The notes under the pieces are model-generated. The model ran no database searches and was not told where the DNA came from. It saw only the letters and a program-made list of their open reading frames with translations. Below are positions 1 through 64,000 of a DNA stretch of 64,000 nt, piece by piece. Every line of letters starts with the position of its first letter. The first letter of the stretch is position 1. The DNA lies in NCBI RefSeq assembly GCF_000710615.1, contig NZ_JDTH01000008.1, positions 1-64,000 on the forward strand, written 5' to 3'. The translations under genes were made by a program, and so were the position numbers. The stretch is from Haladaptatus cibarius D43. Lineage in GTDB: Archaea > Halobacteriota > Halobacteria > Halobacteriales > Haladaptataceae.

Positions 1-2331
1 CATTTCCAACGACTGCATGACGAAGGGCAGGGGTGGCGACTAACAAGCCGAACCCGCGACGAACTGGAGACGATTCAGAAGCGACACGGGAACGAATCAC
101 TGCATGCGAAGCGAGAGATTATCCTCAGCAACCTGTACGGAGTAGATATCGACGATGGTGCGGTCGAGATCTGCAAACTCCGGTTATGGCTCTCAATGGT
201 CGCTGATATCGAAGATGAACCACGGGAAGTCGAGCCGCTCCCCAACATCGACTTCAACATCCGACAGGGGAATTCCCTGATCGGGTTCACTGAAGTCGAG
301 GAAGTCGCGACTGACGACGGTGACGCGTCTTTAAACAACTACGGTGGTGGCGTCGGCGCGAGCGTCAAAAAGATGTACGACGACGTCATCGAGGCCATCG
401 AACGACACCAAGACGCGAAATCAGCAGACGAAGCAACAACTGCTCGAAACTTGGCCGAGTCCCAGATTGCAGTCCATAACCAGAGTCTCAACGAGAAAGT
501 CATAGAACAGTTCCGCACCGCTGGCGTCACGGGTGTCGATGATGTCGCCGATTTCAGTCCGTTTCACTGGGTGTTAGAGTTCGCACCGGTCTATCGAGAC
601 GGTGGATTTGATGTAATCATCGGCAACCCACCGTGGGAGGAACTGAAGCCATATCGAACTGATTTCTTCCCCACGTATGATGCGACGTTTCGTTCGCGTG
701 AGCCGGCTGGACGGGATACGAAGGTCGAAGAACTACTTGAACGCCCCGAGGTAGCCACGAAGTGGGAGGCGTACCAACGGAACATTGACCAACGGGCACA
801 GTACATTAACCAAGGAGCGGCGTACGAGTACCAGACGCCGTCGGTCGAAGGCCAGAATGTCTCTCGCACGAACGACCTGTCGCTACTGTTTTTCGAACGA
901 GTGTACCATCTCGCACAGGATGGAGCATACGTCTCACAGATACTACCTGGACCTATTTTCAACGCAGCGGCAGGGAAGGACCTTCGAATCAATATGCTCG
1001 AAAGTTCCGAGGTTCAGCACGTCATTGGTTTCGAGAATCACGGTATTTTCCAAGCAGTGGACAATCGATACAACTTTGGAATCGTCACATTCCGTAATCA
1101 GGGGCAAACGAACTCGGTGCGTGGTATCTTCCATCAAACTTCCTTAGAGGTACTCAGAACATTGGATACCGTCGCGTTGGACATCCCGGTTCAGACGCTT
1201 CAGCAGTACTCACCATCTGCGCGTCTGTTTCCGAACGTTCAGCAGCAAACCGAAGTTGATGTCCTGACCAAGATTCTTCAACATCCGCCCGTTGCTGACG
1301 ATCTGGATGATCGATGGCGTGCTGTCTTGTATAAGGAACTCGACCGAGGCCGAGACCGTGACCGATTTATCAGTGATCCCGATAAGGGAGACTATCCCGT
1401 ATACGAAGGAAAGAATGTCTTCCAGTACTGCTACGATAACACTCATTGGGAGGATCTTGAACCAGTCTCGTTCTGGAGTGTAGACGAAAACGACAGCGAC
1501 CGAAGCGCAAAACGGCGGATTCGAGGGCAAAACTTCCGGTCTCGAAACTCGAAGGTTAGCTTGAAGAAGGCAATTTACGAGAAATTCTCGGACTCGTCCG
1601 AGTTCGACCACATTAGCACCAGCTCGCAGAAGAAGTTTGTGAACACGCTTCTCACGGAGGAATTCGAGAGACCAGAACTCAGCGAAGAGGACGTCCGACT
1701 CCACTGTACCGAATATCGACTCGTCATCAGAGAAGTTGCTCGGGCAACCGATGAACGGACGCTCATCGCCGCTGTGATTCCGAAGGATGTAGTTGTTGTC
1801 CACACGCTCTATACGATTCGACCACTCGAAGTAAATCCGACGAGAGACGATTTAGGCGACTATCCAATGCACGGTGCGTACGATCGTGTGTTCACTGACG
1901 CCGAGTTGTTTGCTGCAGTAGGACTGTTAAATAGCGTCCCGTTCGACTTCTTGATGCGGACGAAGGTCGATTCACATGCATCAAAATACAAGTTCGAAGA
2001 ATCACAGCTTCCACGACTGACCGCAGGCGACGACTGGTTCGAATATATTTCGTCTCGGGCGGCACGGCTGAACTGTTATGGTGATGCATTTGCCGAGATG
2101 CGCGACCGACTCGGTGGTATCGACTCTGCGACCTGTTCCAGTACAAGACACCGTCTACGGACAGAAATCGATGCAGCGTCGTTTCACGCGTACGGCTTCA
2201 GTCGTGAGGAAGCCGCGTTCGTTCTCGACGATTTCCACCGGGTTTCGAACCCCCGTGTTATGACTGACAAGTACTTCAGTGACGTACTGGCGATGTACGA
2301 TGAACTGGCGGCTTCTGGACCCTACAGTTGA
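1..2331 (+). CDS. Eco57I-type N6-adenine DNA methyltransferase, 5' end outside window
   Basis: The reading frame is open from base 1, so the gene starts left of the window; the first ATG inside (196) is internal. Near bases 130-200 the frame encodes a YGVDIDDGAVEICKLRLWLS-type segment and at about 624-635 the motif NPPWE, the catalytic N-P-P-W motif of gamma-class adenine methyltransferases of the Eco57I/type IIG/PglX kind. The C-terminal third (region of ELFAAVGLLNSVPFDF, about 1900-1960) looks like the target-recognition part of these proteins. Family members methylate adenine as one-protein restriction-modification enzymes or as the modification part of BREX-like systems. Which of these applies cannot be told because the N-terminus, where a nuclease domain would sit, is missing. 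Convergent with the integrase that follows. Confidence 0.85.
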   Translation, partial: HFQRLHDEGQGWRLTSRTRDELETIQKRHGNESLHAKREIILSNLYGVDIDDGAVEICKLRLWLSMVADIEDEPREVEPLPNIDFNIRQGNSLIGFTEVEEVATDDGDASLNNYGGGVGASVKKMYDDVIEAIERHQDAKSADEATTARNLAESQIAVHNQSLNEKVIEQFRTAGVTGVDDVADFSPFHWVLEFAPVYRDGGFDVIIGNPPWEELKPYRTDFFPTYDATFRSREPAGRDTKVEELLERPEVATKWEAYQRNIDQRAQYINQGAAYEYQTPSVEGQNVSRTNDLSLLFFERVYHLAQDGAYVSQILPGPIFNAAAGKDLRINMLESSEVQHVIGFENHGIFQAVDNRYNFGIVTFRNQGQTNSVRGIFHQTSLEVLRTLDTVALDIPVQTLQQYSPSARLFPNVQQQTEVDVLTKILQHPPVADDLDDRWRAVLYKELDRGRDRDRFISDPDKGDYPVYEGKNVFQYCYDNTHWEDLEPVSFWSVDENDSDRSAKRRIRGQNFRSRNSKVSLKKAIYEKFSDSSEFDHISTSSQKKFVNTLLTEEFERPELSEEDVRLHCTEYRLVIREVARATDERTLIAAVIPKDVVVVHTLYTIRPLEVNPTRDDLGDYPMHGAYDRVFTDAELFAAVGLLNSVPFDFLMRTKVDSHASKYKFEESQLPRLTAGDDWFEYISSRAARLNCYGDAFAEMRDRLGGIDSATCSSTRHRLRTEIDAASFHAYGFSREEAAFVLDDFHRVSNPRVMTDKYFSDVLAMYDELAASGPYS

Positions 2332-2356
2332 GCGAGATTGAGTGCTTGAGCGTTAC

Positions 2357-3025
2357 TTAGTGTATAGCACTCAGTGCTCGTCGAGTCATCGCCCCGTCGA
2401 CGTTTAGATACTGACGGGCGGTTTTGAGATCTTCCCACCCAAACATGGCGCGGAGAGCTGTGAGGTCTAAGCCCCTCCCTGCGTGGTAGGAAGCAGCAGT
2501 GGCCCGGAGTCCGTGAGGAGAAGTTGCATCCGTTGGCAATCGTGGAGCGGCTTCGAGAGCTGTTTCGACGCGGCGTTGGAGCGTTGAGAACGAGTACGGC
2601 CATCCGTCGTGTGTGTTCGAGAGGAGTTCGAGCGTGACTCGAACTCGGGAGGAGAAGTGGAACGGGACGGAGCGTACGGCGGCTGGTGTTTTTGGAAGCC
2701 AGTATCGGTCTGCGAGTTCTTCGAACGATTCGTCGGCTCCGTGTCGGAGTCGTTGTTCGACTGCTTGTCGACAGTAGCCGCAGAGACCGCCGTTCTGTCC
2801 TTTTTGGCAAATGTGGTGTTCTGGGATGTGAATCATCTCTCTATCCCAGTCGATCCATGAGTTACTGAGGTGCGTGACTTCTCCCGGCCGTAGACCGAGC
2901 CGTCCGCCGAGTAGAATGGTTGCGCGTGCTTCTAGTCGTCGTTCGGTGTGGCAGATGCGGTTCGCACCCTCTAGTAGCAGTTCGAATTCATGCTCGGTGA
3001 GCGCTTTTTCTCGTGTAGCAGGCAC
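2357..3025 (-). CDS. Tyrosine recombinase/integrase, catalytic domain only
   Basis: A 222-residue protein that corresponds to the catalytic half of a XerC/D-like tyrosine recombinase. Visible active-site residues are the first Arg in GLRPGE (about residue 46), the H-x-x-R box HGLR (about 170), the GW pair in MFGWED and the nucleophile Tyr in ARQYL near the end. A conserved Cys-rich insert (CGYC, about residue 82) is seen in many haloarchaeal versions. The N-terminal core-binding domain is absent or very short. Such proteins excise or integrate plasmids, proviruses and islands. It is convergent with the methyltransferase and its promoter lies in the 350 bp to its right. Confidence 0.82.
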   Translation of the reverse strand: MPATREKALTEHEFELLLEGANRICHTERRLEARATILLGGRLGLRPGEVTHLSNSWIDWDREMIHIPEHHICQKGQNGGLCGYCRQAVEQRLRHGADESFEELADRYWLPKTPAAVRSVPFHFSSRVRVTLELLSNTHDGWPYSFSTLQRRVETALEAAPRLPTDATSPHGLRATAASYHAGRGLDLTALRAMFGWEDLKTARQYLNVDGAMTRRALSAIH

Positions 3026-3376
3026 AAATTAATGGGTAGATTGTAGCCGTGTATTCTATTCTATCGCACTCTCATTTCCTACGCTATCTTACAGCTTATT
3101 CATGAAAACCAGTGTTTCACAATTGTGTGAATCATGTACCACATCAGATGGTTTCGCACTTAATGAGAGATAGGGAATAAAGGTAGTTATCAGCTATCTC
3201 ACGAGCATTACAAGTTTAGGGAGGTATCAAGCTGTGATGCCTATGGGACTCTGGCTGATGAGATACCGATTGAAGAATTACTAGCGAAATTGGACGGGTG
3301 GTTGTCGGAGTTGAAGAGATTGAGGACGGCCTGATTTGCAGAAAGCTTTTACTGCAACATGTGCCAAATATAATAT
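3026..3376. other. Intergenic stretch between integrase and Tat-exported protein
   Basis: About 350 bp of AT-richer DNA between two divergently transcribed genes. It must hold both promoters. The right-hand gene has an AT-rich run ending in ATAATATATG, consistent with a short or absent leader. No coding sequence with convincing codon use was seen. Confidence 0.5.
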
Positions 3377-4408
3377 ATGTCTCCAACAAGACGTACATTC
3401 CTCCAATCCGCGGTAAGTGCGGCCGGTGTGGCCACCGGGCTTGAACTCACTAGTGATACCGCGAGTGCTAAATCAGTCAATCAGCACTTCGATGTAGGCC
3501 GTCTCCCTGAGTCGATTACGTTTCTGACGCATCCAAAGGCACGAGAGCATGAGGCTTGGAAACTTGCGTGTAATCTCCGAGACGCAGAGAACGCAATGGA
3601 TAGTGGACTACGACAATACACTACACAGGACTTCGAGGCGCTCTTTACCACATCATCTGCAGCACGAACCGACCTGCGAAGTGTGGGTCGATTACTTGAA
3701 GCACTCCACGAACATGGTATCGCAACCTACATTGACGAAAATTATCTCTATGCACTCGGTGGGAAAGCGGATATTGCACTCCGATATGCACCACTGATCG
3801 GAAGTATGAACAATGTACTACGGGCAGCAGAAAAGTTCGCGAATGCTTCCAAAAGAAATCGAGGAAACGAATACGAACTGTTCGTAATAGCTATTGTCTG
3901 TTTCTGCCTTGAGGTAGGATTGTTTTACGTTGGTGCGCCCTATAAACTCGCGTGGAAAGGCACACATCAGCTATTCTTTGCCCGGAGTGGAACGCTTTTC
4001 CGACTTGCCCGTTACGGCGGTGACCGATTTGTGGGGTTCATTATGAGTGAAGTTCACTACGAACTTCGAGAGGCATTATTCGACGATGCCATTACTGCCG
4101 ACAAAGCACAGTGGATAGTTGACAATGTGAACAAAAATCACGAGATTCCAGAGTTCACCAGCATCCGCAATGACAGCGCAAAGTATGTCGGTGAGGTGGA
4201 GGGGTTCACGAAGGACGATCTAAAACAGTATGAGTTTGCAGAGGAGTTCGTTGGCGGCCTCGAGAGCGTAAGCACAGCCGCGATAAGTGAAGTTGTCGAG
4301 TTGTTCTCAACTACGGTTACCTGGTTGAATAAAGGTGGGTCAAATAACAAGACAAACCAGGGATTGGTACTCAAGCCCGACTCAACATGGAATACTAAAG
4401 ATCAGTAG
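3377..4408 (+). CDS. Tat-exported hypothetical protein
   Basis: 343 residues. The N-terminus carries a twin-arginine signal (RRTFLQ at residues 5-10) followed by a hydrophobic stretch and a likely cleavage site near residues 30-33 (ASAKS), so the protein is exported folded, as most haloarchaeal secretory proteins are. A hydrophobic segment near residues 170-190 (VIAIVCFCLEVGLFYVG) could be a membrane helix. I recognise no catalytic motif and no family. The ATG lies directly after an AT-rich run, which suggests a nearly leaderless message. The gene stands alone, with a recombinase to its left and non-coding DNA to its right. Confidence 0.7.
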   Translation: MSPTRRTFLQSAVSAAGVATGLELTSDTASAKSVNQHFDVGRLPESITFLTHPKAREHEAWKLACNLRDAENAMDSGLRQYTTQDFEALFTTSSAARTDLRSVGRLLEALHEHGIATYIDENYLYALGGKADIALRYAPLIGSMNNVLRAAEKFANASKRNRGNEYELFVIAIVCFCLEVGLFYVGAPYKLAWKGTHQLFFARSGTLFRLARYGGDRFVGFIMSEVHYELREALFDDAITADKAQWIVDNVNKNHEIPEFTSIRNDSAKYVGEVEGFTKDDLKQYEFAEEFVGGLESVSTAAISEVVELFSTTVTWLNKGGSNNKTNQGLVLKPDSTWNTKDQ

Positions 4409-5251
4409 ACCAAAGCCGTCGAGCGTTCCGAAGTGGAGGGTGTAGTCCCAACTGCACGGGTATTTCTCATTTGTTGTTTTGCAAACGCAGAGATGGAGCA
4501 ATCTCAACGAGTGCGATCCAGTCGGTGGCTGGCCCACTGCGATGGACAGCTGTCGGCGTTCATGGAAGCAACGAGCGCCGTCGAAGAGGTACGGACGACT
4601 GGCCATGGCGTGGTCGGTGTTGGTCTCGGGGGATCCAACGTCGAATCTCGAAGTGATGTTTAGGATGTAGAACTACACGCTCGCAGTGCTGGACGGATGG
4701 CGGATGCTCTCGTCAAGCGCTATTGAGCCGAGATGCCTGCGGCACTTTGAGAAATGAATCTAGTAAAACCGACTCATGAAGAGTGGAGTATCGAACGGTT
4801 ATCACTGGTCTTCGGTAGTTTGAACGGCCTTGCGGGAGGGTATCTCCTCCTCGCCGGTCTGGGTGGCCTAGTCGAAGCACCCGTCACTTGAGTAGAAAGA
4901 CATGGCCGATGGGTAATCGACGAACCGACGCGGACGTGATCGACGTGGTCATTGATGCTGTCCGCGAGCGAGTCGGCGATTTGCCTTGGACGGACGTCCG
5001 GCTTTGTTTATATCCCGTACTGGATCCCGTCACATACTTCAGCGGTTGTGAATCGACGGGCAATGCCGCTCTACCGAAGATTTCGTATGAATACGGAGTT
5101 CAGCAGTCACCGAGTCTAAAACGTGCTCCAGTGACATTGAACCAGCATCAATCCGGTACTGAAGCTTCGTCCGGCAGAGTCAGATAATTCCCAGTTTTAT
5201 CCATTGAACTCTTGACAATAGTGCTAATATCCTTTGCTTCGTTTCTGCTCT
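4409..5251. other. Gene-poor stretch with short decayed ORFs
   Basis: No convincing full-length gene. One 45-codon ORF (4754-4891, plus strand) encodes a hydrophobic glycine-rich segment (GGYLLLAGLGG) and could be the remains of a small membrane protein. An overlapping ORF (4888-5187) begins with acidic, haloarchaeal-looking codons (DADVIDVVIDAVRERVGDL) and then loses this character, as a 5' gene fragment would. I read the stretch as gene debris. Confidence 0.4.
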
Positions 5252-5812
5252 ATGGACAGAGTTGACATCCATTTTGAAGCCCCAAATGATTTTGAGCGAA
5301 TCAAAATTGATATGCAAGATGTCCAAATCCCGCTCTTAAATATTGAGTCGGATGTTTTCCCAATTGTTGATATAAAAAAGTTCTTGGCTAACGACACTGT
5401 TAAGGATCGTTTCAAATTCAATGAAGAAGGTGACTTCTGGGAAATAAAGTCAGATAATATTCATACTAACTGGTCAATCAATCTCCCACCGAACTCTAAT
5501 ATAAAAATCCCCAATCATCGGATATACAGAATATTATTAAAATATCCAATATGTTCTGTAGAAAAATTAGATACTATTAGATCCAAATCATCAAATGAGT
5601 ATGGAGGTCAGATAATTTCATTTAAAATAGGGTATGATGAAGTGCAGACTATCTCTGAACCAGTTCATAATTTTATCGAAGAAACAAGATATATCGAAGA
5701 TATTGATTGCTGGAAAATTTCGTACTTTGAGGGCCAATATGATGAAAAGGACAAAATAATCTTTGCTTCTGTCAACTTGGTTCCAAACTGTAGTATGGTT
5801 TTCGCCGTCTAA
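5252..5812 (+). CDS. AT-rich hypothetical protein, about 186 residues
   Basis: Unrecognised protein. The frame is open from a TTG at 5234, but the ATG at 5252 gives a cleaner start. Base composition is much richer in A and T than the surroundings, with Ile/Lys/Asn-rich sequence such as NIESDVFPIVDIKKF, unlike the acidic GC-rich proteins around it. That points to recent transfer. The gene is convergent with, and overlaps by 4 bp, the Tat-exported protease that shares the AT-rich composition, so the two probably arrived together. No signal peptide or catalytic motif is visible. Confidence 0.6.
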   Translation: MDRVDIHFEAPNDFERIKIDMQDVQIPLLNIESDVFPIVDIKKFLANDTVKDRFKFNEEGDFWEIKSDNIHTNWSINLPPNSNIKIPNHRIYRILLKYPICSVEKLDTIRSKSSNEYGGQIISFKIGYDEVQTISEPVHNFIEETRYIEDIDCWKISYFEGQYDEKDKIIFASVNLVPNCSMVFAV

Positions 5813-6918
5813 CTCAGACCGGTATAAAAGCTAATTCCCTCTGAATCATACATCTTTGGTGCTTGTACACCTATTGCCTTTCCGTTATATTTTTGAGTAG
5901 CTATTCCAGCCATATACAACTCTGTCCGATTGAGATGTTCATTTTCGAATTCCTCATATATCGGCGATCCGGAATCACCAAAGAATTGAGCTACATCTAC
6001 TTTTAGTGCATCAGTTATATGTGATGCATCTGACGCATTACAGGTTATTACGTGTGTGTCGCTTTCTAAAGCGCCAAATCTCTTCCCAGACACCTGACCA
6101 TTTTTATATACTCCCTTCCTTGCTGAAACAAAATCATCAATCCTCTGCCATGTCATCCGTCCATGTATCTGACCCTGTTGATTAACGATTCTATTTGTAA
6201 ACCCATCCACATCACTGTCAGAAACTTCTGGAACGACGGCAACCTCTAAATATTGCCATGCACCCTGAACGTTCCCGAAAAATTCATCATCATTATGATA
6301 AGCGGCTGCACCCCGTAGGTCACCAACATAGCACCGCTTGTGTCGATCTTCAACGTCGGGAGCAAAAAGATGACGCGCAGTCATCATACAAACCATATCA
6401 TTCCATTTTACCCGGCAGGTGAGTGTACCTGTACTAGAATACGAACCTCCGGCCATCCCTCCTTTTAGGTATGTTGCGGTGTCTTCTAAATTTTTGTATT
6501 CTCCCACCTCAATAGGTATGTTATCTATACTCTCTGGAAACTGTGATGAAATAGCTACTTGCGTTGGATCGTCAACTCTTATGATTATCTTTTGCTTATA
6601 TCGATTTAATCCTTTATGCTTTTCATCTGTTGTGGTTCTTTCGAGCGATTTTACGTTTGAGAGACCTGAATATCTATTTTTTAGTTTTTGCAGCACACTC
6701 CGTGCTCGAAGATTGTAATCCCACCACTGAGCATTGACATCCTTGTATCTAACAATTTGATCTCCTTTGGCGTGAATTGGTATCTGAACACTTGTCTCCC
6801 CGCCTCGAACAATGTTGGGAAGGCTTCCGGTTCCTATTATTCCAAATGCACCATATCCTGTCGTTTTCAACACCTTTCGACGTGAGAGGATCTGCTTTGA
6901 AGAGCTTGGTTCTACCAT
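5809..6918 (-). CDS. Tat-exported trypsin-like (S1 fold) serine protease
   Basis: 369 residues from the ATG at 6918; a TTG six bases upstream is possible. A twin-arginine signal (LSRRKVLKTTGYGAFG) is followed by a Gly-rich hydrophobic run. A chymotrypsin-like protease domain occupies the C-terminal half. TARHLF carries the catalytic His in the place of the TAAHC box, and GDSGSPI carries the catalytic Ser; the Asp is not assigned with certainty. The protein should act outside the cell. DNA here is AT-rich compared with neighbours and the upstream region is very AT-rich, with several TATA-like runs. It overlaps the end of the convergent AT-rich gene by 4 bp. Confidence 0.8.
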   Translation of the reverse strand: MVEPSSSKQILSRRKVLKTTGYGAFGIIGTGSLPNIVRGGETSVQIPIHAKGDQIVRYKDVNAQWWDYNLRARSVLQKLKNRYSGLSNVKSLERTTTDEKHKGLNRYKQKIIIRVDDPTQVAISSQFPESIDNIPIEVGEYKNLEDTATYLKGGMAGGSYSSTGTLTCRVKWNDMVCMMTARHLFAPDVEDRHKRCYVGDLRGAAAYHNDDEFFGNVQGAWQYLEVAVVPEVSDSDVDGFTNRIVNQQGQIHGRMTWQRIDDFVSARKGVYKNGQVSGKRFGALESDTHVITCNASDASHITDALKVDVAQFFGDSGSPIYEEFENEHLNRTELYMAGIATQKYNGKAIGVQAPKMYDSEGISFYTGLS

Positions 6919-7089
6919 CAGCAATATATTGATTGAGATTAATATAAGTCTTTTTATTAAATTATTATATAATTAAAATATTCAAGTAATTGTAGAAGAT
7001 ACCCAGCGAGCAAAAACCAACTTCCGAGTCGGTGGACGTGCTCTTGGCCCCGCTGCTCTAACTGGCGGATGTAACGCTCAGTATACCGG

Positions 7090-8046
7090 TCAATGAGCGT
7101 TCACGAGACATGCCCATCCAAACATAGATTGCATCACTGTCTGTCGTGCTGAGTGCGACGTCGCTGTCGCTGTAGAATACGGGGCTGTCCTCGTGGACAT
7201 GCCAGCGACACGCCACTGCTTACATGTCGTACTCTTGCCCGACCCCGGCCGTCCTAACACCACTACATCGTCACCAGCGAGCAACCTTGCTCGGAGATCG
7301 TCCACCACCGTTTCTGACTCGTCGTCACGACTGCGACGCTCAAACGCATACCCTGCTCGAACGTCCGCGAAGTCGAATCCAATGCGCCAGCATCGTTTCA
7401 CGTCGCGGGTCGCCTCGAAATCTACGCTCGACAATTGCTGAAATCCTTCCAGATGCGGGTTGGTCGTTCTACTGTCAGACACTCCACCCTCTACTTCTCG
7501 GATTACCGTTTCAAGATACGCTCGCGTCTCGTCGTGTTCGTCAGCGACGTGCGACTGGGTCTCGTCGTGCGCCACTTCGACAGACATCTCCAGCGTACGC
7601 AATTCCGCTTTGAACACGTCCCTGAACCTCTCACGCTGTCGCTGGACTTCGATGAACTCCTGGGCGTACTCAAGCAGTAACCGGAGGCCGTGTTCGGCGT
7701 CGGTCGCGGCGATTTCCAGCTCGATGTTCCGAACAAACGCATCAACCACCGCCTCAGCGTCCACAAGGTCGCTGTCAGTCGCCGTCCGCAGACGTGCGGC
7801 GAAATCGCGCCGAGCAGTCTGTTCAACCTTCTGCTCAAACGCGTCCAAGTCTTCGGCGGGCAGGTCAGAGTGAAATAACGCGTCGAAGTCGTCTGTGTCG
7901 AGTCCGTACTCGGTGGCGGTTCTCTTGGCCGCACTGTCGAAACACCCCCGGAAATCGTCAGCCGAAAGCGCGCCGTAGCCACGCTGAAGCCCGTCTGCAA
8001 CAAAGTTTCCAGCGACGCCGACGACAAGCGACGAAACCGGCTCCAT
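7090..8046 (-). pseudogene. Truncated P-loop NTPase (STAND/NACHT-like), frameshifted
   Basis: The likely start is ATG at 8046 (MEPVSSLVVGVAGNF), preceded by AT-rich sequence; the frame is open further upstream, but that part does not look coding. About 230 residues of helical, coiled-coil-like sequence lead to a P-loop, VVVLGRPGSGKSTT, at about 7215-7260. Right after it the frame goes out of register: the readable continuation (RWHVHEDSPVFYSDSDVA) is in another frame, and the rest of an NTPase domain is missing. What remains is the N-terminal sensor-like region and Walker A only. Intact relatives with this layout are often signalling or defence ATPases; that role is inferred. Confidence 0.6.
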
Positions 8047-8509
8047 ATTCCCGGTTTTGTTACCAGCCGATAATAACAATTTCCGTCGGTGCGACACTTC
8101 TTGAAAGACGAACGATGTTCCTGACGTTACGGCTACTTGATAAATGCCCCGATAAGGCGGCCAACCACCCCATTTAGGCCCCAACATGGCATCCCCGAAT
8201 AATGAACATCGCCGAGAGTGGTACTCCGTCACTAGGAATGGGTTCACTTCGCCGTCGTCGTTGTCGACGAGTGCGAGAAAGTTAGCATATCTGAGAACAT
8301 TCGTTCGGTGATGGTCAACGTATCGTTGGTGAGTGGGTCTCTGCTTTTCAAGCGTTTGCGCGCTACACTTCCCTACACGGTCAATATCTCTGACAGGGAG
8401 ATACGCGACCACATAGAGGCTGTGATAACAGTTCGAGAACGCTACTTCCGTTTCCACGGATTATCTTCCCGGGAGAAATTATTTGATTAGTGGGGTTTTC
8501 TATGGCGAT

Positions 8510-9728
8510 ATGCCTTTCCGCGGTCGTCGTGACGGTCGCCCAGTTGTCCCTGCTATCGTTGAGGATGGAGAAGACGTCACTTGTCCTGTATGCGGTGGTA
8601 CCATGTACCCTCGTTCGACACCAGAGAAAGCCCGCCACTTTTATCACGTGTCTAACACCGTTGGCCGACGCTGTTCGAGTGGCGGCGAGTCAAAGACACA
8701 CGAGCGCGCGGTCGCTCGTGTTGAGGTCGCCCTTCACCAGCAATTCGGAGAAAACAACGCCTGCATCGAGACGGAAGCGGAAGTCGATGTGGACGAGATT
8801 CCAACACCCGTAACCGAACGCCGCGCCGACGCACTCGCGACGTTTGACGATTGGAACCTCTACTTCGGAAAGGGACTCGCCGTTGAGGTGCAGCACAGCC
8901 ACGAGGATAAGGATTTTCAGTAGGTGACGCATGACTACTTGGCTGCTGGTTACTCGGTTGTGTGGATACGCGCGGCAACAGTCCTTCTTGATACGTTCGA
9001 CTACGACGCGATCGGTTGAGCAAGACGACGGCTCTGGACATGCCCAGCGGACGAGCAAGGCACACCATTATACAGATTGCCAGCTATTCCTATACAACGG
9101 CGAACACGCGTGGGAGCGAGTGCCGTCCTATGCCCATCCCCGTGGCCAGGACGACCTGATCACGTACGATATCTGTGCCGATCAACAGTGCGAGCTGCGT
9201 CGAGTCCACGAACCTGACGGCAGTTACACTTTTACCGAGAGTGATGAGTACGGCCCTGACTTCCCCCTGAAAGCACTCAAGAATACGATCGTCCGCGAAT
9301 ACGATCATGATCCGTTCTGGAAGTGGGCAGGAAACAAGTACCATTCCGCGCAGGTGGAGAAACTGCTTGCGACACGACCTGAGATAGAGCGTTGTTGGGG
9401 TCCGAAGGGGTTTCACGAATGGGGGCGTCGAGAAACGCTCTGGACAAGCCATTCGGACCAGCCGCTTATCGAACACCGTGAATGTATGTACTGCCCCGTT
9501 CGGTTAGTGACAAATCACCGAGGGTGTTCTGGGCACAGTACCTTCTGTCTCTACGGTCGAGAACCGAACATTGACTGGGACAACGTGTACTTCCAAGCCA
9601 GCCCACCCGAGTGCGATCACTACCTCTACGACGAGGACGCGATTGAAGACTACTGCCCAAAGTGCGGCGCGACGATGAAAGCACCTGATACAACTCTCCG
9701 CGACCACACGAGTTGGATTCCACCGTAA
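8510..9728 (+). pseudogene. Broken CoiA-like nuclease gene
   Basis: The ATG at 8510 opens a frame with a zinc-ribbon-like start (CPVCGG), then GGESKTHERA, RRADALATF and GLAVEVQHSHEDKD, matching the order Zn pair, Glu-His, Arg-x-Asp and Glu-x-Gln of CoiA-type PD-(D/E)xK nucleases. An in-frame TAG stops it at 8921-8923, the same frame then continues for about 30 sensible codons (THDYLAAGYSVVWIRAA) to a TGA, and the remaining 220 codons to 9728 lie in another frame. They contain two further zinc pairs (CMYCP, CPKCG). The gene thus has one nonsense and at least one frameshift lesion. An intact paralogue is at 57379-58554. Confidence 0.65.
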
Positions 9729-9787
9729 ACGGGGAGCCAGTAACTCACTCCAGATCGCAGGACTCGTTGTAAGCTTGTAGTGAAAAT

Positions 9788-10879
9788 TCAATTCTCTCTG
9801 GTCGAGATTGCCCGCTTCCATATCTTTGCACTCTCGTTGATTTCGGATGCCAAACTCTCTGCCCGTTCAATCCCGACTGCTTCGAGTCCCGTAACGATAT
9901 TTGGTACGTTTTCGCCGTCCGCCAGGGCGTTGAGTCCAGACCCCTCAACGAACTCCATAACGTCTTCTTGTACATTTGAATCGCTGAACGCCTCTAGTGT
10001 TGTTTGATCTATTTCGAGTGGGAGGAAGTAGACCAACTCCCCGGATTTTACAACCTCTAACAAGTTCACGTTCTGTGCCGTGATTGCCTTCAGGTAGTCC
10101 TGTTCTGTGAACTGATCTGACCCCGCCATGATTTTATCCGCAGCAGTACCGAACTTCCCTTTCTCGTCGACGCGAGAGGTCGCTCGTCGAAAATCGATGA
10201 GTGCGATTAGGGGCATGAACGCTCGATATTCCTCGTCGTATCTGTCGTAGATATTCTGTTGAACCCACTCTTCGAGATCTGACTTTGTAGCATCACCGAG
10301 CCCCTCCTCCTCAACGACCCACGGGGGAATTACCCAGGTAAATGCCGAAACCGCTTGTGCGTCAAAATCGTCCCTGATTGCTCTCCGGATGAATCGAGAA
10401 TCGTTCTTTCCGCTGGTTGTCTCCCCCCCATCAGTCAATTCGTTCCCTTCACTGATGGTTTTCTCTACGTTTTGCGGTGGAAGTGGCGGTCCACTCTGGT
10501 TGGTGAAATTCAGCAACAAGAAGTGTGACGAGTCGGTTTGACTGTTCAGCAACGAATACGGATCGATATCCCGTGCCTCCAAGATTCGCGTCACTCGCGC
10601 GTATTCGGTGAGATCCTCCTCAGCATTACCCAACTCCCGGCGAAGTTCATTGTACTGCTCGTTGTCTTCCTCCGCCTTATTTGGTGATAGGAAATCAAGG
10701 AGCGCGAGACCATGTCGAGCGAGGGTGAAAATGGTACTCAGTACCGTTGTTGCCCCCAGAACTTCAGCTCGTGAATACCCGGTGTATCTCGGAGCGAAGA
10801 GAAGCGCGACGACGACGAAGACAATGATGGCGATGACGGTAACAACGAACCCGTTTCGCCGAGTCCACCACTTATCCAT
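9788..10879 (-). CDS. Membrane-anchored hypothetical protein beside CBASS
   Basis: 363 residues. Two hydrophobic segments near the N-terminus (about residues 12-31, VVTVIAIIVFVVVALLF, and about 40-62) would anchor it, leaving a charged cytoplasmic part of about 300 residues with an early coiled-coil-like stretch (YNELRRELGNAEEDLTEYAR). I recognise no catalytic motif in the remainder. It is divergent to the CBASS operon, with about 215 bp between the two starts, and may be an accessory or an unrelated neighbour. Regulation through the shared intergenic region is possible. Confidence 0.65.
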   Translation of the reverse strand: MDKWWTRRNGFVVTVIAIIVFVVVALLFAPRYTGYSRAEVLGATTVLSTIFTLARHGLALLDFLSPNKAEEDNEQYNELRRELGNAEEDLTEYARVTRILEARDIDPYSLLNSQTDSSHFLLLNFTNQSGPPLPPQNVEKTISEGNELTDGGETTSGKNDSRFIRRAIRDDFDAQAVSAFTWVIPPWVVEEEGLGDATKSDLEEWVQQNIYDRYDEEYRAFMPLIALIDFRRATSRVDEKGKFGTAADKIMAGSDQFTEQDYLKAITAQNVNLLEVVKSGELVYFLPLEIDQTTLEAFSDSNVQEDVMEFVEGSGLNALADGENVPNIVTGLEAVGIERAESLASEINESAKIWKRAISTREN

Positions 10880-11094
10880 CTACAGACAGGTTCGGGTACA
10901 GCTACTTGAATCACCCTACTTCCGTTGGTGCGGTAGACAAACTCCAAGCACTCCGGCGATGAGGTTCCACAAATCGATTGATTTCGACCAAGTTCCAACG
11001 CATATCCACGATACATACTCAATTGCACGGACTGACGTTCACTTACACCCCGCTTTCGTGAACGTTATTACGCAACACTGTTAGGTATTATCAC

Positions 11095-12228
11095 ATGGCA
11101 AGCCTTCCATCGCTGTTCGAGACGTTTCTCATGGGTATTCGTCCATCTGAACAGCACATTGAGGACTACAAACAGGGGCACGAAGCTTTGCGTACACTCC
11201 TCCGATCAGACGACACGGTCACGGACTTCTATGTTGGTGACTTTCTCCAAGGGAGTTACCGACGGTGGACTGCCGTTCGCCCGATCGGAGACGAGAAATC
11301 GGATGTTGACATCGTTCTGGTGACGGATTTGGACAAAGAGGAAGTGACTCCGGAAGAGGCGATGGCGAAGTGTGAACCATTCCTCGAGGAGCACTACGAT
11401 GGGCAGTGGTCTAAAAAAGACCGAGCCTACCAGATCGAGCAAGATGATGTCGAAATCGACCTCGTCTTGACTGCCGCTCCCAGCGAGGCGGCGAAGGACG
11501 CAGTCCGACCGGACGGATCAATAGGCCAGTTGGCAGTCGGAGAGGGACTAGATATCGAACAAGGAGTGAATATCAATCAGTCGAGTGAGGTGGCAGAGGC
11601 GTTTGGACTGACATTTAACGCACACGATGAGGAGTGGAGAGACGAACCACTCGATATTCCCGATCGTCGACTTGACGAATGGGATTGTACCCATCCTCTC
11701 GCGACCATTGAGTGGAGCTACAAGAAAAACGACCGTACCGATGGGTACTACGTGAACGTTGTGAAGGCCATCAAGTGGTGGCGGCGGACGCAAGTCACGG
11801 AACCAGTGCGGCCGAGGGGGTACCCTCTTGAACATCTCGTCGGTGAGTGTTGCCCCGATGAGATTGACTCGGTCGCAGAGGGAATCTGCCTGACCTTCGA
11901 GACAATCGAGCAGCGGTTTGCGACCGAAGGGATAAACGAAGAATCCCCAACCCTTCCAGCTCGTGGGCTCCCCGATATCGACGTCTTCGCTCGAATCGAT
12001 GGCGAAGACTTCGCTACGTTCCACGATGCCGCATCTGACGCTGCGACACTGTCACGGGAAGCACTTGACGAGGACAATAAGTCAACATCGCGTGAATTGT
12101 GGCACGAACTCCTCGGCGAAGAATTCCCCGAGTATGGGTCGGACGATTCGGACGACGATGGTGAGCGTGCAGTCAATTTCAACACAACCTCGCGACGGAC
12201 GAACGTTACCGAGCATCGGTTTGCCTAA
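11095..12228 (+). CDS. CD-NTase (cGAS/DncV-like nucleotidyltransferase) of CBASS
   Basis: 377 residues. The nucleotidyltransferase signature is clear: the GS loop LQGSYRR (G53-S54), then KSDVDIVLV with D70 and D72, and the third acid D122 in EIDLVLT. CD-NTases are activated by phage infection and make a cyclic di- or trinucleotide second messenger. It is the first gene of a three-gene operon with an E2/E1/JAB protein (14 bp downstream) and a TIR-SAVED effector, the layout of type II CBASS. In such systems the enzyme is primed by conjugation through its own C-terminus, here ending in HRFA. Which nucleotide is made cannot be read from the sequence. Confidence 0.88.
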   Translation: MASLPSLFETFLMGIRPSEQHIEDYKQGHEALRTLLRSDDTVTDFYVGDFLQGSYRRWTAVRPIGDEKSDVDIVLVTDLDKEEVTPEEAMAKCEPFLEEHYDGQWSKKDRAYQIEQDDVEIDLVLTAAPSEAAKDAVRPDGSIGQLAVGEGLDIEQGVNINQSSEVAEAFGLTFNAHDEEWRDEPLDIPDRRLDEWDCTHPLATIEWSYKKNDRTDGYYVNVVKAIKWWRRTQVTEPVRPRGYPLEHLVGECCPDEIDSVAEGICLTFETIEQRFATEGINEESPTLPARGLPDIDVFARIDGEDFATFHDAASDAATLSREALDEDNKSTSRELWHELLGEEFPEYGSDDSDDDGERAVNFNTTSRRTNVTEHRFA

Positions 12229-12242
12229 TCTCTCACCGAAGA

Positions 12243-14609
12243 ATGCCACCATCAGAGATCACTACAGCTGTCGCTGCTCTCGATTCACTTGACGGTGTCA
12301 CTGTCCTCGAGAGCCCATGCTCGAGCGACGATGGTTCACGCTGGATTCTCAAGGTCCAGCTCCGACCAGATAATATACAATCGGACTCAAAGATACCACC
12401 AGAAACCACATGGTATGTCCACATCGGGTCGGGATATCCAGGGGGGGCTGTTCGAATTTATCCCGCGAAAGAGGACGGTATCACATTGACGTATCCCCAT
12501 CAACGCCTCAACGTATCGGGAGACGAAGACAACCCATGGCGTGACGGAAACCTGTGTGTTGCTCGCTACGGACATGTTATTGGCCGATCAGGTGCGACCG
12601 GGGAACCGACTTCGGCAAGTGAACGACTGCGATGGTATCTTGACCGTGCCCTGTCGTGGTTAGAAGCTGCGTCCAGGGGGGAGCTTCGGCAAGACGGGGA
12701 GCCCTATGAACTGCCCGAATTCAGAACAAATACCGGCCCTTTAACTCAGGTTGGATTCAACGAAACCTCAGATTCAATTGAGCAGTGGCGACACGAGTTC
12801 GGGAACTGGGGTTCAGTTGACCTCGTGCAACTTTCAGAGCCGTCTGGCGTTTTCCTGACTCGAACGTTCCAAAGCGAAGAGGGGGAAGTTGTATATGAGT
12901 CAGAGTGGGGTGGTTACGTCACATCTCACACTGCGTCAGTGGTTCGGGGCGCGTGGCTACTGTTGGAGGAAGCACCGATAGAACCTCCGTGGAAAGCGCC
13001 GGAGACGTGGGCGGATTTGGAATCATTGCTTGAGGGAACAGCCGTGGACCTGTACGAGCTTCGCGTCCACATCGACTCAGTCTTCGAAGGCGATTCGCTC
13101 AACTGTCTCCTACTCGGATTTCCGATTCCGAGCGAAGTTGGTGGGGAACCCGAACTCGTCCATTGGCAAGCACTCAAGCTTCCTGACCTGACACCGATAT
13201 CTGAAGTACCGGGATTCGGTAGGGAAACAGCTCGTAACAAAGAGTATGGGGCGAGGGTGGATCTGGCCCAGGATTCAATTTGCTGGTTGGATTCAGATAA
13301 TTGGGCTCATGATCAGCTTTCACGGCGGGGACACGTCCATACGTCGCTCCGCGACGCCAGAGTCCTCCTCATCGGGGCAGGTGCCCTAGGAAGTACCGTT
13401 GCGGAGAGTCTAGTCCGCGACGGGTGTCGTAATTTAACCATCGTCGATGGTGAGAGGCTCGAAATAGGGAATCTATCGAGGCACACTCTGACACTCCCCG
13501 ATCTGAAAAGGAGTAAGGCAGAAGCACTTGCTGCTCACCTCAACACTATCTCACCCCATGTGAGCGCAGTGGGCCTCTCCGAAGCGTTTCCCATGGACGG
13601 ATGTCGGGTAGAGACCATCGGGTCGGTAGATATCGCGATTGACTGCACAGCTTCGGACACCGTTCTCCACGCCCTCAATTCGATTCAGTGGGAACAGCCA
13701 GTCCTCTTCTGCTCGGCGTCTATGGGCCGACGTGGGGACCGTCTGTTCTACTTTGCCGCCTACTCTTCAAATTTCCCATCCGAGGAATTTCGAGCGCGGT
13801 ATGAGCTGTGGGGGTTACAAGAGCGAATCGAGTGGCAACCGGGAGAAGACGAAGTTCCCGAGCGCGTGGGCTGCTGGCACCCAGCGTCTGTAATCCGAAT
13901 GGATCGTGTGATGACGTGGGCAGGTACGATTACGCGTCTCCTCGATCAAGACACGGCGCTAGGTCTCGGCGGAACTGAGTTCAGAGTGTTCGAAACGGGT
14001 ACCGATAGCTCGCCCACGGTTTCAGAGAGGGAGTCTCCGTTTCGGGCATTAGTACGATGGGCCGCCCCAGATTCAGGCGTCTCGGTTCAAATAACTGCAT
14101 CGTGCCTCAAGGCAATGGTTGACCTCTGCACTGATGCAGACTCTCTGGAAACGGGTGGCATCTTGGCAGGGACAGCTCTTGACGAATCGACTGCGCTCAT
14201 TGTTCGTGCGAGAGACCCGCCACGTGATTCCACTCAGAGCCCCACGGCATTTCATCGAGGTACCGAAGGCGTCGACGAGTGGCTACGAGAAGCACGTGAC
14301 AGCATGGGCATCCACTACCTTGGAGATTGGCACTATCACCCTTCAGAACCTCCGGTTATGAGTAGCCCCGACCGCACAGAGATGGAGACGATAGCCGGCT
14401 CAGAGTCGTACAGTTGTCCACACCCAATACTGTTCATCGTCGGAGGCCACGCGTCAGACGAGTTCACCATTCGAGCGTATCTTTTCCACCGGGGTCAGGA
14501 CTACGAAGAACTTGAGTACGTGGAGACTCGGGAGCGATCGGACAGCCGTTCCGGTGATGTGGAATTGAACATCGTTTTCCCGAATTCACGAGAAGGTGAG
14601 GTCGAATGA
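12243..14609 (+). CDS. Fused E2-E1-JAB protein (Cap2 and Cap3 in one chain) of CBASS
   Basis: 788 residues in three parts. Residues 1-150 look like an E2 fold with a catalytic Cys at 105 in DGNLCVARYG. Residues about 365-600 are a ThiF/E1 domain: ARVLLIGAGALGSTVAES is the Rossmann nucleotide loop, followed by VDGERLEIGNLSRH, and a Cys near 541 (RVGCWHP) is a candidate thioester site. Residues about 625-760 form a JAB/JAMM isopeptidase with ETGGILAG and the zinc motif WHYHPSEPPVMSSPD. In bacterial CBASS the E1-E2 protein Cap2 attaches the CD-NTase C-terminus to targets and a separate Cap3 removes it. Here both activities sit on one polypeptide. The stop codon overlaps the next start (ATGA). 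Confidence 0.88.
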   Translation: MPPSEITTAVAALDSLDGVTVLESPCSSDDGSRWILKVQLRPDNIQSDSKIPPETTWYVHIGSGYPGGAVRIYPAKEDGITLTYPHQRLNVSGDEDNPWRDGNLCVARYGHVIGRSGATGEPTSASERLRWYLDRALSWLEAASRGELRQDGEPYELPEFRTNTGPLTQVGFNETSDSIEQWRHEFGNWGSVDLVQLSEPSGVFLTRTFQSEEGEVVYESEWGGYVTSHTASVVRGAWLLLEEAPIEPPWKAPETWADLESLLEGTAVDLYELRVHIDSVFEGDSLNCLLLGFPIPSEVGGEPELVHWQALKLPDLTPISEVPGFGRETARNKEYGARVDLAQDSICWLDSDNWAHDQLSRRGHVHTSLRDARVLLIGAGALGSTVAESLVRDGCRNLTIVDGERLEIGNLSRHTLTLPDLKRSKAEALAAHLNTISPHVSAVGLSEAFPMDGCRVETIGSVDIAIDCTASDTVLHALNSIQWEQPVLFCSASMGRRGDRLFYFAAYSSNFPSEEFRARYELWGLQERIEWQPGEDEVPERVGCWHPASVIRMDRVMTWAGTITRLLDQDTALGLGGTEFRVFETGTDSSPTVSERESPFRALVRWAAPDSGVSVQITASCLKAMVDLCTDADSLETGGILAGTALDESTALIVRARDPPRDSTQSPTAFHRGTEGVDEWLREARDSMGIHYLGDWHYHPSEPPVMSSPDRTEMETIAGSESYSCPHPILFIVGGHASDEFTIRAYLFHRGQDYEELEYVETRERSDSRSGDVELNIVFPNSREGEVE

Positions 14610-15895
14610 CAAACCCGCAAGGTAAGATGTTCATCAGCTACAAACACTCCCAGCAACCGCTGGCAGAGGGACTAGAGATGGCTTTGCGGGAACACGGAGT
14701 CCCCGTCTGGCGCGACGTTCACGAGATAGGGCCAGACCCGTTGGAGCAGCAAATTCGGGAGGACTTGGCGGACCCGAACCTCGCAGGCGGCATCGCCGTC
14801 GTAAGTGAAGACGTCTCTGAGTCATCCATCATTCTTGAGGTAGAACTCCCGGCGCTTCGTGAACGGTGTGACGACGAGGACTTCTTCGTCGTTGTCGCTC
14901 TGTGTCCGGGGCTAGGGCACACCGAAGCAAAAACGATTCTCGCACAAGCAGACTCGCCTCGTGACTTCTCACATTGGTTCATGGAATCGATAGAGGTCGA
15001 ATCCAATGGGGAGGAGCCCACTTCCATACTCGATCACGTCGTCGATGCTGTGACGAGCGTCGTTCCGGGAACTCAGCGAACAAACAATCAATCACCGGCA
15101 TTCGACCAAGTCGTCACTGCTGTACTGGAGCGACGCCTCCAATGTGTTGAGAGTAACCTTTCTGATGACCAACCTATCGACTGTACTCTGGATACGTATC
15201 CACACCCCTCGTACGAGCCGCAGTTCGCACTGAACATCGACTGGTCGCCACACTTCGACGGCACCATCCCGAAGAAATCGATTTGGAACGATCGGCTCCT
15301 GCCCGCTCTGCGCCAATCAGTAGACTATCTACAAGACCGAGCTCCTGGTCGAGAACTTCGGTTCCGGGGACGAGCACATCTACCGGCTGCGTTCTCTCTG
15401 GGACACTGTCTCCAAGAGTCACGTGGAATCGCAGCCGCGTGGTTGCAGGGACAGCAGAGTGATTTCACGCCATGGCGAATAGATACGTCCCACGAAGAGA
15501 GTCGTCTACAATGTGATTTCGAGCATTTAGATACGACTGCTTCACACCTTGCTGTGATGGTCAGTATCGTCGACGACGTGCGTCCAGAAGTCGGGAGAGT
15601 GAAATCAGAGTTACCTCCGCTCAACGGGATGGTCGAATTCAGGCACGAGCAGAGCGGTGAGAAGAGGCTAACTGCTCCGAAAGCGTCCCATGTCGCACAC
15701 GTATTTGAAGAGCAGCTTCGTGATGTATTGAATCGAGTGTCGAAGACCTCGATGATTCATCTATTCATGGCAACTCCTGTAGGCCTCGCATTCCTCCTCG
15801 GTCAGAAGACGAACACTCTACCCCCGATCCAGACGTACTGTCTCAGTACAACGGATTCCGGGAGGGCGTACGAGCCTGTGGCCTTATTGAAGTAG
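14606..15895 (+). CDS. TIR-SAVED effector of CBASS
   Basis: 429 residues. The N-terminal 125 residues are a TIR domain: KMFISYKHSQ, VPVWRDVHEIG, then GGIAVVSEDVSESSII and a Glu (78 or 80 in LEVELPAL) in the position of the NADase catalytic Glu. The C-terminal half has the features of a SAVED domain, with a buried strand MIHLFMATPVGLAFLLGQ near the end. In known TIR-SAVED proteins cyclic nucleotide binding assembles the TIR domains into an active NAD-cleaving filament that kills the infected cell. Translation is coupled to the upstream gene by a 4-bp overlap. It is the terminal toxin of the operon. Confidence 0.88.
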   Translation: MTNPQGKMFISYKHSQQPLAEGLEMALREHGVPVWRDVHEIGPDPLEQQIREDLADPNLAGGIAVVSEDVSESSIILEVELPALRERCDDEDFFVVVALCPGLGHTEAKTILAQADSPRDFSHWFMESIEVESNGEEPTSILDHVVDAVTSVVPGTQRTNNQSPAFDQVVTAVLERRLQCVESNLSDDQPIDCTLDTYPHPSYEPQFALNIDWSPHFDGTIPKKSIWNDRLLPALRQSVDYLQDRAPGRELRFRGRAHLPAAFSLGHCLQESRGIAAAWLQGQQSDFTPWRIDTSHEESRLQCDFEHLDTTASHLAVMVSIVDDVRPEVGRVKSELPPLNGMVEFRHEQSGEKRLTAPKASHVAHVFEEQLRDVLNRVSKTSMIHLFMATPVGLAFLLGQKTNTLPPIQTYCLSTTDSGRAYEPVALLK

Positions 15896-16239
15896 AGTTC
15901 TGGCGCAAAGCAATCAGACTGATCAGGGATTCTATCTAACATCTTTTGGCCTCTTGAGTTGACCGAGTGCTCAAGGCATCACCGTCGACGGTAACCGGAA
16001 GCACACGGAGGACATCGTCAGCTGGGGGAGCCGTTGTCGATAGCGTGGTCGTCGTTCGAATCGCGCGGCAAGGTGTCGTAGAATCACCGTCCGACTGTCA
16101 AAATATAAACGCCCAACCAGAAGTCGGTTAAAATGAACAATCCTCCGGGACGTCTCGTTTGTCAGCTTCTGGGCGGGAACTGCCGCAGAATTCAAATCGT
16201 AGAACTGTTGATTCACCAGCGGTAGACTCTTGATAACAG
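15896..16239. other. Intergenic stretch after CBASS
   Basis: About 340 bp without a convincing gene. Open frames on both strands have no recognisable motif. The AT-rich run near 16100 (CAAAATATAAACGCCC) is TATA-like on the plus strand but lies about 130 bp before the next start. Confidence 0.35.
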
Positions 16240-16704
16240 ATGCTCCGACCATCCAAAGAGACCCTCAACCTAACACCAGATCAGTGTGAGCGGGCAGTGC
16301 GACTCGCAATGCGGATGCGTGATGACGACTCATATGTCGAGTCTCCCGCTGACCTTGTGGATTCGTGGGAAGAGCCGGATACCACGATCGATCGAGACCG
16401 AAAAGTGAAACGGTTCGACCAAACGGAAGCGTATATCTCTCCCTCAGCAATTGTCGGATCACTCGGGATGTCTCACCGATTAGAACGGAACCGAATCAAG
16501 AAGATACTGGGGTGTATGCTCAACAACGAGTACGAAGTAGAGCACTCCATTCCACCGAGCCTGCAACGGCGCAACGACAAGTTCTACGTGGGGTCAGACG
16601 GTCACCACCGCTGTATGGTTGCGAAAGCAATCGGCTTGGACGAATTGTACGTTCAGTACGAAACTGTCCCCCAGGAACTCCTCGTACCGTCACCTAAGGA
16701 GTAG
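16240..16704 (+). CDS. ParB/sulfiredoxin-fold protein
   Basis: 154 residues. The C-terminal half has the ParB-like nuclease signature VGSDGHHRCMVAKAIGL (about residues 122-138), the G-x-H-R loop that binds nucleotide in ParB/Srx proteins. The N-terminal half (residues 1-80) is unassigned, and there is no helix-turn-helix, so this is not a full partition ParB. Single-domain versions occur in mobile elements and beside defence genes, as DNA-acting or nucleotide-using enzymes. It follows CBASS after about 340 bp and stands alone. A role in the CBASS response is only suggested by position. Confidence 0.65.
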   Translation: MLRPSKETLNLTPDQCERAVRLAMRMRDDDSYVESPADLVDSWEEPDTTIDRDRKVKRFDQTEAYISPSAIVGSLGMSHRLERNRIKKILGCMLNNEYEVEHSIPPSLQRRNDKFYVGSDGHHRCMVAKAIGLDELYVQYETVPQELLVPSPKE

Positions 16705-17118
16705 CTGACCACCCGGAGTTCGTGGGGAGCTGATTCGAAAACCCGTGAACTAATCGTCATACTTGAACCGGAAACCCTCACCACCAAGGTGATAGAACCC
16801 TAGAAAATATGACCACTTGTCGGTCCTGACTGCTGATGAAGCGACTGGTTTCATCTCCTCACCGAATGTTCTATACGAGTGATGAGCGACTGAGAGCACG
16901 GATAACCCGGTACGAGAGTGGAGATGCTATCGGCCTCAACAGAGTTCACACATCCTTTCGGTTCTTGAAACTTACAGACTGTTTTAATCGGTGAATGTGA
17001 CGTCTGCAGAAATTTCACAAACTTAGCAGCAATTCCCCTTCTCGAGTTTTCTGTACACCTCGTTTCATCAGCACGAATTACTTGTCTGAATAAATTGTAG
17101 AGGAGTAGCCGTTACCTG
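16705..17118. other. Intergenic stretch with a possible gene remnant
   Basis: No full gene. On the minus strand a short frame ending at 16750 reads WSYFLGFYHLGGEGFRFKYD before its stop and continues upstream for some 50 codons, which looks like a decayed 3' end of a gene I cannot name. The rest is AT-richer and non-coding, and carries the end of the convergent integrase gene on the right. Confidence 0.35.
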
Positions 17119-18249
17119 TTATCCTTTATCTGTACCCCGCGTACTATCGATCACGTCACTGATCTCACCTGCCTCGATATGCGAGTAACTCTTGTTCGTG
17201 ATCGCAATCGACGAGTGACGAAGCGCGGCCTGGGCATCAGGCGGATTCGTCCGGTACAATTCATCTCCGAGCCCACGACGAGCGCCGTGCGGTTTGAGGT
17301 ACTCACCCTCTACACCGAGTTCAGCCTCTTCACAAAGCCGTTTCATGAGCGACCGTGCTCCTTCCGTCGAAATCGCAGGGAGTACAACCCCTTTTTCACG
17401 AATTACAGCGTCAATATCCTCGTCTTCGGCCTCGACATCCGGCACCTGCGACCGAACAGCGCTGTATTTCGACGGTGCATGCTCGGTCGGGAACAACGGA
17501 ACCTCTGGCATTGCCGGGTCAAGTTCGTCTCTCCATCGTCGCAGTGGTTTCTGTGCGACTTCGGGAAGTGGCGCGTACTCGTACTCCTGACTCTTGCCGA
17601 GGACGCGAAGCGCTCCGTTCGCCCAGTCCACGTCGGCCCATGTCGCACCGTCTCGGCGGTTGTCCTTCGGATGGGAGAAGACTTCTGCACCGCGAACGCC
17701 CGTGTGCGCGAGGAGAGCGACGAGAGCGTGCTGTCGAAATCGTTTGCGCTTCTCACCCTTGTTTCCGGATTCGATGGCGTCGAGTGCACACCGGCGAAGA
17801 AACGATTCGAGCTGGCGACGGTCGTCCGGACTCCAGAACTGCTGGGTGTCTTTCGTTCCGGGATCGTCAGGGAGTTCTTCGAGGGCGATTTCGTCTTCTG
17901 CCGGATTCGAGCCGAGAAGTTGGTCGCGGGAACACCATGTCAGAAACGCGCGCACGTAGGCATAGTACGTAGTGGCGGTACTGGCGGCGTACTCGTCCTG
18001 TCGAACTTTCGTCTTCAGATGACGGGCGTAGTGTCGGAGATGGACGGGTTCGATTGCTTCGAGTGCCGTGACGTTCTCCTCTTGGTCGAGCCAGTTCGCC
18101 CAGCGTCGAATGACTGACTCGGCGTTCGAGACGTAGTTGCCTGCGCCGGTACTCTCCGGATTGGCGACGGCTTTGCTTTTGATGTAGTCGGTGAGGGCGT
18201 CTTCGACGGTCGTTTCCCCGGGGTATGAGGCGTCCTTTGGGGGTTGCAC
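17119..18249 (-). CDS. XerC/D-like tyrosine recombinase
   Basis: 376 residues from a GTG start. It has both domains: an N-terminal SAM-like core-binding domain (about residues 12-110) and a catalytic domain with Arg in HTGVRGAEVF, the box HGARR, a second His in ALRHSSI and the nucleophile Tyr in KSYSHIE. Haloarchaeal plasmids and islands use such enzymes for dimer resolution or for site-specific integration. The gene stands apart from its neighbours, with non-coding DNA on both sides. No attachment-site duplication was found by eye. Confidence 0.85.
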   Translation of the reverse strand: MQPPKDASYPGETTVEDALTDYIKSKAVANPESTGAGNYVSNAESVIRRWANWLDQEENVTALEAIEPVHLRHYARHLKTKVRQDEYAASTATTYYAYVRAFLTWCSRDQLLGSNPAEDEIALEELPDDPGTKDTQQFWSPDDRRQLESFLRRCALDAIESGNKGEKRKRFRQHALVALLAHTGVRGAEVFSHPKDNRRDGATWADVDWANGALRVLGKSQEYEYAPLPEVAQKPLRRWRDELDPAMPEVPLFPTEHAPSKYSAVRSQVPDVEAEDEDIDAVIREKGVVLPAISTEGARSLMKRLCEEAELGVEGEYLKPHGARRGLGDELYRTNPPDAQAALRHSSIAITNKSYSHIEAGEISDVIDSTRGTDKG

Positions 18250-18604
18250 GGTTCGTGTTGTTTGTACGGCATGGGGGTGCTATTAATGGCTTGGTATTAT
18301 GGTTCTAATGCAAAGTGGAATATCAACGGCGATTTGTGACCAAAATCGCAAGAAGGCATTGACTTCTTCAACTAGTAAACTACATAAAGGTATACAGAAC
18401 ATTGGCCTGTAGAAGATCCACAGTTTCGGAGGATAGGCTTTTTCACGTGTTTTCCGGGCCAATCGTGGCTCGAATGGGCTACGTTAGTGAGGTCTCAGCT
18501 ACACTTCTCGGATTAATCTTAGCAAGTGAGCGAAAACGCGTCAGATTACGAGGTCTCGCAGAGCGTCACCACTCACGATGGGCGGCCCAAGTCGGCATTA
18601 AGCG
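18250..18604. other. Intergenic stretch
   Basis: About 350 bp between the recombinase start and the end of a transposase remnant. A short AT-rich run (about 18290-18390) probably holds the recombinase promoter. Short plus-strand frames (18402-18608) have no recognisable content. Confidence 0.35.
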
Positions 18605-19520
18605 TTAATCTGGCAGGATCAATGCTGAACAAATCAACTCAACACACTCACCAGCCGTCAGAACTGGGGCACAATCCAACTCTCCACCGACACCTGCCTT
18701 CAACAGAAAATCGGTAAGCCGCCGGATGTTGTGCAGCAGCACCGCGAACACGAAGTAGAACGTTCGGACGCGATAGTCTTTCGAGGACGTTTTCGCCAAG
18801 AAGTCATTCTTGATGCTCTTGTACTCGCTTTCGATCTGCCAGCGCGAGCGATATTGTCGACAGAATGCCTCTGCCTGTTCAGGACTACTGTCGCGTTCGT
18901 CGTGAACACTGCTGTCCCACTCCCTTTTGTCGAGGATACGTAGAGGAACCGCATCGCGTGTGACCCATGTTTGACGCGGACCGACGCCGATTCGACGGCG
19001 ACATCTTGTCCGTCTGCTTCCATCGTCTCAATGACCGTTTGCTCGGGGCTGAACGTCCGCTCCGGAATGAGGTACTCGACAGCCAGATTTGAGCGTCGGT
19101 GAACGTGGTGCAACTCTCTGGGTCGTCATCTTCAAACAGCGTCGGTTCAATTTCCTGTAGCGGACGAACCTCAGGAGCGTAGAAATTTGCCTCATGAACC
19201 TCCCAGACGGGAGCGTGGACACCATTGGTCACGAAGCCGCGACCTTCCTCGTCGAATCGATTGAGTCACGTGCGTAAAAGGACTGACTCATCAGGGATTC
19301 GCTTCAGCCCAAAAACTTCCGCAAGTTCTTGCTGGCGCGTCAATGATCGGTAACTCTCTCCAGTGATTTCTCGATAGCAGAACAGCTTGACCATGCCGCG
19401 AAACGAATACAATGAGGGATGCCACTCGGGGTATTGATCCTCGGAAAATGAGAATGGGTGGTCGAATGCTGCAAACCCTCTGTAGAGACTGGTTCCCCGT
19501 TCTAGACGTGTTCGGTCTCG
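18605..19520 (-). pseudogene. Decayed IS4-like (DDE) transposase
   Basis: Pieces of one transposase can be read in different minus-strand frames: near 19425-19260 WHPSLYSFRGMVKLFCYRE then RQQELAEVFGLKRIPDESVL; near 19200-19090 FYAPEVRPLQEIEPTLFED; near 18850-18620 RWQIESEYKSIK then KDYRVRTFYFVFAVLLHNI. YRxRWQIESEYKSIK-type boxes are the Y-R-E region of IS4-family DDE transposases. At least three frame changes and an in-frame stop disrupt it, so it is inactive. Terminal repeats could not be matched with certainty, although a long palindrome lies about 130 bp to the right. Confidence 0.7.
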
Positions 19521-19653
19521 CTATTGGCAGAAACGAGACCGTTGAAGACTCGGACACCATACTCAAGAGTAACATCGACAGACGAAACGGGGATGGCGAG
19601 CAAAAACCGGTTTACCGGACTCAAGAGTAATCGAGAATACGCGGCGTTCTTTC

Positions 19654-19691
19654 TGAACCGCCTCAGTGTTCATGAACGCTGAGACGGTTCA
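19654..19691. repeat. 38-bp near-perfect palindrome
   Basis: Two 19-bp arms starting TGAACCGCCTCAG and ending CTGAGACGGTTCA meet at the centre GTTCATGAAC; 17 of 19 positions pair. It sits between the decayed transposase and the citrate synthase genes. It could be a resolved insertion-sequence end (two terminal repeats head to head), a strong hairpin terminator or an operator. Confidence 0.7.
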
Positions 19692-19989
19692 GTTATTGTA
19701 GGGTTCTTTCAACTTCCACAATCTCAGAGGATACGATTTTTGTGTGCCTTCATTTCATAGCATACTGAAAAATATCTTACTAGTAGATCTACGCGTCTCG
19801 CACCGAGAGTGAAGTGAGCGGTTCACCGGAGGAGCCCCCGACAAGGAAATGACAGCACCACCTAACAAGTTCCCGTTTCGCCCTATATCAGCTGAGACTT
19901 TTCTTATAAGTTGATTTCCTCTATCTGATGTACAGTGGAGACCTTCTCCGTAACACTGTTGATAACGTGATGAAAATATCTGAGATACT
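19692..19989. other. Non-coding lead-in to citrate synthase genes
   Basis: About 300 bp with AT-rich segments at 19700-19790 and 19890-19985. No gene seen. It should contain the promoter of the downstream gene, which starts at a GTG. Confidence 0.4.
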
Positions 19990-21435
19990 GTGACTCCCTC
20001 CGTCTTCGATCCGGGCCTCTCTTTCACCGCAGTTGCTGAAACTGGCCTCAGCGAAATCAACAGCGACACCGGCGAGTTGCGAATTCAGGGGTTCTCGGTC
20101 GAAGACCTTGCTGAGAATGCAGGTTACGAAGAAGTAGCGTGGTTGTTGTTCAACGGCCGACTCCCGACCGACAAAGAGTTAGCCGAGTTCACGAACGAGC
20201 TCTCGTCCGCTCGAAACCTCACAGAGGATGTCTACAGTCTAATTCAGGCAGGTGCTGAAGAAGATGTGCCGGCAATAGATGTACTCCGGATGGGGTTGGG
20301 GGCCGGGAGTCTCTATTTTGACAGTGAGGACACCCTCATGGCTACCCGGCGCGTCGTCGCAATATGCCCAACAGTCATCGCAGCCTACTGGCGGTATCGG
20401 CGAGGGTTAGAGCCCATACATCCGCGTGACGACCTAACTCACACAGCGAATTTTTTATATATGCTTTCCGGGGTAGAGCCGGCCGAATCGACTGTAAAGA
20501 GGCTAGAAACGTATCTGATAAGTATTATCGAACACGGCCTTAATGCCTCAACATTCACCGCTCGGATTATCGGGTCAACCGGGTCCGATCCACTTTCGGC
20601 GGCTACCGGTGCCGTAGGAGCACTCAAGGGACCACGACACGGTGGAGCACTCGAACGAATTTTTGAGATGTTCACTGACCTTGATGACGGGACAAATCCA
20701 ACAACGTATGTTCAAGAGCGACTGGAGAACGACGGATCGTTACCTGGATTTGGTCATGTCGTCTATAACACTCGAGATCCGCGAGCGAAAATCATCGAAA
20801 GATCGGCAGAACGCGTTGTCAAGGGGCAAGAGTCAACATCGTTCCTTAGGAACGCACAAGAGCTTGAGGCCGCCGCTGAGGACTATTTTTCTGAACACTA
20901 CCCCAAGCGACAAATGCACGTGACTGTCGATTACTACGCGGCAGTTCTCCTTTCCGAACTCGACATTCCATCGGAATTGTTCACCGCGATCTTTGCTATC
21001 GGACGTTCCGCCGGCTGGATGGCTCACTACCTCGAACAGCTCGAAAGCGAGACACTACTTCGACCTCGAACACGATATATCGGCCCAGAGGAACGGTCGT
21101 GGATTTCGCGCTCGGACAGATATGTCGCGGGCGATTCGAGTCCGCCTTCATCCAACGATTTGAAGGGGATATCCTCAATTCTTGGCACTCTTTCAGAACC
21201 CGATCGGTTGGAGTTGTTGTTAATTCTGTATGAGTCAGCGAAGCCACTTTCGTACTCGTCGATTCGAGCGCAGAGTTCAATCGACGATAAGGGGCGGTTC
21301 AACTATCATCTCCGAAAACTTCGTAGCATATATATCACGAATACAGATGCGGGTTATTCATTGTCTGATACGGGCCGGAAGGTCATTGAAGTGCTCGTTG
21401 ATGACGAGCAATTGCTCGCACAAATAATCGAATAA
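19990..21435 (+). CDS. Citrate synthase-like protein fused to C-terminal winged HTH
   Basis: 481 residues from a GTG. Residues 1-375 are a citrate/2-methylcitrate synthase domain: IIEHGLNASTF carries the first catalytic His, KGPRHGGA the CoA loop, GFGHVVYNTRDPRA the second His, and TVDYYAAVLL the catalytic Asp; RPRTRYIG follows near the end. In the GHRVY box the usual Arg is Val. Residues about 390-475 are extra and resemble an ArsR-type winged helix-turn-helix (ILGTLSEPDRLELLLILYES, then NYHLRKLRSI). Citrate synthases normally end before this point. The fusion suggests a metabolite-sensing regulator or an enzyme tied to a promoter, possibly acting on the paralogue 240 bp downstream. Function is inferred. 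Confidence 0.82.
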   Translation: MTPSVFDPGLSFTAVAETGLSEINSDTGELRIQGFSVEDLAENAGYEEVAWLLFNGRLPTDKELAEFTNELSSARNLTEDVYSLIQAGAEEDVPAIDVLRMGLGAGSLYFDSEDTLMATRRVVAICPTVIAAYWRYRRGLEPIHPRDDLTHTANFLYMLSGVEPAESTVKRLETYLISIIEHGLNASTFTARIIGSTGSDPLSAATGAVGALKGPRHGGALERIFEMFTDLDDGTNPTTYVQERLENDGSLPGFGHVVYNTRDPRAKIIERSAERVVKGQESTSFLRNAQELEAAAEDYFSEHYPKRQMHVTVDYYAAVLLSELDIPSELFTAIFAIGRSAGWMAHYLEQLESETLLRPRTRYIGPEERSWISRSDRYVAGDSSPPSSNDLKGISSILGTLSEPDRLELLLILYESAKPLSYSSIRAQSSIDDKGRFNYHLRKLRSIYITNTDAGYSLSDTGRKVIEVLVDDEQLLAQIIE

Positions 21436-21677
21436 TGAGTCACCGATAGGGGAAGTAGATTTACCCTGTAATATTGAGACTATTTCATAGCCCGATGATT
21501 GTTGGAAACCTCCGATAGAGTTGTCTCCCACTATCTTCTGAGACAATAGGTAAACACGAGAACAATCGGTACACTGCTTGATCATGTTCCTGCGTTGGAT
21601 GATGATTAGCATTAGAAGAGAAATGGTCTTCTCCAAAGCCCTATCTTCAATTCTCTCTTTTCTCTATACGGATTAGC

Positions 21678-22811
21678 ATGGTTGACCAAAAGCTCCACCG
21701 AGGATTAGAAGACATCGCCGTCGCGGAAACACGACTCAGTACTATCGACGGCGAGGCTGGTGAACTCATCATTGGAGGATACTCTGTTGAGGAACTTGCC
21801 AAGAATGCGATCTACGAGGAAAGTGTTTTCCTGTTGTTTAACGACCGACGTCCGACGAAATCGGAACTCGAATCGTTCTGCACGGAACTCGCTGGCTATC
21901 GCAAAATCTCCAAGGAAGCCAAACAGGTACTTCGACAAGCCGCACAAGAAAACGCGGACGCGATGGACGCTCTGCGAATGGGTGTGGCCGCAGCCAATCT
22001 TGGCTCTGACTTGACAAAATCGACGGACTACGCCAAGCGACTGGTGAGTGTGATCCCAACTATCGTCGCGACCTATTGGCGATATCACTCAGGTAAAGAG
22101 CCGGTGGATCCACACGACGACCTCGGCCATACCGCGAACTACCTCTATATGCTGTCTGGCGAAGAGCCCGACCCCGCAGCTGTGAGAGGGCTCGAAACCT
22201 ACCTCAATACGGTTGTTGACCACGGACTGAATGCATCCACCTTTGTCGCTCGGTCTATCGCATCGTCCGATTCAGACCTCGTTTCAGCAGTAACGGGTGC
22301 AGTAGGGTCACTAAAGGGACCGCTTCACGGTGGAGCACCTGGACCGGTTTTGGAGATGCTCCTCGCAGCACACGAATCTGGAGACCCGGAGGGTTATGTG
22401 CAGGAGAAACTCGATTCTGGTGAGCGGCTTATGGGCTTTGGACACCGAGTGTATCGCACGCGCGATCCACGTGCAGAGGTCCTCTCCGGTGCCGCTGAAC
22501 GGTTTTATTCTGGATCGGGTGACAGAGCATTCTTCGGATTTGTCGAAGGATTCGAAGAGACTGCGGTTAGTCGACTGGCCGACCACAAGCCTGACCGAAA
22601 ACTCGAAACAAACGTTGAGTTCTACACAGCCGTACTTCTGCATGGAGTTGGCATCCCACAGGAGTTGTTTACGACCACCTTCGCTGTGTCACGAGTCGGT
22701 GGTTGGGTGGCTCATTGTCTTGAGCAGTTAGCAGATAACAAGATAATTCGCCCTGTGTCCATTTACGTCGGTGACCGTGGCCGATCGTGGACTCCAACAA
22801 ATACCCGCTAG
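21678..22811 (+). CDS. Citrate synthase-like paralogue with catalytic Asp replaced by Glu
   Basis: 377 residues, the usual length for archaeal and Gram-positive-type citrate synthase, and clearly paralogous to the preceding gene across its whole length. The two catalytic His boxes are present (VDHGLNAST and GFGHRVYRTRDPRA) and so is KGPLHGGAP. The third catalytic residue is changed: the box that normally reads NVDFY is NVEFYTAVLL here, Asp to Glu. A conservative swap may leave weak activity or change the substrate. There is no HTH tail. Start ATG at 21678, 241 bp after the first gene, so it may have its own promoter. Confidence 0.85.
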   Translation: MVDQKLHRGLEDIAVAETRLSTIDGEAGELIIGGYSVEELAKNAIYEESVFLLFNDRRPTKSELESFCTELAGYRKISKEAKQVLRQAAQENADAMDALRMGVAAANLGSDLTKSTDYAKRLVSVIPTIVATYWRYHSGKEPVDPHDDLGHTANYLYMLSGEEPDPAAVRGLETYLNTVVDHGLNASTFVARSIASSDSDLVSAVTGAVGSLKGPLHGGAPGPVLEMLLAAHESGDPEGYVQEKLDSGERLMGFGHRVYRTRDPRAEVLSGAAERFYSGSGDRAFFGFVEGFEETAVSRLADHKPDRKLETNVEFYTAVLLHGVGIPQELFTTTFAVSRVGGWVAHCLEQLADNKIIRPVSIYVGDRGRSWTPTNTR

Positions 22812-23146
22812 AAAAATCACGCTATTTAATATAAAATAATTGTCCAATTCATCTGACTCATACATAGTTTCCACTATGGAATAAAAGAACCGACAGCCAC
22901 ACGCCTCTGTAGACCTATTTTTAGGAGCCGAGTCAGCGGCGACTGCGTTGAAAGAAAGTCACGCATCAAACCTATCCTCCGAGGTTGTGAAAGATGAGAA
23001 TTTGGATAAGCAAGACGGACGTTTCGGGCCAATTTGACCGAGGAATCGAGGGGTGAGCCATACAGAGGTACCATTTTATATATACGGAGTACCATTTATA
23101 AAATCATTGACCAAAGTGGTAATACTTTTCCGACGAACAATCTCTT
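22812..23146. other. Intergenic AT-rich stretch
   Basis: No gene seen. Several TATA-like runs (for example TTTTATATATACGG near 23075) lie upstream of the KAP NTPase start and probably drive it. Confidence 0.45.
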
Positions 23147-25342
23147 ATGCCTGAAGACGAGGAACTTTCTCTTGTACCAGACACCGCGAAAACAAACCCA
23201 GAAGACGATGAGCTAGGATATGCAGAATTCGCCGAGCATCTATCAGATACGATTGACGCGAAGGTTCCGACGACCGAGTTCATCATCGGAATCTATGGTC
23301 AGTGGGGGCTGGGAAAGAGTACAATTCTCAACTTCGTCAAGTACTATCTTGAGCAAGAGTACGAGACAGAAGGTGAAGATGAAAATGGAGACTGCTCCCC
23401 GCAGATTATCCGGTTCAACCCGTGGTGGTTCTCGGGACAACACGACCTTATCGAGAAATTCTTCTTTCAGTTACAGGCGGGATTGCAAAATGGTGACGAT
23501 GAATCTCGATTTAAAGAAGTGCGGGGAAAGATTGCGTCGTTAGGGACTAAAGTCTCATCGCTCCCTATCGGAGCGATGACTGGAGTTCCTAAGGCCGAAA
23601 AAACCATCGGCGTTTTAGCAGAGTTGGCAGATGAAGAATCTGCCAACACTTCCGTTGAAATCCTCAAAGACGAAATCTCGGCTGGGCTTAGAGAGGAAGA
23701 TCGGAACATCGTCATTATGATTGACGATATCGATCGTCTTACCGAGATGGAGATAAAGCAGATGTTCCGTCTCGTAAAGAGTGTTGCTGATTTTCCAAAC
23801 GTCACCTACATTCTAGCGTTCGACCAGAATGTGGTGGTTGACGCTTTAGAAGGTGAGGGAGGGTTCCGAAATGGTGAGGAGTACTTAGATAAAATAATAC
23901 AACTTCCTGTTCATATTCCCACACCACAAAGCCAGTCTATAGATCTGCAATTCCGCAGCCAACTTGATGAGCAGGTCAGGGAAGCGAAATTTGATAAGCA
24001 ACGTTGGCAACAAATGTACCATAACGGGGTGAAGGAACTTCTAGAGACTCCACGAGATGCAATTCGACTTTCAAATGCGATCGAGATCTCGTATGGTGCT
24101 TTGGAGGAGGAAATTAATATTGTCGATTTGGTCGGGATCGAAGCGCTTCGTATATTCAGGCGAGAAATGTATGAGGAAATCCGTGATGGAAAAGAAGAGC
24201 TTACTAAAAAAATAGATAGTCAACGGAGACAAATAGACTTCCGTGAAAATGATGAAGGAAACTCTGGGCAGGGGTTCTGGGTTACAGAAGAGGAATTAGA
24301 CGAAATAGATGGTTCAGTGTCTAATATTCTAACAACACTATTTCCAACCTTCCGCGATCTAAGTGATGCATTTTTCTTGTATAGAGAAAATTCAGAGACG
24401 CACCTCAAACGCAGGAGAATTTGCCATCCACATATGTTCGATTTTTATTTCAGGCTGACTATCCCTCGGGAGGGAGTCTCAATCAGCAAGATAAACACCG
24501 TTCTCGAAGCAACCAATGATACACAAACATTTTGTGACGTTCTATCTGACATTGTCAAGAGAGACGAAGATGGAGAGAGATCTCAAGGAGCTATTCTTTT
24601 GGAGCAGTTTACAGAGTATTTAGACGAGATCCCAGAAAAGAACATTGAGCGGGTTGTTGAGGCAATTTTCATTGCTGGGGAAGATCTCCTCGCGATTGAA
24701 TCATCTGACGACCTTGGATTAGATATTGAATTGTCTATTAAAAATATAGTTTGGTCGCTGTTAAACAGGCTCGATAAAGAGGATCGTCTCCCAGTACTCC
24801 AAGAAGCAATGAATCGTAGTGATTCGGCTTTTATGCCAGTATGGTTGGTTACAAATGCAGCCAACGAGCATGGAGAATACAGCAAACGTGAACTAGCGGA
24901 GGAGAATCGGCTTGTAAATGAGAATCAACTAATGGAGTTGAAGCAGATAGCTATCCAACTAATCCAGAAAGCAGCAGATGAGGAAGAGCTTCTCGATACG
25001 CTAAGAACAACACATATCTTGAAATCGTGGGCAGAATGGTCTGATTCCGAGCAACAAGCAGAGTGGGCGAGTAAAGTTGTACAAGATACAGAGGATCTGC
25101 TCTCCTTTATTGAAACTTTCTTTCATGAACACCATGGGTCTACAGCAGAAGGTGAAGTGATTCGCCATCGAGTAGATCCTCAAGAACTGGAGCCCTATCT
25201 AAACATTTCAGTAGTGGAAGAAAAAATTCGCGAACTGGATTACAAAGAGGTGACTGAAGAGCAACAACATATCATGGATGTATTCAAACAGGGACAAAAG
25301 GATTTAGAGGAAGGTAAGGATCCAACCCGACTGGGATTCTGA
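23147..25342 (+). CDS. KAP-family P-loop NTPase
   Basis: 731 residues. Walker A is GIYGQWGLGKST (about residues 47-58), followed by the KAP hallmark IRFNPWWFSGQHDLIEKFF, and Walker B is NIVIMIDDIDRL (about 185-196). The C-terminal half is helical and unassigned; I see none of the transmembrane segments that split many KAP proteins, so this may be a soluble member. KAP NTPases are patchily distributed, often on plasmids and next to defence genes, and some are needed for phage exclusion. Composition is AT-richer than the flanks, which suggests transfer. It ends just before two minus-strand genes. Confidence 0.82.
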   Translation: MPEDEELSLVPDTAKTNPEDDELGYAEFAEHLSDTIDAKVPTTEFIIGIYGQWGLGKSTILNFVKYYLEQEYETEGEDENGDCSPQIIRFNPWWFSGQHDLIEKFFFQLQAGLQNGDDESRFKEVRGKIASLGTKVSSLPIGAMTGVPKAEKTIGVLAELADEESANTSVEILKDEISAGLREEDRNIVIMIDDIDRLTEMEIKQMFRLVKSVADFPNVTYILAFDQNVVVDALEGEGGFRNGEEYLDKIIQLPVHIPTPQSQSIDLQFRSQLDEQVREAKFDKQRWQQMYHNGVKELLETPRDAIRLSNAIEISYGALEEEINIVDLVGIEALRIFRREMYEEIRDGKEELTKKIDSQRRQIDFRENDEGNSGQGFWVTEEELDEIDGSVSNILTTLFPTFRDLSDAFFLYRENSETHLKRRRICHPHMFDFYFRLTIPREGVSISKINTVLEATNDTQTFCDVLSDIVKRDEDGERSQGAILLEQFTEYLDEIPEKNIERVVEAIFIAGEDLLAIESSDDLGLDIELSIKNIVWSLLNRLDKEDRLPVLQEAMNRSDSAFMPVWLVTNAANEHGEYSKRELAEENRLVNENQLMELKQIAIQLIQKAADEEELLDTLRTTHILKSWAEWSDSEQQAEWASKVVQDTEDLLSFIETFFHEHHGSTAEGEVIRHRVDPQELEPYLNISVVEEKIRELDYKEVTEEQQHIMDVFKQGQKDLEEGKDPTRLGF

Positions 25343-25367
25343 GGTTAAGAGTAGGATTACGGTGACG

Positions 25368-25592
25368 TCAGTTACTGCGCCAGTAGCGAATCTTATCAAT
25401 CAGTTCTTCAAGTGCTTCTGGCATCTCGTCGGTTATATTTCCGAGCATGAACTTCGAGGACGCTAGCTTTGTTCGGTCGTTTGCTATCCTAAAGTGGAGT
25501 GGGTAGGCGTTGCAATGCTGAATGAGCCAAGCAGAATCCTGCCCCCCAACACAGCCATTTTTACTCCAACTCAGCGTTCGTCTCTTCAGCAA
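25368..25592 (-). CDS. Small hypothetical ORF
   Basis: 74 codons, overlapping the end of the next minus-strand gene by 32 bp. The C-terminal part (MPEALEELIDKIRYWRSN) looks like real haloarchaeal coding sequence, the N-terminal part less so. It could be a short translationally coupled gene or the remains of a larger one. No motif recognised. Confidence 0.35.
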   Translation of the reverse strand: MLKRRTLSWSKNGCVGGQDSAWLIQHCNAYPLHFRIANDRTKLASSKFMLGNITDEMPEALEELIDKIRYWRSN

Positions 25593-26676
25593 TCTCGTTC
25601 AGGAAGGTATCTTGGTATTCACCATTGACAACCCGGTGCACTCTAATCTCGTAGTTCAGGTGTTCTTGGCCATACTCCAAACGTTCGGGTGGGTCGTCAA
25701 CATAGCGAAAACATTCCACGAACGTCGTACGAGGATGTAACTCTCCTTGTTGATTTAACTGAACCACATCCACAGTGTTCCAGATGTCCCAGTCTGTTTT
25801 CTGAAAAAAGCCTTCGATTACTCTATTTAGATACTCTTCACTGGCTTCGTAGTTGGCTGCTCCGCCGAGTTCTGCGTCGTAGGTATCGTGATGAACCGAT
25901 GAGTCTGTCAACTGAGACGAGACTACCGGCGCAGTCACATCGTATTCATCTAACGTCTCTTCAACCTGAATTCGAACCTCATCATCAGCACGTGGCGAAA
26001 GAATAACTCGATTGATCAGCGCGTCCAGATCTGCACGCAGATTGATGTACTCCGGGTTGTCAGGAATCGTCTCGGACGGTGTTTCACGGCCGTCTATCTG
26101 TATCGTCGGATTACCGCCACGGTTCGCGAGTATCCGGAACTCTTGTTCACAGTCGAACTGCCGATGCTTGAAGAAGTACATCGCGTATGGGATTCCTGTC
26201 GGGGTGGTATCCACCTCGTAATCTAGGTATCGGACGATCCCCATGTACAGTCCTTCTTCCTCGACGTGTCGCTCAACCTGCTCGTATGTGGTCTCAATCG
26301 CCACACCTAGCCCATCAGCGTATTGATCCCAAATCTCTGGATCTTCATTTGTCCCAAGTCGCCAGCAGTTCGCATAGTAGTGCGAACGGGCATCTCCACG
26401 CATCTGTTCATACCCAGTAGCGAGATCCATTTCCTCGCCGTTATCCAATATCTGCTCGGTCTGTGCTGAACGTTGACGTTCACGATCACGAGCTGGGTTA
26501 GAAGCTTGTCCCTCGCGTTCCTCATATTCGGCGGCTTGGCCAGCCCGGAACCCGTTCTCAAGCGTTGATGCGAAATAACGCAAAGGCTTGTACCGCCGAA
26601 TGATCATCTGGTTTGAAGGAATCATCCAATCGGTGTTCTTTCCGGTGACTGGGCAACGAGAGGAATCACCCGACAT
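25561..26676 (-). CDS. DUF2971-like protein
   Basis: The frame opens at a GTG at 26739, but the ATG at 26676 (MSGDSSRCPVTGK) is the likelier start, giving 371 residues. The order YKPLRYFASTLENG, then YANCWRLGTNEDPEIWDQYA, then GVAIETTYEQV and FKHRQFDCEQEFRI follows DUF2971-type proteins, whose conserved Trp, Tyr and Glu-x-Glu-x-Arg positions are thought to form an enzyme pocket of unknown activity. Such genes are often found in mobile and defence regions. It is convergent with the KAP gene and divergent from the MCM-like gene. Confidence 0.55.
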   Translation of the reverse strand: MSGDSSRCPVTGKNTDWMIPSNQMIIRRYKPLRYFASTLENGFRAGQAAEYEEREGQASNPARDRERQRSAQTEQILDNGEEMDLATGYEQMRGDARSHYYANCWRLGTNEDPEIWDQYADGLGVAIETTYEQVERHVEEEGLYMGIVRYLDYEVDTTPTGIPYAMYFFKHRQFDCEQEFRILANRGGNPTIQIDGRETPSETIPDNPEYINLRADLDALINRVILSPRADDEVRIQVEETLDEYDVTAPVVSSQLTDSSVHHDTYDAELGGAANYEASEEYLNRVIEGFFQKTDWDIWNTVDVVQLNQQGELHPRTTFVECFRYVDDPPERLEYGQEHLNYEIRVHRVVNGEYQDTFLNEIAEETNAELE

Positions 26677-26860
26677 TATTGACTCTAAATTGTGTTTTTT
26701 CGCTACTTGTAAATCACGGTAAAGATTTGATGGAAGCACCCAGAGTTCAAATTACTCACTAATAGATTCCGGCGAACCGCCTGCTTCTTCCGAAACGTCA
26801 CAAGGTCGGAGTAAACAGTTCGCAAAGATTTTCCTACCGGGTACGCATCAGCGAACTAAG

Positions 26861-28957
26861 ATGGCACGCGCGAACCATACTGAACTAGTAGACCGATTCG
26901 AGCAGTTCTACCGTCGATATTACGCCGACCAAGTCGGAGAACTCGCCCAAAACTATCCGAATGAAAAGCGCTCGCTGTACATCGATTGGAACGACCTGTA
27001 TCGGTACGACACAGATATTGCAGATGATTACCTTGCGCAACCGAAACAGTTGCAAGAGTACGCCGAAGAAGCGCTTCGTTTGTACGACCTCCCTGTGGAC
27101 GTGGGCCTCGGACAAGCACATGTCCGTGTCCAAAACCTCCCCGAAATAACCGAAATCGGAGAGATCCGTTCACGGCATGTCCGCACGCTCGTCTCACTAC
27201 GGGGAACCGTCGAACGTGCATCGGCTGTTCGCAGTAAGATACAGGAAGCCGCCTTCGAATGCCAGCGGTGCGGGACGCTAACGCTCATTCCACAGAGCAG
27301 TCTCGGTGAGACGCAGGAACCTCATGAGTGCCAAGGATGCGAGCGACAGGGGCCATTCCGCATCAACGTTGACCACTCAGAGTACATCGACAGGCAGACG
27401 CTTCTCCTAAAACGTCGTCCGGGGAATGCGACGAAAGATGGAGAAGCAAGCATTGTCGTGACGGTCGAAGACGACATCGCAGGAGATGTCGCACCCGGTG
27501 AAACCGTGACTGTAACTGGTATCGTGCGTATCCTCAATGATGATCACACAGATGCTTCTATCGCAGACAAGATCATCGACGGTCTCTCGGTCGTCATCGA
27601 GGACGAAGAGTTCGAGGATATGGACATCACGGACGAAGACAAGGAAAGCATCGTTGAACAGTCCAATCAATCAGACATTTACGACCAGATGGTTAGCTCC
27701 GTGGCCCCCTCGATTTATGGATACGAGGAGGAGAAATTGGCGATGATTCTCCAACTGTTCGGGGGAGTCACAAAACATCTTCCGGACGGGACTCGTATTC
27801 GTGGCGACATTCACATAGCACTCTTCGGCGACCCTGGCCCCTATGAAAGTCGTCTGCTCGACTACGCAGGTGTTCTCTCCCCACGCACGATCAGCGCCTC
27901 CGGATCTGGCAGTTCGTCGGTTGGCCTCACCGCGTCGATGAAGCGCACCAAAAAGACGAGTCGCGGTGATAAGACGTGGGCTGTGGAAGCTGGTGCGCTT
28001 CCACTCGCCGACCGTGGTCTCGCATGTCTTGAGAGTCTGGACAAATTCAACGACGAACAGGGAGCGGCTCTCATCGACGTGCTTGAAGACCAGACGGTGA
28101 AGGTGAACAAAGCCACCGTCTCGGAGCAACTGAAAGCGCGGGCATCGGTTCTCGCCTCGGCACATCCGAAGTACGGACGGTTCGATCAGTACGAGCCGAT
28201 CGGAGAGCAGCTAGACCTCGAACCCGAGCTCATCTCGCAGTTCGACCTCATCTTCACGGTGACAGACCAGCCCGACCCAGACCACGACGCACGACTCGCG
28301 GAACATATCCTACAAACCAACTTTGCGGGAGAGTTGAACACTCAGCGAACCGAAATCGACGCCCCGAACATCAGCGAAGAACAGGTGCGAAGCCAGACAG
28401 AAGAAATCACTCCGGCCATCGACGCAGAACTCCTTCGCAAGTACATCGCCTACGCGAAATCGAACATCTATCCAACGATGAAACCGGAGGCCCGTCAGGC
28501 GATTCGGGACTTCTACGTCGATTTGCGTTCGAAAGCTGCGGACGAGGATGCGCCGGTTCCGGTGTCAGCCCGAAAGCTGGAAGCACTCGTTCGGCTGGCG
28601 GAAGCAAGCGCACGAGTTCGACTCTCGGATACAGTCGAACAGGAAGACGCAGATCGCGTCATCGATATCGTTCAGTCATGTTTGAAGGACATTGGGGTTG
28701 ACCCGGAAACGGGGCAGTTCGACGCCGACGTGGTCGAAACCGGGACGAGTCGAGAATATGACGACAAAGAGGATGCGATAAAACACCTCATCGAAGAGGT
28801 CGACGAAAACTACGATAAGGGTGCCCCAGTAGACGTTGTACTCGACAAAGCTTCTGAAATGGGTATGGAGCCTTCGAAAGTTGAGTACGTAATTGAGCAA
28901 CTGAAACAGAAGGGAGAAGCCTACGAACCCTCGACCGACTACCTTCGATCTACGTAA
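26861..28957 (+). CDS. MCM helicase homologue with destroyed ATPase site (pseudo-MCM)
   Basis: 698 residues with full MCM architecture: N-terminal domain with a zinc pair (C134/C137 and C157/C160), OB region to about 250, AAA core about 275-520 and a C-terminal winged helix (about 640-690). Every catalytic ATPase motif is altered. Walker A reads GDPGPYES at 323-330 (no Lys), Walker B reads ACLESLDKF at 388-396 (Asp-Glu replaced by Glu-Ser), sensor 1 is His435 in ASAHPKYGRFD instead of Asn, and the arginine finger is Gln460 in ISQFDLIF. The surrounding framework residues and the ARKLEALVRL box are kept. It should bind DNA or join an MCM ring but not hydrolyse ATP. Confidence 0.88.
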   Translation: MARANHTELVDRFEQFYRRYYADQVGELAQNYPNEKRSLYIDWNDLYRYDTDIADDYLAQPKQLQEYAEEALRLYDLPVDVGLGQAHVRVQNLPEITEIGEIRSRHVRTLVSLRGTVERASAVRSKIQEAAFECQRCGTLTLIPQSSLGETQEPHECQGCERQGPFRINVDHSEYIDRQTLLLKRRPGNATKDGEASIVVTVEDDIAGDVAPGETVTVTGIVRILNDDHTDASIADKIIDGLSVVIEDEEFEDMDITDEDKESIVEQSNQSDIYDQMVSSVAPSIYGYEEEKLAMILQLFGGVTKHLPDGTRIRGDIHIALFGDPGPYESRLLDYAGVLSPRTISASGSGSSSVGLTASMKRTKKTSRGDKTWAVEAGALPLADRGLACLESLDKFNDEQGAALIDVLEDQTVKVNKATVSEQLKARASVLASAHPKYGRFDQYEPIGEQLDLEPELISQFDLIFTVTDQPDPDHDARLAEHILQTNFAGELNTQRTEIDAPNISEEQVRSQTEEITPAIDAELLRKYIAYAKSNIYPTMKPEARQAIRDFYVDLRSKAADEDAPVPVSARKLEALVRLAEASARVRLSDTVEQEDADRVIDIVQSCLKDIGVDPETGQFDADVVETGTSREYDDKEDAIKHLIEEVDENYDKGAPVDVVLDKASEMGMEPSKVEYVIEQLKQKGEAYEPSTDYLRST

Positions 28958-29029
28958 ACGGCTCAGAGCAATCGATGTATCGGTATCATATTGCAAAGAT
29001 ATCATAAGTAGACGCGACAACGAAGGAAT

Positions 29030-30274
29030 ATGGATAATGACCGGGTGTTAAAAGTACTTGCTGTAGATGATCGGCACCTGCTGGTTGATCAAAACGGTGA
29101 GATAATCACAGTTCGAAATGAGGTTTCGCAACAAGTAACCTGTGGTGACTTCGTCGAAGTTGAAGACTGCTACGGGAGAGATAAGGCGATTGGGTTAGCA
29201 CAAAAGAACCATCCAGTGGGACAACAAGCGCTTGTCAAGAAATGTACTAATGAATACATTTTAGTGCAGACTGATACCGAGAAACGGATCCTTCCCAAGC
29301 CAGATGACGACATTTCACCCGGTGATGGAGTATTACTCACAGACCTAGGTGAATTTTACACCGTATTTAAAGAAGATATCGTCGAACTGGATAATCGGGA
29401 GAGTCAGTGGCGAGAATTAAATGAGACGAATTCATCTGATTTGGAACAAGAGAATGTGCCAGATAAGCAGTACTCTGATTTTGGAGGGATGGACGATGTC
29501 GTCGAGGAAGTGAGATACAAAGTAGAAGTACCTCTAAAGGAGCCAGAGCGATTCGAAACCGTAGGAATGGATGCCCCGAAAGGCGTACTCTTCTACGGGC
29601 CGCCCGGGACTGGAAAAACATATCTGGCAAAAATAGTAGCCAACCAGGTTGAAGAAGCATCCTTCTTTAGCATCAGGGGGCCGGAGTTATCTCACGAATT
29701 GGTTGGGGGTACTGCACGGAGACTTCGGGATTTATTTGAGAAGGCACAACAGAATCAACCAGCGATTATCTTTTTTGACGAGATTGATTCAATGGCTCCG
29801 AGACGGGACAAGACAATGGATGCTGGGCGTCGGACAGTCGGTCAATTGCTGTCACTAATGGATGGTATTGAAGATCGCGGGCGGGTGGTGGTAATTGGAA
29901 CGACCAATCTAATCGATGCGATTGATCCGGCACTCCGACGCCCAGGTCGGTTTGGGCGGGAAGTCGAATTTTCTCGACCATCGCGCGAAGGCCGACGAGA
30001 AATTCTGAATATCCATAAACCAGGTATTAATTTCGATGATAGCATATCTCTTGATGATCTCGTTGAGAAGACGAGCGGCTGGACAGGTGCTCATATTGAG
30101 TCGCTATTTGAGGAGATTGGGGAGATTTTACTAAAAGAAGAGCGGGACAAAGGGGCGAGTCCAACAATACATCGGATGGATATTGAGCGTGCCTATGAAA
30201 GGGTACAGACTCAAATCAACAATAAGGAGGCGCAACGACGTCGAGAGCAAGAAGCTGAGGAGGATGTACATTAA
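29030..30274 (+). CDS. AAA ATPase, Cdc48/PAN-like, single AAA domain
   Basis: 414 residues. Residues 1-125 look like small beta-rich domains, as in Cdc48 or PAN N-domains. The AAA module follows: FGGMDDVVEEV, Walker A FYGPPGTGKTYL (about 190), Walker B IIFFDEIDSM (about 250), sensor 1 VIGTTN, arginine fingers RRPGRFGREVEF. All catalytic residues are intact. Such ATPases unfold proteins or remodel complexes. The stop codon overlaps the next start by one base (TAATG), so the DUF6414-like protein is made in step with it. A TATA-like element (GATATCATAA) about 30 bp before the ATG suggests a short leader. Confidence 0.85.
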   Translation: MDNDRVLKVLAVDDRHLLVDQNGEIITVRNEVSQQVTCGDFVEVEDCYGRDKAIGLAQKNHPVGQQALVKKCTNEYILVQTDTEKRILPKPDDDISPGDGVLLTDLGEFYTVFKEDIVELDNRESQWRELNETNSSDLEQENVPDKQYSDFGGMDDVVEEVRYKVEVPLKEPERFETVGMDAPKGVLFYGPPGTGKTYLAKIVANQVEEASFFSIRGPELSHELVGGTARRLRDLFEKAQQNQPAIIFFDEIDSMAPRRDKTMDAGRRTVGQLLSLMDGIEDRGRVVVIGTTNLIDAIDPALRRPGRFGREVEFSRPSREGRREILNIHKPGINFDDSISLDDLVEKTSGWTGAHIESLFEEIGEILLKEERDKGASPTIHRMDIERAYERVQTQINNKEAQRRREQEAEEDVH

Positions 30275-31581
30275 TGGGAATTAAAACGTGGCTTTCAAAA
30301 TTGTGGAATGGGCAAGAGAAGGAAAACCAGTCGCTAGATGATGAACCGTCTGATCAGGATTTGGTAGAGGACTCAGTTGACGAAAATTCAGGATTGGATA
30401 CAGACGAACATGAGTACGAGAGAGAGCTTCGAGAATTTGTTTATCTTGACCGGGATAGTGTTGTAAGCCTTCTCGCATCTATTGAAGGAGCCATCAAACA
30501 GGAACGGATTGAACAGATTGGGAGTCGCTCGGAGGATCGAGTTTCTGGTGGTATAAACGCGAGTATCTCTGGAGTGGGTGCAAAGGTAGAGGGAGAACGG
30601 GTAGAGATGGGAGAGAACTCGTCTGAGGTGGTGCATAATTACGCGATTCAGTCACTCTTTGATCAGTTAGATCAACATCGACGGAACGATGTAGACCTAG
30701 GCGTTCTTGATACTAATAAAAAAGATGAGATAGACATTTCTGAGATAGAACGAAGTGATGTTCTTCGCGTCGATGTTGAGCTCAAAACACACTACCTATA
30801 TCGGTTTTATACAGTGATGATGTATATTCAGGAGAATATTCCCGAGTCGGTAGGTCTGGAGGAGGAAGATACGTTGGAACTGATCGAGTCAATGTTTGGG
30901 TCGGAGGTTCCGGTGAGTGGGCGCGTTCTTGATTATCAGGTTAAGAATGGGAGAATTCAACCTGTTGAATCAGATAACCCCGACGGAGAGCCGCTTCATA
31001 TCGTTGGGCAATTAAACACTATGAAGCTCTGGCAGGACATTCCTGATGCCTTGTTCGATGGAGGAGAGTACACAGTGTTTTGTCGCGTAAAGGAACTTTA
31101 TGAAGACGAACCATGGCGTCCCTTGAGCCTCGCGCAAAAAATTGAAACAGTCTCTCCACCACTTGCCCAGGCGTTAACTCAATTTATGGAACGTGCCTCG
31201 GCACTCGCAGAAGAGGAAGCAAGCGAACAGTACAGTGGTGATGCCGATCTAGATCAGTGGATGGATGCTCTCACTGAATTTGATGACCGAGCGGGAATTG
31301 ATAATAGGACTGACACTCTTCATCGGGAGTTTATGACCGAGTATGTGCTCGAAAACGGGATTCCAGCACTTACACCATCCGGAAGTACAGAATTGGTCAA
31401 TTTTTATAAGGAATATGCAATTTATCTCAGGGAACACAATATCGACTTATCGAAAGGGGATGAAGCAGAGGCTACTGATAGAATGATATTCAGTGAACAT
31501 CAATCAATGGGTGATAGGGAAACGAGAACAAGTGTTGACGGCCTTCAAATCGAGAGTCAAATTGTAGCTATCTATTGGTAA
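30274..31581 (+). CDS. DUF6414-like protein
   Basis: 435 residues. After a charged, acidic linker (residues 18-50) comes LREFVYLDRDSVVSLLASIEG, the typical opening of DUF6414 proteins, followed by a Gly/Ser-rich stretch and a mixed alpha-beta body; the function of this family is not established. The start overlaps the stop of the AAA ATPase, which makes a functional pair likely, for instance adaptor and unfoldase. AT-richer than most of the window. Family call by pattern only. Confidence 0.6.
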   Translation: MGIKTWLSKLWNGQEKENQSLDDEPSDQDLVEDSVDENSGLDTDEHEYERELREFVYLDRDSVVSLLASIEGAIKQERIEQIGSRSEDRVSGGINASISGVGAKVEGERVEMGENSSEVVHNYAIQSLFDQLDQHRRNDVDLGVLDTNKKDEIDISEIERSDVLRVDVELKTHYLYRFYTVMMYIQENIPESVGLEEEDTLELIESMFGSEVPVSGRVLDYQVKNGRIQPVESDNPDGEPLHIVGQLNTMKLWQDIPDALFDGGEYTVFCRVKELYEDEPWRPLSLAQKIETVSPPLAQALTQFMERASALAEEEASEQYSGDADLDQWMDALTEFDDRAGIDNRTDTLHREFMTEYVLENGIPALTPSGSTELVNFYKEYAIYLREHNIDLSKGDEAEATDRMIFSEHQSMGDRETRTSVDGLQIESQIVAIYW

Positions 31582-31687
31582 CGAGGATTAGAACAGGTCT
31601 TGAACTCGACAGTGATTATCTAGAATGATAGTGGATGACAATAAAGATAATTTTATTTGAATTACTATAAAAGTACTGAATAAGTCA

Positions 31688-32308
31688 ATGGCTACACTGA
31701 AAGGAGTTCTAACGGGTATTTATGCACGGTTACTTCTTGGCGGGATTAAAAAGACAGAGAAATATCAGACCAAGGGAATTGAACGGATAGTCTACTGGGT
31801 CGATACCGATGGGTGGATGGCAGGGCAATATACACCGTGGGGAACGATCATCCTGAACAAAAACAAACTTCGAGAGCGTCCTGATGATCTTGAAGAGTTC
31901 ACGTTTCTTCACGAGGTCGGCCACTCTCAAATGCATCTGTTACCTCGTATCCTACTCATTCCCTTGCTCTTGAGTTCCGCTCTTGGTCTATTCAGCCTCC
32001 CATTTCTGCTTATTTCCATGTTATCGTCCGCCCTCTCTGCGCCAACGAGTCAACAGCCGTATTATGCGATGGCATTTCTAATCGTGAGTGCTCTCGTTGT
32101 TCTCTACTACGTCATCGTAACGTGGATTGATGAAGGATATGCAGAGCTGTTCGTCCTCTCGAAAATTGGGGCAGTTAACTACCAGGAGTGTCATCGAAAA
32201 GCGCACGAGAGTTCTCACAGTGGATTACTCAAGCGAATCCGGATTTGTCTGACCTATCCACATCCGAAATTAGTGGTATGGGCCGGTGAGAAATTAGGAA
32301 AAACATAG
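31688..32308 (+). CDS. Membrane-embedded HExxH metalloprotease
   Basis: 206 residues. The zinc motif FTFLHEVGHSQ places the ligands at H75 and H79 with E76 as the general base. Two or three membrane helices follow (LPRILLIPLLLSSALGLF, about 86-103, continuing to 116, and FLIVSALVVLYYVIVTW, about 130-146), and WIDEGYAELF provides a Glu suited to be the third zinc ligand. The layout is that of an M48-like or M50-like membrane peptidase. It follows the AAA and DUF6414 genes by 106 bp on the same strand, so an unfoldase-adaptor-protease unit is plausible. Start ATG 31688 follows an AT-rich run. Confidence 0.72.
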   Translation: MATLKGVLTGIYARLLLGGIKKTEKYQTKGIERIVYWVDTDGWMAGQYTPWGTIILNKNKLRERPDDLEEFTFLHEVGHSQMHLLPRILLIPLLLSSALGLFSLPFLLISMLSSALSAPTSQQPYYAMAFLIVSALVVLYYVIVTWIDEGYAELFVLSKIGAVNYQECHRKAHESSHSGLLKRIRICLTYPHPKLVVWAGEKLGKT

Positions 32309-32360
32309 CAGATAGAACAGTTAATAGTCATTTCTCTGCGGGAATGACTAATCTGAACAA

Positions 32361-32531
32361 CTATAGTTTGGAAGCGAACAGTATCAGTACAATTCCGATC
32401 AGTGCTACAATTGTTCCGAATGTTCCACTACCGAATGCCGCTTGTTGAGCACCACCAAAAAGAAGTGCAAAACCCAGCAATCCGGAGATTACTTGAATAA
32501 TACTACTTATCATCGCATCCATAATTCCCAT
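32361..32531 (-). CDS. 56-residue membrane protein
   Basis: Read directly from the sequence: starts MGIMDAMISSIIQVISGLLG and ends IVALIGIVLILFASKL. Two hydrophobic helices (about 8-27 and 39-54) are joined by a Gly/Ala/Gln-rich loop. A TATA-like run (TTTAAATA on the minus strand, about 32557-32564) lies roughly 30 bp upstream of the ATG, a leaderless arrangement. Function unknown. It sits between the membrane metalloprotease gene and the nuclease gene. Confidence 0.55.
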   Translation of the reverse strand: MGIMDAMISSIIQVISGLLGFALLFGGAQQAAFGSGTFGTIVALIGIVLILFASKL

Positions 32532-32601
32532 AGATGGATTTTGATATTTTCACCTATTTAAATTTTCTTATATCTCACACTTGGTGCCACGACTAAACTA
32601 G

Positions 32602-34440
32602 TTATTCCCGGTACTCACCAGAAGTATTCTGTAGTTCATCACGGATAAGACGCCGAACTTCTTCCTCACTTCGTCTACTGTCGTCGCCGTGTCGGAGTGC
32701 GGCTAGCTCCTCGTTCAACGACGCAATCTCCTTATGAAGTGTTTCGACGTGATTTCGAAGGCGGTCAGGGCCGCTCTCGAAGTGCTCTGGCGTGAGCGTT
32801 GCCGTATCGAGTTCAATATCTCGGGAGACTGGTATCGGTGTGAGTAGCCGCGAGCGAGTTACCTTCTCGGCACTGTCGAGATTCTTCCCGAAGTGGCGTG
32901 AAAGGTGATCTTGTGCGTAGTCCGGGCCGTGAACCATCGCAACGGTTGATGGCTCGATATCACGAGCATACTTCAGCAAACCATGCTGGGCCGCGTGGCC
33001 ACTCAAGCCGCTCACCTGTTCTATCCACTCTGTTGGGATGGTTGCTCGGGTCAGTTGCTCGAATCCGTTGTCAGTCTCAACACTCGTCCACGTCACGGAC
33101 TCAGACGTCGGCCAGTCAGTGTCGAAGGGAGTCGCATCAGTCGTAATCGTTACTTCGTCCTCACCAGCGTCGAGGTAGTTCTGGAGTGTCCGTCCAGTCG
33201 TCTCCTTCGCCTGATAGCCAGTGAGGAATATCTTCGCGTCCTCGAACCGAGCGGCGAACTCAACGAGATAGCGTGGCGAATTACCGCCAGTCAGCATTCC
33301 AGACGGAGAGATGACCACGGGAACCGTCCCACCAGAGAGCGGATCAGTGTCGGTAAGCAGGTTGTGGCGCTCTTCATCGTTCTGCGGAAATCCAGCCCCA
33401 TCCGGGAGGAAAGGTCGGTCTTGTCCGCTGTTTTTCGCACGGTTGACTATCGTCTCGTCCATATAGGTGTCGTCCAACACGTAATCATGGTAAATTCCGG
33501 TCGCATCTTGCGCCATTCCGTCAACAGCAAGCTGAACCCGAGACTGAATATCGCTCGGGTGAGATATGAATCGCTCTTTGAATAATAATTGGAGGAGTTG
33601 AGCTCGGCCAACTGCGAACGTTGGAATCAGAACGGGTTGACGGTTCTCGACAGCCTGCTCGACAGCAGAGAAAAGGTCAGACCGTGCATCATGCATCGAT
33701 GTGTGGCTATGCTGGCTCCCATACGTTGATTCCATCAGCAGAAGATCGGCACCGGGAGGTGCCTGTATATCTGGGAGGTGGGTTGCTCGACCGCCGATGT
33801 CGCCCGAGAAGACGACTCGATACCCACCTGTCTGAAGCATGAGCCACGCCGAACCGAGGAGGTGACCTGCATTTCCGTACTGGAAGATAAGTGGTTCTTC
33901 ATCAGGTGTCGGAGCAAGCGCCTCAACGCGACCGCCTCCGAAGTCTACGGGTTCAAATCGTTCAAAGGTCGCCTCGAGATGTTGCCGGTCGAACTGTTGT
34001 TCGCGACCGGGACGTTGCGCCTCGCGTTTGTGTATTTTGAGCGAATCTTCGAGGAGGAGTTGTGCAAGGTCAATCGTCGGAGGGGTCGCCAGAATTGGCG
34101 CGTCATCGTCGAGGAGTCCTTTTGCTTCGAGGACGGGAAGCCCACCGCAGTGATCGACGTGCGCGTGTGTGAGGAAAACAGCATCGACCTGCTCTGGAGA
34201 GAGTCCTCTAAAGTCAGGGAACTTGTCGCCACCTCCTTGGTTCAGCCCGCAATCGACGAGATACGTTGTCTGCTCGGTATCGACTTGATAACAACTCCGT
34301 CCAACTTCGCGTGCCCCACCGCGAGGCGTGACAACCAATGGTGAATTTTCATTCGGCGTCACACCAAAGTGATCCAGCGGATCAAACTCCATTCCTGCAT
34401 CGGTAGGGAGCCATGGTGTATCTGTATCAAATCCTGTCAT
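32602..34440 (-). CDS. Beta-CASP metallo-beta-lactamase nuclease
   Basis: 612 residues. The metallo-beta-lactamase motifs are in order: YLVDCG (about 60-65), FLTHAHVDHCGG (H92, H94, D96, H97), SGDIGG, then the beta-CASP segment with LLMESTYGSQH, LIPTFAVGRAQ, VISPSGMLTGGNS and the late VHGPDY. The C-terminal 50 residues form a charged coiled coil. Proteins of this family are exo- or endoribonucleases or act on DNA ends. Archaeal aCPSF enzymes carry KH domains at the N-terminus, which are absent here. It lies about 50 bp from the RadA-like gene on the same strand and may share its transcript. Confidence 0.85.
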   Translation of the reverse strand: MTGFDTDTPWLPTDAGMEFDPLDHFGVTPNENSPLVVTPRGGAREVGRSCYQVDTEQTTYLVDCGLNQGGGDKFPDFRGLSPEQVDAVFLTHAHVDHCGGLPVLEAKGLLDDDAPILATPPTIDLAQLLLEDSLKIHKREAQRPGREQQFDRQHLEATFERFEPVDFGGGRVEALAPTPDEEPLIFQYGNAGHLLGSAWLMLQTGGYRVVFSGDIGGRATHLPDIQAPPGADLLLMESTYGSQHSHTSMHDARSDLFSAVEQAVENRQPVLIPTFAVGRAQLLQLLFKERFISHPSDIQSRVQLAVDGMAQDATGIYHDYVLDDTYMDETIVNRAKNSGQDRPFLPDGAGFPQNDEERHNLLTDTDPLSGGTVPVVISPSGMLTGGNSPRYLVEFAARFEDAKIFLTGYQAKETTGRTLQNYLDAGEDEVTITTDATPFDTDWPTSESVTWTSVETDNGFEQLTRATIPTEWIEQVSGLSGHAAQHGLLKYARDIEPSTVAMVHGPDYAQDHLSRHFGKNLDSAEKVTRSRLLTPIPVSRDIELDTATLTPEHFESGPDRLRNHVETLHKEIASLNEELAALRHGDDSRRSEEEVRRLIRDELQNTSGEYRE

Positions 34441-34489
34441 ACTCTTTCTTGCATATATTCAAGGAACTCGTTTTAGTACCATTGATTAG

Positions 34490-35479
34490 TCACTCTCCTA
34501 CGAATCCTTGCTCCTCGATGTACGCACCGACTTCTCCAAGCGCAAGGTTCGGAGCATCGACTAGCGCAATCCGTCGCTTCTCTCCAGATGTCTTCTTCAG
34601 TTGCAGTCGAAACGAGGATTTATGGCCTAAGATAGCACCGCCATATGATTTACTTGCGGATGTCATCGCATTCGTAAATACAATTCCTGCGTTGTTGGCT
34701 CTCCCAATCACGTCGAGCTCATGCAGGTGTTTATTGAGCTTCTGCTGGCGTTCGGGAAGTTTCGACCGTCCTTGGTACTCGGCTCGAAAGTGATAGGTGA
34801 GCGAATCAACCACGATTAATCGGAGTGGAGAGTCTGTTTTCTTCAACTCTTGTGCTTTTTCATCGAGTTTTTCCACAGTTGCCATCTGTTCAGATGTATC
34901 GACAGGTGATGAAACAAGTGTCTGCTCAAGGATAGCCTCTGCAATAGAATCTACGTCAGCCCCAGTATCCAATCGCTCTGCAAGAGATTTCTGTAATCGT
35001 GTATCAAGCGATTCAGTCATCTGTACGATTCTCTCGGGATCAAATTTCCCCCGAGTATCGACGTAGACGGCACGTCCACCGAGTCCACCTTGTTTAGGGG
35101 GAAGATGAACCCGAATCGCAAGCTGGTGAGCCAGTGTTGACCGACCACTTTTCTCATTACCAAAAATTTCAGTGAGAGATTGGGTTTCAATCCCGCCGAA
35201 GAGGAGATCGTCGAGGTCAGGAATTCCAGTAGTAAGCTTTCCTGATTTCTTCCGACGACCGAGTACCTCGGTCCCCGATTCAAATCCACCGAAATTCGTC
35301 GCATCGTTCGCGGTCCGAATAATCTGTTCGGCGGTTTTCGTTGTGATGTTCACGGCGTTCGCTAACTCAGTTGGCGACGCGACTGCAATCGACTGAGGAT
35401 TCTCGTAGCCAGCATCAGTTAGTTGAGTCTCGATAGTAGAATCGACATTCGGTAAATCGGTTAACTCTACTGTGGTCAT
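34490..35479 (-). CDS. RadA-family recombinase paralogue with Walker A Lys replaced by Arg
   Basis: 329 residues with the RadA plan: N-terminal helix-hairpin-helix domain (LPNVDSTIETQLTDAGY), the Gly-rich link to TTGIPDLDDLLFGGIET, Walker A at 107-115, Walker B RLIVVDSLTYHFRAEY, the KHLHELDVIGRANNAGI segment and the C-terminal LVDAPNLALGE. Walker A reads GNEKSGRST, so the invariant Lys is Arg113. In eukaryotic Rad51 the same change allows ATP binding but blocks hydrolysis. The protein may therefore be a structural or regulatory partner for chromosomal RadA, or a plasmid-encoded modulator of recombination. Start ATG at 35479. Confidence 0.8.
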   Translation of the reverse strand: MTTVELTDLPNVDSTIETQLTDAGYENPQSIAVASPTELANAVNITTKTAEQIIRTANDATNFGGFESGTEVLGRRKKSGKLTTGIPDLDDLLFGGIETQSLTEIFGNEKSGRSTLAHQLAIRVHLPPKQGGLGGRAVYVDTRGKFDPERIVQMTESLDTRLQKSLAERLDTGADVDSIAEAILEQTLVSSPVDTSEQMATVEKLDEKAQELKKTDSPLRLIVVDSLTYHFRAEYQGRSKLPERQQKLNKHLHELDVIGRANNAGIVFTNAMTSASKSYGGAILGHKSSFRLQLKKTSGEKRRIALVDAPNLALGEVGAYIEEQGFVGE

Positions 35480-35814
35480 TCCTGTATATTTTGAATCAAG
35501 TGATAAAAGAATATAGGGTCAAATCGTATGTATCGAGTGGAATTTTCATCGTCCATAAAGTCTCGATAGTCGCAACATCTAGAGGTACTACATTAATGTG
35601 GATACAGAATCGTTTTTGCGCGGTACAGCGGCTCTCTCTTTCGATTAAGAGGTGCTACAGTGACGTGGATATAGAATACTCCTGCAGGAATGGAACACCG
35701 AAACGCTCTGCGACTTCGCCATCATCGACGAGGAGTGGATCAGCAATGGCAGGGCAAAATCACGATACGTTCGCGTTCACTTTCATCAGCGAGTTTCAAT
35801 CGCGTATCAGTAGT
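35480..35814. other. Intergenic stretch with imperfect direct repeats
   Basis: About 335 bp with no clear gene, carrying two 28-bp direct repeats (listed separately). A short plus-strand piece near 35705-35745 reads TLCDFAIIDEEWIS and may be a gene fragment. The promoter of the RadA-like gene should lie at the left end. Confidence 0.4.
35583..35677. repeat. Two 28-bp imperfect direct repeats
   Basis: Copies at 35583-35610 and 35650-35677 start AGGT(A/G)CTACA and end GTGGATA(C/T)AGAAT, with four differences. The distance of 67 bp between starts is not a typical iteron spacing. They could be insertion footprints or binding sites. Confidence 0.65.
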
Positions 35815-36249
35815 CTATTCAATACGTTGAATATGACTGTCTTTACCGTCTGCATTCTTGACGCCAGGGCCAAGTTCAACACCACCCATCTGCTTCTCCA
35901 TCGTCTGGAGAATTTGTCTTGGATTAGCTTCGGTTTCGAGACCCTTTTCTATAACCCGTAGTCCATCAAGCATTGTCCCAAAATTTTCAACGTCCCAACG
36001 ACCGAGACAGCTATGTGCGTTTTCTGGACACTGCTCGTCTCGGTGTGGAAGTGCATGAAGGTGAATTTCGTCCCCTTCGGTTACGAATGCCGTGTGCGAG
36101 CTAATACGAAAAGCGGCCCTACCATCGCCATGGAAATAATCGACCGCATCAGGGAGCGTGTATTGGTCTTTTTCTCCGAACGGTTGTCCTTCGTTTTCAC
36201 TGTGGTACTCGTACGTCGTTCCCTTGATTTTTGTTTCTTTTAGCGTCAT
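35815..36249 (-). CDS. His/Cys-containing small hypothetical protein
   Basis: 144 residues. The middle part is rich in potential metal ligands: HLHALPHRDEQCPENAHSC (about residues 63-81). This could be a zinc site. No family recognised. It is the last of three small minus-strand genes (36710-36865, 36335-36685 and this one) that are closely spaced and may be one transcript. Confidence 0.6.
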   Translation of the reverse strand: MTLKETKIKGTTYEYHSENEGQPFGEKDQYTLPDAVDYFHGDGRAAFRISSHTAFVTEGDEIHLHALPHRDEQCPENAHSCLGRWDVENFGTMLDGLRVIEKGLETEANPRQILQTMEKQMGGVELGPGVKNADGKDSHIQRIE

Positions 36250-36334
36250 TGTTTATCTACTTCATACAAATCTATCTCCTTCAATATATCCACCGACTTA
36301 CCCAGGAGCAATAGGCCGAACGGCGTATCCAAAA

Positions 36335-36685
36335 CTACTCTCCGATGTCGTTGGCGGTTTGGAAGCCTGCGTCAGGAATTTCGGGTTCGTCGAGGTGGGT
36401 TGCGGTGGCAGACTCGCGTATCTCCTTGGCACGGTCACGAGTGGTCTCGGTGGCATCCTCAAGGCAATTTTCGACTTGTGCTTCGAGTTTAGCAATTCGG
36501 TCTGAAACGTCGTCTCGGTAATCCTTGAGTGCTTTGTGTTCAGCTTTTATTCGTTCATCCTTGGAGTCAGCTTCCTCACGGATAGTCGCAAGCTCTTGTT
36601 CTATGTCTTCATCGCGACGATCGAGCGCTTCAATATGATAGGCCAAGTACCCGAGGTGGTCTCCTAGAGCGCGTTCGTTGCTCAT
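36335..36685 (-). CDS. Small coiled-coil protein
   Basis: 116 residues, acidic, with a long helical heptad-rich region from about residue 20 to 85 (RDEDIEQELATIREEADSKD, then DYRDDVSDRIAKLEAQVEN). No enzymatic motif. Start ATG at 36685 is preceded by AT-rich sequence. Possibly a structural or scaffold partner of its neighbours; function unknown. Confidence 0.6.
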   Translation of the reverse strand: MSNERALGDHLGYLAYHIEALDRRDEDIEQELATIREEADSKDERIKAEHKALKDYRDDVSDRIAKLEAQVENCLEDATETTRDRAKEIRESATATHLDEPEIPDAGFQTANDIGE

Positions 36686-36709
36686 TGGCTCAAAGTACTT
36701 CTGGATGAT

Positions 36710-36865
36710 TCAAAAATATATCTTTTTACTGAACTCTACGAGATACCGGTTACCTCTGAATGGGCTGGTAAATTGAGCGCCGCGACGAAGCAACCAGATT
36801 AACATACCCAAGCCAAATGCACCCGCTATCGGAGATACCGACAAATAAATCGTCGATCTATTCAT
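36710..36865 (-). CDS. 51-residue single-span membrane protein
   Basis: Read directly: starts MNRSTIYLSVSPIAGAFGLG and ends RYLVEFSKKIYF. One hydrophobic segment (about 9-27) is followed by a positive patch (RRG), which predicts an inside C-terminus. It ends 25 bp before the coiled-coil gene on the same strand. Coding status is uncertain because of its size. Confidence 0.4.
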   Translation of the reverse strand: MNRSTIYLSVSPIAGAFGLGMLIWLLRRGAQFTSPFRGNRYLVEFSKKIYF

Positions 36866-36901
36866 CCGTCAGTTATTTCGTGGCTCTTGATCAAATTAAT
36901 C

Positions 36902-37339
36902 ATGATGTCAGAACAAGATCACGGTCGAGATAATGGAAGAGGAAAAAACGGCGAAGGTGGCACGGAAAACGAGTTCTACGACATTGACGAAACAGTTGTA
37001 CTGGAAGGGGAAGGCAATTTCAGGCACTATTCTTGGCCGCTTTCCGTCGAAGATGGTGGTTCAGCGAAAGCAGTTATTCGGGCAATTTCCCGGACTGACC
37101 ACCCCTTCAACACGTACGTAGTACCAGAAGATGAGCTCGAATATTTAGAAAACGGAGAAGAATTTTGGCGCGAATACTACGATTCACGGAGTAAAAAACT
37201 GAGTGATACTTTTGAATTCGGTGGTAAGGACGAAAAACCATACCGGCACTCAGACAAGTATCGACTAGTTGTTACAATGAACGACTCTAACTGGCGCAAA
37301 GAGCCAAAGCTTACGATGAAGTTCCGAATCGAAAAATAG
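36902..37339 (+). CDS. Hypothetical acidic protein
   Basis: About 145 residues from the first of two adjacent ATGs (36902 or 36905); the frame is open from a TTG at 36887. A low-complexity Gly/Asn/Glu start is followed by a compact beta-rich domain (TVVLEGEGNFRHYSWPLSVE, later KYRLVVTMNDSNWR). Family not recognised. Convergent with the zinc-ribbon gene next to the CRISPR array. Confidence 0.55.
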   Translation: MMSEQDHGRDNGRGKNGEGGTENEFYDIDETVVLEGEGNFRHYSWPLSVEDGGSAKAVIRAISRTDHPFNTYVVPEDELEYLENGEEFWREYYDSRSKKLSDTFEFGGKDEKPYRHSDKYRLVVTMNDSNWRKEPKLTMKFRIEK

Positions 37340-37359
37340 GGTCTGCGTATCCAGCGTCG

Positions 37360-37578
37360 TCAGTCATCGTCTTGCTCCTGGTCAAGTTGGTGCCAGCCGG
37401 CGAACCACCCCCAGCCGATGTCACAGGCTTCGCATTCGGCGAATTCGACCGTCCGAGTCCCATCTGCGGTTGTACCCCACGCACCGCGCTCTATACGACG
37501 ACCACACTCGATACAGTCCGGTGCGTCTTCTGGTCGGCGCTGACAACAGTACTCCGCGTCCTCCACGCTGTCGTGCAT
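37360..37578 (-). CDS. Small zinc-ribbon protein
   Basis: 72 residues with two Cys pairs, CIECGRR (about 18-24) and CEACDIGWGW (about 50-59), spaced as in a four-Cys zinc ribbon, ending in an acidic tail. Many such proteins occur in haloarchaea, with unknown roles in nucleic-acid or protein binding. It lies about 80 bp from the distal end of CRISPR array 1. Confidence 0.5.
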   Translation of the reverse strand: MHDSVEDAEYCCQRRPEDAPDCIECGRRIERGAWGTTADGTRTVEFAECEACDIGWGWFAGWHQLDQEQDDD

Positions 37579-37659
37579 TATCCCACACTGGGGACAGTCG
37601 TAGCCGAATCGCTTTCGTTGACACGGGCCATCAGCGACACTGGTACCGATTGCGATTGG

Positions 37660-39451
37660 GTTTCAATGCCGTAGTGGCTTTTCTAGCTTCTGCGACTCGC
37701 TCATGGTTTGGGTATCGTCGCTACTGGATTCGTTTCAATGCCGTAGTGGCTTTTCTAGCTTCTGCGACGATGACGTGGACGTGGGGCGACCAATAGACCT
37801 GACTGGTTTCAATGCCGTAGTGGCTTTTCTAGCTTCTGCGACACCGCTTCGTTCGCAACGACCACGTCGTAGAGTGGTTTCAATGCCGTAGTGGCTTTTC
37901 TAGCTTCTGCGACGCCGCGAACCCCGTCACGGAGGGGAACGATGAGTAAGTTTCAATGCCGTAGTGGCTTTTCTAGCTTCTGCGACTGCGGGCATTTCAA
38001 CGTTCACTTGCTTCTTGTCGTGTTTCAATGCCGTAGTGGCTTTTCTAGCTTCTGCGACCCATCGCTTTACCCAAGGCTTCACGGTTCTTCAGGAAGTTTC
38101 AATGCCGTAGTGGCTTTTCTAGCTTCTGCGACCGGGCGGGAGTCGCTATTCTACCACGTATATCCCAGTTTCAATGCCGTAGTGGCTTTTCTAGCTTCTG
38201 CGACATGATGAGCGACCCGCCGTACTTCCTGATTTTGTAGTTTCAATGCCGTAGTGGCTTTTCTAGCTTCTGCGACCAACGTTCTCGAGGGCGACCGAAG
38301 CGGCTTCCGCGAAGTTTCAATGCCGTAGTGGCTTTTCTAGCTTCTGCGACAACGACTCCGGTAGTTTGCCAATAGAGTGGTAGGTTTCAATGCCGTAGTG
38401 GCTTTTCTAGCTTCTGCGACTGATGGCCGACCATATCTCCGGACAGCGAATGCAGTGTTTCAATGCCGTAGTGGCTTTTCTAGCTTCTGCGACTATGAAG
38501 CAGAAATCGAGCGAGAAATCGAACGAATCGGTTTCAATGCCGTAGTGGCTTTTCTAGCTTCTGCGACGCGGTCAGCATTGGGTGCGATGGTGTCGGGGTG
38601 ACCCGTTTCAATGCCGTAGTGGCTTTTCTAGCTTCTGCGACAAGCGCGAGGACGGCTGTGAGCATTTCCATGAATGCTGTTTCAATGCCGTAGTGGCTTT
38701 TCTAGCTTCTGCGACGTTCTGGTACTGCTCTTCCAGCAGTTGACGGCCAAGCTGTTTCAATGCCGTAGTGGCTTTTCTAGCTTCTGCGACGCGACTGGAA
38801 GGACTCAACGCAGTCCTCTTCCCGTTCGGTTTCAATGCCGTAGTGGCTTTTCTAGCTTCTGCGACAGCCATTTACGCTCCCAGTGGTCACGGTCACTAAA
38901 GAGTTTCAATGCCGTAGTGGCTTTTCTAGCTTCTGCGACTTAAGCCACTCTCCAATATCCAGCCCACCATCTCCGCGTTTCAATGCCGTAGTGGCTTTTC
39001 TAGCTTCTGCGACGCGCGCGACAGCATGGTGGCACGTCGAACGAGTGTTTCAATGCCGTAGTGGCTTTTCTAGCTTCTGCGACAGCGGTTGCCGGTGGGA
39101 GGTGAGGTCGGAGGGAAATGTTTCAATGCCGTAGTGGCTTTTCTAGCTTCTGCGACTTGGTGCATCGTCGCCGACCGTGCCGGTTGAGACATTGTTTCAA
39201 TGCCGTAGTGGCTTTTCTAGCTTCTGCGACAGACCAACACCGGCTACGACCCGACCGGCGACGACCTGTTTCAATGCCGTAGTGGCTTTTCTAGCTTCTG
39301 CGACCTGCGTGTTCTCGCGTCATGCAGACGCACCACCGTCATGTTTCAATGCCGTAGTGGCTTTTCTAGCTTCTGCGACCAGTTGTTCCACCGGGTTCCG
39401 AATCATCCGAACACGTTTCAATGCCGTAGTGGCTTTTCTAGCTTCTGCGAC
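37660..39451 (-). CRISPR. CRISPR array 1, 25 repeats of 37 bp
   Basis: Twenty-five copies of a 37-bp repeat separated by 24 spacers of about 35-37 bp. On the minus strand the repeat starts GTCGCAGAAGCTAG, contains a GCCACTACGGC hairpin and ends GGCATTGAAAC, so the ATTGAAAC crRNA handle shows that transcription runs leftward. The leader lies at the right end, next to cas2. The repeats look identical and no decayed distal end is visible. One spacer (38568-38604) is identical over 36 bases to a spacer of array 2. Repeat length and handle fit type I-D. Confidence 0.97.
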
Positions 39452-39575
39452 AGGGGGTGAAATTCTACCGAGAGGCCCAATAAAGCTTTCTCTGCAACCG
39501 AAACCAGACCCAAATTTCATCGACCCCTGCCGTACAGAGAGTTTAAAAAGGTCGATGAAGAACTCACCTTAGCCG
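39452..39575 (-). promoter_or_regulatory. Leader of CRISPR array 1
   Basis: Read on the minus strand, this segment shares blocks with the leader of array 2: CTTCATCGACCTTTTTAAA, then GAGAAAGCTTTATTGGG, then AATTTCACCCCCT directly before the first repeat. The TTTTTAAA element (39542-39549) is the likely TATA box. It begins right after the end of cas2. Confidence 0.85.
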
Positions 39576-39590
39576 CGACTCGTCACACGC

Positions 39591-39863
39591 TCAGAGAACG
39601 TTCGACTGTTCGTCTGGCGGGGTCACTCCGAGGTCGGTGATGTTCCCCAAACATGATTCACAGAGGCGGTATATCCGAATCCGGTCGCCGTCTTCTGGGT
39701 CGATATGCGATTCCAACTCGTCCTGCAGTTCGACGCGCTGAGTCTTCGTTATTTCGAGTTCGAATACGCTGTACTGCTGCCACGCCCCGTATCGCTGGAG
39801 CGTTTGATAGACGCGGCGGCGGTTCGAGTCATCACTGACGTCATACACGATTGCGAGGCGCAT
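39591..39863 (-). CDS. cas2: CRISPR-associated endonuclease Cas2
   Basis: 90 residues, the standard Cas2 length. Starts MRLAIVYDVSDDSNRRRVYQ, a ferredoxin-like fold with the conserved early Asp, and ends in a short tail. Cas2 joins Cas1 in the integrase complex that inserts new spacers. It starts 2 bp after the end of cas1 and is the last gene of the leftward operon; the array 1 leader follows. Confidence 0.95.
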   Translation of the reverse strand: MRLAIVYDVSDDSNRRRVYQTLQRYGAWQQYSVFELEITKTQRVELQDELESHIDPEDGDRIRIYRLCESCLGNITDLGVTPPDEQSNVL

Positions 39864-39865
39864 GG

Positions 39866-40861
39866 TTATCGGGTGAATGTAAGCGCGTGGTAGTCGTCCA
39901 ATTCACCGACGATGGCTTTCCGGAGGAGGATGACCTGCTGGCGAATCGCCTTTCTCCGACTCACCGAATAGTCGAAATACGGATGCGTGAACTCCTCTTT
40001 CATGTAGTTGTCAAACTTCGAGAGATAGGTTTTGAATGCCTCGTCACGAAGGCGATTGTCCCGATTGAAGTCGTCGTGGGTAATCGTTCCGCGATTCACG
40101 AGGCGAGTGACGAACGCATCGCAGAAACTCGTTCGGAACTCTTCTTGGAGGTCGAGCGCGAGCGACGGTTTTCCATGGCGGTCTGCATGCAGAACACCGA
40201 GGAAGGGGTCGAGGTTGTACTGCCGGAGGCCACTCAGTACTTCGTTTTTCATCATCACGTAAGTCAGCGAGAGGAGTGAGTTGATGTGGTCTTCCGGAGG
40301 CCGTTTCGTCCGCTTCTCGAACGTCCAGCCGTCTGCGAGTGTTTCGTCCAAGCGCGAAAAGTAGCGTTCGGCAGCCTCACCTTCGGTTCCCCGGAGCTCG
40401 TCCTTGTTCGTCGCGTTTTCAGCACGCACACCGAGATCTTTCAGCAAATCGGTTCCGTGAACCCCTTTCCGGCCGAGAAGCGTTCGTCCGTTGCGAATCT
40501 TCGCGGCAATCATCGCGCAAGCAATGGCGAGCTCATCGTCCGACGAGAGGGCGTATTGTGCGCGCCGAACCTCTGCGATGGTGTTTTTCTCAGGGACGAA
40601 ACTCCCACGGTACTTGCCATGCTGGGTGAAATAGTTCAGGACAATGCCGTGTTCGTTCGCTCGTGCGACGAATGGTGTGCTGAAGTTCACCCCACCGAAG
40701 ACGTTGATCGTGTCGAGTTGTTCCGTGGGATACGAAACGAGTTTGTCTCCGTCACCGTCCACATCCCAGACGACGATTCGGCCTCCATCGGTTCGAACCT
40801 GCGTTCCCTGTTTCGTGATGTAGACGACCGATTCATCGAACATTCCTTCAGTTGCTTTCAT
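39866..40861 (-). CDS. cas1: CRISPR integrase Cas1
   Basis: 331 residues from the ATG at 40861 (MKATEGMFDESVVYITKQGT). The frame is open upstream to 41122, but that part overlaps cas4 and does not look coding. Metal ligands of the Cas1 active site are visible: Glu in RGTEGEAAERYF, His in LGVLHADRHGK and Asp/Glu in LALDLQEEFR. Integrates spacer DNA at the leader-repeat junction together with Cas2. Overlaps cas4 by 14 bp. Confidence 0.95.
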   Translation of the reverse strand: MKATEGMFDESVVYITKQGTQVRTDGGRIVVWDVDGDGDKLVSYPTEQLDTINVFGGVNFSTPFVARANEHGIVLNYFTQHGKYRGSFVPEKNTIAEVRRAQYALSSDDELAIACAMIAAKIRNGRTLLGRKGVHGTDLLKDLGVRAENATNKDELRGTEGEAAERYFSRLDETLADGWTFEKRTKRPPEDHINSLLSLTYVMMKNEVLSGLRQYNLDPFLGVLHADRHGKPSLALDLQEEFRTSFCDAFVTRLVNRGTITHDDFNRDNRLRDEAFKTYLSKFDNYMKEEFTHPYFDYSVSRRKAIRQQVILLRKAIVGELDDYHALTFTR

Positions 40862-41456
40862 TGTGTATCTCCTGCTCGAATGCAGTGCCCGTTGCTTTGT
40901 CGGGTTCAAGCATCGCGGTTTCTTCTGGCATACAGTACTCGCGGGCCGAACAGGCCTCGCACTTTTTTCGATTGTCAGTAAGTGGTGGAACCGATTCGAC
41001 AGACATCGACCGCATCGCTTCGATTTGTTCCTGAACCGTTTTGCGGTGGTTTTCAGTGATTGGAATATGCATCCGCTGATCGGTTTCGTAGAGGTAAATC
41101 GCCCCTTCACGAACAGATTCACCGAGATGTTCTTCTAGTAGCAGACAGTATCCTGCGAGTTGGAGTTCGTCGCTCCGATAATAGTCGCCACTTTCGGCAC
41201 GTTTCCGTTCGACGGGAACGACTTGGTCATTACCGAGATCCAGCACATCGATCTTGCCCTTGAGTCCCAACTCCTCGGATTCGAGATAGAGTTCATTCAA
41301 CCAGTTGCCGCGAGTCGACTGATTTTCGTGTTTCGTTTTGCCTTCAACCCGATAGTAGTTCCGTCCCTGCGTATTGTAGAAGTGTAAATACCAGTAGCGA
41401 CGTGGACAGTAGCTGTATTGGTTGAGATCGGAGACGTTGACGAGTTCTGAAGTCAT
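40848..41456 (-). CDS. cas4: CRISPR-associated Cas4 exonuclease
   Basis: 202 residues. Iron-sulphur cluster Cys are at the N-terminus (YSYCPRRYW) and the C-terminus (KKCEACSAREYC), and between them lies the RecB-like nuclease core GLKGKIDVLD, VVPVERKR and QLAGYCLLL. Cas4 trims prespacers and sets the PAM and orientation during adaptation. It overlaps cas3 by 4 bp and cas1 by 14 bp, so it is translationally coupled to both. Confidence 0.93.
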   Translation of the reverse strand: MTSELVNVSDLNQYSYCPRRYWYLHFYNTQGRNYYRVEGKTKHENQSTRGNWLNELYLESEELGLKGKIDVLDLGNDQVVPVERKRAESGDYYRSDELQLAGYCLLLEEHLGESVREGAIYLYETDQRMHIPITENHRKTVQEQIEAMRSMSVESVPPLTDNRKKCEACSAREYCMPEETAMLEPDKATGTAFEQEIHNESN

Positions 41457-43342
41457 ATTTGTCGGCGGTGAACCTCAATGGTCGGTGGTCCAGACCCCTC
41501 GTCACCAACGTCGATTTCGTACGTCGCTGTGGTGAGACGCCGTGGGACGATAGCGTCGGTGATGCGGACAACATCAAAGAATCGATGGAGAAGCTCGGTT
41601 GAAACGCCGAAATCGTCTTTTCGGCTCATGTGGTCGATTTTCGGGCGAATTTTGTCCTGGAGCGTTTTCTCGATCTTACCCGTCGGCTCGTCGTATCTCG
41701 TTGGTTCCGTCTCGTAAGCGGGGAGTCGGGCTGTTACAAGCGAAAGTGAGTTCTCGTCACTTGGCTTGACTCGGAGAACGGTTCCCTCTCGAACACAATC
41801 AATCTCGTACCCACGTAGTGTCCGACCGAGGTCGTACGTTGTCAGTCCGAGCCGGTCGCCGCGCGGATATTCGATTTGTGCCGAGAGTGAACGACCTCGA
41901 AGCCCCCGAAATACTTCGAAACATTCCTTTGTGAATTTGAGGAGTTTATTTACTTCCGCATCGTAAGGTTTCCCTCCAAGACCATCAATTGCGTCCAGTT
42001 CGTCGTTCACGTCCTCAATGAAATTTCGCCAGCGGCCGTACTGGTCGTTGTTGGATGCAAGGTCTTCGAATATTTCGGGATTAAACCAACCATAGCCATC
42101 TTCCCGGACTTCAATCCCATATGCACCTCGAAGCCCCATCAGGTCACCGAGGGCTTTTGGAGCCATTCGTTCTTCTTGCAAGCCATCGTATACTTGCTTG
42201 GTGAATGTCTGGAAATCGACATCAGTTCCCCAAGGCCCTTGTCCCAGACCGTAAATGTGGACTGTCGCCTCGGATGCTCGCCCAGCACGTCCAAATCGCT
42301 GGAGGAATGCACTGGGCCGGGTCGGATTTTCCATGATGAGCGTCTCTACGTCGTAGTCAAGCCCAACCTCACCCTTACTGGTCGTGTTCAGTATATAGAA
42401 CGTTTCGTCGTCAAGGTCAACCAGATCATCGTTCGTGTCGAATCCATTATCTTTTTCGGTGTGTTTGAAGACGGTTTCATACTCGTCCGCCAGATAATCG
42501 TGAAAGTCGTTGCTGTCTTTCGCACTGTTGAACGCAAGTACGACACGGGGTTCATCGTGGTCGTCTGTTGTATTGATCTCTTCGTGGAGTAACTGCGCAA
42601 CTGCATCGCGTACTTCCACGATTCGGCGTTCCTCGTGCCGAACAACTTCGACGCGCTGTCGAAACCGGTCTCCGTTTTCGACATACTCTGCTTCGATATT
42701 CTGTACGTCGAGTTGCAACTGCGTCCGAACGAACTCGACGAAATCTTCGTTCGGCGTTGCGGATGCGAGTATAATCTTCGGATCGACTTGTCGTTCCGAA
42801 ATTATTTTGATTTGCAGGAGAAGTCCGCTTGCCGCCAGTGGATCGTAGAAGTGGAATTCGTCGTAGACGATGGCGTTGAAGTTGTCAAAAAATCGCATCG
42901 CATGATCACCGCTGTACATATCCTGAATCGTCGCTTGCAAAATATCAGGGTTCGTTAGGATGACATCGTAATCGTTCTCATACGTATCGAGGAAGCCAAG
43001 TAGGTTTTCAGTCCGTCTGTGAGCGTAGCCTTCCAGCGTTTCACCGTTCAATACGGCGGCATCGACTTCGGCATTCACGAACCGCTCGTGCTGTTGACGA
43101 AGCAATGCGTTCGTCGGATAGACGAGGAGTGTAGGTTGATGAACGCTTATAAGTTCGTGGAACGTCGCTGTCTTCCCCGCACCAGTGGGTGCGCGAACCA
43201 CAGAAACAGGCGTATTTCCGTCGTGAACCCACTCGACAACGCGGTTTTGAAATGACCGTGCCTGATCGAAACCAAGATCTCTCAGTCCGTACTTCGCAGG
43301 TTCAGTCGCTAAGGATGCATCCCCGACGGTGAACTGATTCAT
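41453..43342 (-). CDS. cas3: Cas3 helicase without HD domain, type I-D
   Basis: 629 residues, a superfamily 2 helicase: Walker A VVRAPTGAGKTATF (about 48-61), motif II IVYDEFHFYD, motif III LASATP, motif VI LQRFGRAGRA. There is no HD nuclease domain at either end, as expected in type I-D, where the HD is on Cas10d. The enzyme unwinds target DNA recruited by the effector complex. It overlaps csc1 by 1 bp and cas4 by 4 bp. Confidence 0.92.
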   Translation of the reverse strand: MNQFTVGDASLATEPAKYGLRDLGFDQARSFQNRVVEWVHDGNTPVSVVRAPTGAGKTATFHELISVHQPTLLVYPTNALLRQQHERFVNAEVDAAVLNGETLEGYAHRRTENLLGFLDTYENDYDVILTNPDILQATIQDMYSGDHAMRFFDNFNAIVYDEFHFYDPLAASGLLLQIKIISERQVDPKIILASATPNEDFVEFVRTQLQLDVQNIEAEYVENGDRFRQRVEVVRHEERRIVEVRDAVAQLLHEEINTTDDHDEPRVVLAFNSAKDSNDFHDYLADEYETVFKHTEKDNGFDTNDDLVDLDDETFYILNTTSKGEVGLDYDVETLIMENPTRPSAFLQRFGRAGRASEATVHIYGLGQGPWGTDVDFQTFTKQVYDGLQEERMAPKALGDLMGLRGAYGIEVREDGYGWFNPEIFEDLASNNDQYGRWRNFIEDVNDELDAIDGLGGKPYDAEVNKLLKFTKECFEVFRGLRGRSLSAQIEYPRGDRLGLTTYDLGRTLRGYEIDCVREGTVLRVKPSDENSLSLVTARLPAYETEPTRYDEPTGKIEKTLQDKIRPKIDHMSRKDDFGVSTELLHRFFDVVRITDAIVPRRLTTATYEIDVGDEGSGPPTIEVHRRQI

Positions 43343-44043
43343 TACAACACCTCCGGAACAACGTGTTCGCGAACGAACTCGGGACTCGCCCCGACGAAGT
43401 GCTGAAGTCGCGGGTCGTTTCCACGGCGGAACGCCGAACTGTGTTCCATTAATTCGGTGAGTGTACTCTTGTTGAGGTCATAGACCTCCGACAGTAGATA
43501 CTTGTTGAGGACGAGGGTATCCTGCTCGCACTCTTGGGCTCGAAACTCACCGGTCTGTTTGACACCCATGCGGAAGAATGGGCGTGTAGGGATCGGTTTA
43601 TCGCTCCAGACAGTAAACTCGAACGTCGACCCAGGGGCGAGTCCAATATAGTTTCGAATCGTCTGATAAGCCGCACCGGAGTCCTCCAAAATCGAGGGAA
43701 CTGATTTGTCGCCAGTGATCTGTTTTGCGAGGTCTGTGTCGTTCGTCGTGAAGTTTCGCTCGGATCGGTAGTCCGTACTACGGAAGGTTCGTTCGTCGGC
43801 TTCCACCGCAACTGGCCGCATGTCCGAAACGAAAAACGACGCATCCCGTAAGTGCGAGTAATCCGGAGTCGTCGCACGCTCGCCGAGTTCGACGTATCGT
43901 TTCTCCATCTCGAAGTACCGATAGCCGAGTGCATGCATGAGCGCAGTTGCGGATAACGTTGGCTGTGTACGGATTGCACGCCCCTCCGAGCTGGAGTAGA
44001 ACAAGGGCGTGTAGAGCGTCGCCTCAAACGTCCGTTCAATCAT
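43342..44043 (-). CDS. csc1: Cas5d subunit Csc1 of type I-D effector
   Basis: 233 residues. Starts MIERTFEATLYTPLFYSSSE, the typical opening of Csc1, with a RAMP-like fold and FRMGVKQTGEFRAQ late in the chain. Csc1 caps the crRNA 5' handle in the I-D complex. Overlaps csc2 by 8 bp and cas3 by 1 bp. Confidence 0.88.
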   Translation of the reverse strand: MIERTFEATLYTPLFYSSSEGRAIRTQPTLSATALMHALGYRYFEMEKRYVELGERATTPDYSHLRDASFFVSDMRPVAVEADERTFRSTDYRSERNFTTNDTDLAKQITGDKSVPSILEDSGAAYQTIRNYIGLAPGSTFEFTVWSDKPIPTRPFFRMGVKQTGEFRAQECEQDTLVLNKYLLSEVYDLNKSTLTELMEHSSAFRRGNDPRLQHFVGASPEFVREHVVPEVL

Positions 44044-44986
44044 CGGTTTGGTTGAAGCTCTCCCGTGCGTCTTCCATTAGGTGGCTAAACTCCGCTTGGA
44101 GTATCTCATCGGCATCATCGGCTTCACGGGCGGCGACCGCATGGAGTTCGTGGAACCAGCTTGGGACATCCTCGGCACCCTCGAACGTACCATAAACATT
44201 CCAGTCGTCACGACGCACTGCTTCGATATACTCACCGAGGCTTTCTTCGAGTCGGTCGTCTTCACCGTGATATTCCAGTAGGAATTCACCCGTAGACAAT
44301 GACGTGTCGTGGTCACCGAGAATGATGCCGAGAACGGTATTTCGAATGTTTCGCCCTGTCCGTGTCTCCCGTGCGCCGTACTTACCGGTGTTCAGGATAT
44401 TGTGGAGTACGTACAGCAACATCGGTCCGGTCGCCGCTTCCAGCGTGATAAAGTGAATGAAGTCACTACCGGGCTGAACTTTCACGAAGTCGAACAAAGC
44501 CTGAGATTGGTTTTGCTCGTCGTCCTGCATTGTCCCAGTTTCGTAGACCGCATTCCGAGTTTCTTTGTTCATCAAGTCGTACTCGTTGTTCGTGTACGTG
44601 TAGCCCTCAACGACCCGAGACTTGATTGCGAAATCTTGGCTGCCAGTTCCAGCTAACCCGTACGTGAGCGTACCAACGTTTAGTGACTTATCAAGGTCAT
44701 CGGGTTCGTTATAGGTGTAATCTTCGTGGATGAGCGAGCCATCCTCGTCCAGTCGCCGGAGTAGGTCAAGACCGGTCAGTCGTTCCTTGCTAGTGAACTT
44801 CTCGCCGTTTACCTGTGCATGAAGTTTGTCGTCGAACTCTTGTGTTTCCGCACGGTCGTGTTCCGAGTTCCGAAACAGAGTCGGTTCGGTCACATCGCGT
44901 CTTACGATGAGCGTGACGGACGGCTTTCGGGTTCGGTAGATGCTGTGCGATTCGACGAGTCCAGTATCGGGGTAATCAAGCGTCAT
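44036..44986 (-). CDS. csc2: Cas7d backbone subunit Csc2 of type I-D effector
   Basis: 316 residues. Features in line with Csc2: TVTLIVRRDVTEPTLFRN early, the central SRVVEGYTYTNNEYDLMNKE, and RTGRNIRNTVLGIILGD. Several copies coat the crRNA spacer part. Position between cas10d and csc1 is the standard I-D order. It overlaps cas10d by 4 bp (ATGA). Confidence 0.9.
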   Translation of the reverse strand: MTLDYPDTGLVESHSIYRTRKPSVTLIVRRDVTEPTLFRNSEHDRAETQEFDDKLHAQVNGEKFTSKERLTGLDLLRRLDEDGSLIHEDYTYNEPDDLDKSLNVGTLTYGLAGTGSQDFAIKSRVVEGYTYTNNEYDLMNKETRNAVYETGTMQDDEQNQSQALFDFVKVQPGSDFIHFITLEAATGPMLLYVLHNILNTGKYGARETRTGRNIRNTVLGIILGDHDTSLSTGEFLLEYHGEDDRLEESLGEYIEAVRRDDWNVYGTFEGAEDVPSWFHELHAVAAREADDADEILQAEFSHLMEDARESFNQTDD

Positions 44987-45345
44987 TGTTGGTTTTCGAA
45001 GTGTTGGTCAACGGTATAGTAGTACGTGTTCACGAGCGCGTCTTCCCAGTCCGAGAGTTTCTTCAGGTCGGTGAGTTTTTCCTCTTCGAGGTAGGATTGA
45101 ACGCTCTCAACGAACTGTTGGGCCTCTTCAGGATCTGGGTAGCCTGCATACTTTTCGCGGTGTGCTGCCGCATACACCTGTCCTTGAACGTATTCTTCCT
45201 GCTGGTCACCTTCCAAGCCTTGGCTCTTAGCAGTCAGAATCGCGTCAAGCGTTTCACGGAATATTTTCGTCTTCTTGTACTTGCTGTCGAGGCTGGATGT
45301 GCCGAGAAGGTCGATACCTCGTTCGGCAACGGTTTTCATATTCAT
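44983..45345 (-). CDS. Possible internally initiated Cas11d small subunit within cas10d
   Basis: In type I-D systems the small subunit is made from an internal start in the 3' end of cas10d. A candidate here is the ATG at 45345 (MNMKTVAERGIDLLG), giving about 120 mainly helical residues to the cas10d stop. Two in-frame ATGs lie close together. I see no strong ribosome site in front, so the exact start is uncertain. Confidence 0.4.
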   Translation of the reverse strand: MNMKTVAERGIDLLGTSSLDSKYKKTKIFRETLDAILTAKSQGLEGDQQEEYVQGQVYAAAHREKYAGYPDPEEAQQFVESVQSYLEEEKLTDLKKLSDWEDALVNTYYYTVDQHFENQQ

Positions 45346-47418
45346 AAGTGAATCTGCGTGGTAGTTCTCGAAATACTCCCGAAGATCCGGAAGTCGAGTA
45401 GCGTTGTCATGGTTGACAACAGCGAAGTTGGCGATGCTGTGGAACGTATCGCGGTCGAGATGCAGGTACGAATTCGATAAATTCGCGTCCTGCCCAACCA
45501 TGCTCATGATTTTGAACAACTGGAGCGCACAGCGAAGGTGAGAATCGGTTCGCTCGTCCGTCACAAAGTCGGGAAGCGGGCCGAATCGTTCCACCTCGTC
45601 CAGTCTGAGGAGTTCTTGCGGTCGGGTGGCCTCCTCGTCAGTGAAAACCGTATCCGCGCTCTCGAAGCGCGTAAACGGTCGTCCTACGACCACCTTCATC
45701 CCGGCATCTTGGGCAGTTTGCATCACCTGCCGGATGACTGCCATCCGGTGGTTTTCACCCAACACGTAAATCGGCTGGATGAAATACTGCGAACTGACGA
45801 AGCTCGTAGTAACATCCGTATCATCTAGTTCGTCTGCATCTCCTTGGACGACGTTGCCTACTCGCCGACTACGGACTCGGACATCACCGAGGAAATCATC
45901 AAAGTAAAAGTACGCAACTTCAAGTGAATTGTTTGTACTTACGTCGCTTCGTTCACAGATGTCCGCAAGAAGCGCGTATTCCAGATTGCAGACCTCACAG
46001 ATTGATTTATACTTCGCGTGCGGGGGAACCCGACGCGAATATTCCTGTGTCCGGTAAATTGCACTCAACCCTTTCTGATACTTCGTATCGGTCTCAGTTC
46101 CACAGAGGAAACACATTTCCTCTTTCACGCCGAGATCGGGCGTTATCAACCCCTCAAAGAATCGGTCAACGACTGACCCGATCGCATCGCTCTCTGGTTC
46201 AAGATCATCATGGAGTTCAGGACGAACCTCTCGAGCGAATGATTTGAGGAAATCAGCGTGTTCCTCGTAGTGTTGAACGAGATACGCCACGAAGTGGAGT
46301 TTGACTTTTTGGACACCCTGTTCGTCTTTAATCCGGTCGTAGGCGTCTTGCACGTCGGGGTCATCGAAGTCCGACCGACCATCAACGTAGACAGACTTTG
46401 CCAAAGTCGGGAAGTACTGGTTAAACTCATCGGGAATATACTCGAAAGGTTCAACGCCAGCAGATCCTCGCTCTAGCAAGTCACGGAACGCATCGGCGAT
46501 AATTTCCTCCTTATCCTCGGGTTTAATTTCGACTTCCGAGAGGATATCGTAGTCAAATGAATTCCAGTTGAGTTTGCACGAGAACGAGAACTCAGACTTG
46601 GTACCAATGTTTTCTGCGGCGGATTTCTCAACAATCTCACGGAGGTCATCCCGCTCGATTGCCTCCCCGAGGTATAGAATCTCGTTCGGTGAACTCCCGA
46701 TTACGACGCCGCTTGCTTTGCGGTCGGTCTCGCCAGCGATAACTTCTTTTGCCGTTCCTAGAAGCACATCGTTTAGCACCGGTTGTTCGAGTTCGGTGAA
46801 CTCGATACGATGGACGGTTTTATCGCCGAAGTGTGTAGCGAGTTTGTGTTCAACGCCTTCAACACCGTCTCGAAGGGCAACAGAAGCAGTCTGGTCGCCA
46901 ATACGGCAATACCGCGCTAAACCGGAAAATTCGGTGTCAGTACCGCGCGTCTCTCGACTATCCTCACGGGTTTCTGTCCGCTGGACGAGATAATGGAGGT
47001 CGTCACGGTAGCCATCGCCGAGAAATTCCTCGATACCGAAGTCGTCGCCCTCTCCTTCTTCGGGATTGAAATAGTAGTCGAACGCCTCACTGGAGTTTCC
47101 ATCCGCATCGAAACCGTACGCCTCGCGCACGTACTTGTTTGTATCGTGGAGTGCGAGTGCCGATGCGAGGACTTTGATGTCTTCCTCGTAATCTGCGACA
47201 TCCTCATCAGTGCCAACCGCGTTAAATACGAACGTATTCACGCCGATGGTTACAGCGTTGAGGATGTGCGCTGCAAGCGAGGAGTTCGCCGATGAATCGA
47301 CCTTGGCATCGTATGCACCTGCGGCGTTGATGACGTTTTCGTAGAGGTTTTGACCCTCAACAAGCCATTTGTGCGCCTTGTAGGTGTCACGGTGTTTTGA
47401 ACTTTTTAATTCCGACAT
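44983..47418 (-). CDS. cas10d: Cas10d (Csc3) large subunit with HD nuclease domain
   Basis: 811 residues. The N-terminal HD domain contains SLAAHILNAVTIG and LALHDTNKYV (about residues 85-97). A zinc site CFLCGTETDT and CEVCNLEY lies in the centre, typical of Csc3. No GGDD cyclase motif is seen in the palm region. Cas10d is the I-D large subunit, recognises the PAM and supplies the target-cleaving HD nuclease that Cas3 lacks. Starts 2 bp after the small ORF that leads the operon. Confidence 0.93.
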   Translation of the reverse strand: MSELKSSKHRDTYKAHKWLVEGQNLYENVINAAGAYDAKVDSSANSSLAAHILNAVTIGVNTFVFNAVGTDEDVADYEEDIKVLASALALHDTNKYVREAYGFDADGNSSEAFDYYFNPEEGEGDDFGIEEFLGDGYRDDLHYLVQRTETREDSRETRGTDTEFSGLARYCRIGDQTASVALRDGVEGVEHKLATHFGDKTVHRIEFTELEQPVLNDVLLGTAKEVIAGETDRKASGVVIGSSPNEILYLGEAIERDDLREIVEKSAAENIGTKSEFSFSCKLNWNSFDYDILSEVEIKPEDKEEIIADAFRDLLERGSAGVEPFEYIPDEFNQYFPTLAKSVYVDGRSDFDDPDVQDAYDRIKDEQGVQKVKLHFVAYLVQHYEEHADFLKSFAREVRPELHDDLEPESDAIGSVVDRFFEGLITPDLGVKEEMCFLCGTETDTKYQKGLSAIYRTQEYSRRVPPHAKYKSICEVCNLEYALLADICERSDVSTNNSLEVAYFYFDDFLGDVRVRSRRVGNVVQGDADELDDTDVTTSFVSSQYFIQPIYVLGENHRMAVIRQVMQTAQDAGMKVVVGRPFTRFESADTVFTDEEATRPQELLRLDEVERFGPLPDFVTDERTDSHLRCALQLFKIMSMVGQDANLSNSYLHLDRDTFHSIANFAVVNHDNATRLPDLREYFENYHADSLMNMKTVAERGIDLLGTSSLDSKYKKTKIFRETLDAILTAKSQGLEGDQQEEYVQGQVYAAAHREKYAGYPDPEEAQQFVESVQSYLEEEKLTDLKKLSDWEDALVNTYYYTVDQHFENQQ

Positions 47419-47420
47419 TT

Positions 47421-47663
47421 TTAAACCTTCTTTACAGTGGATAGTGCCACAACACGTCGCCCAGGCTTTTCTTTCTTTGAATTACAATTTACAATTTGAT
47501 ATTCGTGTCCAGTCTTAAGTGGTATCCCGTCTCTTACAAACTCAACTTTTTCCCCAGTTTCCAGTTTCATCAGACCGATTTGATTATCTTGGCCGGTTTC
47601 CTGTTGATAGATCCCTCGCACTTGAAAAGACATTCCGAGTAAGTCTGATGCTTGAATTCCCAT
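47421..47663 (-). CDS. Small unknown protein heading the I-D cas operon
   Basis: 80 residues from ATG 47663 (MGIQASDLLGMSFQVRG). The frame stays open to 47855, but the TATA box (47690-47696) lies 30 bp before 47663, and the longer version would run through the regulatory segment, so the short start is preferred. Beta-rich pattern (SFQVRGIYQQETG, IGLMKLETGEKVEFVRDG, HEYQIVNCNS), like a minimal OB fold, with a basic tail. It ends 2 bp before cas10d. It is not a standard I-D gene; it could be a regulator, a small toxin or an accessory subunit. Confidence 0.6.
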   Translation of the reverse strand: MGIQASDLLGMSFQVRGIYQQETGQDNQIGLMKLETGEKVEFVRDGIPLKTGHEYQIVNCNSKKEKPGRRVVALSTVKKV

Positions 47664-47689
47664 TATATCTGAATAGAATAGACCCACGA

Positions 47690-47696
47690 TATTAAA
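47690..47696 (-). promoter_or_regulatory. TATA box of the type I-D cas operon
   Basis: TTTAATA on the minus strand, centred 30 bp upstream of the ATG at 47663, with a purine-rich upstream element. The spacing predicts a leaderless message starting at or just before the ATG. The crRNA-like target site begins 7 bp upstream of it. Confidence 0.6.
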
Positions 47697-47702
47697 TCTA
47701 GG

Positions 47703-47720
47703 GTGAAGGGAGTTAGCCTC
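47703..47720 (+). promoter_or_regulatory. Predicted target site of crRNA-like regulator in the cas promoter
   Basis: GTG (47703-47705) followed by AAGGGAGTTAGCCTC (47706-47720). The 15 bases match the guide of the element at 47767-47850 in 14 positions, with the single mismatch at position 6, a base that type I effectors flip out and do not read. GTG fits the GT-N type PAM reported for type I-D. The site abuts the upstream side of the operon promoter. Confidence 0.6.
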
Positions 47721-47742
47721 ATTCTCTCCCTTTCCACGGGAA

Positions 47743-47749
47743 TTATATA
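47743..47749 (+). promoter_or_regulatory. Putative TATA box of the crRNA-like RNA
   Basis: TTATATA on the plus strand. Initiation about 27 bp downstream would start the RNA at about 47773, just ahead of the repeat-like handle. Confidence 0.5.
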
Positions 47750-47766
47750 GTGTGTTAACAAATGAA

Positions 47767-47850
47767 GTACTAGGGAGTCTACAAGGGATTGAAACAAGGG
47801 CGTTAGCCTCGATATCACTGAAAACCCGTGCTTGGACTCCCAAATTCAAT
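47767..47850 (+). ncRNA. Predicted crRNA-like regulatory RNA (CreR/CreA type)
   Basis: A degenerate repeat carries GAAG, CTAG and the intact 11-base 3' end GGGATTGAAAC (47785-47795) found in array 2 repeats. It is followed by the guide AAGGGCGTTAGCCTC (47796-47810) and by a second weak repeat remnant with GAAAACCC at 47820-47827. Cas6 cleavage at the handle would release a short guide that matches the cas operon promoter about 90 bp away. Published CreA and CreR RNAs have this design (pseudo-repeat, partly matching guide, target in a nearby promoter) and sit in the same place, between cas6 and the effector genes. The 3' end is not defined. Confidence 0.6.
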
Positions 47851-47851
47851 A

Positions 47852-48721
47852 TCATAGATTCACCTGCACATTTCCACAGCCTCGAGCAACTGCACTTCCG
47901 ACGCCGGAATATTCGCCGAACAGAGCCAGGGCGACGACTGCGTTCTGTACGCTCTCGCTTGCATCCTTCAGCGCATACTCACAGCGACCAGTGAATCCCT
48001 GCCGGAAAATTGCACGGGATTCGTCGTCCTCGGTTCGAATGCGGTTCACCAGAACGCTGTGGGTATCGTACGCTCGTGCATCAGGTTTCTCGATTATATG
48101 TGCGAGCACGTCCTCGTCATCGATTGCGAGTTCGTGTTCGTCAGGAGCGGTACGATTCCATTTTCCACAGAGCGACTGGAAAACGGCGCGGCGGTGTGGA
48201 AACATTGTCGTCACGTCGCCCGCTTCCTCGATGCAAGTCGGGGTACGAAACTCCATTTCGATGGACGGATTGTCGTACTCGCTCGCCTGCGCGAGAAGGG
48301 CTTCGTGGCTCGTGTTTTCGCTCTCGAAAATCTCGACGTGGAGCGTTCCGTTCGTCAACTCCAACTCGTTGCCGTCCAACACGAGCGCACTCACGAGTGA
48401 CTGAAAGATGTCGTCGTCGCGTGAATCAACGATACCCAGCGACAGTTCGTACGAGCGGTCGCTTCGAACCGTTTTGTGATAGTCGCGGTTGCTGTTTCCA
48501 AACACACCAAGAAGACCGCTACTATGCAAACTGCCGAGCGGAGAGTCGTGGATGTGTTCGCTCACAGCTGCATCAACGTCATTGAGCGCCGCTAACAGCG
48601 CGCTGTAGACAGAGTACCCATCAGAGATGGGAACCGGAAACGTCTCCGTTGGGCGCACTGTGAGTGTGATCCGCCGAAGACGATGAGTGCCGGTCGTCGG
48701 TGTGGGAGTTGTCTGCGACAC
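47852..48721 (-). CDS. cas6: CRISPR RNA endonuclease Cas6
   Basis: 289 residues from a GTG start supported by a GGAG ribosome site a few bases upstream. The N-terminal HRLRRITLTVRP strand and the Gly-rich C-terminal loop GEYSGVGSAVARGCGNVQV are Cas6 hallmarks. Cas6 cuts the array transcript in the repeats, leaving the 8-nt ATTGAAAC handle, and would also process the crRNA-like RNA encoded just downstream of it. It has its own promoter (TTTATCA-like element near 48746-48752) and is separated from the main operon by about 190 bp. It is divergent from csa3. Confidence 0.9.
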   Translation of the reverse strand: MSQTTPTPTTGTHRLRRITLTVRPTETFPVPISDGYSVYSALLAALNDVDAAVSEHIHDSPLGSLHSSGLLGVFGNSNRDYHKTVRSDRSYELSLGIVDSRDDDIFQSLVSALVLDGNELELTNGTLHVEIFESENTSHEALLAQASEYDNPSIEMEFRTPTCIEEAGDVTTMFPHRRAVFQSLCGKWNRTAPDEHELAIDDEDVLAHIIEKPDARAYDTHSVLVNRIRTEDDESRAIFRQGFTGRCEYALKDASESVQNAVVALALFGEYSGVGSAVARGCGNVQVNL

Positions 48722-48854
48722 GTTCTCCTTTCGAGGCGGAGATGTGATAAATCTACTTAGTGAATTACACGATTACAACATACTGCAACACAGAACAACG
48801 ATTGCATTCAGATGCGACGATACTATTTTCACGCGATACACCAACCACACCCAT

Positions 48855-49502
48855 ATGCGAACCTACATCTCGCCAATCGGCTACGACAGTCGGCGCGTTA
48901 CCCGACCCATCCTGAGTAACGGTCTCGACGAAGGTGACCAGATTATTCTGTTGCGCCCAAACACCGAGAACGACGACCAGCGGGCCCGGAGCGCTATCCG
49001 AGATGTAACAGACCTGCTTGAAGAAATCGAGCCAGACGTGCAATTCGACAAAGAGGAAATCACATATGACGACCTCTCGAGTGCAGCATTGGAATGTAGC
49101 GATATTTTGCAGGCTGCAGACGGTGACCTCGTTGTAGCGCTTACAGGAGGGGCCCGCGAAATCCTCATCCCATTCGCACTCGCGTCGTTCATCCACGCTC
49201 CACGGATTCACCAGACGTTGACCTTCAGCGATGTTGATCAGCGTGTCCGCGAGTGGTCACTCCCGGTGTTGCAGGCACATGTGCCACGAAAGGCACACCA
49301 AACGCTGGCAGTGATTGCCGAGGCAGACGCCCCGCTTTCGATGTCCGACCTCACCGAGCAGATCGAGCAGTCGAAAAGTACGGCAACTCGCCACGTCGAG
49401 ACCTTGGCGGAAAACGAGGTGGTCACCACATTTAGAGACGGGAAAACGAAGTATGCCGAAATAACATTCACAGGGGAGTTGTTGCTTCGCGCGGGCGCGT
49501 GA
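48855..49502 (+). CDS. csa3: CARF-HTH transcription regulator Csa3
   Basis: 215 residues from ATG 48855; the frame is open upstream but that part reads through the divergent promoter. The N-terminal CARF domain (MRTYISPIGYDSRRV to about 125) has the GGAREILIPFALASF segment typical of the ligand pocket, followed by a winged HTH (APLSMSDLTEQIEQSKSTAT). Csa3 proteins control cas genes or array leaders in response to cyclic oligoadenylates. It lies between cas6 (divergent) and the array 2 leader that begins directly after its stop. Confidence 0.85.
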   Translation: MRTYISPIGYDSRRVTRPILSNGLDEGDQIILLRPNTENDDQRARSAIRDVTDLLEEIEPDVQFDKEEITYDDLSSAALECSDILQAADGDLVVALTGGAREILIPFALASFIHAPRIHQTLTFSDVDQRVREWSLPVLQAHVPRKAHQTLAVIAEADAPLSMSDLTEQIEQSKSTATRHVETLAENEVVTTFRDGKTKYAEITFTGELLLRAGA

Positions 49503-49511
49503 GAGCCGGGG

Positions 49512-49621
49512 TCTTCATCGACCTTTTTAAAGGCTCTGGACAGCGGGGGTCCATGAATTCCGCCCGTAAAATGCGACTGTGAGAAAGCTTTATTGGGGCT
49601 CTCGCCGAAATTTCACCCCCT
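49512..49621 (+). promoter_or_regulatory. Leader of CRISPR array 2
   Basis: Shares blocks with the array 1 leader in the same order: CTTCATCGACCTTTTTAAA (49513-49531, with TATA-like TTTTTAAA), GAGAAAGCTTTATTGGG and AATTTCACCCCCT directly before the first repeat at 49622. Begins about 10 bp after the csa3 stop. Confidence 0.88.
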
Positions 49622-52600
49622 GTCGCAGAAGCTAGAAAACCCAGAACGGGATTGAAACCGGTCTACACGTCACGTCCCGTCCAACGTGTCACCAGTCGCA
49701 GAAGCTAGAAAACCCAGAACGGGATTGAAACAAAACAACCCTTACAATCCCTCAAGAGACCGAACAGAGTCGCAGAAGCTAGAAAACCCAGAACGGGATT
49801 GAAACACTATTTATAATTGTTGGGAAGTCTTCGACTGCATCTGGTCGCAGAAGCTAGAAAACCCAGAACGGGATTGAAACTCGTCGTAGACGACGCTGAC
49901 GACGTACTCGCCGAGTCGCAGAAGCTAGAAAACCCAGAACGGGATTGAAACCCGTCGATGCCGACGCTCCGCTTGCGCAAGTTCGAGCGTCGCAGAAGCT
50001 AGAAAACCCAGAACGGGATTGAAACTCGTGGGTCAGAAGAGCATCGCACCCCCGACAACGTCGCAGAAGCTAGAAAACCCAGAACGGGATTGAAACTATT
50101 GACGAAGACGACGACGGTGCCTGTGACCACCGTCGCAGAAGCTAGAAAACCCAGAACGGGATTGAAACTCCGGACCAAGGATGCACCCACATCATTTTGC
50201 TCCGGTCGCAGAAGCTAGAAAACCCAGAACGGGATTGAAACTCGTCTCTTTGAGTGAAGCGATGTTGCTGGCGACCGTCGCAGAAGCTAGAAAACCCAGA
50301 ACGGGATTGAAACAACTCTGTTTGAACAGTTGTGTTTCCGTCTGAATCAAGTCGCAGAAGCTAGAAAACCCAGAACGGGATTGAAACGGATTCCTTCTTG
50401 TCACGGATGTTCTCTCGCTTCTCAACGAGGTCGCAGAAGCTAGAAAACCCAGAACGGGATTGAAACTCGCGTGTCCTGATTGCATCGAAGAGATTACGGG
50501 AACTGTCGCAGAAGCTAGAAAACCCAGAACGGGATTGAAACGGAGTGCCCTTGTTCGAGCCATTGATGTTTGCATAGTCGCAGAAGCTAGAAAACCCAGA
50601 ACGGGATTGAAACCGGAACTCGTGCTTGTCGTCTCCGAGTCGTCATTCGTGTCGCAGAAGCTAGAAAACCCAGAACGGGATTGAAACGCGTAGGTCGTAA
50701 TACTCGGTACTGTCGTGAATCAGTGTCGCAGAAGCTAGAAAACCCAGAACGGGATTGAAACTCGGCGTCGTCGGAGTCGTCGGAGTCGTCGGAGGTCGCA
50801 GAAGCTAGAAAACCCAGAACGGGATTGAAACGGGTCACCCCGACACCATCGCACCCAATGCTGACCGGTCGCAGAAGCTAGAAAACCCAGAACGGGATTG
50901 AAACTCCAACCGTGTCTGAAGGTGCGCAAGAGTCCCCGCGTAGTCGCAGAAGCTAGAAAACCCAGAACGGGATTGAAACAATGCACAAAACGGCTCGCTC
51001 CGCGTGCTGGAACCGGTCGCAGAAGCTAGAAAACCCAGAACGGGATTGAAACTATTTTGTCGCCTGCTCCACCCTCCTCGAATCGGTGTCGCAGAAGCTA
51101 GAAAACCCAGAACGGGATTGAAACAACGGTTATTCCGCTCATCTTTTCCCTCTGTGTTTTTGTCGCAGAAGCTAGAAAACCCAGAACGGGATTGAAACTT
51201 TACACCCATTCTCGGGATTGTTGTACTGCATATCCGTCGCAGAAGCTAGAAAACCCAGAACGGGATTGAAACTTTGAAGGTCTTGTCATCACCGAAGCGA
51301 AACTCGTTGGTCGCAGAAGCTAGAAAACCCAGAACGGGATTGAAACTCGTCATCCACGGCGACACGCTCAAAGTCGAACGGCGGTCGCAGAAGCTAGAAA
51401 ACCCAGAACGGGATTGAAACGACAGACAGGGGCGGGGACAAATCCGTCTTGGTCTGGGTCGCAGAAGCTAGAAAACCCAGAACGGGATTGAAACGCTGTG
51501 GTTGTCGTGCCGCGTTTGTGCATTTGAGTCGCAGAAGCTAGAAAACCCAGAACGGGATTGAAACGGAGCGGAATCACCCTCGATTGTTCAAACAAGGAGG
51601 GTCGCAGAAGCTAGAAAACCCAGAACGGGATTGAAACAATCTGATGTCGTACTCAGTGACGCTCACTGCGGGTGTCCTCGTCGCAGAAGCTAGAAAACCC
51701 AGAACGGGATTGAAACTTGGGCCAACTGCCCGAGGAGTCGTTCACGTCGGTCTGTCGCAGAAGCTAGAAAACCCAGAACGGGATTGAAACGCGAAGGGGC
51801 AGAAGGCGCTCTCGCAAGACCGTCGAAGTCGCAGAAGCTAGAAAACCCAGAACGGGATTGAAACGTACACCCCGGTGCGGTCACATCGACCAGCGATGCG
51901 GTCGCAGAAGCTAGAAAACCCAGAACGGGATTGAAACTCTTCTGGTTCTGTCATGGATTCGTCTGTCTGCGAGGGTCGCAGAAGCTAGAAAACCCAGAAC
52001 GGGATTGAAACAGTTCGGGCGTGACAGGCGTCCCGTCCTCCGTTTCGAGTCGCAGAAGCTAGAAAACCCAGAACGGGATTGAAACAGTTCGGGCGTGACA
52101 GGCGTCCCGTCCTCCGTTTCGAGTCGCAGAAGCTAGAAAACCCAGAACGGGATTGAAACGGATCTCCTGAACGGTGGAGTACGACCCGCTGGCGGGTCGC
52201 AGAAGCTAGAAAACCCAGAACGGGATTGAAACGGTCGACGGACACGACGCCGAGCGGCCCGCGCGGGGTCGCAGAAGCTAGAAAACCCAGAACGGGATTG
52301 AAACGCTGTGCGTCCTGTGGCGGCACGGTCGAAACTGGTTTGTCGCAGAAGCTAGAAAACCCAGAACGGGATTGAAACCGATTTCTGCCATTTGAGACCT
52401 CTTAGATGATGTTGAGTCGCAGAAGCTAGAAAACCCAGAACGGGATTGAAACTGCTGGCCGTCGGTGACGGTCGCGGTCGCGGTCGGCGCGTCGCAGAAG
52501 CTAGAAAACCCAGAACGGGATTGAAACCGGTCTGCATCGTTCGCGGGACGAAGCGCGTGGGGTCGGTCGCAGAAGCTAGAAAACCCAGAACGGGATTGAA

Positions 52601-55010
52601 ACGAGAACGCGGCGGGGTATGGCACGTCGTTGACTGAGTCGCAGAAGCTAGAAAACCCAGAACGGGATTGAAACTGACATCCAGCGGGTTACACGCCCGT
52701 TGTACGAAAGTCGCAGAAGCTAGAAAACCCAGAACGGGATTGAAACAGGATGGCGAGGAGTCCGGTTTCAGCAGGGGAGACAGTCGCAGAAGCTAGAAAA
52801 CCCAGAACGGGATTGAAACTCTGTCATTCGCCATCACCCGACAGTTTCGCCATCGGTCGCAGAAGCTAGAAAACCCAGAACGGGATTGAAACAGTGTGCT
52901 ACATCGAAGGCATTCCCACGCTATCTCCTCGTCGCAGAAGCTAGAAAACCCAGAACGGGATTGAAACTCGTCATGACTCAGTTGTGGGGTTGTGTTGACT
53001 GTCGAGTCGCAGAAGCTAGAAAACCCAGAACGGGATTGAAACCTGGAACGACACCGCCGCGTCCAGCATCACCCGCAGTCGCAGAAGCTAGAAAACCCAG
53101 AACGGGATTGAAACAGGAGTGCGCCGGTCTTCTCGTCCATTCCTCGTTCGTCGCAGAAGCTAGAAAACCCAGAACGGGATTGAAACTGATTCACCCGTGA
53201 GTCCATTATTAAATATTCCTGACGTCGCAGAAGCTAGAAAACCCAGAACGGGATTGAAACTGCATGGCGCGCGCACTCGTCTCAACGGCCTTGCGGGTCG
53301 CAGAAGCTAGAAAACCCAGAACGGGATTGAAACATGTGACCGGAAAAGTCGCGCTTCCCTACGGGGTCTTGTCGCAGAAGCTAGAAAACCCAGAACGGGA
53401 TTGAAACCGCTATCAACCGGATTCGAGACGCAAACGACCAGGTCGCAGAAGCTAGAAAACCCAGAACGGGATTGAAACTTGCGTCCGGCAAGGGGGTGTC
53501 CTCGCGGTACTCCATGTCGCAGAAGCTAGAAAACCCAGAACGGGATTGAAACTGAGGCAGACGACTACAACCTTCGAGTCCCCGGATTGGTCGCAGAAGC
53601 TAGAAAACCCAGAACGGGATTGAAACAGCAGTTCGCTGTCGCGTCGGACGCCTCCCCACGGTCGCAGAAGCTAGAAAACCCAGAACGGGATTGAAACTCT
53701 TCTGGTTCTGTCATGGATTCGTCTGTCTGCGAGGGTCGCAGAAGCTAGAAAACCCAGAACGGGATTGAAACTCTTCTGGTTCTGTCATGGATTCGTCTGT
53801 CTGCGAGGGTCGCAGAAGCTAGAAAACCCAGAACGGGATTGAAACTGGCAGAGTTCGAACTTACGTTCGAGGTCACCTAGTCGCAGAAGCTAGAAAACCC
53901 AGAACGGGATTGAAACCGGACTGGCCTCCCTGCTCCCCCGACGTGCCTGTCGCAGAAGCTAGAAAACCCAGAACGGGATTGAAACCATTTGTAAACGGTC
54001 ATTGTTCTATTTCCAAATGTTCAGGGTCGCAGAAGCTAGAAAACCCAGAACGGGATTGAAACTCATCGCCTGCGTCGGTCGCACTCGCCGTCGCCTGGTC
54101 GCAGAAGCTAGAAAACCCAGAACGGGATTGAAACATGTGTCGGACTTGCAACATCGTCACGGAGTTCGGTCGCAGAAGCTAGAAAACCCAGAACGGGATT
54201 GAAACCGGATAAACACGATTCCGCTGTCTGTTCGCCCAGACGAGTCGCAGAAGCTAGAAAACCCAGAACGGGATTGAAACTGATTAAAGGAATGCGTGAT
54301 ATTGGTGAAATGCCAGTCGCAGAAGCTAGAAAACCCAGAACGGGATTGAAACAGGTCTTCGACTACCGAACGGAGGTTGTTGTCTCTCGCGTCGCAGAAG
54401 CTAGAAAACCCAGAACGGGATTGAAACGCGTTGGTCATCGTCGGATTGCTAGTTGTTATCGACGGTCGCAGAAGCTAGAAAACCCAGAACGGGATTGAAA
54501 CCGGGAGGTATCGCCGGTTGGTGTCAGGGTGGCGGAGTCGCAGAAGCTAGAAAACCCAGAACGGGATTGAAACGACTCTGCGAAACTCAGAGCGTTTGGC
54601 GCGGTCGTGTCGCAGAAGCTAGAAAACCCAGAACGGGATTGAAACACCGCGACATGAAGTTCGGGCGTCACGAGGGCAAGAGTCGCAGAAGCTAGAAAAC
54701 CCAGAACGGGATTGAAACAGGTCTTCGACTACCGAACGGAGGTTGTTGTCTCTCGCGTCGCAGAAGCTAGAAAACCCAAACCGGGATTGAAACGAAGAAG
54801 CGAAAGAAATCTCGAAATCGGCAAGCGCAAGTCACAGACGCTAGAAAGCCCAAAAAGGATTGAAACAGTTCCAACTCGCCGTTCTCAACGCCGCGAATCG
54901 GGTTACGGAAGCTAGAAAACCCAGCACGGGATTGAAACCGGATCAAGAAGGCGCTCGACGAGACGCTAATGAAGTTATGGAAGCTAGAAAACCCAGGACG
55001 GCATTGAAAC
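49622..55010 (+). CRISPR. CRISPR array 2, 71 good plus 3 decayed repeats
   Basis: Seventy-one repeats of 37 bp (last at 54757, two changes) and three degenerate ones at 54831, 54902 and 54974. The repeat starts GTCGCAGAAGCTAG, has a CCCAGAACGGG hairpin and ends GGGATTGAAAC; it differs from array 1 only in the hairpin. Spacers are about 33-42 bp. Transcription is rightward and decay is at the distal end, as expected. Some spacers are repeated: one three times (51938, 53698, 53772), one in tandem (52012 and 52086) and one at 54353 and 54719. The spacer at 50832-50867 also occurs in array 1. Confidence 0.97.
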
Positions 55011-55050
55011 CATTGTGATGACCCGGTACCGTGGAGTTCCGGTTCAGTAG

Positions 55051-55304
55051 ATGGTGCAACTCGAATACTGGGCCGCAGGCGAGTGGCGGGCCGTCGCGCG
55101 CTTCGACCACGACGGGGCGGGGCGGGCTACCGGACTGCAGTTCGGAGCGGCCTGCACATGGACATTCACCGACCCGATGGGACGCAGGTGGGGAAGCGCC
55201 GTGATTTTCCCGAGATTTCGCGTGCCGAAGGGCCGCGCTTTGCGGAAGAGTATTTACGACGCCACCACGAAAGATTAATCAGGAGGTTCGAAACGTGGCT
55301 GTAG
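55051..55304 (+). pseudogene. Frameshifted small haloarchaeal protein inside the array tail
   Basis: The first frame gives MVQLEYWAAGEWRAVARFDH, then near 55120-55150 the sense moves to another frame that continues HMDIHRPDGTQVGKRRDFPE and ends EEYLRRHHERLIRRFETWL. Together they resemble a widespread haloarchaeal protein of about 80 residues (DUF7718-like, from memory). One frameshift separates the halves. It lies between two blocks of decayed CRISPR repeats. Confidence 0.55.
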
Positions 55305-55507
55305 AAGACCACCCCAACAGTGTACGCGAGTTCATGGAACGCGAATCGGACGAGTACGAGCCAGCCAGTGACGACCAACTGGACGACTGGCTTGCCGAGG
55401 CTCCTGACCCTGACGAGATTTTCGACGCCATCGAAGCCGACTACGGCTGTCCACCCGACAGTGCCCGTGACGAGTCACAGAGCGGCTACGACCCAACAGA
55501 GCACTAG
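55295..55507 (+). CDS. Small acidic protein, partner of the preceding gene
   Basis: 70 residues from a GTG that overlaps the end of the preceding frame by 10 bp, which suggests translational coupling. Very acidic (MERESDEYEPASDDQLDDWL, then EAPDPDEIFDAIEADYG). Pairs of this kind are common in haloarchaeal genomes; the small acidic partner may be an antitoxin-like binding protein, but this is a guess. Confidence 0.5.
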   Translation: MAVEDHPNSVREFMERESDEYEPASDDQLDDWLAEAPDPDEIFDAIEADYGCPPDSARDESQSGYDPTEH

Positions 55508-55550
55508 CTGGGTGGTTCCACGGTTCTTACAGCACTAAAAAAGTGAGCTA

Positions 55551-55809
55551 GTTGTAGACACTAGAAAACTCAGCACGGGATTGAAACTTGAGACAAATCG
55601 TTCCCACCTGATAACCCGCGTCACGTCGCAGACACTAGAAAACCCAGAACGGGATTGAAACACCAGTTTGATAAATCCAAGCGCCTGTCCGAGCCGTGGT
55701 CGCAGACGCTAGAAAAGCCACGACGGCATTGAAACTAATCACCCCCCGAAGCGGTTGAACCACGATGTTCCAGTCGCAGAAGCTAGAAAACTCAGAACGG
55801 GTTTGAAAC
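55551..55809 (+). CRISPR. Detached decayed tail of array 2, 4 repeats
   Basis: Four degenerate 37-bp repeats at 55551, 55625, 55699 and 55773 in register with the usual 37-bp spacers. The copy at 55699 has AAAAGCCACGACGGC, the hairpin of array 1 rather than of array 2. A segment of about 540 bp with two small genes separates this block from the main array. Confidence 0.9.
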
Positions 55810-55996
55810 AACCGGCTCTTGGTTCGTCAGCGGCTTTGCCCGTAGAATAGAATAACCATTAAAACTAATTACATTGGATTCATCCAGTTACAGAAGAATA
55901 TTGGCGAAGTGCACTATATCAAACACTACTTGAAACAATCAAAGATAAAATTGGAAACCTCGACGCCGACGATCTTGAGTAACATGACGGGTAACA
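55810..55996. other. Remnant of a gene 3' end
   Basis: Just before the next gene a plus-strand frame ends ETIKDKIGNLDADDLE then stop (about 55931-55981). The following gene ends ANADDLD, so this looks like the 3' end of a deleted relative, left after a tandem duplication. Confidence 0.4.
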
Positions 55997-56365
55997 ATGC
56001 CTGATGAAACTCCGATGTCGATTACGTTGACAAGCGCAACGCGCGAAAAGGAATTTCGGCTCTTCAGCGAACCCGTGATCTATGAGCGGCTCCGGTCGTT
56101 AGACGGAATGCTCTGGCGTGATGTGACCAACAATCGCTACCATCTGCTAACGAACGAAAATCGTCACGACGGACGGACGACAACGCGGAAGACGATTGTT
56201 CTCACTTTTACGTTTGAGGACGAGGAAGTTATCGTAATTGGACAGCATCACCAACACATAAACTACCAGGAATCGACTCAGTACGAACATTACCACAGCG
56301 TAGATTCTCTATTAGAATTAATAATGATTGAGAGTGGCGAGGCCAACGCCGACGATCTTGACTAG
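55997..56365 (+). CDS. Hypothetical protein
   Basis: 122 residues; a second ATG at residue 7 (MSITLTSATREKEF) is an alternative start. Mixed alpha-beta pattern with NRYHLLTNENRHDG and KTIVLTFTFEDEEVIVIGQH, ending in an acidic tail. No family recognised. A fragment of a related gene lies directly upstream. Confidence 0.5.
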   Translation: MPDETPMSITLTSATREKEFRLFSEPVIYERLRSLDGMLWRDVTNNRYHLLTNENRHDGRTTTRKTIVLTFTFEDEEVIVIGQHHQHINYQESTQYEHYHSVDSLLELIMIESGEANADDLD

Positions 56366-56603
56366 GACGAGTAGTTCATCTCTATCGCTAGATCGAATTT
56401 TGCGAAGCTTCTTACGTAATCACACGCCTGTATTATTTACCAGGGAAATAATTCGGTGACTCCAACGGCGAACGTCCTCGGATAGTGTTAAAATGGTCAG
56501 AGATGACTCTGGAAGTTTGGTTCAACCCGCAACTTGAGACAGTCGGAAACAACGATAGAACGGTATCAGAAAGAGAACAATCGTTTTTGACTACTGCAGA
56601 CTG
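56366..56603. other. Short intergenic stretch
   Basis: No gene seen between the hypothetical protein and the minus-strand membrane protein. Confidence 0.35.
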
Positions 56604-56801
56604 CTAGTCTGACTTTTGCATTTTCCGGATTCGATAGCTCTGGAATATCAGCGGAAGTCCTAAAGAGACAATAAGAATCGCTATTAACAGAGCCTCGAGG
56701 TCTGCATTAAAGCTGTCATAGGCACCTGCATAGTATGCTCCAACCCCAGCAAGCGTGATGAGGATGCCAAGTCCAACCAAGTATCGTGAGTTGATTTCCA
56801 T
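56604..56801 (-). CDS. 65-residue membrane protein
   Basis: Two hydrophobic helices (YLVGLGILITLAGVGAYYAG, about 7-26, and ALLIAILIVSLGLPLIF, about 38-54) followed by a basic tail YRIRKMQKSD, so both ends should face the cytoplasm or the C-terminus at least. Function unknown. AT-rich DNA in front of the ATG is a likely promoter. Confidence 0.55.
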   Translation of the reverse strand: MEINSRYLVGLGILITLAGVGAYYAGAYDSFNADLEALLIAILIVSLGLPLIFQSYRIRKMQKSD

Positions 56802-57378
56802 GTGTTCTAGTACAGCTTATTCGCTATATTTATTGCTTTTTTCACGAACCATACTCAAGACATTTACCGCAAGTGATGGAGGAGAACAATTCCACACGTC
56901 CCAGTCCAACAGCCAATGCAGAGGATCGCATCGGGAATCGTGGTCGCAACATAACAGAACCACGCACAGGCGGGCCTATCCCCTCAGTGTTCAGTGGGCC
57001 ACACGGCATCGCTCGCCCGGCGCGTACTTGCGTTCGTAAACCAACCGTTCGAGACCATATGGAACATGCCCGAAACAGTCGCTCTCGGACATACTCACCC
57101 TTCAATTCCACGAGCAAGACCGCCGTTCGGTCGTCGCTCCGAACAGTGTCTATCCGACTACCGTTGTACATGGTAGGTATCGAAGCCGCTGTACTCGTCT
57201 TTCTCAACACGTCAAAACGCGCCGTCAAATAGAACCGAACCGCCGTGGTCGGCCTTTTCATCCGCTTATTTCATGAATCTTTCCAGTCTATCAACAACTG
57301 AGTGACTGGTCACCCCGGTAGGTAGACCATAGTAATCTTTCAAGTAATCTCGCTAAGAATATCTTAGTATAGGAATAC
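56802..57378. other. Stretch without a convincing gene
   Basis: Two long antiparallel frames (plus 56873-57232, minus 56842-57261) cover the same DNA, but neither has haloarchaeal amino-acid bias or a known motif; both are rich in Arg and Ser/Pro as non-coding GC-rich frames are. I leave it unassigned. The right 100 bp are AT-rich and hold the promoter of the CoiA-like gene. Confidence 0.4.
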
Positions 57379-58554
57379 ATGCCGTTCACCGCTATAATTG
57401 ACGGCGAGTTAACCGCACCTCATGCGGCCGAGAAGAGCGATTCAGCGGAGTGCCCTGCCTGTGGGAACCAGCTACGAATCCGGGATTCACATCAGAGAGA
57501 CGATTCCTTCGTTGCGCGCCACTTCTGGCACCCGACCACACCGCCGGATGGTTGTGCTGGCGTCGGTGGAGAATCAGCAGAGCATCGGAAGATGAAGTCC
57601 ATCGCCGCCTCGAAAGCCAGTTCCGTATTCGCGGGCGCAACCGTGTCCATCGAGCAGGACGTGGACGACCGACGGGCGGACGTACTCGTAGAATTTCCTC
57701 GTGAGCATAGCCGCCACGGGAAGGGACTCGCTATCGAAGTTCAGTACAAACACGACTCGAAGGATACCGAAGCTGTCGAGTCGACGTTCCATTCGAATGG
57801 CTACAGCGTACTGTGGCTAAACACGGATCACTTCAGCGACCGTGACGTGAACCTCGGCGATGGAACACTCGCGGCGTGGTGGCCGACGCAGGTTCCAGAC
57901 ATAGGCGAATGGTCGGGTTTTCACAACATCGTCACGTGGCTTCGGCAGGCACAGAGTCCAGCGGTCGAACGGGAAATTCCGTTCCCAGACGAGCTATTTT
58001 CCGAGGCCCATGCGTTGCTCTGGGCCGAGAATCTGTATAGACTGCATGACAAAGGGGACGGGAGATTTTCGATTTTCAGTACGTCGCTCTTCGATAGCGG
58101 GCGAACGAAGAGCGACATCGGACTGGCTATGGATGGATCGGGTGGACCGAGTGTGTTCATCCGAAAGACTCGCCGTGGCGATGTCGAATACGAAGCGGAT
58201 CCAAATCTATTCCGACGAACTCGAAAACTACGTCGTCTCTCGAACATTCTCGAATCGTGGGATCCAGAACGACGGCAGAACTGGGCATCGAGGCAGGTTG
58301 GAGTGGAACCTAAAGATTGGGTGGACGTGTGGGAAACTACAACTGCGATGTATCGCTTGGCCCTTCTCTGCCGAGCAGATACCGGAGAACCAGTGGTAGT
58401 CTTCGAGGACCACTACCAAGGACAGATTACGGCGATGGTGGAGCCGCAGCTAGCGTCTGCAAATATTCGGAGGGTGATTGAAGCGTGCAAACGGATTCAA
58501 GAGGTACAGAAACAACGATACAGAAACGAGAGCACCGATAGAGAGACGACGTAG
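57379..58554 (+). CDS. CoiA-like nuclease
   Basis: 391 residues. N-terminal zinc ligands CPACG (25-28) with ARHFWH (H48, H51), then GGESAEHRKMK (E68, H69), VDDRRADVLVE (D96, R99, D101) and GLAIEVQYKHDS (E120, Q122), the order of CoiA/PD-(D/E)xK nucleases. The remaining 220 residues are unassigned and include a GYSVLWLNTDHF strand. CoiA in bacteria promotes DNA uptake recombination, but most archaeal relatives have unknown roles and may act in defence or element maintenance. A broken paralogue is at 8510-9728. Confidence 0.7.
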   Translation: MPFTAIIDGELTAPHAAEKSDSAECPACGNQLRIRDSHQRDDSFVARHFWHPTTPPDGCAGVGGESAEHRKMKSIAASKASSVFAGATVSIEQDVDDRRADVLVEFPREHSRHGKGLAIEVQYKHDSKDTEAVESTFHSNGYSVLWLNTDHFSDRDVNLGDGTLAAWWPTQVPDIGEWSGFHNIVTWLRQAQSPAVEREIPFPDELFSEAHALLWAENLYRLHDKGDGRFSIFSTSLFDSGRTKSDIGLAMDGSGGPSVFIRKTRRGDVEYEADPNLFRRTRKLRRLSNILESWDPERRQNWASRQVGVEPKDWVDVWETTTAMYRLALLCRADTGEPVVVFEDHYQGQITAMVEPQLASANIRRVIEACKRIQEVQKQRYRNESTDRETT

Positions 58555-58671
58555 AACAGCGTACACCCTCTGGAGCTGCTTGAACCGATTCCGCGAACCT
58601 CATAGTATTAATAAACAGGAGGTTGTGTAGGCCAGATTTTCTCGACCTAAATTTTATCTCAATGTGTGTAA

Positions 58672-59053
58672 GTGAATCAGTGAATCCATGAGTTACTGAA
58701 ATCAGGATGCTTTGAATTTGTGACAAAAAGGATTCTGTGAATCCAATAACGAAGTGACTAACGAGGTTCATTGAATCCATGAATCAATGATTTATAGAAC
58801 CAATGAATCCAAGAAGCACTGAGCCAGTGACACAGGGAAATCCAGATATTCAGAATCGAGGAATCATAGAATCAATGATTCAAAGAGCGTGGAAAATACA
58901 GAGTTAATGAATCAAAGAATCAGTGATTCCCCATAGGCAAACCAAATTTTTAGACTTCAGTAACCTAAACTGCTTAATTAGAACTTTTAAAATCAAAAAG
59001 CACAACGAAATGTCTGACGTGGATTTATGAGTCATTGATTCAATGATTGAATT
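58672..59053. repeat. Iteron field in front of parA
   Basis: AT-rich non-coding DNA with many copies of a TGAATC-A/C-ATGA unit, for example at 58679, 58770-58790, 58803, 58861-58881 (GAATCATAGAATCAATGATT), 58907-58929 and 59030-59048. Several are inverted with respect to each other (TGATTC and GAATCA). One further copy, ATGAATCATTGATTC, lies just after the partner gene at about 60402. The arrangement suggests a centromere or operator bound by the partition proteins. Confidence 0.65.
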
Positions 59054-59965
59054 ATGACCGAGTCACCTCGTGGATGGGGCGTCGCACCATCAACCGGCAT
59101 CCCCACTATCGCCTTCGGCAATCAGAAAGGCGGGACTGGGAAAACGACGGCAACGATTAACAGTGCCGCCGCGCTGGCCACTCACGGCCACAATGTTCTT
59201 GCGATCGATATGGATCCCCAAGCGGACATGACAAAAGGACTTGGGCTAGGTCCGGGCGACGACAACGACCCGTCGAGCCCGAAGAACGACCTGCCAAACA
59301 CACTCATCACCGACGACGCAAATCTCCTAGACGTTCTCGTCGACAATCCACGCACGCACGACACGAGCCTTTCGGAGATCGTAATCGAGGCCGACGAGTA
59401 CGACCACCTGAACTTCGACCTGGCTCCCAGCCACAAGGACATGGGTCTCGCACGAGATTGGATGGACGATGCGAACGCCCGTCTTTCGTTGAAACTTGCC
59501 CTCGAAGAGTTGGTCGAGGATGGATACGACTATGATTTCATCCTCATCGATTGTCCCCCCGACCTCTCAGTTATGACAGACGCAGCGTTCATCGCAGCTC
59601 AGAACGTCTTTCTGGCAGCACAAACTCAAGCCACATCACGAGACGCTCTGGACGACCTCTGGGACCAGCTGGAGTCCATTGAAGACAATCAGCAGATCGA
59701 GATTGCAATCGTCGGGCTTCTAGCGAATATGTACCGTGACGATGGTCAGTCCCAAAAGTTCCTGAACGCGTTCGACGAGTCGTTCGCCTCAATGGCACCG
59801 ATTTTCAAACTCCCAATGCGGGTGGCGATACAGCGCGCGTGGGACAACGGACGAGATATCTTCGAATGGGAGGACGCAAACGACCAAGGCGTAGAGCGTG
59901 ACCTCTTCCTAGAAGTCGCAGAGACGATGGAGCGAGCGTTCGACAAAGCACAGGTGGAGGCATAG
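59054..59965 (+). CDS. parA: ParA-type partition ATPase
   Basis: 303 residues. The deviant Walker A is QKGGTGKTT (24-32), followed by AIDMDPQADMTKGLGLG and, later, FILIDCPPDLSV, as in ParA/Soj/SopA. It drives active segregation of the replicon. The partner gene starts 1 bp after its stop. An iteron field upstream is the likely centromere, and an autoregulatory role at this site is common in such cassettes. Confidence 0.92.
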   Translation: MTESPRGWGVAPSTGIPTIAFGNQKGGTGKTTATINSAAALATHGHNVLAIDMDPQADMTKGLGLGPGDDNDPSSPKNDLPNTLITDDANLLDVLVDNPRTHDTSLSEIVIEADEYDHLNFDLAPSHKDMGLARDWMDDANARLSLKLALEELVEDGYDYDFILIDCPPDLSVMTDAAFIAAQNVFLAAQTQATSRDALDDLWDQLESIEDNQQIEIAIVGLLANMYRDDGQSQKFLNAFDESFASMAPIFKLPMRVAIQRAWDNGRDIFEWEDANDQGVERDLFLEVAETMERAFDKAQVEA

Positions 59966-59966
59966 T

Positions 59967-60404
59967 ATGCCTCGAGGAATGGACGAGCGATTCGAGAACC
60001 CCTCCGACGAAGTAGAAGAGGAGGACGCAATCACGGACGAAGAGACCGCAGAATCGCCGTCGGAATCAGAAGAACCCCGCCGTGAAACTGCAGGAACCGA
60101 GCAACACAAGACTACCTCTACGACCGATACTGACTCGTCGACTGCCGAGCCAGAGCAAACAGACGACGAACCGTTGAATATCCGCGAGGATTGGGATTCA
60201 GCTACGATATACGTCGAACCGGAGCAGAGTGAAGACATCGAGATCACATTCACCCGCCTCAAGAAACAGCTGAAACGCGAGAACACCACGCTGGAGAAGA
60301 ACAAACACTTCTATCGCGGTGTTTTCGAAGTGGCGTTTGGTGAACATCAGGAAGAAACGAAGGAAAAGATTCGCGAACTAGCAAAGGAAGACAACGATCA
60401 ATGA
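59967..60404 (+). CDS. Partition partner protein (ParB-like, haloarchaeal type)
   Basis: 145 residues. The first 70 are acidic and disordered-looking (Glu/Ser/Thr-rich). The C-terminal part (TFTRLKKQLKRENTTLEKNK and EVAFGEHQEETKEKI) is helical and basic and should bind DNA, in the manner of small ribbon-helix-helix or helical partners. It lacks the HTH and Srx folds of true ParB. Adjacent to parA and followed by a copy of the iteron. Confidence 0.65.
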   Translation: MPRGMDERFENPSDEVEEEDAITDEETAESPSESEEPRRETAGTEQHKTTSTTDTDSSTAEPEQTDDEPLNIREDWDSATIYVEPEQSEDIEITFTRLKKQLKRENTTLEKNKHFYRGVFEVAFGEHQEETKEKIRELAKEDNDQ

Positions 60405-60578
60405 ATCATTGATTCACAGAACCACAGATATTATGAGCCTGACATCTCCATGAGATTCGCAGTATCGACTCTCCATTACTCCTTTGGAAGTCAGGATTAA
60501 TTGTCACCCATATATTATTGAGTTAATAGCGGCTTCGCTGCTTTCTTCTGAATATCGGTGGCTCGAAATCCCAGAGGG

Positions 60579-60701
60579 TCACCCCTATCGATTTGTTGTG
60601 TGAAAAACCACCAAGACGTATAGAGACACCTCTATCGACTTGTTCATATCAATGAGGGAGCTGGGGTCACCGACAACGCCCACACCCCTATCGATTTGTT
60701 C
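60579..60701. repeat. Three origin-recognition boxes left of orc1
   Basis: Boxes at 60579-60598 (CACCCCTATCGATTTGTT), 60627-60645 (CACCTCTATCGACTTGTTC) and 60683-60701 (CACCCCTATCGATTTGTTC), all in the same orientation and close behind the 3' end of orc1. They match the boxes on the other side of the gene. Confidence 0.85.
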
Positions 60702-60711
60702 GAGAAACACG

Positions 60712-62049
60712 TTACTGTCTGAGCTGTGCGTTCACGATGGTGCGGAGTTCGTCATCGTGGACGTCATCTAGGCGCGAATCTTCCCGAAGCGTCTCGATGA
60801 TGGTTTCCGGGTTTTCACCAAACGTGAACTCAAGATAGCTGCCCGAGTGTGGCCCTTGGCTCTTCCGTTCTGTCTCAACCAACGAATACGTCGTGAGTTC
60901 CTTCATCTTATTCACGTACGTCTCCTGGTGGTACTGATCCGAACTAAGGGTACCTGTTAGGTACTGATATACTCGGTACCCGGTCGGGCTTTTCGCTGCA
61001 CCAGTTCCGGTTTCACGTGCCACAGCCGCAGTCGCGAAAAGACAGAGCTTCTTCTGCGTGCTAATCCCACGAGTTACCTCTAACACGCGGTTTTTCTCAA
61101 CCTTATCTTGAGCTTCTCGAACGTGCTCCTCACGGACTTTGTCCGCGCCTGTTCTTTCTGCAATCGATCCCGCTGTTCGCATCAGATCGATCGCCTTCCG
61201 TGCGTCCCCATTGGTTTGTGCGGCGAATGCTGCTGCGAGCGGGATGACATCATCACTGAGTGCATCCTCGTGGAAAGCATCTTCTCGGGCCTGGAGAATT
61301 TCCCGGAGTTGATTGGCGTCGTAGTCGCTGAAGTGGACATCTTCAGGAGTAAACGAACTGAGAGCACGGCTACCGACGCTCTCCATCATCTTCGTATCGT
61401 TAGTAATGGCGGTTACGGAGACCTGAGCATTGATCTCATCGGTGCTTCCAGCACGAGAGAGCTGATAGAGAAGGCGGGAGAAAGCTGGCTCATCCTTATC
61501 GCGACGACCGACAAGCATATCGAGTTCATCGAGGATGAACACGACGGTATCGTAGTGTTCGTTGATGAGACGATAGAGTTCGCGCCATTTTTTCTTGTTT
61601 GGAATGCCGTGTTCGGGAACGTCGACAGTCGTTCCGATGTCGTTCGCCACCTTTCGGACAAGTTCATAGACGGTTGCACCGAGGGTACCTACATTCTGGC
61701 AGTTCATCTGGATGACGCCAAACCGAATATCGCGACTTTCGCAAAGTTCGACGATGTTTTGACAGACGGCGTTAATGATCAGAGATTTCCCGGTTCCAGA
61801 CGGTCCATAGAGGAGGAGATTCGGTGGCCGCTCGTTACTAATCGCGACGCGAAGATGCTGAGTAATATCGGTGAGCTGTGTATCACGACCGACGATCCGT
61901 TCCTCATCGACGATCTCGTTCGGTTCAAGCAGAGAACGGTTCTTGATGAGACTCGCTGTTTCCTCCTGTTCGAGGATGAGATCTTTAATCGAACCCGTGG
62001 ACTTGGGGGTTCCCTCGGAACCAGGATTCGGTGGCATGCCGGATTCCAC
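60712..62049 (-). CDS. orc1: Replication initiator Orc1/Cdc6
   Basis: 445 residues. Walker A is YGPSGTGKSL (82-89), Walker B VFILDELDML (D164-D167), sensor 1 VTAITNDTK, sensor 2 region GDARKAIDLM, and a C-terminal winged helix (about 340-440, with the GPHSGSYLEF wing). Binds the boxes on both sides to open the origin and load MCM. The initiator gene next to a repeat cluster defines this region as the replication origin of the replicon. It may bind its own upstream boxes and so autoregulate. Confidence 0.93.
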   Translation of the reverse strand: MESGMPPNPGSEGTPKSTGSIKDLILEQEETASLIKNRSLLEPNEIVDEERIVGRDTQLTDITQHLRVAISNERPPNLLLYGPSGTGKSLIINAVCQNIVELCESRDIRFGVIQMNCQNVGTLGATVYELVRKVANDIGTTVDVPEHGIPNKKKWRELYRLINEHYDTVVFILDELDMLVGRRDKDEPAFSRLLYQLSRAGSTDEINAQVSVTAITNDTKMMESVGSRALSSFTPEDVHFSDYDANQLREILQAREDAFHEDALSDDVIPLAAAFAAQTNGDARKAIDLMRTAGSIAERTGADKVREEHVREAQDKVEKNRVLEVTRGISTQKKLCLFATAAVARETGTGAAKSPTGYRVYQYLTGTLSSDQYHQETYVNKMKELTTYSLVETERKSQGPHSGSYLEFTFGENPETIIETLREDSRLDDVHDDELRTIVNAQLRQ

Positions 62050-62069
62050 TCTATCAGGATACTAAAAGA

Positions 62070-62734
62070 TTCCCCTGTCGATTTCTTTTCTATAAGTATG
62101 GCGTTCAGAGGTAGGGTTTGAGAGGGTTAGACCGTTATCTACCTTGACCTCCGACGATTTGTTAGGAAGTTCTCGTCTGGACAGATTCACGAGAAGTTCA
62201 GCACACCCTCTCACCTCTATCGATTTGTTCTAACCACAAAGGAGGGGAGGGTGGCAGAATTTTCGAACGGATTACTATCGCATCTACGCCACGATTAACG
62301 CAGAGCTGAGAACCGTCGTCTCTATTCTCTTTTTCTTCTTTCTAGTACTAGCTTATAGCTAGCTAGAAGAACGCACCTCTATCGATTTGTTCTATACGCC
62401 TGTTGTCTGCCGAATTTGGTAGTGTTGCAGTTGATAAATACGGCGACAATCGAAGGCCGATTTCTGGTGTGCTTTCCTCTCGTGGATTCCCAGTGATCTA
62501 CTCCCTTCCCACGCCCTTTTTCGCCAGAACAAATCGATAGGGGTGTGGGTGTGGTTTTTGGGCTACCGTCACGATATATCCGTCTACCATGTCTGGAGAG
62601 TTGCTATTCTCGATTTCGGCATTTTCTCTTTATCGGTTCTCTCGTATCCATCCATGGATTCCTCCCCGATGAACAAATCGATAGAGGTGACTCTCTGTCT
62701 GCAGGTGGTTTCGGTGAACAAGTCGATAGGGGTG
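62070..62734. other. Replication origin: mirror-image origin-recognition boxes around an AT-rich core
   Basis: Boxes in the forward sense are at 62070-62090 (weak), 62212-62230 and 62374-62392 (CACCTCTATCGATTTGTTC); boxes in the reverse sense are at 62527-62545 (GAACAAATCGATAGGGGTG), 62671-62689 and 62716-62734. The change of direction brackets 62393-62526; a pyrimidine- and AT-rich stretch with TAGCTATAAGC-type palindromes lies at about 62320-62370. This is the usual layout of a haloarchaeal Orc1-dependent origin. No gene is seen in this stretch. Confidence 0.85.
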
Positions 62735-62745
62735 CGTCTTTCCAG

Positions 62746-63069
62746 CTACTCGTCCGGATTAACTAGTCCTTTGTATTTTGATTTGACACACTCTCCCTCT
62801 CGCCACTGCCAGTAGTAGTAGCGATTGTCGTTGATCTCTTTGATCGTGATCGTCGCTTTCGAAGGGACGTCATCGGGAAGGTCGTCGGGGCGGTCTTCGA
62901 TCTCATCTTCGTCGTTTTCTTCTGTGAGGCGGGCTTCACGTTCCTGGTACTCGGCGAGTTCCTCAGCATAACGCGCAACATGCCGGAGCCTATCAGACGA
63001 ATAGTCGTTGAGTGTGTTGATGAGGTTGGTGGGAAGTTCCGATGGCGACGTCGGTGGTTCGTAAGACAT
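62746..63069 (-). CDS. DUF6788-like small protein
   Basis: 107 residues from ATG 63069 (MSYEPPTSPSELP); the frame opens a little earlier. An acidic middle (DEIEDRPDDLPDDVP) is followed by RYYYWQWREGECVKSKYKG, the conserved end of DUF6788-type archaeal proteins, whose function is unknown. It may bind DNA. The paired TTAACCAACA inverted repeat lies directly upstream (63084-63124), so the gene is probably under specific control, perhaps of its own product. Located next to the origin. Confidence 0.65.
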   Translation of the reverse strand: MSYEPPTSPSELPTNLINTLNDYSSDRLRHVARYAEELAEYQEREARLTEENDEDEIEDRPDDLPDDVPSKATITIKEINDNRYYYWQWREGECVKSKYKGLVNPDE

Positions 63070-63083
63070 GGGCCCAGTCTGTA

Positions 63084-63124
63084 TTAACCAACACAAACGC
63101 TAGATGCATATCCCTGTTGGTTAA
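63084..63124. repeat. Inverted repeat TTAACCAACA, copy 1
   Basis: TTAACCAACA (63084-63093) and its exact complement TGTTGGTTAA (63115-63124), 21 bp apart, so centres are about three helical turns apart. Directly upstream of the DUF6788-like gene. Confidence 0.8.
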
Positions 63125-63226
63125 ACTCGTAACCCACAATTCTCAATCGTACTTCAGTAGCTGTAACACAAAACGCGGTTGACGATCACCCGAGTAACCG
63201 GGCGAAGGTGGTGAGCCGAACTGTAG

Positions 63227-63268
63227 TTAACCAACAAAATCTGAGAAACTTGCTTGTCTGTTGGTTAA
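63227..63268. repeat. Inverted repeat TTAACCAACA, copy 2
   Basis: The same perfect 10-bp arms at 63227-63236 and 63259-63268 with 22 bp between them. It faces a region with no gene that I can recognise (63125-63588). Confidence 0.8.
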
Positions 63269-63473
63269 ATCCATTTCTGCCTACTTTATTCGTGCTGAAC
63301 TAACCGCGGAGTAGCGCGTACACATCAACATAGGGCAGCGAGGCAGTGAGGGCACAATAGCCGGGCCCTGATGGGCGAAAACAAAGAGAAAGACCGGCAA
63401 CTGCTCGAAGTCTTGGACAGATACCTGTAGCCCCACTTCGGACCCAGTAGTCCGATATCTAACCGCGAGAAGG

Positions 63474-63502
63474 CCGCGCCCCCGGCAGAACCCCGGGCGC
63501 GG
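63474..63502. terminator. GC-rich hairpin, possible terminator
   Basis: CCGCGCCC and GGGCGCGG are perfect 8-bp arms around a 13-base loop, followed on the plus strand by TAGTTCTTTATT. The strength and the following T-rich run fit a transcription terminator; it could also be an insertion-element end. Confidence 0.45.
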
Positions 63503-63588
63503 TAGTTCTTTATTGGACCACGTTACCGCCGTTGATGTCGTGGTGATCGATACAGATTCAAGATCGATAGAGCCTTCTTGAATTGGGC

Positions 63589-63759
63589 TTATGCCCAGTC
63601 TGCCGGAACTGGGACCTTCAGGCCGGAAAGGCCTGCTGCGATTATGCCCAAAATCCAGAAGTTGCCGGTGTATATCGCAACAGCGAGTATCACCGTCAAG
63701 AGCAACCACTTCGGGTTGCGTAAATGCTCCAGAGCGATGTTAGATATATTTTCAGACAT
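63589..63759 (-). CDS. 56-residue membrane protein
   Basis: Read directly: starts MSENISNIALEHLRNPKWLL and ends GLKVPVPADWA. One or two hydrophobic helices (LLLTVILAVAIYTGNFWILG, about 19-38, and IIAAGLSGL). No family recognised. An AT-rich run precedes the ATG. A longer plus-strand frame over the same DNA has no sensible content. Confidence 0.5.
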   Translation of the reverse strand: MSENISNIALEHLRNPKWLLLTVILAVAIYTGNFWILGIIAAGLSGLKVPVPADWA

Positions 63760-64000
63760 TGTTCTAAGATTCTGTTCTGCGGGTCTCGGTCAGAGAGAGG
63801 AGATATCGTCATTGACCCGTGGGTGAATATTATCGGATGGGTATTTCAGTTTTCTCAAGACAATTCAGCCGAGAAGGACGTTGATCTGCGTCGACATTCT
63901 GCAGTACGGGCCAAGGTTTTGATTAGTTCGAGAACTGGTCGGTCTGTACTTACTGACTCAATTAGCTCACGTTAAGTGTCGAACCGACGGCCAATACGCG
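63760..64000. other. Right edge of window, no gene assigned
   Basis: A plus-strand frame to 63975 contains IDPWVNIIGWVFQFSQD but no clear start or family, and could be a fragment. Nothing else is visible. Confidence 0.3.

Follow-up and report, generated by a model that had tools for sequence, protein, structure and literature searches.

Several one-component regulators are derived from enzymes: in MocR/GabR, NrtR and the ROK repressors an enzyme-fold sensor is combined with a helix-turn-helix (HTH), and PutA and BirA are enzymes that double as regulators. To our knowledge, no enzyme-derived one-component regulator uses citrate synthase (CS). In Bacillus subtilis the CitA-type synthase gene citA has its own regulator, citR, next to it. 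Proteins that combine citrate synthase with an HTH also occur in Proteobacteria (WP_099780911.1 of Roseomonas and WP_027791960.1 of Burkholderia cepacia; L115 553-1749 and L116 586-1833). These proteins carry an N-terminal MerR-like HTH (HTH_17, in Burkholderia just below the Pfam cut-off), and their GFGH motif is followed by R or H. They are named citrate synthase family protein or citrate/2-methylcitrate synthase, and possibly they are regulators too. A search of titles and abstract openings in the open-licence literature found no description of a citrate synthase/HTH fusion.

The haloarchaeal gene presented here resembles the proteobacterial ones in joining CS to an HTH, but its HTH is at the opposite end and belongs to another family. 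It would encode a one-component transcription factor with citrate synthase as the sensor, a reading to which we give a probability of about 0.7. The gene lies at 19990..21435 (+) in the window, the 64,000 bases analysed here (bases 1-64000 of contig C8, 84,182 bases, in the 3.93 Mb assembly of Haladaptatus cibarius D43), has a GTG start and encodes 481 aa. Residues 9-360 (20014..21069, +) form the CS domain (Pfam Citrate_synt, E 5e-107), which PF00285 spans entirely (profile positions 1-357 of 357). A winged helix (wHTH) follows at residues 398-468 (21181..21393, +; Pfam DUF7347, E 6e-18), with the recognition helix, GRFNYHLRKLR, at about residues 434-444. The sequence-only reading had proposed a winged helix in frame with the synthase, and the single 481-aa ORF with its DUF7347 match bears this out. 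Pfam HTH_20 on the same domain stays below its cut-off (E 0.013). A TATA-like element, gttgataac, at 19958..19966 (+), about 27 nt 5' of the GTG, would be the fusion's own promoter, and its position suggests a leaderless transcript. Against the NCBIfam equivalog model for haloarchaeal CitZ the fusion scores 335.7 bits and misses the 550-bit cut-off. RefSeq annotates a close member, WP_276256089.1 of Halomontanus rarus, as citrate/2-methylcitrate synthase; such an annotation hides the proposed regulatory role.

The full-length model is a citrate synthase fold that matches 6aby, 1vgp and others, and the best sequence and structural matches of the fusion are citrate synthases. With members of PF00285 (MsCS, 6abx/6aby; B. 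subtilis CitA, 2c6x) it shares the fold, the catalytic triad and the oxaloacetate/citrate residues. The wHTH region has a pLDDT of about 53-74 in this model. Modelled alone with AlphaFold2, it reaches a mean pLDDT of 85 and has helices at 10-23, 26-37, 44-50 and 56-66, then a wing of two strands and another helix at 82-92, which gives an a1-a2-a3-a4-wing-a5 fold. Foldseek matched this model to CzrA, SmtB, BigR and NolR at TM 0.6-0.7 (best E in the list 1.4e-3); MarR-type and CggR DNA-binding structures were also similar, and no match fell under E 0.001. A wHTH profile gave weak ArsR matches in the PDB (NmtR and SmtB at E 0.01-0.03), and the ArsR sequence model NF033788 was below cut-off at E 0.026. 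The HTH expected at the C-terminus is present in the structure prediction and is ArsR/SmtB-like.

Intact full-length fusions were found in the window and in 10 further genomes (n=11), which belong to several haloarchaeal families. The other carriers are Natrialba sp. SSL1, Halogranum rubrum, YIM A00010, Actinarchaeum halophilum, Halomontanus rarus (where the gene is carried on a 916-kb plasmid) and genomes G093, G079, G166, G210 and G389. In a CS tree of 63 rows, in which long branches are present, the fusions (10, without that of Halomontanus rarus) form one clade with a support of 99/99, nested in the haloarchaeal CitA-like clade. Within the window's own genus only the window's genome has the fusion among 9, so it was likely spread by transfer. 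In seven pairs dN/dS ranges from 0.13 to 0.35 in the CS part and from 0.03 to 0.13 in the HTH, and the HTH value is the lower one in each pair. Judged by these ratios, the fusion is conserved, with purifying selection on both domains. Because it is full length in 10 further genomes and under such selection, chance read-through is ruled out as its origin. In genome G222 (L110 9065-9853) the fusion is shortened in frame: about residues 36-250, roughly 215 positions of the CS domain, are missing. An ORF resembling acyl-CoA synthetase, judged from its start, comes after this truncated gene.

Downstream of the fusion lies its inferred target, CS2 (21678..22811, +), a stand-alone CitA-like citrate synthase of 377 aa that is 47% identical to the fusion and lacks the extra domain. 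A third citrate synthase of the genome, at C1:90931, is 39% identical, falls outside the clade holding the fusions and is taken for the housekeeping CitZ. In 11/11 loci the CitA-like CS2 is the first CS gene to follow the fusion on its strand. This includes G093, in which the two genes stand 3.6 kb apart and two ORFs that have no Pfam matches lie between them. A shared operon or pathway neighbourhood was sought in 8 fusion loci and rejected: only the fusion/CS2 pair recurs beyond close relatives, the one exception being a two-locus neighbour cluster (C8), and the other neighbours are unrelated. At 26 CitA-like loci, too, the long ORFs closest by group only in pairs or one triple. In Halomontanus rarus a gene for a degradative hydroxymethylglutaryl-CoA reductase is divergent from the fusion (L114 4469-5779), and an integrase follows CS2.

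The window also contains a KAP-family NTPase directly after CS2 (23147-25342; PADLOC PifA model, E 2e-109) and, at 11095-15895, a CBASS-type defence operon with an oligonucleotide cyclase (PDLC00822, E 8e-140), an E1-E2-JAB protein and a TIR-SAVED effector. An integrase, an MCM and an Orc1/Cdc6-like protein (17119-18249, 26861-28957 and 60712-62049) give the contig the appearance of a plasmid or an integrated element.

The residues of the fusion were numbered by spacing against the solved archaeal synthase MsCS, for which excerpts of the structure report (PMC6386500) give His214, His253 and Asp307 as catalytic, together with Arg262, Arg332 and, from the other subunit, Arg351. The same excerpts place the acetyl-CoA pocket in the small domain and have Arg351 contacting citrate and turning away with oxaloacetate (PMC6386500). 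The counterparts in the fusion are the triad H217, H256 and D314 and the oxaloacetate residues H182, R265, R339 and R358. H182 is presumably an oxaloacetate residue, an assignment made from pig citrate synthase. H217, H256, R265, R339 and R358 are invariant in 11/11 fusions and H182 is kept in 10 of them. Position 314 is D in 8 fusions and E in 3, and it is E in 37/37 CitA-like enzymes. The arginine that follows catalytic H256 (GFGH-Arg), R257, is present in 54/54 enzymes and in none of the 11 fusions. R250 and R355 are each lost in 10/11, and N185 is changed in 4/11. In Halogranum H182 is replaced by R in the oxaloacetate site and in Halomontanus GFDH replaces GFGH, so ligand binding may differ between members.

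The changes are concentrated in one part of the protein. Of the positions at least 90% conserved in the 37 CitA-like enzymes, the small (CoA) domain has 49, of which 20 are changed in the fusions, and the large domain has 113, of which 8 are changed (Fisher p 8e-7, domain bounds mapped from excerpts of PMC6386500). With 17 bacterial, other archaeal and CitZ enzymes added to the baseline the excess weakens to 4/22 versus 2/58 (p 0.046), and both p-values are rough since the compared CS rows are related to each other. Three other changes were discarded as marks of lost catalysis: position 221 (P221L) varies widely in enzymes, R216 (L216R) is found in 2/37 CitA-like ones, and position 260, where K/R is lost, varies in enzymes too. 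The earlier claim that the catalytic residues are intact therefore stands for the triad and the oxaloacetate set, but not for enzyme residues of the small domain, notably R257. Unlike in citrate synthases, these are lost and a C-terminal wHTH is present; the look of a CitA-type enzyme belongs to CS2, not to the fusion. From this pattern we infer that the oxaloacetate/citrate pocket is kept and that the CoA site, to which R257 would contribute by binding CoA, is lost or altered. The fusion probably no longer uses acyl-CoA the way an enzyme does. Given the remodelled small domain and the absence of R257 from 11/11 fusions, acyl-CoA also fits poorly as a signal, and since the pocket residues are kept, oxaloacetate or citrate appears the likelier one.

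Two alternatives turn on this pocket. The fusion could be a working citrate/methylcitrate synthase and a regulator at once, reporting its own turnover. The triad and most oxaloacetate residues are kept in all or nearly all of the 11 proteins, and the dN/dS of the CS part is near that of CS2 (0.14-0.20), but the universal loss of R257, the loss of R250 and R355 in all but one member, the changes at N185 and the single H182R make this unlikely. Slightly less probable still is that the wHTH regulates CS2 while the CS domain senses nothing and acts as a dimer scaffold, or forms mixed dimers with CS2 as a product feedback. Archaeal citrate synthases are dimers according to the excerpts of PMC6386500, and the fusion and CS2 are similar in sequence and always neighbours; a scaffold, however, need not keep H217, H256, R265, R339 and R358 in every member.

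When the DNA upstream of CS2 was aligned, a conserved palindrome surfaced, and sites were scored out of 12 against GGAGAA-N6-TTCTCC. Two operator-like sites are present in the window: the proximal O2 (AGAGAA-N6-TTCTCC, 11/12; 21617..21634, +), 43 nt upstream of the start of CS2, and the distal O1 (GGGGAA-N6-TTACCC, 9/12; 21449..21466, +), just past the fusion stop codon. Abutting O2 is aaagccctatct (21635..21646, +), a putative BRE/TATA-like element. In all 11 intact fusion loci the proximal site scores 10-12/12 and ends 34-43 nt before CS2 (start codons as chosen in this analysis), and a distal site near the fusion stop codon scores 8-12/12. Both sites stay with CS2 and not with the fusion in G093. 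Among CitA-like genes without a fusion, 0/25 loci examined reach 11 in the 400 bp upstream (best 10). The whole-genome pattern GRRGAA-N6-TTCTCC gave 121 mostly scattered matches and was replaced by one that includes the promoter spacing. With up to one mismatch, the latter has a single match per genome in 9 fusion genomes, invariably at CS2, and its reversed control has none; this pattern and the azlC-type one below were built from known sites, so that sensitivity is by construction and only specificity counts as evidence.

Control of the fusion by itself, which the sequence-only reading had also proposed, is not supported, as the best site in the 300 bp upstream of the fusion scores 9/12 across the 11 loci and none reaches 10. 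Close relatives share a conserved CCGTAACACTGTTG upstream of the fusion; it is absent from distant ones and was taken for basal promoter.

A search of 392 genomes with the wHTH only found, after the fusions, small stand-alone proteins in frames of 117-144 aa. At 15/15 of these loci (14 distinct; L058 = L089) the palindrome is present at 11-12/12. It starts -27 to +38 nt from the gene end and is followed on the same strand by an AzlC-like gene; AzlC and AzlD are Pfam-confirmed in L058. Six other DUF7347 loci were examined and 0/6 had the palindrome; of 3000 shuffled windows of 600 bp, 6 contained a site scoring 11. By eye, the distance from the palindrome to a TTTA-like element at azlC promoters, about 6 nt, equals that to CTAT/TTAC at CS2. 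The palindrome with the azlC-type spacing (GGAGAA-N6-TTCTCC-GAR-NN-TTTA) has 22 sites in 22 of the 392 genomes and 0 in the reversed control, and all 22 lie between a wHTH gene and azlC, including 8 not used in building the pattern. These loci (L126-L147, site at 1501) would be regulator-operator-azlC cassettes.

The stand-alone proteins share with the fusions a clade, the palindrome and an identical order of wHTH, operator, promoter and target, and the recognition-helix motif D-K-G-x-F-N-Y-H-L-R is common to nearly all members of that clade. They differ in having no CS domain and in their target, which is the AzlC permease and not a synthase. In the HTH tree fusions and stand-alones together are separated at 100/99 from 9 of the 10 other DUF7347 rows, which are proteins of about 300 aa; the remaining row, L006, joins a stand-alone on a long branch, and branching among fusions and stand-alones is weak. 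The association of this wHTH clade with the palindrome and the operator at the CS2 promoter are new here. The co-occurrence of clade and operator, with and without a CS domain, is the main argument that the fusion would bind the CS2 promoter.

The CS2 palindrome might instead be read by another regulator, for example a stand-alone wHTH elsewhere in the genome, with the fusion acting on other targets or on itself. Genome G111 (L079 7150-8604) has CS2 with both operators (scores 12 and 10) and no fusion nearby, which may reflect a recent loss of the fusion or another reader of the site. This reading is nevertheless improbable: the azlC-type operator-promoter is absent from the window's genome and the other eight fusion genomes searched, the fusion's own promoter has no site, and in G222 the fusion with the large deletion has neither CS2 nor the operator beside it. 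It is very improbable that the wHTH is an appended domain that plays no part in DNA binding, or that it arose by chance read-through, since the HTH_20 score under the Pfam cut-off and the lack of an assigned function for DUF7347 stand against 11 intact fusions, an HTH under lower dN/dS than the CS part in all 7 pairs, and operator association at 15/15 and 22/22 loci of wHTH relatives.

The fusion very probably regulates its own paralogue, CS2. Control of the gene next door had been suggested before, and the predicted operator in 11/11 loci, common to the stand-alone relatives, strongly supports it. In the proposed mechanism the fusion would form dimers by way of the CS core, like other citrate synthases, and each of the two wHTHs would then face one half-site. 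The dimer would occupy O2, next to the BRE of the CS2 promoter, as well as O1, a weaker site further upstream. Binding of oxaloacetate or citrate in the kept pocket would close the CS domains and move the C-terminal arm, which may alter DNA binding or contact with TFB. R358, which would reach into the partner's active site, is a plausible route from ligand to DNA head, because its counterpart Arg351 shifts with the ligand and R358 lies about 40 residues before the wHTH. Activation of CS2 seems somewhat likelier than repression, because the operator-to-TATA spacing is fixed in both lineages. The output would be the level of one gene, CS2, from whose enzyme family the sensor descends.

As for origin, both lineages have the same gene order. 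On the simplest path, a wHTH gene would have gained a CitA-like gene at its front, and behind the operator azlC would have given way to a second CitA-like copy. CitA-like and azlC genes do meet, since in G161 (L016 1489-3399) a CitA-like gene is directly before azlC, there without an operator scoring at least 10. The weak resolution of the HTH tree leaves the direction of this change unproven. The fullest account is of a pseudo-enzyme transcription factor that reads oxaloacetate or citrate, controls only its catalytic paralogue, and had its head, operator and promoter geometry captured together from a regulator-operator-azlC cassette; we regard it as an even bet.

Unlike in MocR/GabR, NrtR and ROK proteins, the proposed sensor is here paralogous to the protein that the single inferred target gene encodes. 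CitR of B. subtilis, in contrast, is LysR-type and unrelated to citrate synthase. The C-terminal DUF7347 form, with its operator and a one-gene target, was not found described. The shared operator predicts an azlC regulon in 22 of the 392 haloarchaeal genomes. Sensing of central-carbon flux at the level of transcription is little known in archaea, and here the fold of a TCA-cycle enzyme itself seems to be the sensor, with a named operator, a promoter and a one-gene target.

Follow-up and report, generated by a model that had tools for sequence, protein, structure and literature searches.

The archaeal MCM is commonly regarded as a homohexamer in which all subunits are active. In the MCM ring the arginine finger and sensor 2 work in trans, on the ATP bound by the neighbouring subunit (PMC13049513), ATPase activity is lost when almost any residue of the active site is mutated (PMC4619765), and in at least one archaeal MCM assembly is driven by ATP (PMC13049513). 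The MCM A domain contacts an origin-binding protein (PMC12141716), and the eukaryotic ring tolerates inactivation at some of its sites (PMC6737378). A survey of the haloarchaeal MCMs described, in addition to the core group, extra MCMs of which four consist of the N-domain only (PMC3972481). The known precedent for an inactive archaeal MCM is the MCM of Methanopyrus kandleri (cited in PMC3972481).

Here we describe an MCM gene located in the window, that is, in the whole 64,000-nucleotide stretch of haloarchaeal DNA analysed, which comprises bases 1-64000 of the 84,182-bp contig C8 from a genome of 3.93 Mb in 13 contigs. A preliminary description of this gene had proposed that it lost all its ATPase motifs while keeping the MCM fold, and that it was selected for a non-catalytic role.

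Motifs and fold of the window MCM

The gene is an intact ORF of 698 codons starting with ATG (Table 1), and its product shares 72% identity with the genome's own chromosomal MCM, a normal and intact copy placed on contig C1. Four motifs are replaced with respect to the chromosomal protein. Walker A changes from GDPGTGKS to GDPGPYES (Lys to Glu), Walker B from VDELDKM to LESLDKF (Asp-Glu to Glu-Ser), sensor 1 from AANPKYG to SAHPKYG (Asn to His) and the arginine finger from SRFD to SQFD (Arg to Gln); hence E, ES, H and Q occupy the four sites, and the motif set of an active helicase is absent. In the same alignment the other MCMs show the canonical motifs, with the exception of two relatives of the clade described below. 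In what follows we call dead those MCMs with the finger lost and Walker B damaged in an intact full-length ORF, a working definition under which the window MCM falls.

The four zinc cysteines, Lys417 of the PS1-hairpin and the framework residues are invariant in the dead family and in the canonical MCMs aligned, and sensor 2 Arg578 is present in nearly all of them, including the window copy. The replacement of the Walker A Lys, the Walker B Asp-Glu, the sensor 1 Asn and the finger was thus confirmed, as was the preservation of the frame, the zinc site and the framework around the motifs; the loss of all ATPase motifs holds for these four, but sensor 2 remains.

All five Pfam MCM domains of the protein (MCM_N, MCM_OB, the MCM P-loop domain with 235 bits, MCM_lid and the archaeal MCM winged helix) are over the cut-off. 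The AlphaFold2 model, with a mean pLDDT of 82, predicts an ordinary MCM fold whose top PDB matches are archaeal MCM chains (TM 0.77), in agreement with the proposal that the fold is kept. The score against the NCBIfam MCM model NF040949 is 618.9 bits, below the threshold of 940 bits, and the protein fails the pattern of the core-group MCMs (GDPGTGKS, DELD, SRF; one per genome). The third-position GC of the gene is 0.60 versus about 0.42 in its neighbours.

When the chromosomal gene was subjected in a simulation to 0.1 random substitutions per site, none of the 1000 runs retained an open frame. Taken together with the recurrence of the lesion pattern in a clade, this places the lesions of the window gene beyond chance.

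Table 1. Features of the window MCM gene and of the replicon that carries it
Feature	Position	Strand	Basis
Putatively ATPase-dead MCM paralog, 698 aa	26861..28957	+	ORF, Pfam MCM architecture, motif comparison
A subdomain, residues 1-95, 91% to own chromosomal MCM	26861..27145	+	Sliding identity, tree, AU tests, host matrix
Zinc site Cys134/137/157/160, kept	27260..27340	+	Invariant alignment columns
AAA+ core, residues 321-470, dead-clade type, four replaced ATPase motifs	27821..28270	+	Identity, clade
AAA lid region, residues 471-620, 92-94% host-matched, sensor 2 Arg578 kept	28271..28720	+	
Winged-helix domain, residues 635-698, ~58% to chromosomal MCM	28763..28954	+	Pfam, identity
ParA-type partition ATPase, same contig	59054..59965	+	Pfam AAA_31/CbiA
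Orc1/Cdc6 initiator, same contig	60712..62049	-	Pfam Cdc6_lid and Cdc6_C

A family of dead MCMs on haloarchaeal plasmids

Identity searches over 28 Haladaptataceae genomes, 392 genomes of the order, 146 of another family (probably the Haloarculaceae) and plasmid records gave nine further full-length dead relatives, located on haloarchaeal plasmids or plasmid-sized contigs. They are those of a Halorussus pelagicus plasmid, an H. vallis plasmid, Haloarcula sinaiiensis pHsi139, H. taiwanensis pNYT2, H. amylolytica, Salinibaculum KK48 and genomes G318, G389 and G393, with a half-length fragment in G409. Dead MCMs of the close type are rare, being found in 3 of the 392 genomes of the order. These counts are based on the identity searches because a scan of the genome contigs with the finger pattern, which returned a new H. 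amylolytica record, one known record and one irrelevant bacterial match, would miss fingers other than Gln. No description of the dead clade was found in the open-licence literature.

The arginine finger is replaced by Gln in nine of the ten full-length dead proteins and by Asn in the remaining one, and the Walker B Glu is lost in all except the H. taiwanensis/H. amylolytica pair, where the Asp is lost. The Walker A Lys, the Walker B Asp and the sensor 1 Asn are present together in four proteins (H. pelagicus, H. vallis, Salinibaculum and G389) and absent together from six (window, H. sinaiiensis, G318, G393, H. taiwanensis and H. amylolytica), with no intermediate combination among the ten. 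Since the three residues are kept or lost together, the losses are coordinated; random combinations of lesions, sought among the relatives, gave way to two all-or-none tiers, a pattern for which three or more changes must be assumed when it is mapped on the core tree with masked motifs.

In that tree, calculated with the motif columns masked, the window MCM groups with two Halorussus copies (98/96), and the dead set plus a pair with a Walker B Glu to Asp change builds a clade of 13 rows (99/97), in whose supported subclades the nine relatives fall. The dead set alone reaches 54/71, a grouping neither established nor rejected. Sampling was of one sequence per species, and tree support is limited by the short segments. 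The Glu to Asp pair (L096 and L108), of plasmid type and with an intact finger, comes from Halobacterium hubeiense and G094. Active plasmid MCMs fall outside the dead clade. Conservation of the degenerate motifs as a clade is supported, for a clade that also contains the Glu to Asp pair.

Full-length sisters of the window gene are intact; the exceptions to intact genes are the half-length G409 fragment and a second H. vallis copy with a frameshift, the kind of lesion that the preliminary description had named as speaking against its proposal. On the H. vallis plasmid the dead-MCM region is repeated near-identically (L036/L037, 14.8-27 kb and 117.5-129 kb), the second MCM being the frameshifted one; the repeat may be a true duplication or an assembly artefact.

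A viral origin of the dead MCMs was considered and rejected. No dead copy was found among the INPHARED phages, whose best MCM, that of HJTV-4 (42.6%), has the Walker A Lys, Walker B and finger all intact, nor in IMG/VR when scanned by finger pattern; the scan of IMG/VR with the core region gave one weak match.

Selection on the dead core

The dead proteins of H. taiwanensis and H. amylolytica are 94% identical. NG86 counts for this pair gave a dN of 0.027 and a dS of 0.242 (ratio 0.11) overall, and a dN/dS of 0.09 in the dead core, with 15 synonymous versus 4 replacement changes. The ratio in the core indicates that purifying selection maintains the fully dead Haloarcula pair, which supports the selection for a non-catalytic role proposed earlier. 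Between the window and chromosomal genes, the host-matched segments show pN of 0.05 and 0.034 and pS of 0.49 and 0.37; between the window and H. pelagicus cores pN is 0.18 and pS 0.71, the latter near saturation.

Mosaicism with the chromosomal MCM

The A subdomain (residues 1-95) and the lid (about residues 525-600) of the window and H. pelagicus proteins share 86-98% of their residues with the chromosomal MCM of the carrier lineage (86-94% for the window copy alone). In residues 326-425 the identity of both to the chromosomal MCM falls to 44-55%, while the chromosomal MCMs share about 93% among themselves; for residues 301-425 of the window core the values are about 47-62% and 93%, respectively. 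The conservation pattern of these two genes is therefore the reverse of the usual one. By sliding identity, active plasmid MCMs stand below these two in the A subdomain, at about 31-70%, and mostly above them in the core, at 42-78%. When the window copy alone is considered, its core goes down to 47-55%, and the corresponding values of active plasmid MCMs are 47-66% for the A subdomain and mostly 56-78% for the core.

In the A-segment tree the window protein falls inside Haladaptatus, and that of H. pelagicus inside Halorussus. A single clade of dead proteins was rejected for this segment (p-AU 0.005 with three of them and 2.4e-5 with seven). For the core, a tree that unites the window protein with the Haladaptatus chromosomal MCMs was rejected as well (p-AU 4e-6). 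Hence, the AU tests reject a single history for the A segment and the core.

Identity of the A segment peaks on the carrier's own lineage in eight of the ten dead MCMs (in H. sinaiiensis, on its genus), the ones not host-matched being Salinibaculum KK48, a near-tie with all values around 50-57%, and G389. The Glu to Asp copy of G094 also peaks on its carrier lineage, its A subdomain being 86% identical to that of its own host, and two of three active plasmid MCMs are not closest to theirs. The AAA lid is host-matched in the Haladaptataceae members, and the core follows the dead lineage.

The DNA flanking the window gene has no homology to the chromosomal MCM locus on either side, so the gene is not a fresh copy of the whole locus. 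Gene conversion is the likely mechanism of the mosaicism, and selection may have favoured host matching. However, as long similar stretches of plasmid and chromosome recombine, conversion alone can produce host matching, which counts against the regulatory role proposed below; in the active plasmid MCMs, divergence may simply be too great for conversion. Trees built from the whole gene would, with such mosaics, mislead on the origin of the extra MCMs.

The replicon and its gene neighbourhood

Since it bears its own Orc1/Cdc6 and ParA genes, the 84-kb contig is probably a plasmid, as previously suggested. Its Orc1 shares 51% identity with the counterpart on the H. pelagicus plasmid, which bears a related dead MCM. 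No conserved partner gene was found across the dead-MCM family. Integrases of one type lie near four of the copies, and a 313-aa protein of no known family adjoins the dead MCMs at three Haloarcula-type loci (L100 1884-2825, L143 1303-2247).

Downstream of the window MCM, positions 29030-31581 encode an IetA-like AAA ATPase and an overlapping DUF6414 gene. The same two genes are found again on plasmids of Halobacterium salinarum and Haladaptatus, with no MCM beside them; a fixed operon with the MCM was therefore rejected, and the pair is a candidate stand-alone module. Directly upstream of the MCM there is a divergent gene (25561-26739) with a weak PDC-S31 match, preceded by a KAP-family ATPase (23147-25342) that matches the PADLOC PifA model (2e-109). 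The window also contains a CBASS-like cluster (11095-15895) composed of a SMODS nucleotidyltransferase, a ThiF-JAB protein and a TIR-SAVED effector; CRISPR-Cas genes, probably of type I-D, for Cas1, a Cas3-like DEAD helicase, Csc2 and Cas6 (39866-48721); and two adjacent citrate-synthase genes, one of them fused to DUF7347 (19990-22811).

Related plasmids carry pieces of MCM as separate genes. A 177-aa protein with a C-terminal, host-like MCM winged helix (L100 5185-5718 and L113) is encoded just downstream of a dead MCM that has a diverged winged helix of its own. The H. pelagicus plasmid bears a stand-alone lid plus winged-helix gene (L094 11677-12471), and the H. vallis plasmid one with only the A/OB part (L095 5313-6287); genes for the winged helix only are also found. 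On a Haloglomus plasmid, a gene named for an 'HsdR N-terminal domain' (L120 4001-5494) starts with an MCM N-domain, matched at 42% over residues 1-244.

A model for the function of the window MCM

We propose, giving it roughly even chances, that the product of the window gene is a hydrolysis-dead MCM subunit, borne by the replicon and maintained by selection, which co-assembles with the host MCM, or docks where it does, and regulates its loading. In the model, the protein's own ATP site would support no turnover, with Walker A, Walker B and sensor 1 lost, and the loss of the finger would leave the site of the neighbour incomplete. Given that the finger acts in trans and that active-site mutations abolish ATPase activity, we infer a subunit inert at its own site that also disables the adjacent one. 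The parts needed for a two-tiered MCM body, for zinc and DNA binding and for partner contact are still present, and the host-matched A subdomain and lid suggest an action exerted via the host MCM or its partners. Co-assembly with the chromosomal MCM would produce a mixed ring or a mixed double hexamer; alternatively, the window MCM would fill the docking sites of MCM competitively. Either way, helicase loading or activation would be regulated, the subunit serving plasmid replication as a scaffold for recruitment, or else acting as a brake. Against this proposal counts the ATP-driven assembly mentioned above, as a subunit lacking both Walker A and the finger may be incorporated into rings only poorly. 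The two dead members that are not host-matched and the failure to find a partner gene common to the family count against it as well.

For the family as a whole, the selected dead MCMs probably mean that plasmids act on the host replication machine without unwinding DNA. A wider reading, somewhat less likely than not, is helicase mimicry: an old, selected dead core would have repeatedly acquired the A subdomain (and lid) of its current host, to enter or imitate the host helicase and to brake, redirect or poison its own or other replicons.

Two specific roles had been suggested at the outset, a decoy that poisons or caps an MCM ring of invader or host and an origin-marking protein of the plasmid. 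Coordinated loss, selection and the clade argue for a non-catalytic role in general, but these particular roles did not fare as well. Nothing points specifically to the MCM of an invader, and the host MCM or its partners are the better target because the A subdomain is matched to the host. A finger-less and Walker-less subunit entering the rings of host or invader would spoil two sites per ring, or could tie up MCM partners, and rival plasmids or viruses would be blocked, as in defence or superinfection exclusion. The abundance of defence genes in the window (the CBASS-like cluster, the Cas genes and the PifA-like and IetA-like ATPases) and the MCM fragments borne by related plasmids (N-domain-only, lid plus winged-helix and winged-helix-only genes) would fit such a poison. 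Yet plasmids of this kind commonly bear defence genes, the adjacent AAA-DUF6414 pair is found elsewhere without an MCM, no PADLOC defence model matches the window MCM, and the host-matched parts would hurt the carrier's own helicase unless tightly controlled, so that we regard this role as unlikely.

It is also quite unlikely that the protein acts outside the host rings, in a non-catalytic complex with the plasmid Orc1/Cdc6 that marks the plasmid origin. Its DNA-contact features are still present, and the dead MCMs of the window, H. pelagicus, H. sinaiiensis and H. taiwanensis pNYT2 share their replicon with genes for Orc1/Cdc6 and/or ParA. However, the orc1 gene of the window lies about 32 kb away, the winged helix belongs to the more diverged parts of the protein, and such a role would not explain why the A subdomain is repeatedly matched to the host.

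The joint retention or loss of the Lys, Asp and Asn could be read, from the residues themselves, as an ATP-binding switch, in which the four Walker A-positive members would bind ATP and not hydrolyse it, and the other six would be derived forms acting by shape. As a separate explanation this is very unlikely, and it is compatible with our proposal of a regulatory subunit rather than exclusive of it. Finally, that the gene is a decaying duplicate, readable only through gene conversion from the chromosome, agrees with the lower synonymous divergence of the host-matched segments, but is scarcely tenable and largely refuted by the purifying selection on the unconverted core of the fully dead pair, by a core frame that stays open despite near-saturating synonymous divergence, by the presence of this core in several genera and by non-coding flanks without homology to the chromosomal copy.

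Comparison with known MCM systems

The window MCM shares length, domain order and zinc site with the chromosomal core-group MCMs of haloarchaea, including the copy in its own genome, but the catalytic motifs that are invariant in that group (PMC3972481) are replaced. It resembles the 'outlier' haloarchaeal MCMs (Kristensen et al. 2014) in being an extra MCM, of a kind often found on mobile elements such as plasmids and viruses; in contrast, none of the nine full-length outliers had lost the Walker A Lys, Walker B or SRF (PMC3972481). Haloarchaeal MCMs with only the N-domain (312-315 aa), a similar one of which occurs on the H. vallis plasmid together with the dead MCM, cannot be helicases either; these have no AAA+ domain, whereas the window MCM retains the whole fold. 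Methanopyrus kandleri MCM2 (PDB 3F8T) is likewise an archaeal homologue reported to be catalytically inactive (cited in PMC3972481), but it belongs to a distant methanogen and is not known to be a host-matched mosaic. M. kandleri MCM2 was absent from the best 60 PDB sequence matches and from the best 50 fold matches of the window MCM.

If our proposal is true, mixed MCM rings are formed or mimicked by plasmids in archaea, and replicons have a new way to control or attack host replication. In the eukaryotic Mcm2-7 complex the subunits with dispensable sites keep their motifs, while those of the window MCM are gone. The two systems are nevertheless alike in that the Mcm2-7 ring can hold subunits with a dispensable ATP site or finger (PMC6737378). 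Mixed archaeal rings would thus be an independent parallel to the Mcm2-7 division of labour, and the dead family makes it testable which MCM sites a ring can lose.

Follow-up and report, generated by a model that had tools for sequence, protein, structure and literature searches.

A Putative CreR-Type Autorepression Guide in a Haloarchaeal Type I-D CRISPR–Cas Locus

Introduction

Can a type I-D CRISPR–Cas system restrain its own effector operon with a crRNA-like RNA encoded between its genes? The question is raised by a 64,000-nt stretch of the genome of Haladaptatus cibarius D43 (contig NZ_JDTH01000008.1, positions 1–64,000; hereafter, the window), where a guide-like segment and a site matching it lie between cas6 and the effector operon. 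The element is very likely a CreR-type autorepression guide for the I-D effector, acting on the effector-operon promoter. Its anatomy, the co-variation of guide and target, the PAM, the spacing, the identity of the handle, and the repeated gain or loss are observed; in the absence of RNA or expression data, its transcription, processing by Cas6, binding by the effector, repression, and response to crRNA competition are inferred only. If this reading is correct, RNA-guided self-repression extends to a type I/III hybrid subtype, and the locus provides a natural case of guide–target compensatory evolution, i.e., strong evidence of function without experiment.

Organization of the Type I-D Locus

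The window belongs to an 84-kb contig of a haloarchaeal genome of 3.93 Mb. The joint presence of Cas10d, Csc2, Csc1, and Cas3′ in one locus identifies it as type I-D (PADLOC models). The genes follow each other on the minus strand in the order cas6 (47852–48721), a small ORF (47421–47663), cas10d (44983–47418; PADLOC Cas10d, E 0), cas7d or csc2 (44036–44986), cas5d or csc1 (43342–44043), cas3′ of type I-D (41453–43342), cas4 (40848–41456), cas1 (39866–41122), and cas2 (39591–39863). PADLOC also recognized cas6, cas7d, cas5d, and cas3′; the mechanical frame of cas1 overlaps cas4, its start being probably placed too early. The cas6 gene lies upstream of and outside the operon presumed to be under control of the guide, and a csa3-like CARF regulator (48855–49502, plus strand; PADLOC) is divergent from it.

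Both flanks of the locus harbor arrays: the main I-D array (49622–55661, plus strand), with 70 exact copies of the repeat GTCGCAGAAGCTAGAAAACCCAGAACGGGATTGAAAC plus variants, and a second array of 25 repeats (37655–39456, minus strand). The repeat stems of the two arrays differ in a compensatory manner, CCC/GGG in the former and GCC/GGC in the latter; in a related locus, L018, both arrays possess the GCC/GGC stem. The spacers of the main array had no match in phage records, hence no PAM could be derived for it. Cas10d itself lacked a PDB sequence match below E 1.1, an NCBIfam match, and a Pfam match above chance, and no relative of it was found in viral contigs by a search that sees close relatives only. 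Elsewhere in the window, the region 58674–62049, with short-period direct repeats, a ParA-like gene (59054–59965), and an Orc1/Cdc6 gene (60712–62049), is possibly a replicon with its own origin.

The Guide and Its Target

The guide and its target sit between the cas6 stop (47852) and the small-ORF start (47663); a mechanical ORF reaching 47855 overlaps the guide, and the small ORF was taken as 47421–47663. All parts of the element are read on the plus strand. The handle GGGATTGAAAC (47785–47795), identical to the 3′ end of the I-D array repeat, ends a degenerate first repeat, psiR1, which is probably transcribed from 47770 to 47795, the start being inferred from a TATA-like box. Directly after the handle comes the guide, psiS (47796–47819), reading AAGGGCGTTAGCCTC at 47796–47810, in line with a reading made from sequence only. 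The same reading had reported a GTG and a 14-of-15 match about 90 bp away, and this was reproduced: behind the PAM GTG (47703–47705), the target AAGGGAGTTAGCCTC (47706–47720) is identical to the guide in 14 of 15 positions, with the sole mismatch at guide position 6 and 90 bp from guide start to target start.

Such a match was not produced by shuffling. When the 432-bp stretch 47421–47852 was dinucleotide-shuffled 3,000 times, the best PAM-preceded match was 12 of 15 (in one shuffle) and 14 was never reached; without the PAM requirement, the best was also 12 of 15 (25 of 3,000). The 13-base core AAGGGNGTTAGCC occurs in the 3.93-Mb genome only twice, in the guide and in the target, and GTN followed by positions 1–5 and 7–9 has a single occurrence in the 64-kb window. 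A lone GGGATTGAAAC is not rare per se (about 1.9 expected per genome), and three further copies exist in the genome outside the array and the guide. Within 1.5 kb of each of the three, no target behind GTN has one seed mismatch or fewer; for one of them, a GTN-preceded candidate with two seed mismatches was noticed 908 nt off.

The initial description of the repeat as isolated was only partially correct. While GGGATTGAAAC does precede the guide, a second degenerate repeat, psiR2 (47820–47841), follows it and keeps at 47820–47827 the motif GAAAACCC, which represents the middle of the array repeat and begins 24 nt after the guide start. The window element is, hence, a mini-array, with the guide between two degenerate repeats, not a lone repeat. 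The degeneration is considerable: of the 37 nt located 5′ of the guide, 15 are the same as in the repeat, 11 of them being its 3′ end. Since psiR1 lacks the CCC/GGG hairpin of the array repeat, Cas6 processing in the window is not assured. The Rfam search of 47600–47900 gave no match up to E 1.

Co-Variation in Related Loci

Relatives were collected by Cas10d searches of overlapping sets of 293, 391, 392, 125, 9, 146, and 170 genomes, as well as GTDB contigs and plasmids, which yielded 26 non-redundant full-length or near-full-length I-D loci. Left out were copies of a locus present in two collections or near-identical plasmids (L018, L019, L020, L025, L034, and L058, equivalent to L003, L026, L010, L007, L029, and L036, respectively; L022, L023, and L057 with L014; L024 with L027) and fragmentary Cas10d matches (genomes G085, G364, G374, G433, and G463, and the stub L017 of G225). 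The scan accepted handles within one mismatch of GATTGAAAC and targets within 600 nt having a GTN PAM and at most one mismatch in positions 1–5 and 7–11; guides with other handles would be missed, and sites before N were skipped. For those loci taken with 1.5-kb flanks, the view was limited to cas6 and some 600 bp in front of it, so guides lying farther away would be missed there.

Across the 37 loci fetched, which contained 265 handle-like sites when duplicates and arrays are counted, 13 hits were obtained. Ten of these represent five distinct loci with one geometry: the window (two hits), L004, L019/L026, L014/L022/L023, and L024/L027. The remaining three, in L013, L020, and at a second site of L019, are stray hits without the shared geometry. 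A subsequent scan covered ten loci (eight new) and contributed L057, from the plasmid group of L022, and an orphan guide in L056. Halostella pelagica and Natronoglomus mannanivorans are among the carriers. Overall, guide and target were found in 5 of the 26 loci, a guide in 6, and neither in 20, within the fetched flanks. All five complete loci have the PAM GTG (in the context GGTG), the mismatch at position 6, and a handle-to-target distance of 81–84 nt. In each of the five loci examined, psiR1 and psiR2 flank the guide, psiR1 ending with GGGATTGAAAC or ..AAT and psiR2 keeping (G/A)AAAACCC 24–27 nt after the guide start. No such element was revealed in positions 1–22000 of the type I-D plasmid pSYSA of Synechocystis (two spacer-versus-array hits only), where the repeat and the handle differ.

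The five loci hold four unlike guide–target pairs. The four guides, AAGGGCGTTAG, CTAAGCGGTTA, CTGAGCGATAT, and AGTGGCAGTGC, match the seeds of their own targets at 10, 9, 10, and 10 of 10 positions, respectively, although pairwise the unlike guides share just 2–6 of 10 seed positions. With 39 of 40 seed positions matched, the own pairing is the best of all 24 possible pairings, the next best reaching 32; with four lineages, a permutation of this kind can reach no better than 1 in 24. The sole exception to the full seed match is L004, with a mismatch at guide position 8. All four guides have G at position 5, C at position 6, and T at position 9, a constancy of sequence that hints at common descent followed by compensatory change. 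The expectation that guide and target would co-vary in relatives was, thus, borne out in five of the six loci with a guide, despite the differences between the lineages; the sixth lost its target by deletion.

The pairing pattern conforms to the known rules as well. In L014/L027, it comprises exactly positions 1–5 and 7–11, followed by mismatches at 12 and 13, and pairing at 1–5 and 7–11 is the CreA rule found by mutation in haloarchaea (PMC8501985, available in part). At position 6, each of the four guides has C, and the target base varies. The mismatch in all five loci is consistent with an unpaired position without being a proof, as free drift alone gives a mismatch in three cases out of four. 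The earlier suggestion that this position is not needed for pairing agrees with the accessible parts of PMC10212523 and PMC8501985.

Folding of the precursors was less uniform. In the window, GACTCCC of psiR2 (47835–47841) can pair with GGGAGTC of psiR1 (47773–47779), closing the guide in a long hairpin (z −2.43, a value reached by 3 of 200 shuffles). The other four folded precursors were unremarkable (z −0.12 for L004, −0.28 for L026, −0.68 for L014, and −1.26 for L056). A stem at the same offset (−23/+37) is present in L027 and L056, and the best psiR1–psiR2 stems of L004, L026, and L014 are at the chance level. As a feature of the element, the closing stem is suggestive only.

Inferred Promoters of the Operon and of the Guide

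The inferred promoter of the effector operon (47689–47705, minus strand), assigned by eye, consists of the TATA-like ATTTAATAT and the upstream BRE-like CACCCTAG, which contains the complement of the PAM. The TATA box of the operon is most likely the AT-rich box at 47689–47697, situated 26–34 nt before the ATG of the small ORF, as judged by eye. Another TATA-like box, TATATAAT (47742–47749), is located on the opposite side of the target from the operon; stronger-looking, it seems by eye to fit, in reverse, the guide's own promoter better than that of the operon, the inferred box of the guide gene being at 47743–47750 (plus strand). The claim that the target lies next to the operon TATA box is, thus, best referred to the AT-rich box, with the more conspicuous TATATAAT assigned by inference to the guide gene.

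In the operon sense, the target in each of the five target-bearing loci ends with CAC, the PAM complement, and is followed by an AT-rich box: CCTAGATTTAATAT in the window, CTCCCCTAGATTTTAG in L004, CCTAGGCAATTATT in L026, CTAAACTATATG in L014, and CTAAAGCATATATG in L027. The small ORF starts about 26–35 nt past this box in the three loci carrying it, and the operon transcript would be nearly leaderless there, provided that the boxes inferred by eye are the true ones. In L014/L027, which lack the small ORF, cas10d starts roughly 100 nt beyond the box and not directly after it. Thus, all five targets precede the cas10d operon and have an AT-rich box at their side, without mapped transcription start sites. 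AT-rich boxes are also visible upstream of the guide in the other loci examined for psiR1 and psiR2. The inferred layout of the operon promoters resembles the one described for CreA of H. hubeiense, where the PAM lies inside the complement of the BRE (PMC8501985, seen in excerpts).

Proposed Mechanism

According to the proposed mechanism, a small plus-strand gene between cas6 and the operon would give rise to a crRNA-like RNA with the layout psiR1–guide–psiR2, from which Cas6 is inferred to free a short guide with the I-D handle ATTGAAAC. The expected RNA would begin with AUUGAAACAAGGG, its start AUUGAAAC (AUUGAAAU in Halostella) being followed by the guide. Presumably loaded into the Cas10d–Cas7d–Cas5d complex, the guide would direct it to recognize GTG and to pair with guide positions 1–5 and 7–15. 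The bound site adjoins the predicted BRE/TATA of the operon comprising the OB-protein gene, cas10d, csc2, csc1, cas3′, cas4, cas1, and cas2, and the bound complex may keep TFB/TBP or the polymerase off this promoter.

The pairing would be too short to call in cleavage, so that binding without cutting is anticipated. This inference comes from type I-B, where a 24-nt spacer repressed its target and interference and priming disappeared (PMC10989794, partial text). For CreA, 10 seed pairs have been proposed as the minimal match (PMC8501985, partial text). A fall or inhibition of the effector, or its diversion to ordinary crRNAs, would release the operon; by analogy, this would constitute a feedback loop in which less free effector yields more operon. 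Lying outside the loop, cas6 would remain available for guide making.

The Small Protein with a Predicted OB Fold and the Presumed Object of Control

The first unit past the target in three lineages is an 80–85-aa protein coupled to cas10d, predicted in the window (80 aa, first gene of the operon) to have an OB fold. Its counterparts in L004 and L019, both of 85 aa, each share 21% identity with the window protein. The ORF is separated from cas10d by a 2-nt gap in the window and overlaps it by ATGA in L004 and L026. AlphaFold, supplied with an alignment of three sequences only, returned a five-strand barrel with the best pLDDT of 81.8 (76.4, 65.9, 62.1, and 43.4 in the other models). Foldseek placed OB folds at the top, namely RPA70N and an archaeal OB domain, with E values of 0.0048 and weaker and none at 0.001 or better; VIA-align retrieved PriB, SSB, and RPA at Z 8 to 9.3. 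There was no Pfam match up to E 1, no PADLOC match of the window copy, and only weak PHROGs matches (E 0.33 and 0.049). Of 292 genomes searched with a profile of the protein, only that of the window gave a match, the sample presumably not including the other two carriers. From these models, binding of nucleic acid is a natural guess for its function. The autorepression reading also points to an undescribed OB-fold protein, found here only together with the guide.

The protein raises the possibility of a guard of the CreTA/CrePA type, with the guide chiefly silencing the OB-fold protein, which would harm the cell or the invader upon effector loss or inhibition, and with the control of cas10d as a by-product. 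The occurrence of the protein in three of the four guide lineages (the other two copies each with 21% identity to that of the window), the restriction of its profile matches to the window's genome among 292, its place as the first gene past the target, and the precedent of CrePA with a protein toxin in the available part of a review (PMC12737573) are all compatible with it. Yet this reading is unlikely: the small ORF is joined to cas10d, so it could not be released without cas10d, the guide and target of L014/L027 occur without any small-protein gene, and the predicted OB fold would point to a binder of nucleic acid, not to a toxin.

Complementarity of the guide to the sense strand leaves room for a reading in which the I-D effector is directed to the operon mRNA instead of the promoter DNA. 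The guide would indeed pair with a transcript originating from the upstream TATATAAT (47742–47749), and, in the part of PMC10212523 at hand, type I-D is credited with ssRNA binding and with cleavage of single-stranded nucleic acid by Cas7d. However, GTG precedes the target in all five loci, while single-stranded binding has broader flank needs (same source, same limitation), and the AT-rich box is on the operon side of the target in all five, so the target would fall outside the transcript. Targeting of the mRNA is, consequently, quite unlikely.

Which Effector Uses the Guide

The genome also possesses, on contig 10 (3082–10270), a type I-B Cas7 (Csh2) gene and an array (GTTACAGACGAACCGTAGTCGGGTTGAAGC). 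The effector of this system would be a conceivable user of the guide, its Cas7 being encoded there and I-B being the system of the known haloarchaeal CreA. Two features make it hardly credible. The guide carries the handle of the I-D arrays, ATTGAAAC, and not GTTGAAGC, with which the I-B repeats of the genome end; the PAM is GTG, not the TTC of haloarchaeal I-B (PMC8501985, partly accessible). The type I-D PAM has been reported as GTN in Synechocystis and GTH in Microcystis (PMC10212523 and PMC9123187, both partly accessible). The GT-N assignment made initially was, therefore, upheld, as GTG fits the GTN of Synechocystis, but it falls outside the GTH of Microcystis (PMC10212523, in part). The last option, a functionless relic in which a mini-array decays and the promoter match survives by descent, is barely tenable: the guide without target in L056 and the absence of the cassette from 20 of the 26 loci accord with it, but decay would not preserve 39 of 40 paired seed positions while the guides diverge at most positions.

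Relation to Known Systems

The comparisons in this section rest on partial texts of the cited sources. Autorepression by CreR is stated for types I-B, I-E, and V-A (PMC13131331). The window element would share with CreR a crRNA-like RNA from a mini-array beside the cas genes, a partial match to a presumed cas promoter, and negative feedback that would be read out by the effector and the crRNA supply. It differs in that the effector is the type I/III hybrid I-D complex with the PAM GTG, that only the effector–adaptation operon and not cas6 would be controlled, and that this operon opens, in three lineages, with an OB-fold protein accompanying the guide. With CreTA of haloarchaeal I-B systems, it has in common the psiR1–psiS–psiR2 layout with degenerate repeats, the pairing at positions 1–5 and 7–11 with 6 skipped, and a PAM adjoining the BRE, here an inferred one (PMC8501985, PMC9458426). 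In contrast to CreTA, whose guide silences a small toxic RNA acting by sequestration of a rare tRNA, the presumed object of control in the window is a cas operon. In CrePA, CreA silences a protein toxin (PMC12737573), and the window guide would likewise repress a protein gene; unlike in CrePA, one guide lineage lacks this protein, which is otherwise coupled to cas10d, and no toxicity data exist for it. RNA anti-CRISPRs and solitary repeat units of phages also represent repeat units outside arrays (PMC10651486), whereas the window unit is inside a cas locus, together with a second repeat and a cas target that it matches.

In PMC13131331, ‘type I-D’ appears solely in a reference title; the available parts of reviews on CreR/CreTA (PMC12737573, PMC12948488, PMC8730458) contain no mention of ‘I-D’, and that of a review on type I-D biology (PMC10212523) deals with protein regulators only.

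The initial impression that no I-D case had been described holds for the literature searched, where no I-D autorepression guide was found; it cannot be extended to a 2023 survey by Shmakov et al., which the search did not cover and which could contain one. According to its abstract, this survey is said to concern mostly type I and V-A systems, so an I-D entry is not excludable.

Gain, Loss, and Evolution of the Cassette

In 20 of the 26 loci, as read, cas6 runs into cas10d directly or via a short gap. On the Cas10d tree, well-supported branches force no fewer than five gains or losses of the guide (four in the same count for 22 loci), with the direction, gain or loss, left unresolved by the tree. 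Carriers and non-carriers are neighbors in the pairs L004–L003, L026–L007, and L056–L035. L056 has a nearly identical guide and retains the mini-array, but a 141-bp deletion has removed the target and the operon promoter, and cas10d is again near cas6 (G448 contig 1, 1300–1500). This locus represents a natural loss step and counts against the guide being always in use; as far as the fetched flanks show, the cassette is dispensable for I-D function (20 of 26 loci lack it). The four guide–target pairs, the empty site of L007 versus L026, and the target-deletion mutant L056 would, if the autorepression reading is correct, make up a natural test bed.

In L026 (1008–1486) and L004 (minus strand), a second copy of the final 18 bp of cas6 stands at the end of the small ORF, 461 bp start to start in both, with 18/18 and 16/18 identical positions, respectively; no such copy was seen by eye in the window. 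This would fit either an insertion of the cassette accompanied by a duplication or a copying of the cas10d start region. A broader scenario can be offered only tentatively, being rather doubtful as a whole: a compact cassette (461 bp between the two 18-bp copies in two lineages) inserted between cas6 and cas10d would provide the effector operon with a self-repressed RNA-guided promoter, the OB-fold protein, released along with Cas10d upon depletion or blockage of the effector, would act with Cas10d as a single-strand binding partner or as a counter to inhibitors, and the cassette would have spread or been lost as a unit, with the guide–target pair rewritten each time.

In a minor observation from the same collection, a 5.4-kb contig labelled Spirochaetaceae (L021) carries a haloarchaeal-type I-D cas10d, its label being probably a binning error. 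L014/L027, in turn, have a 289-bp gap without an OB-protein ORF and still display the target ahead of cas10d, from which it follows that the feature shared by the guide-and-target loci is the presumed control of the cas genes.
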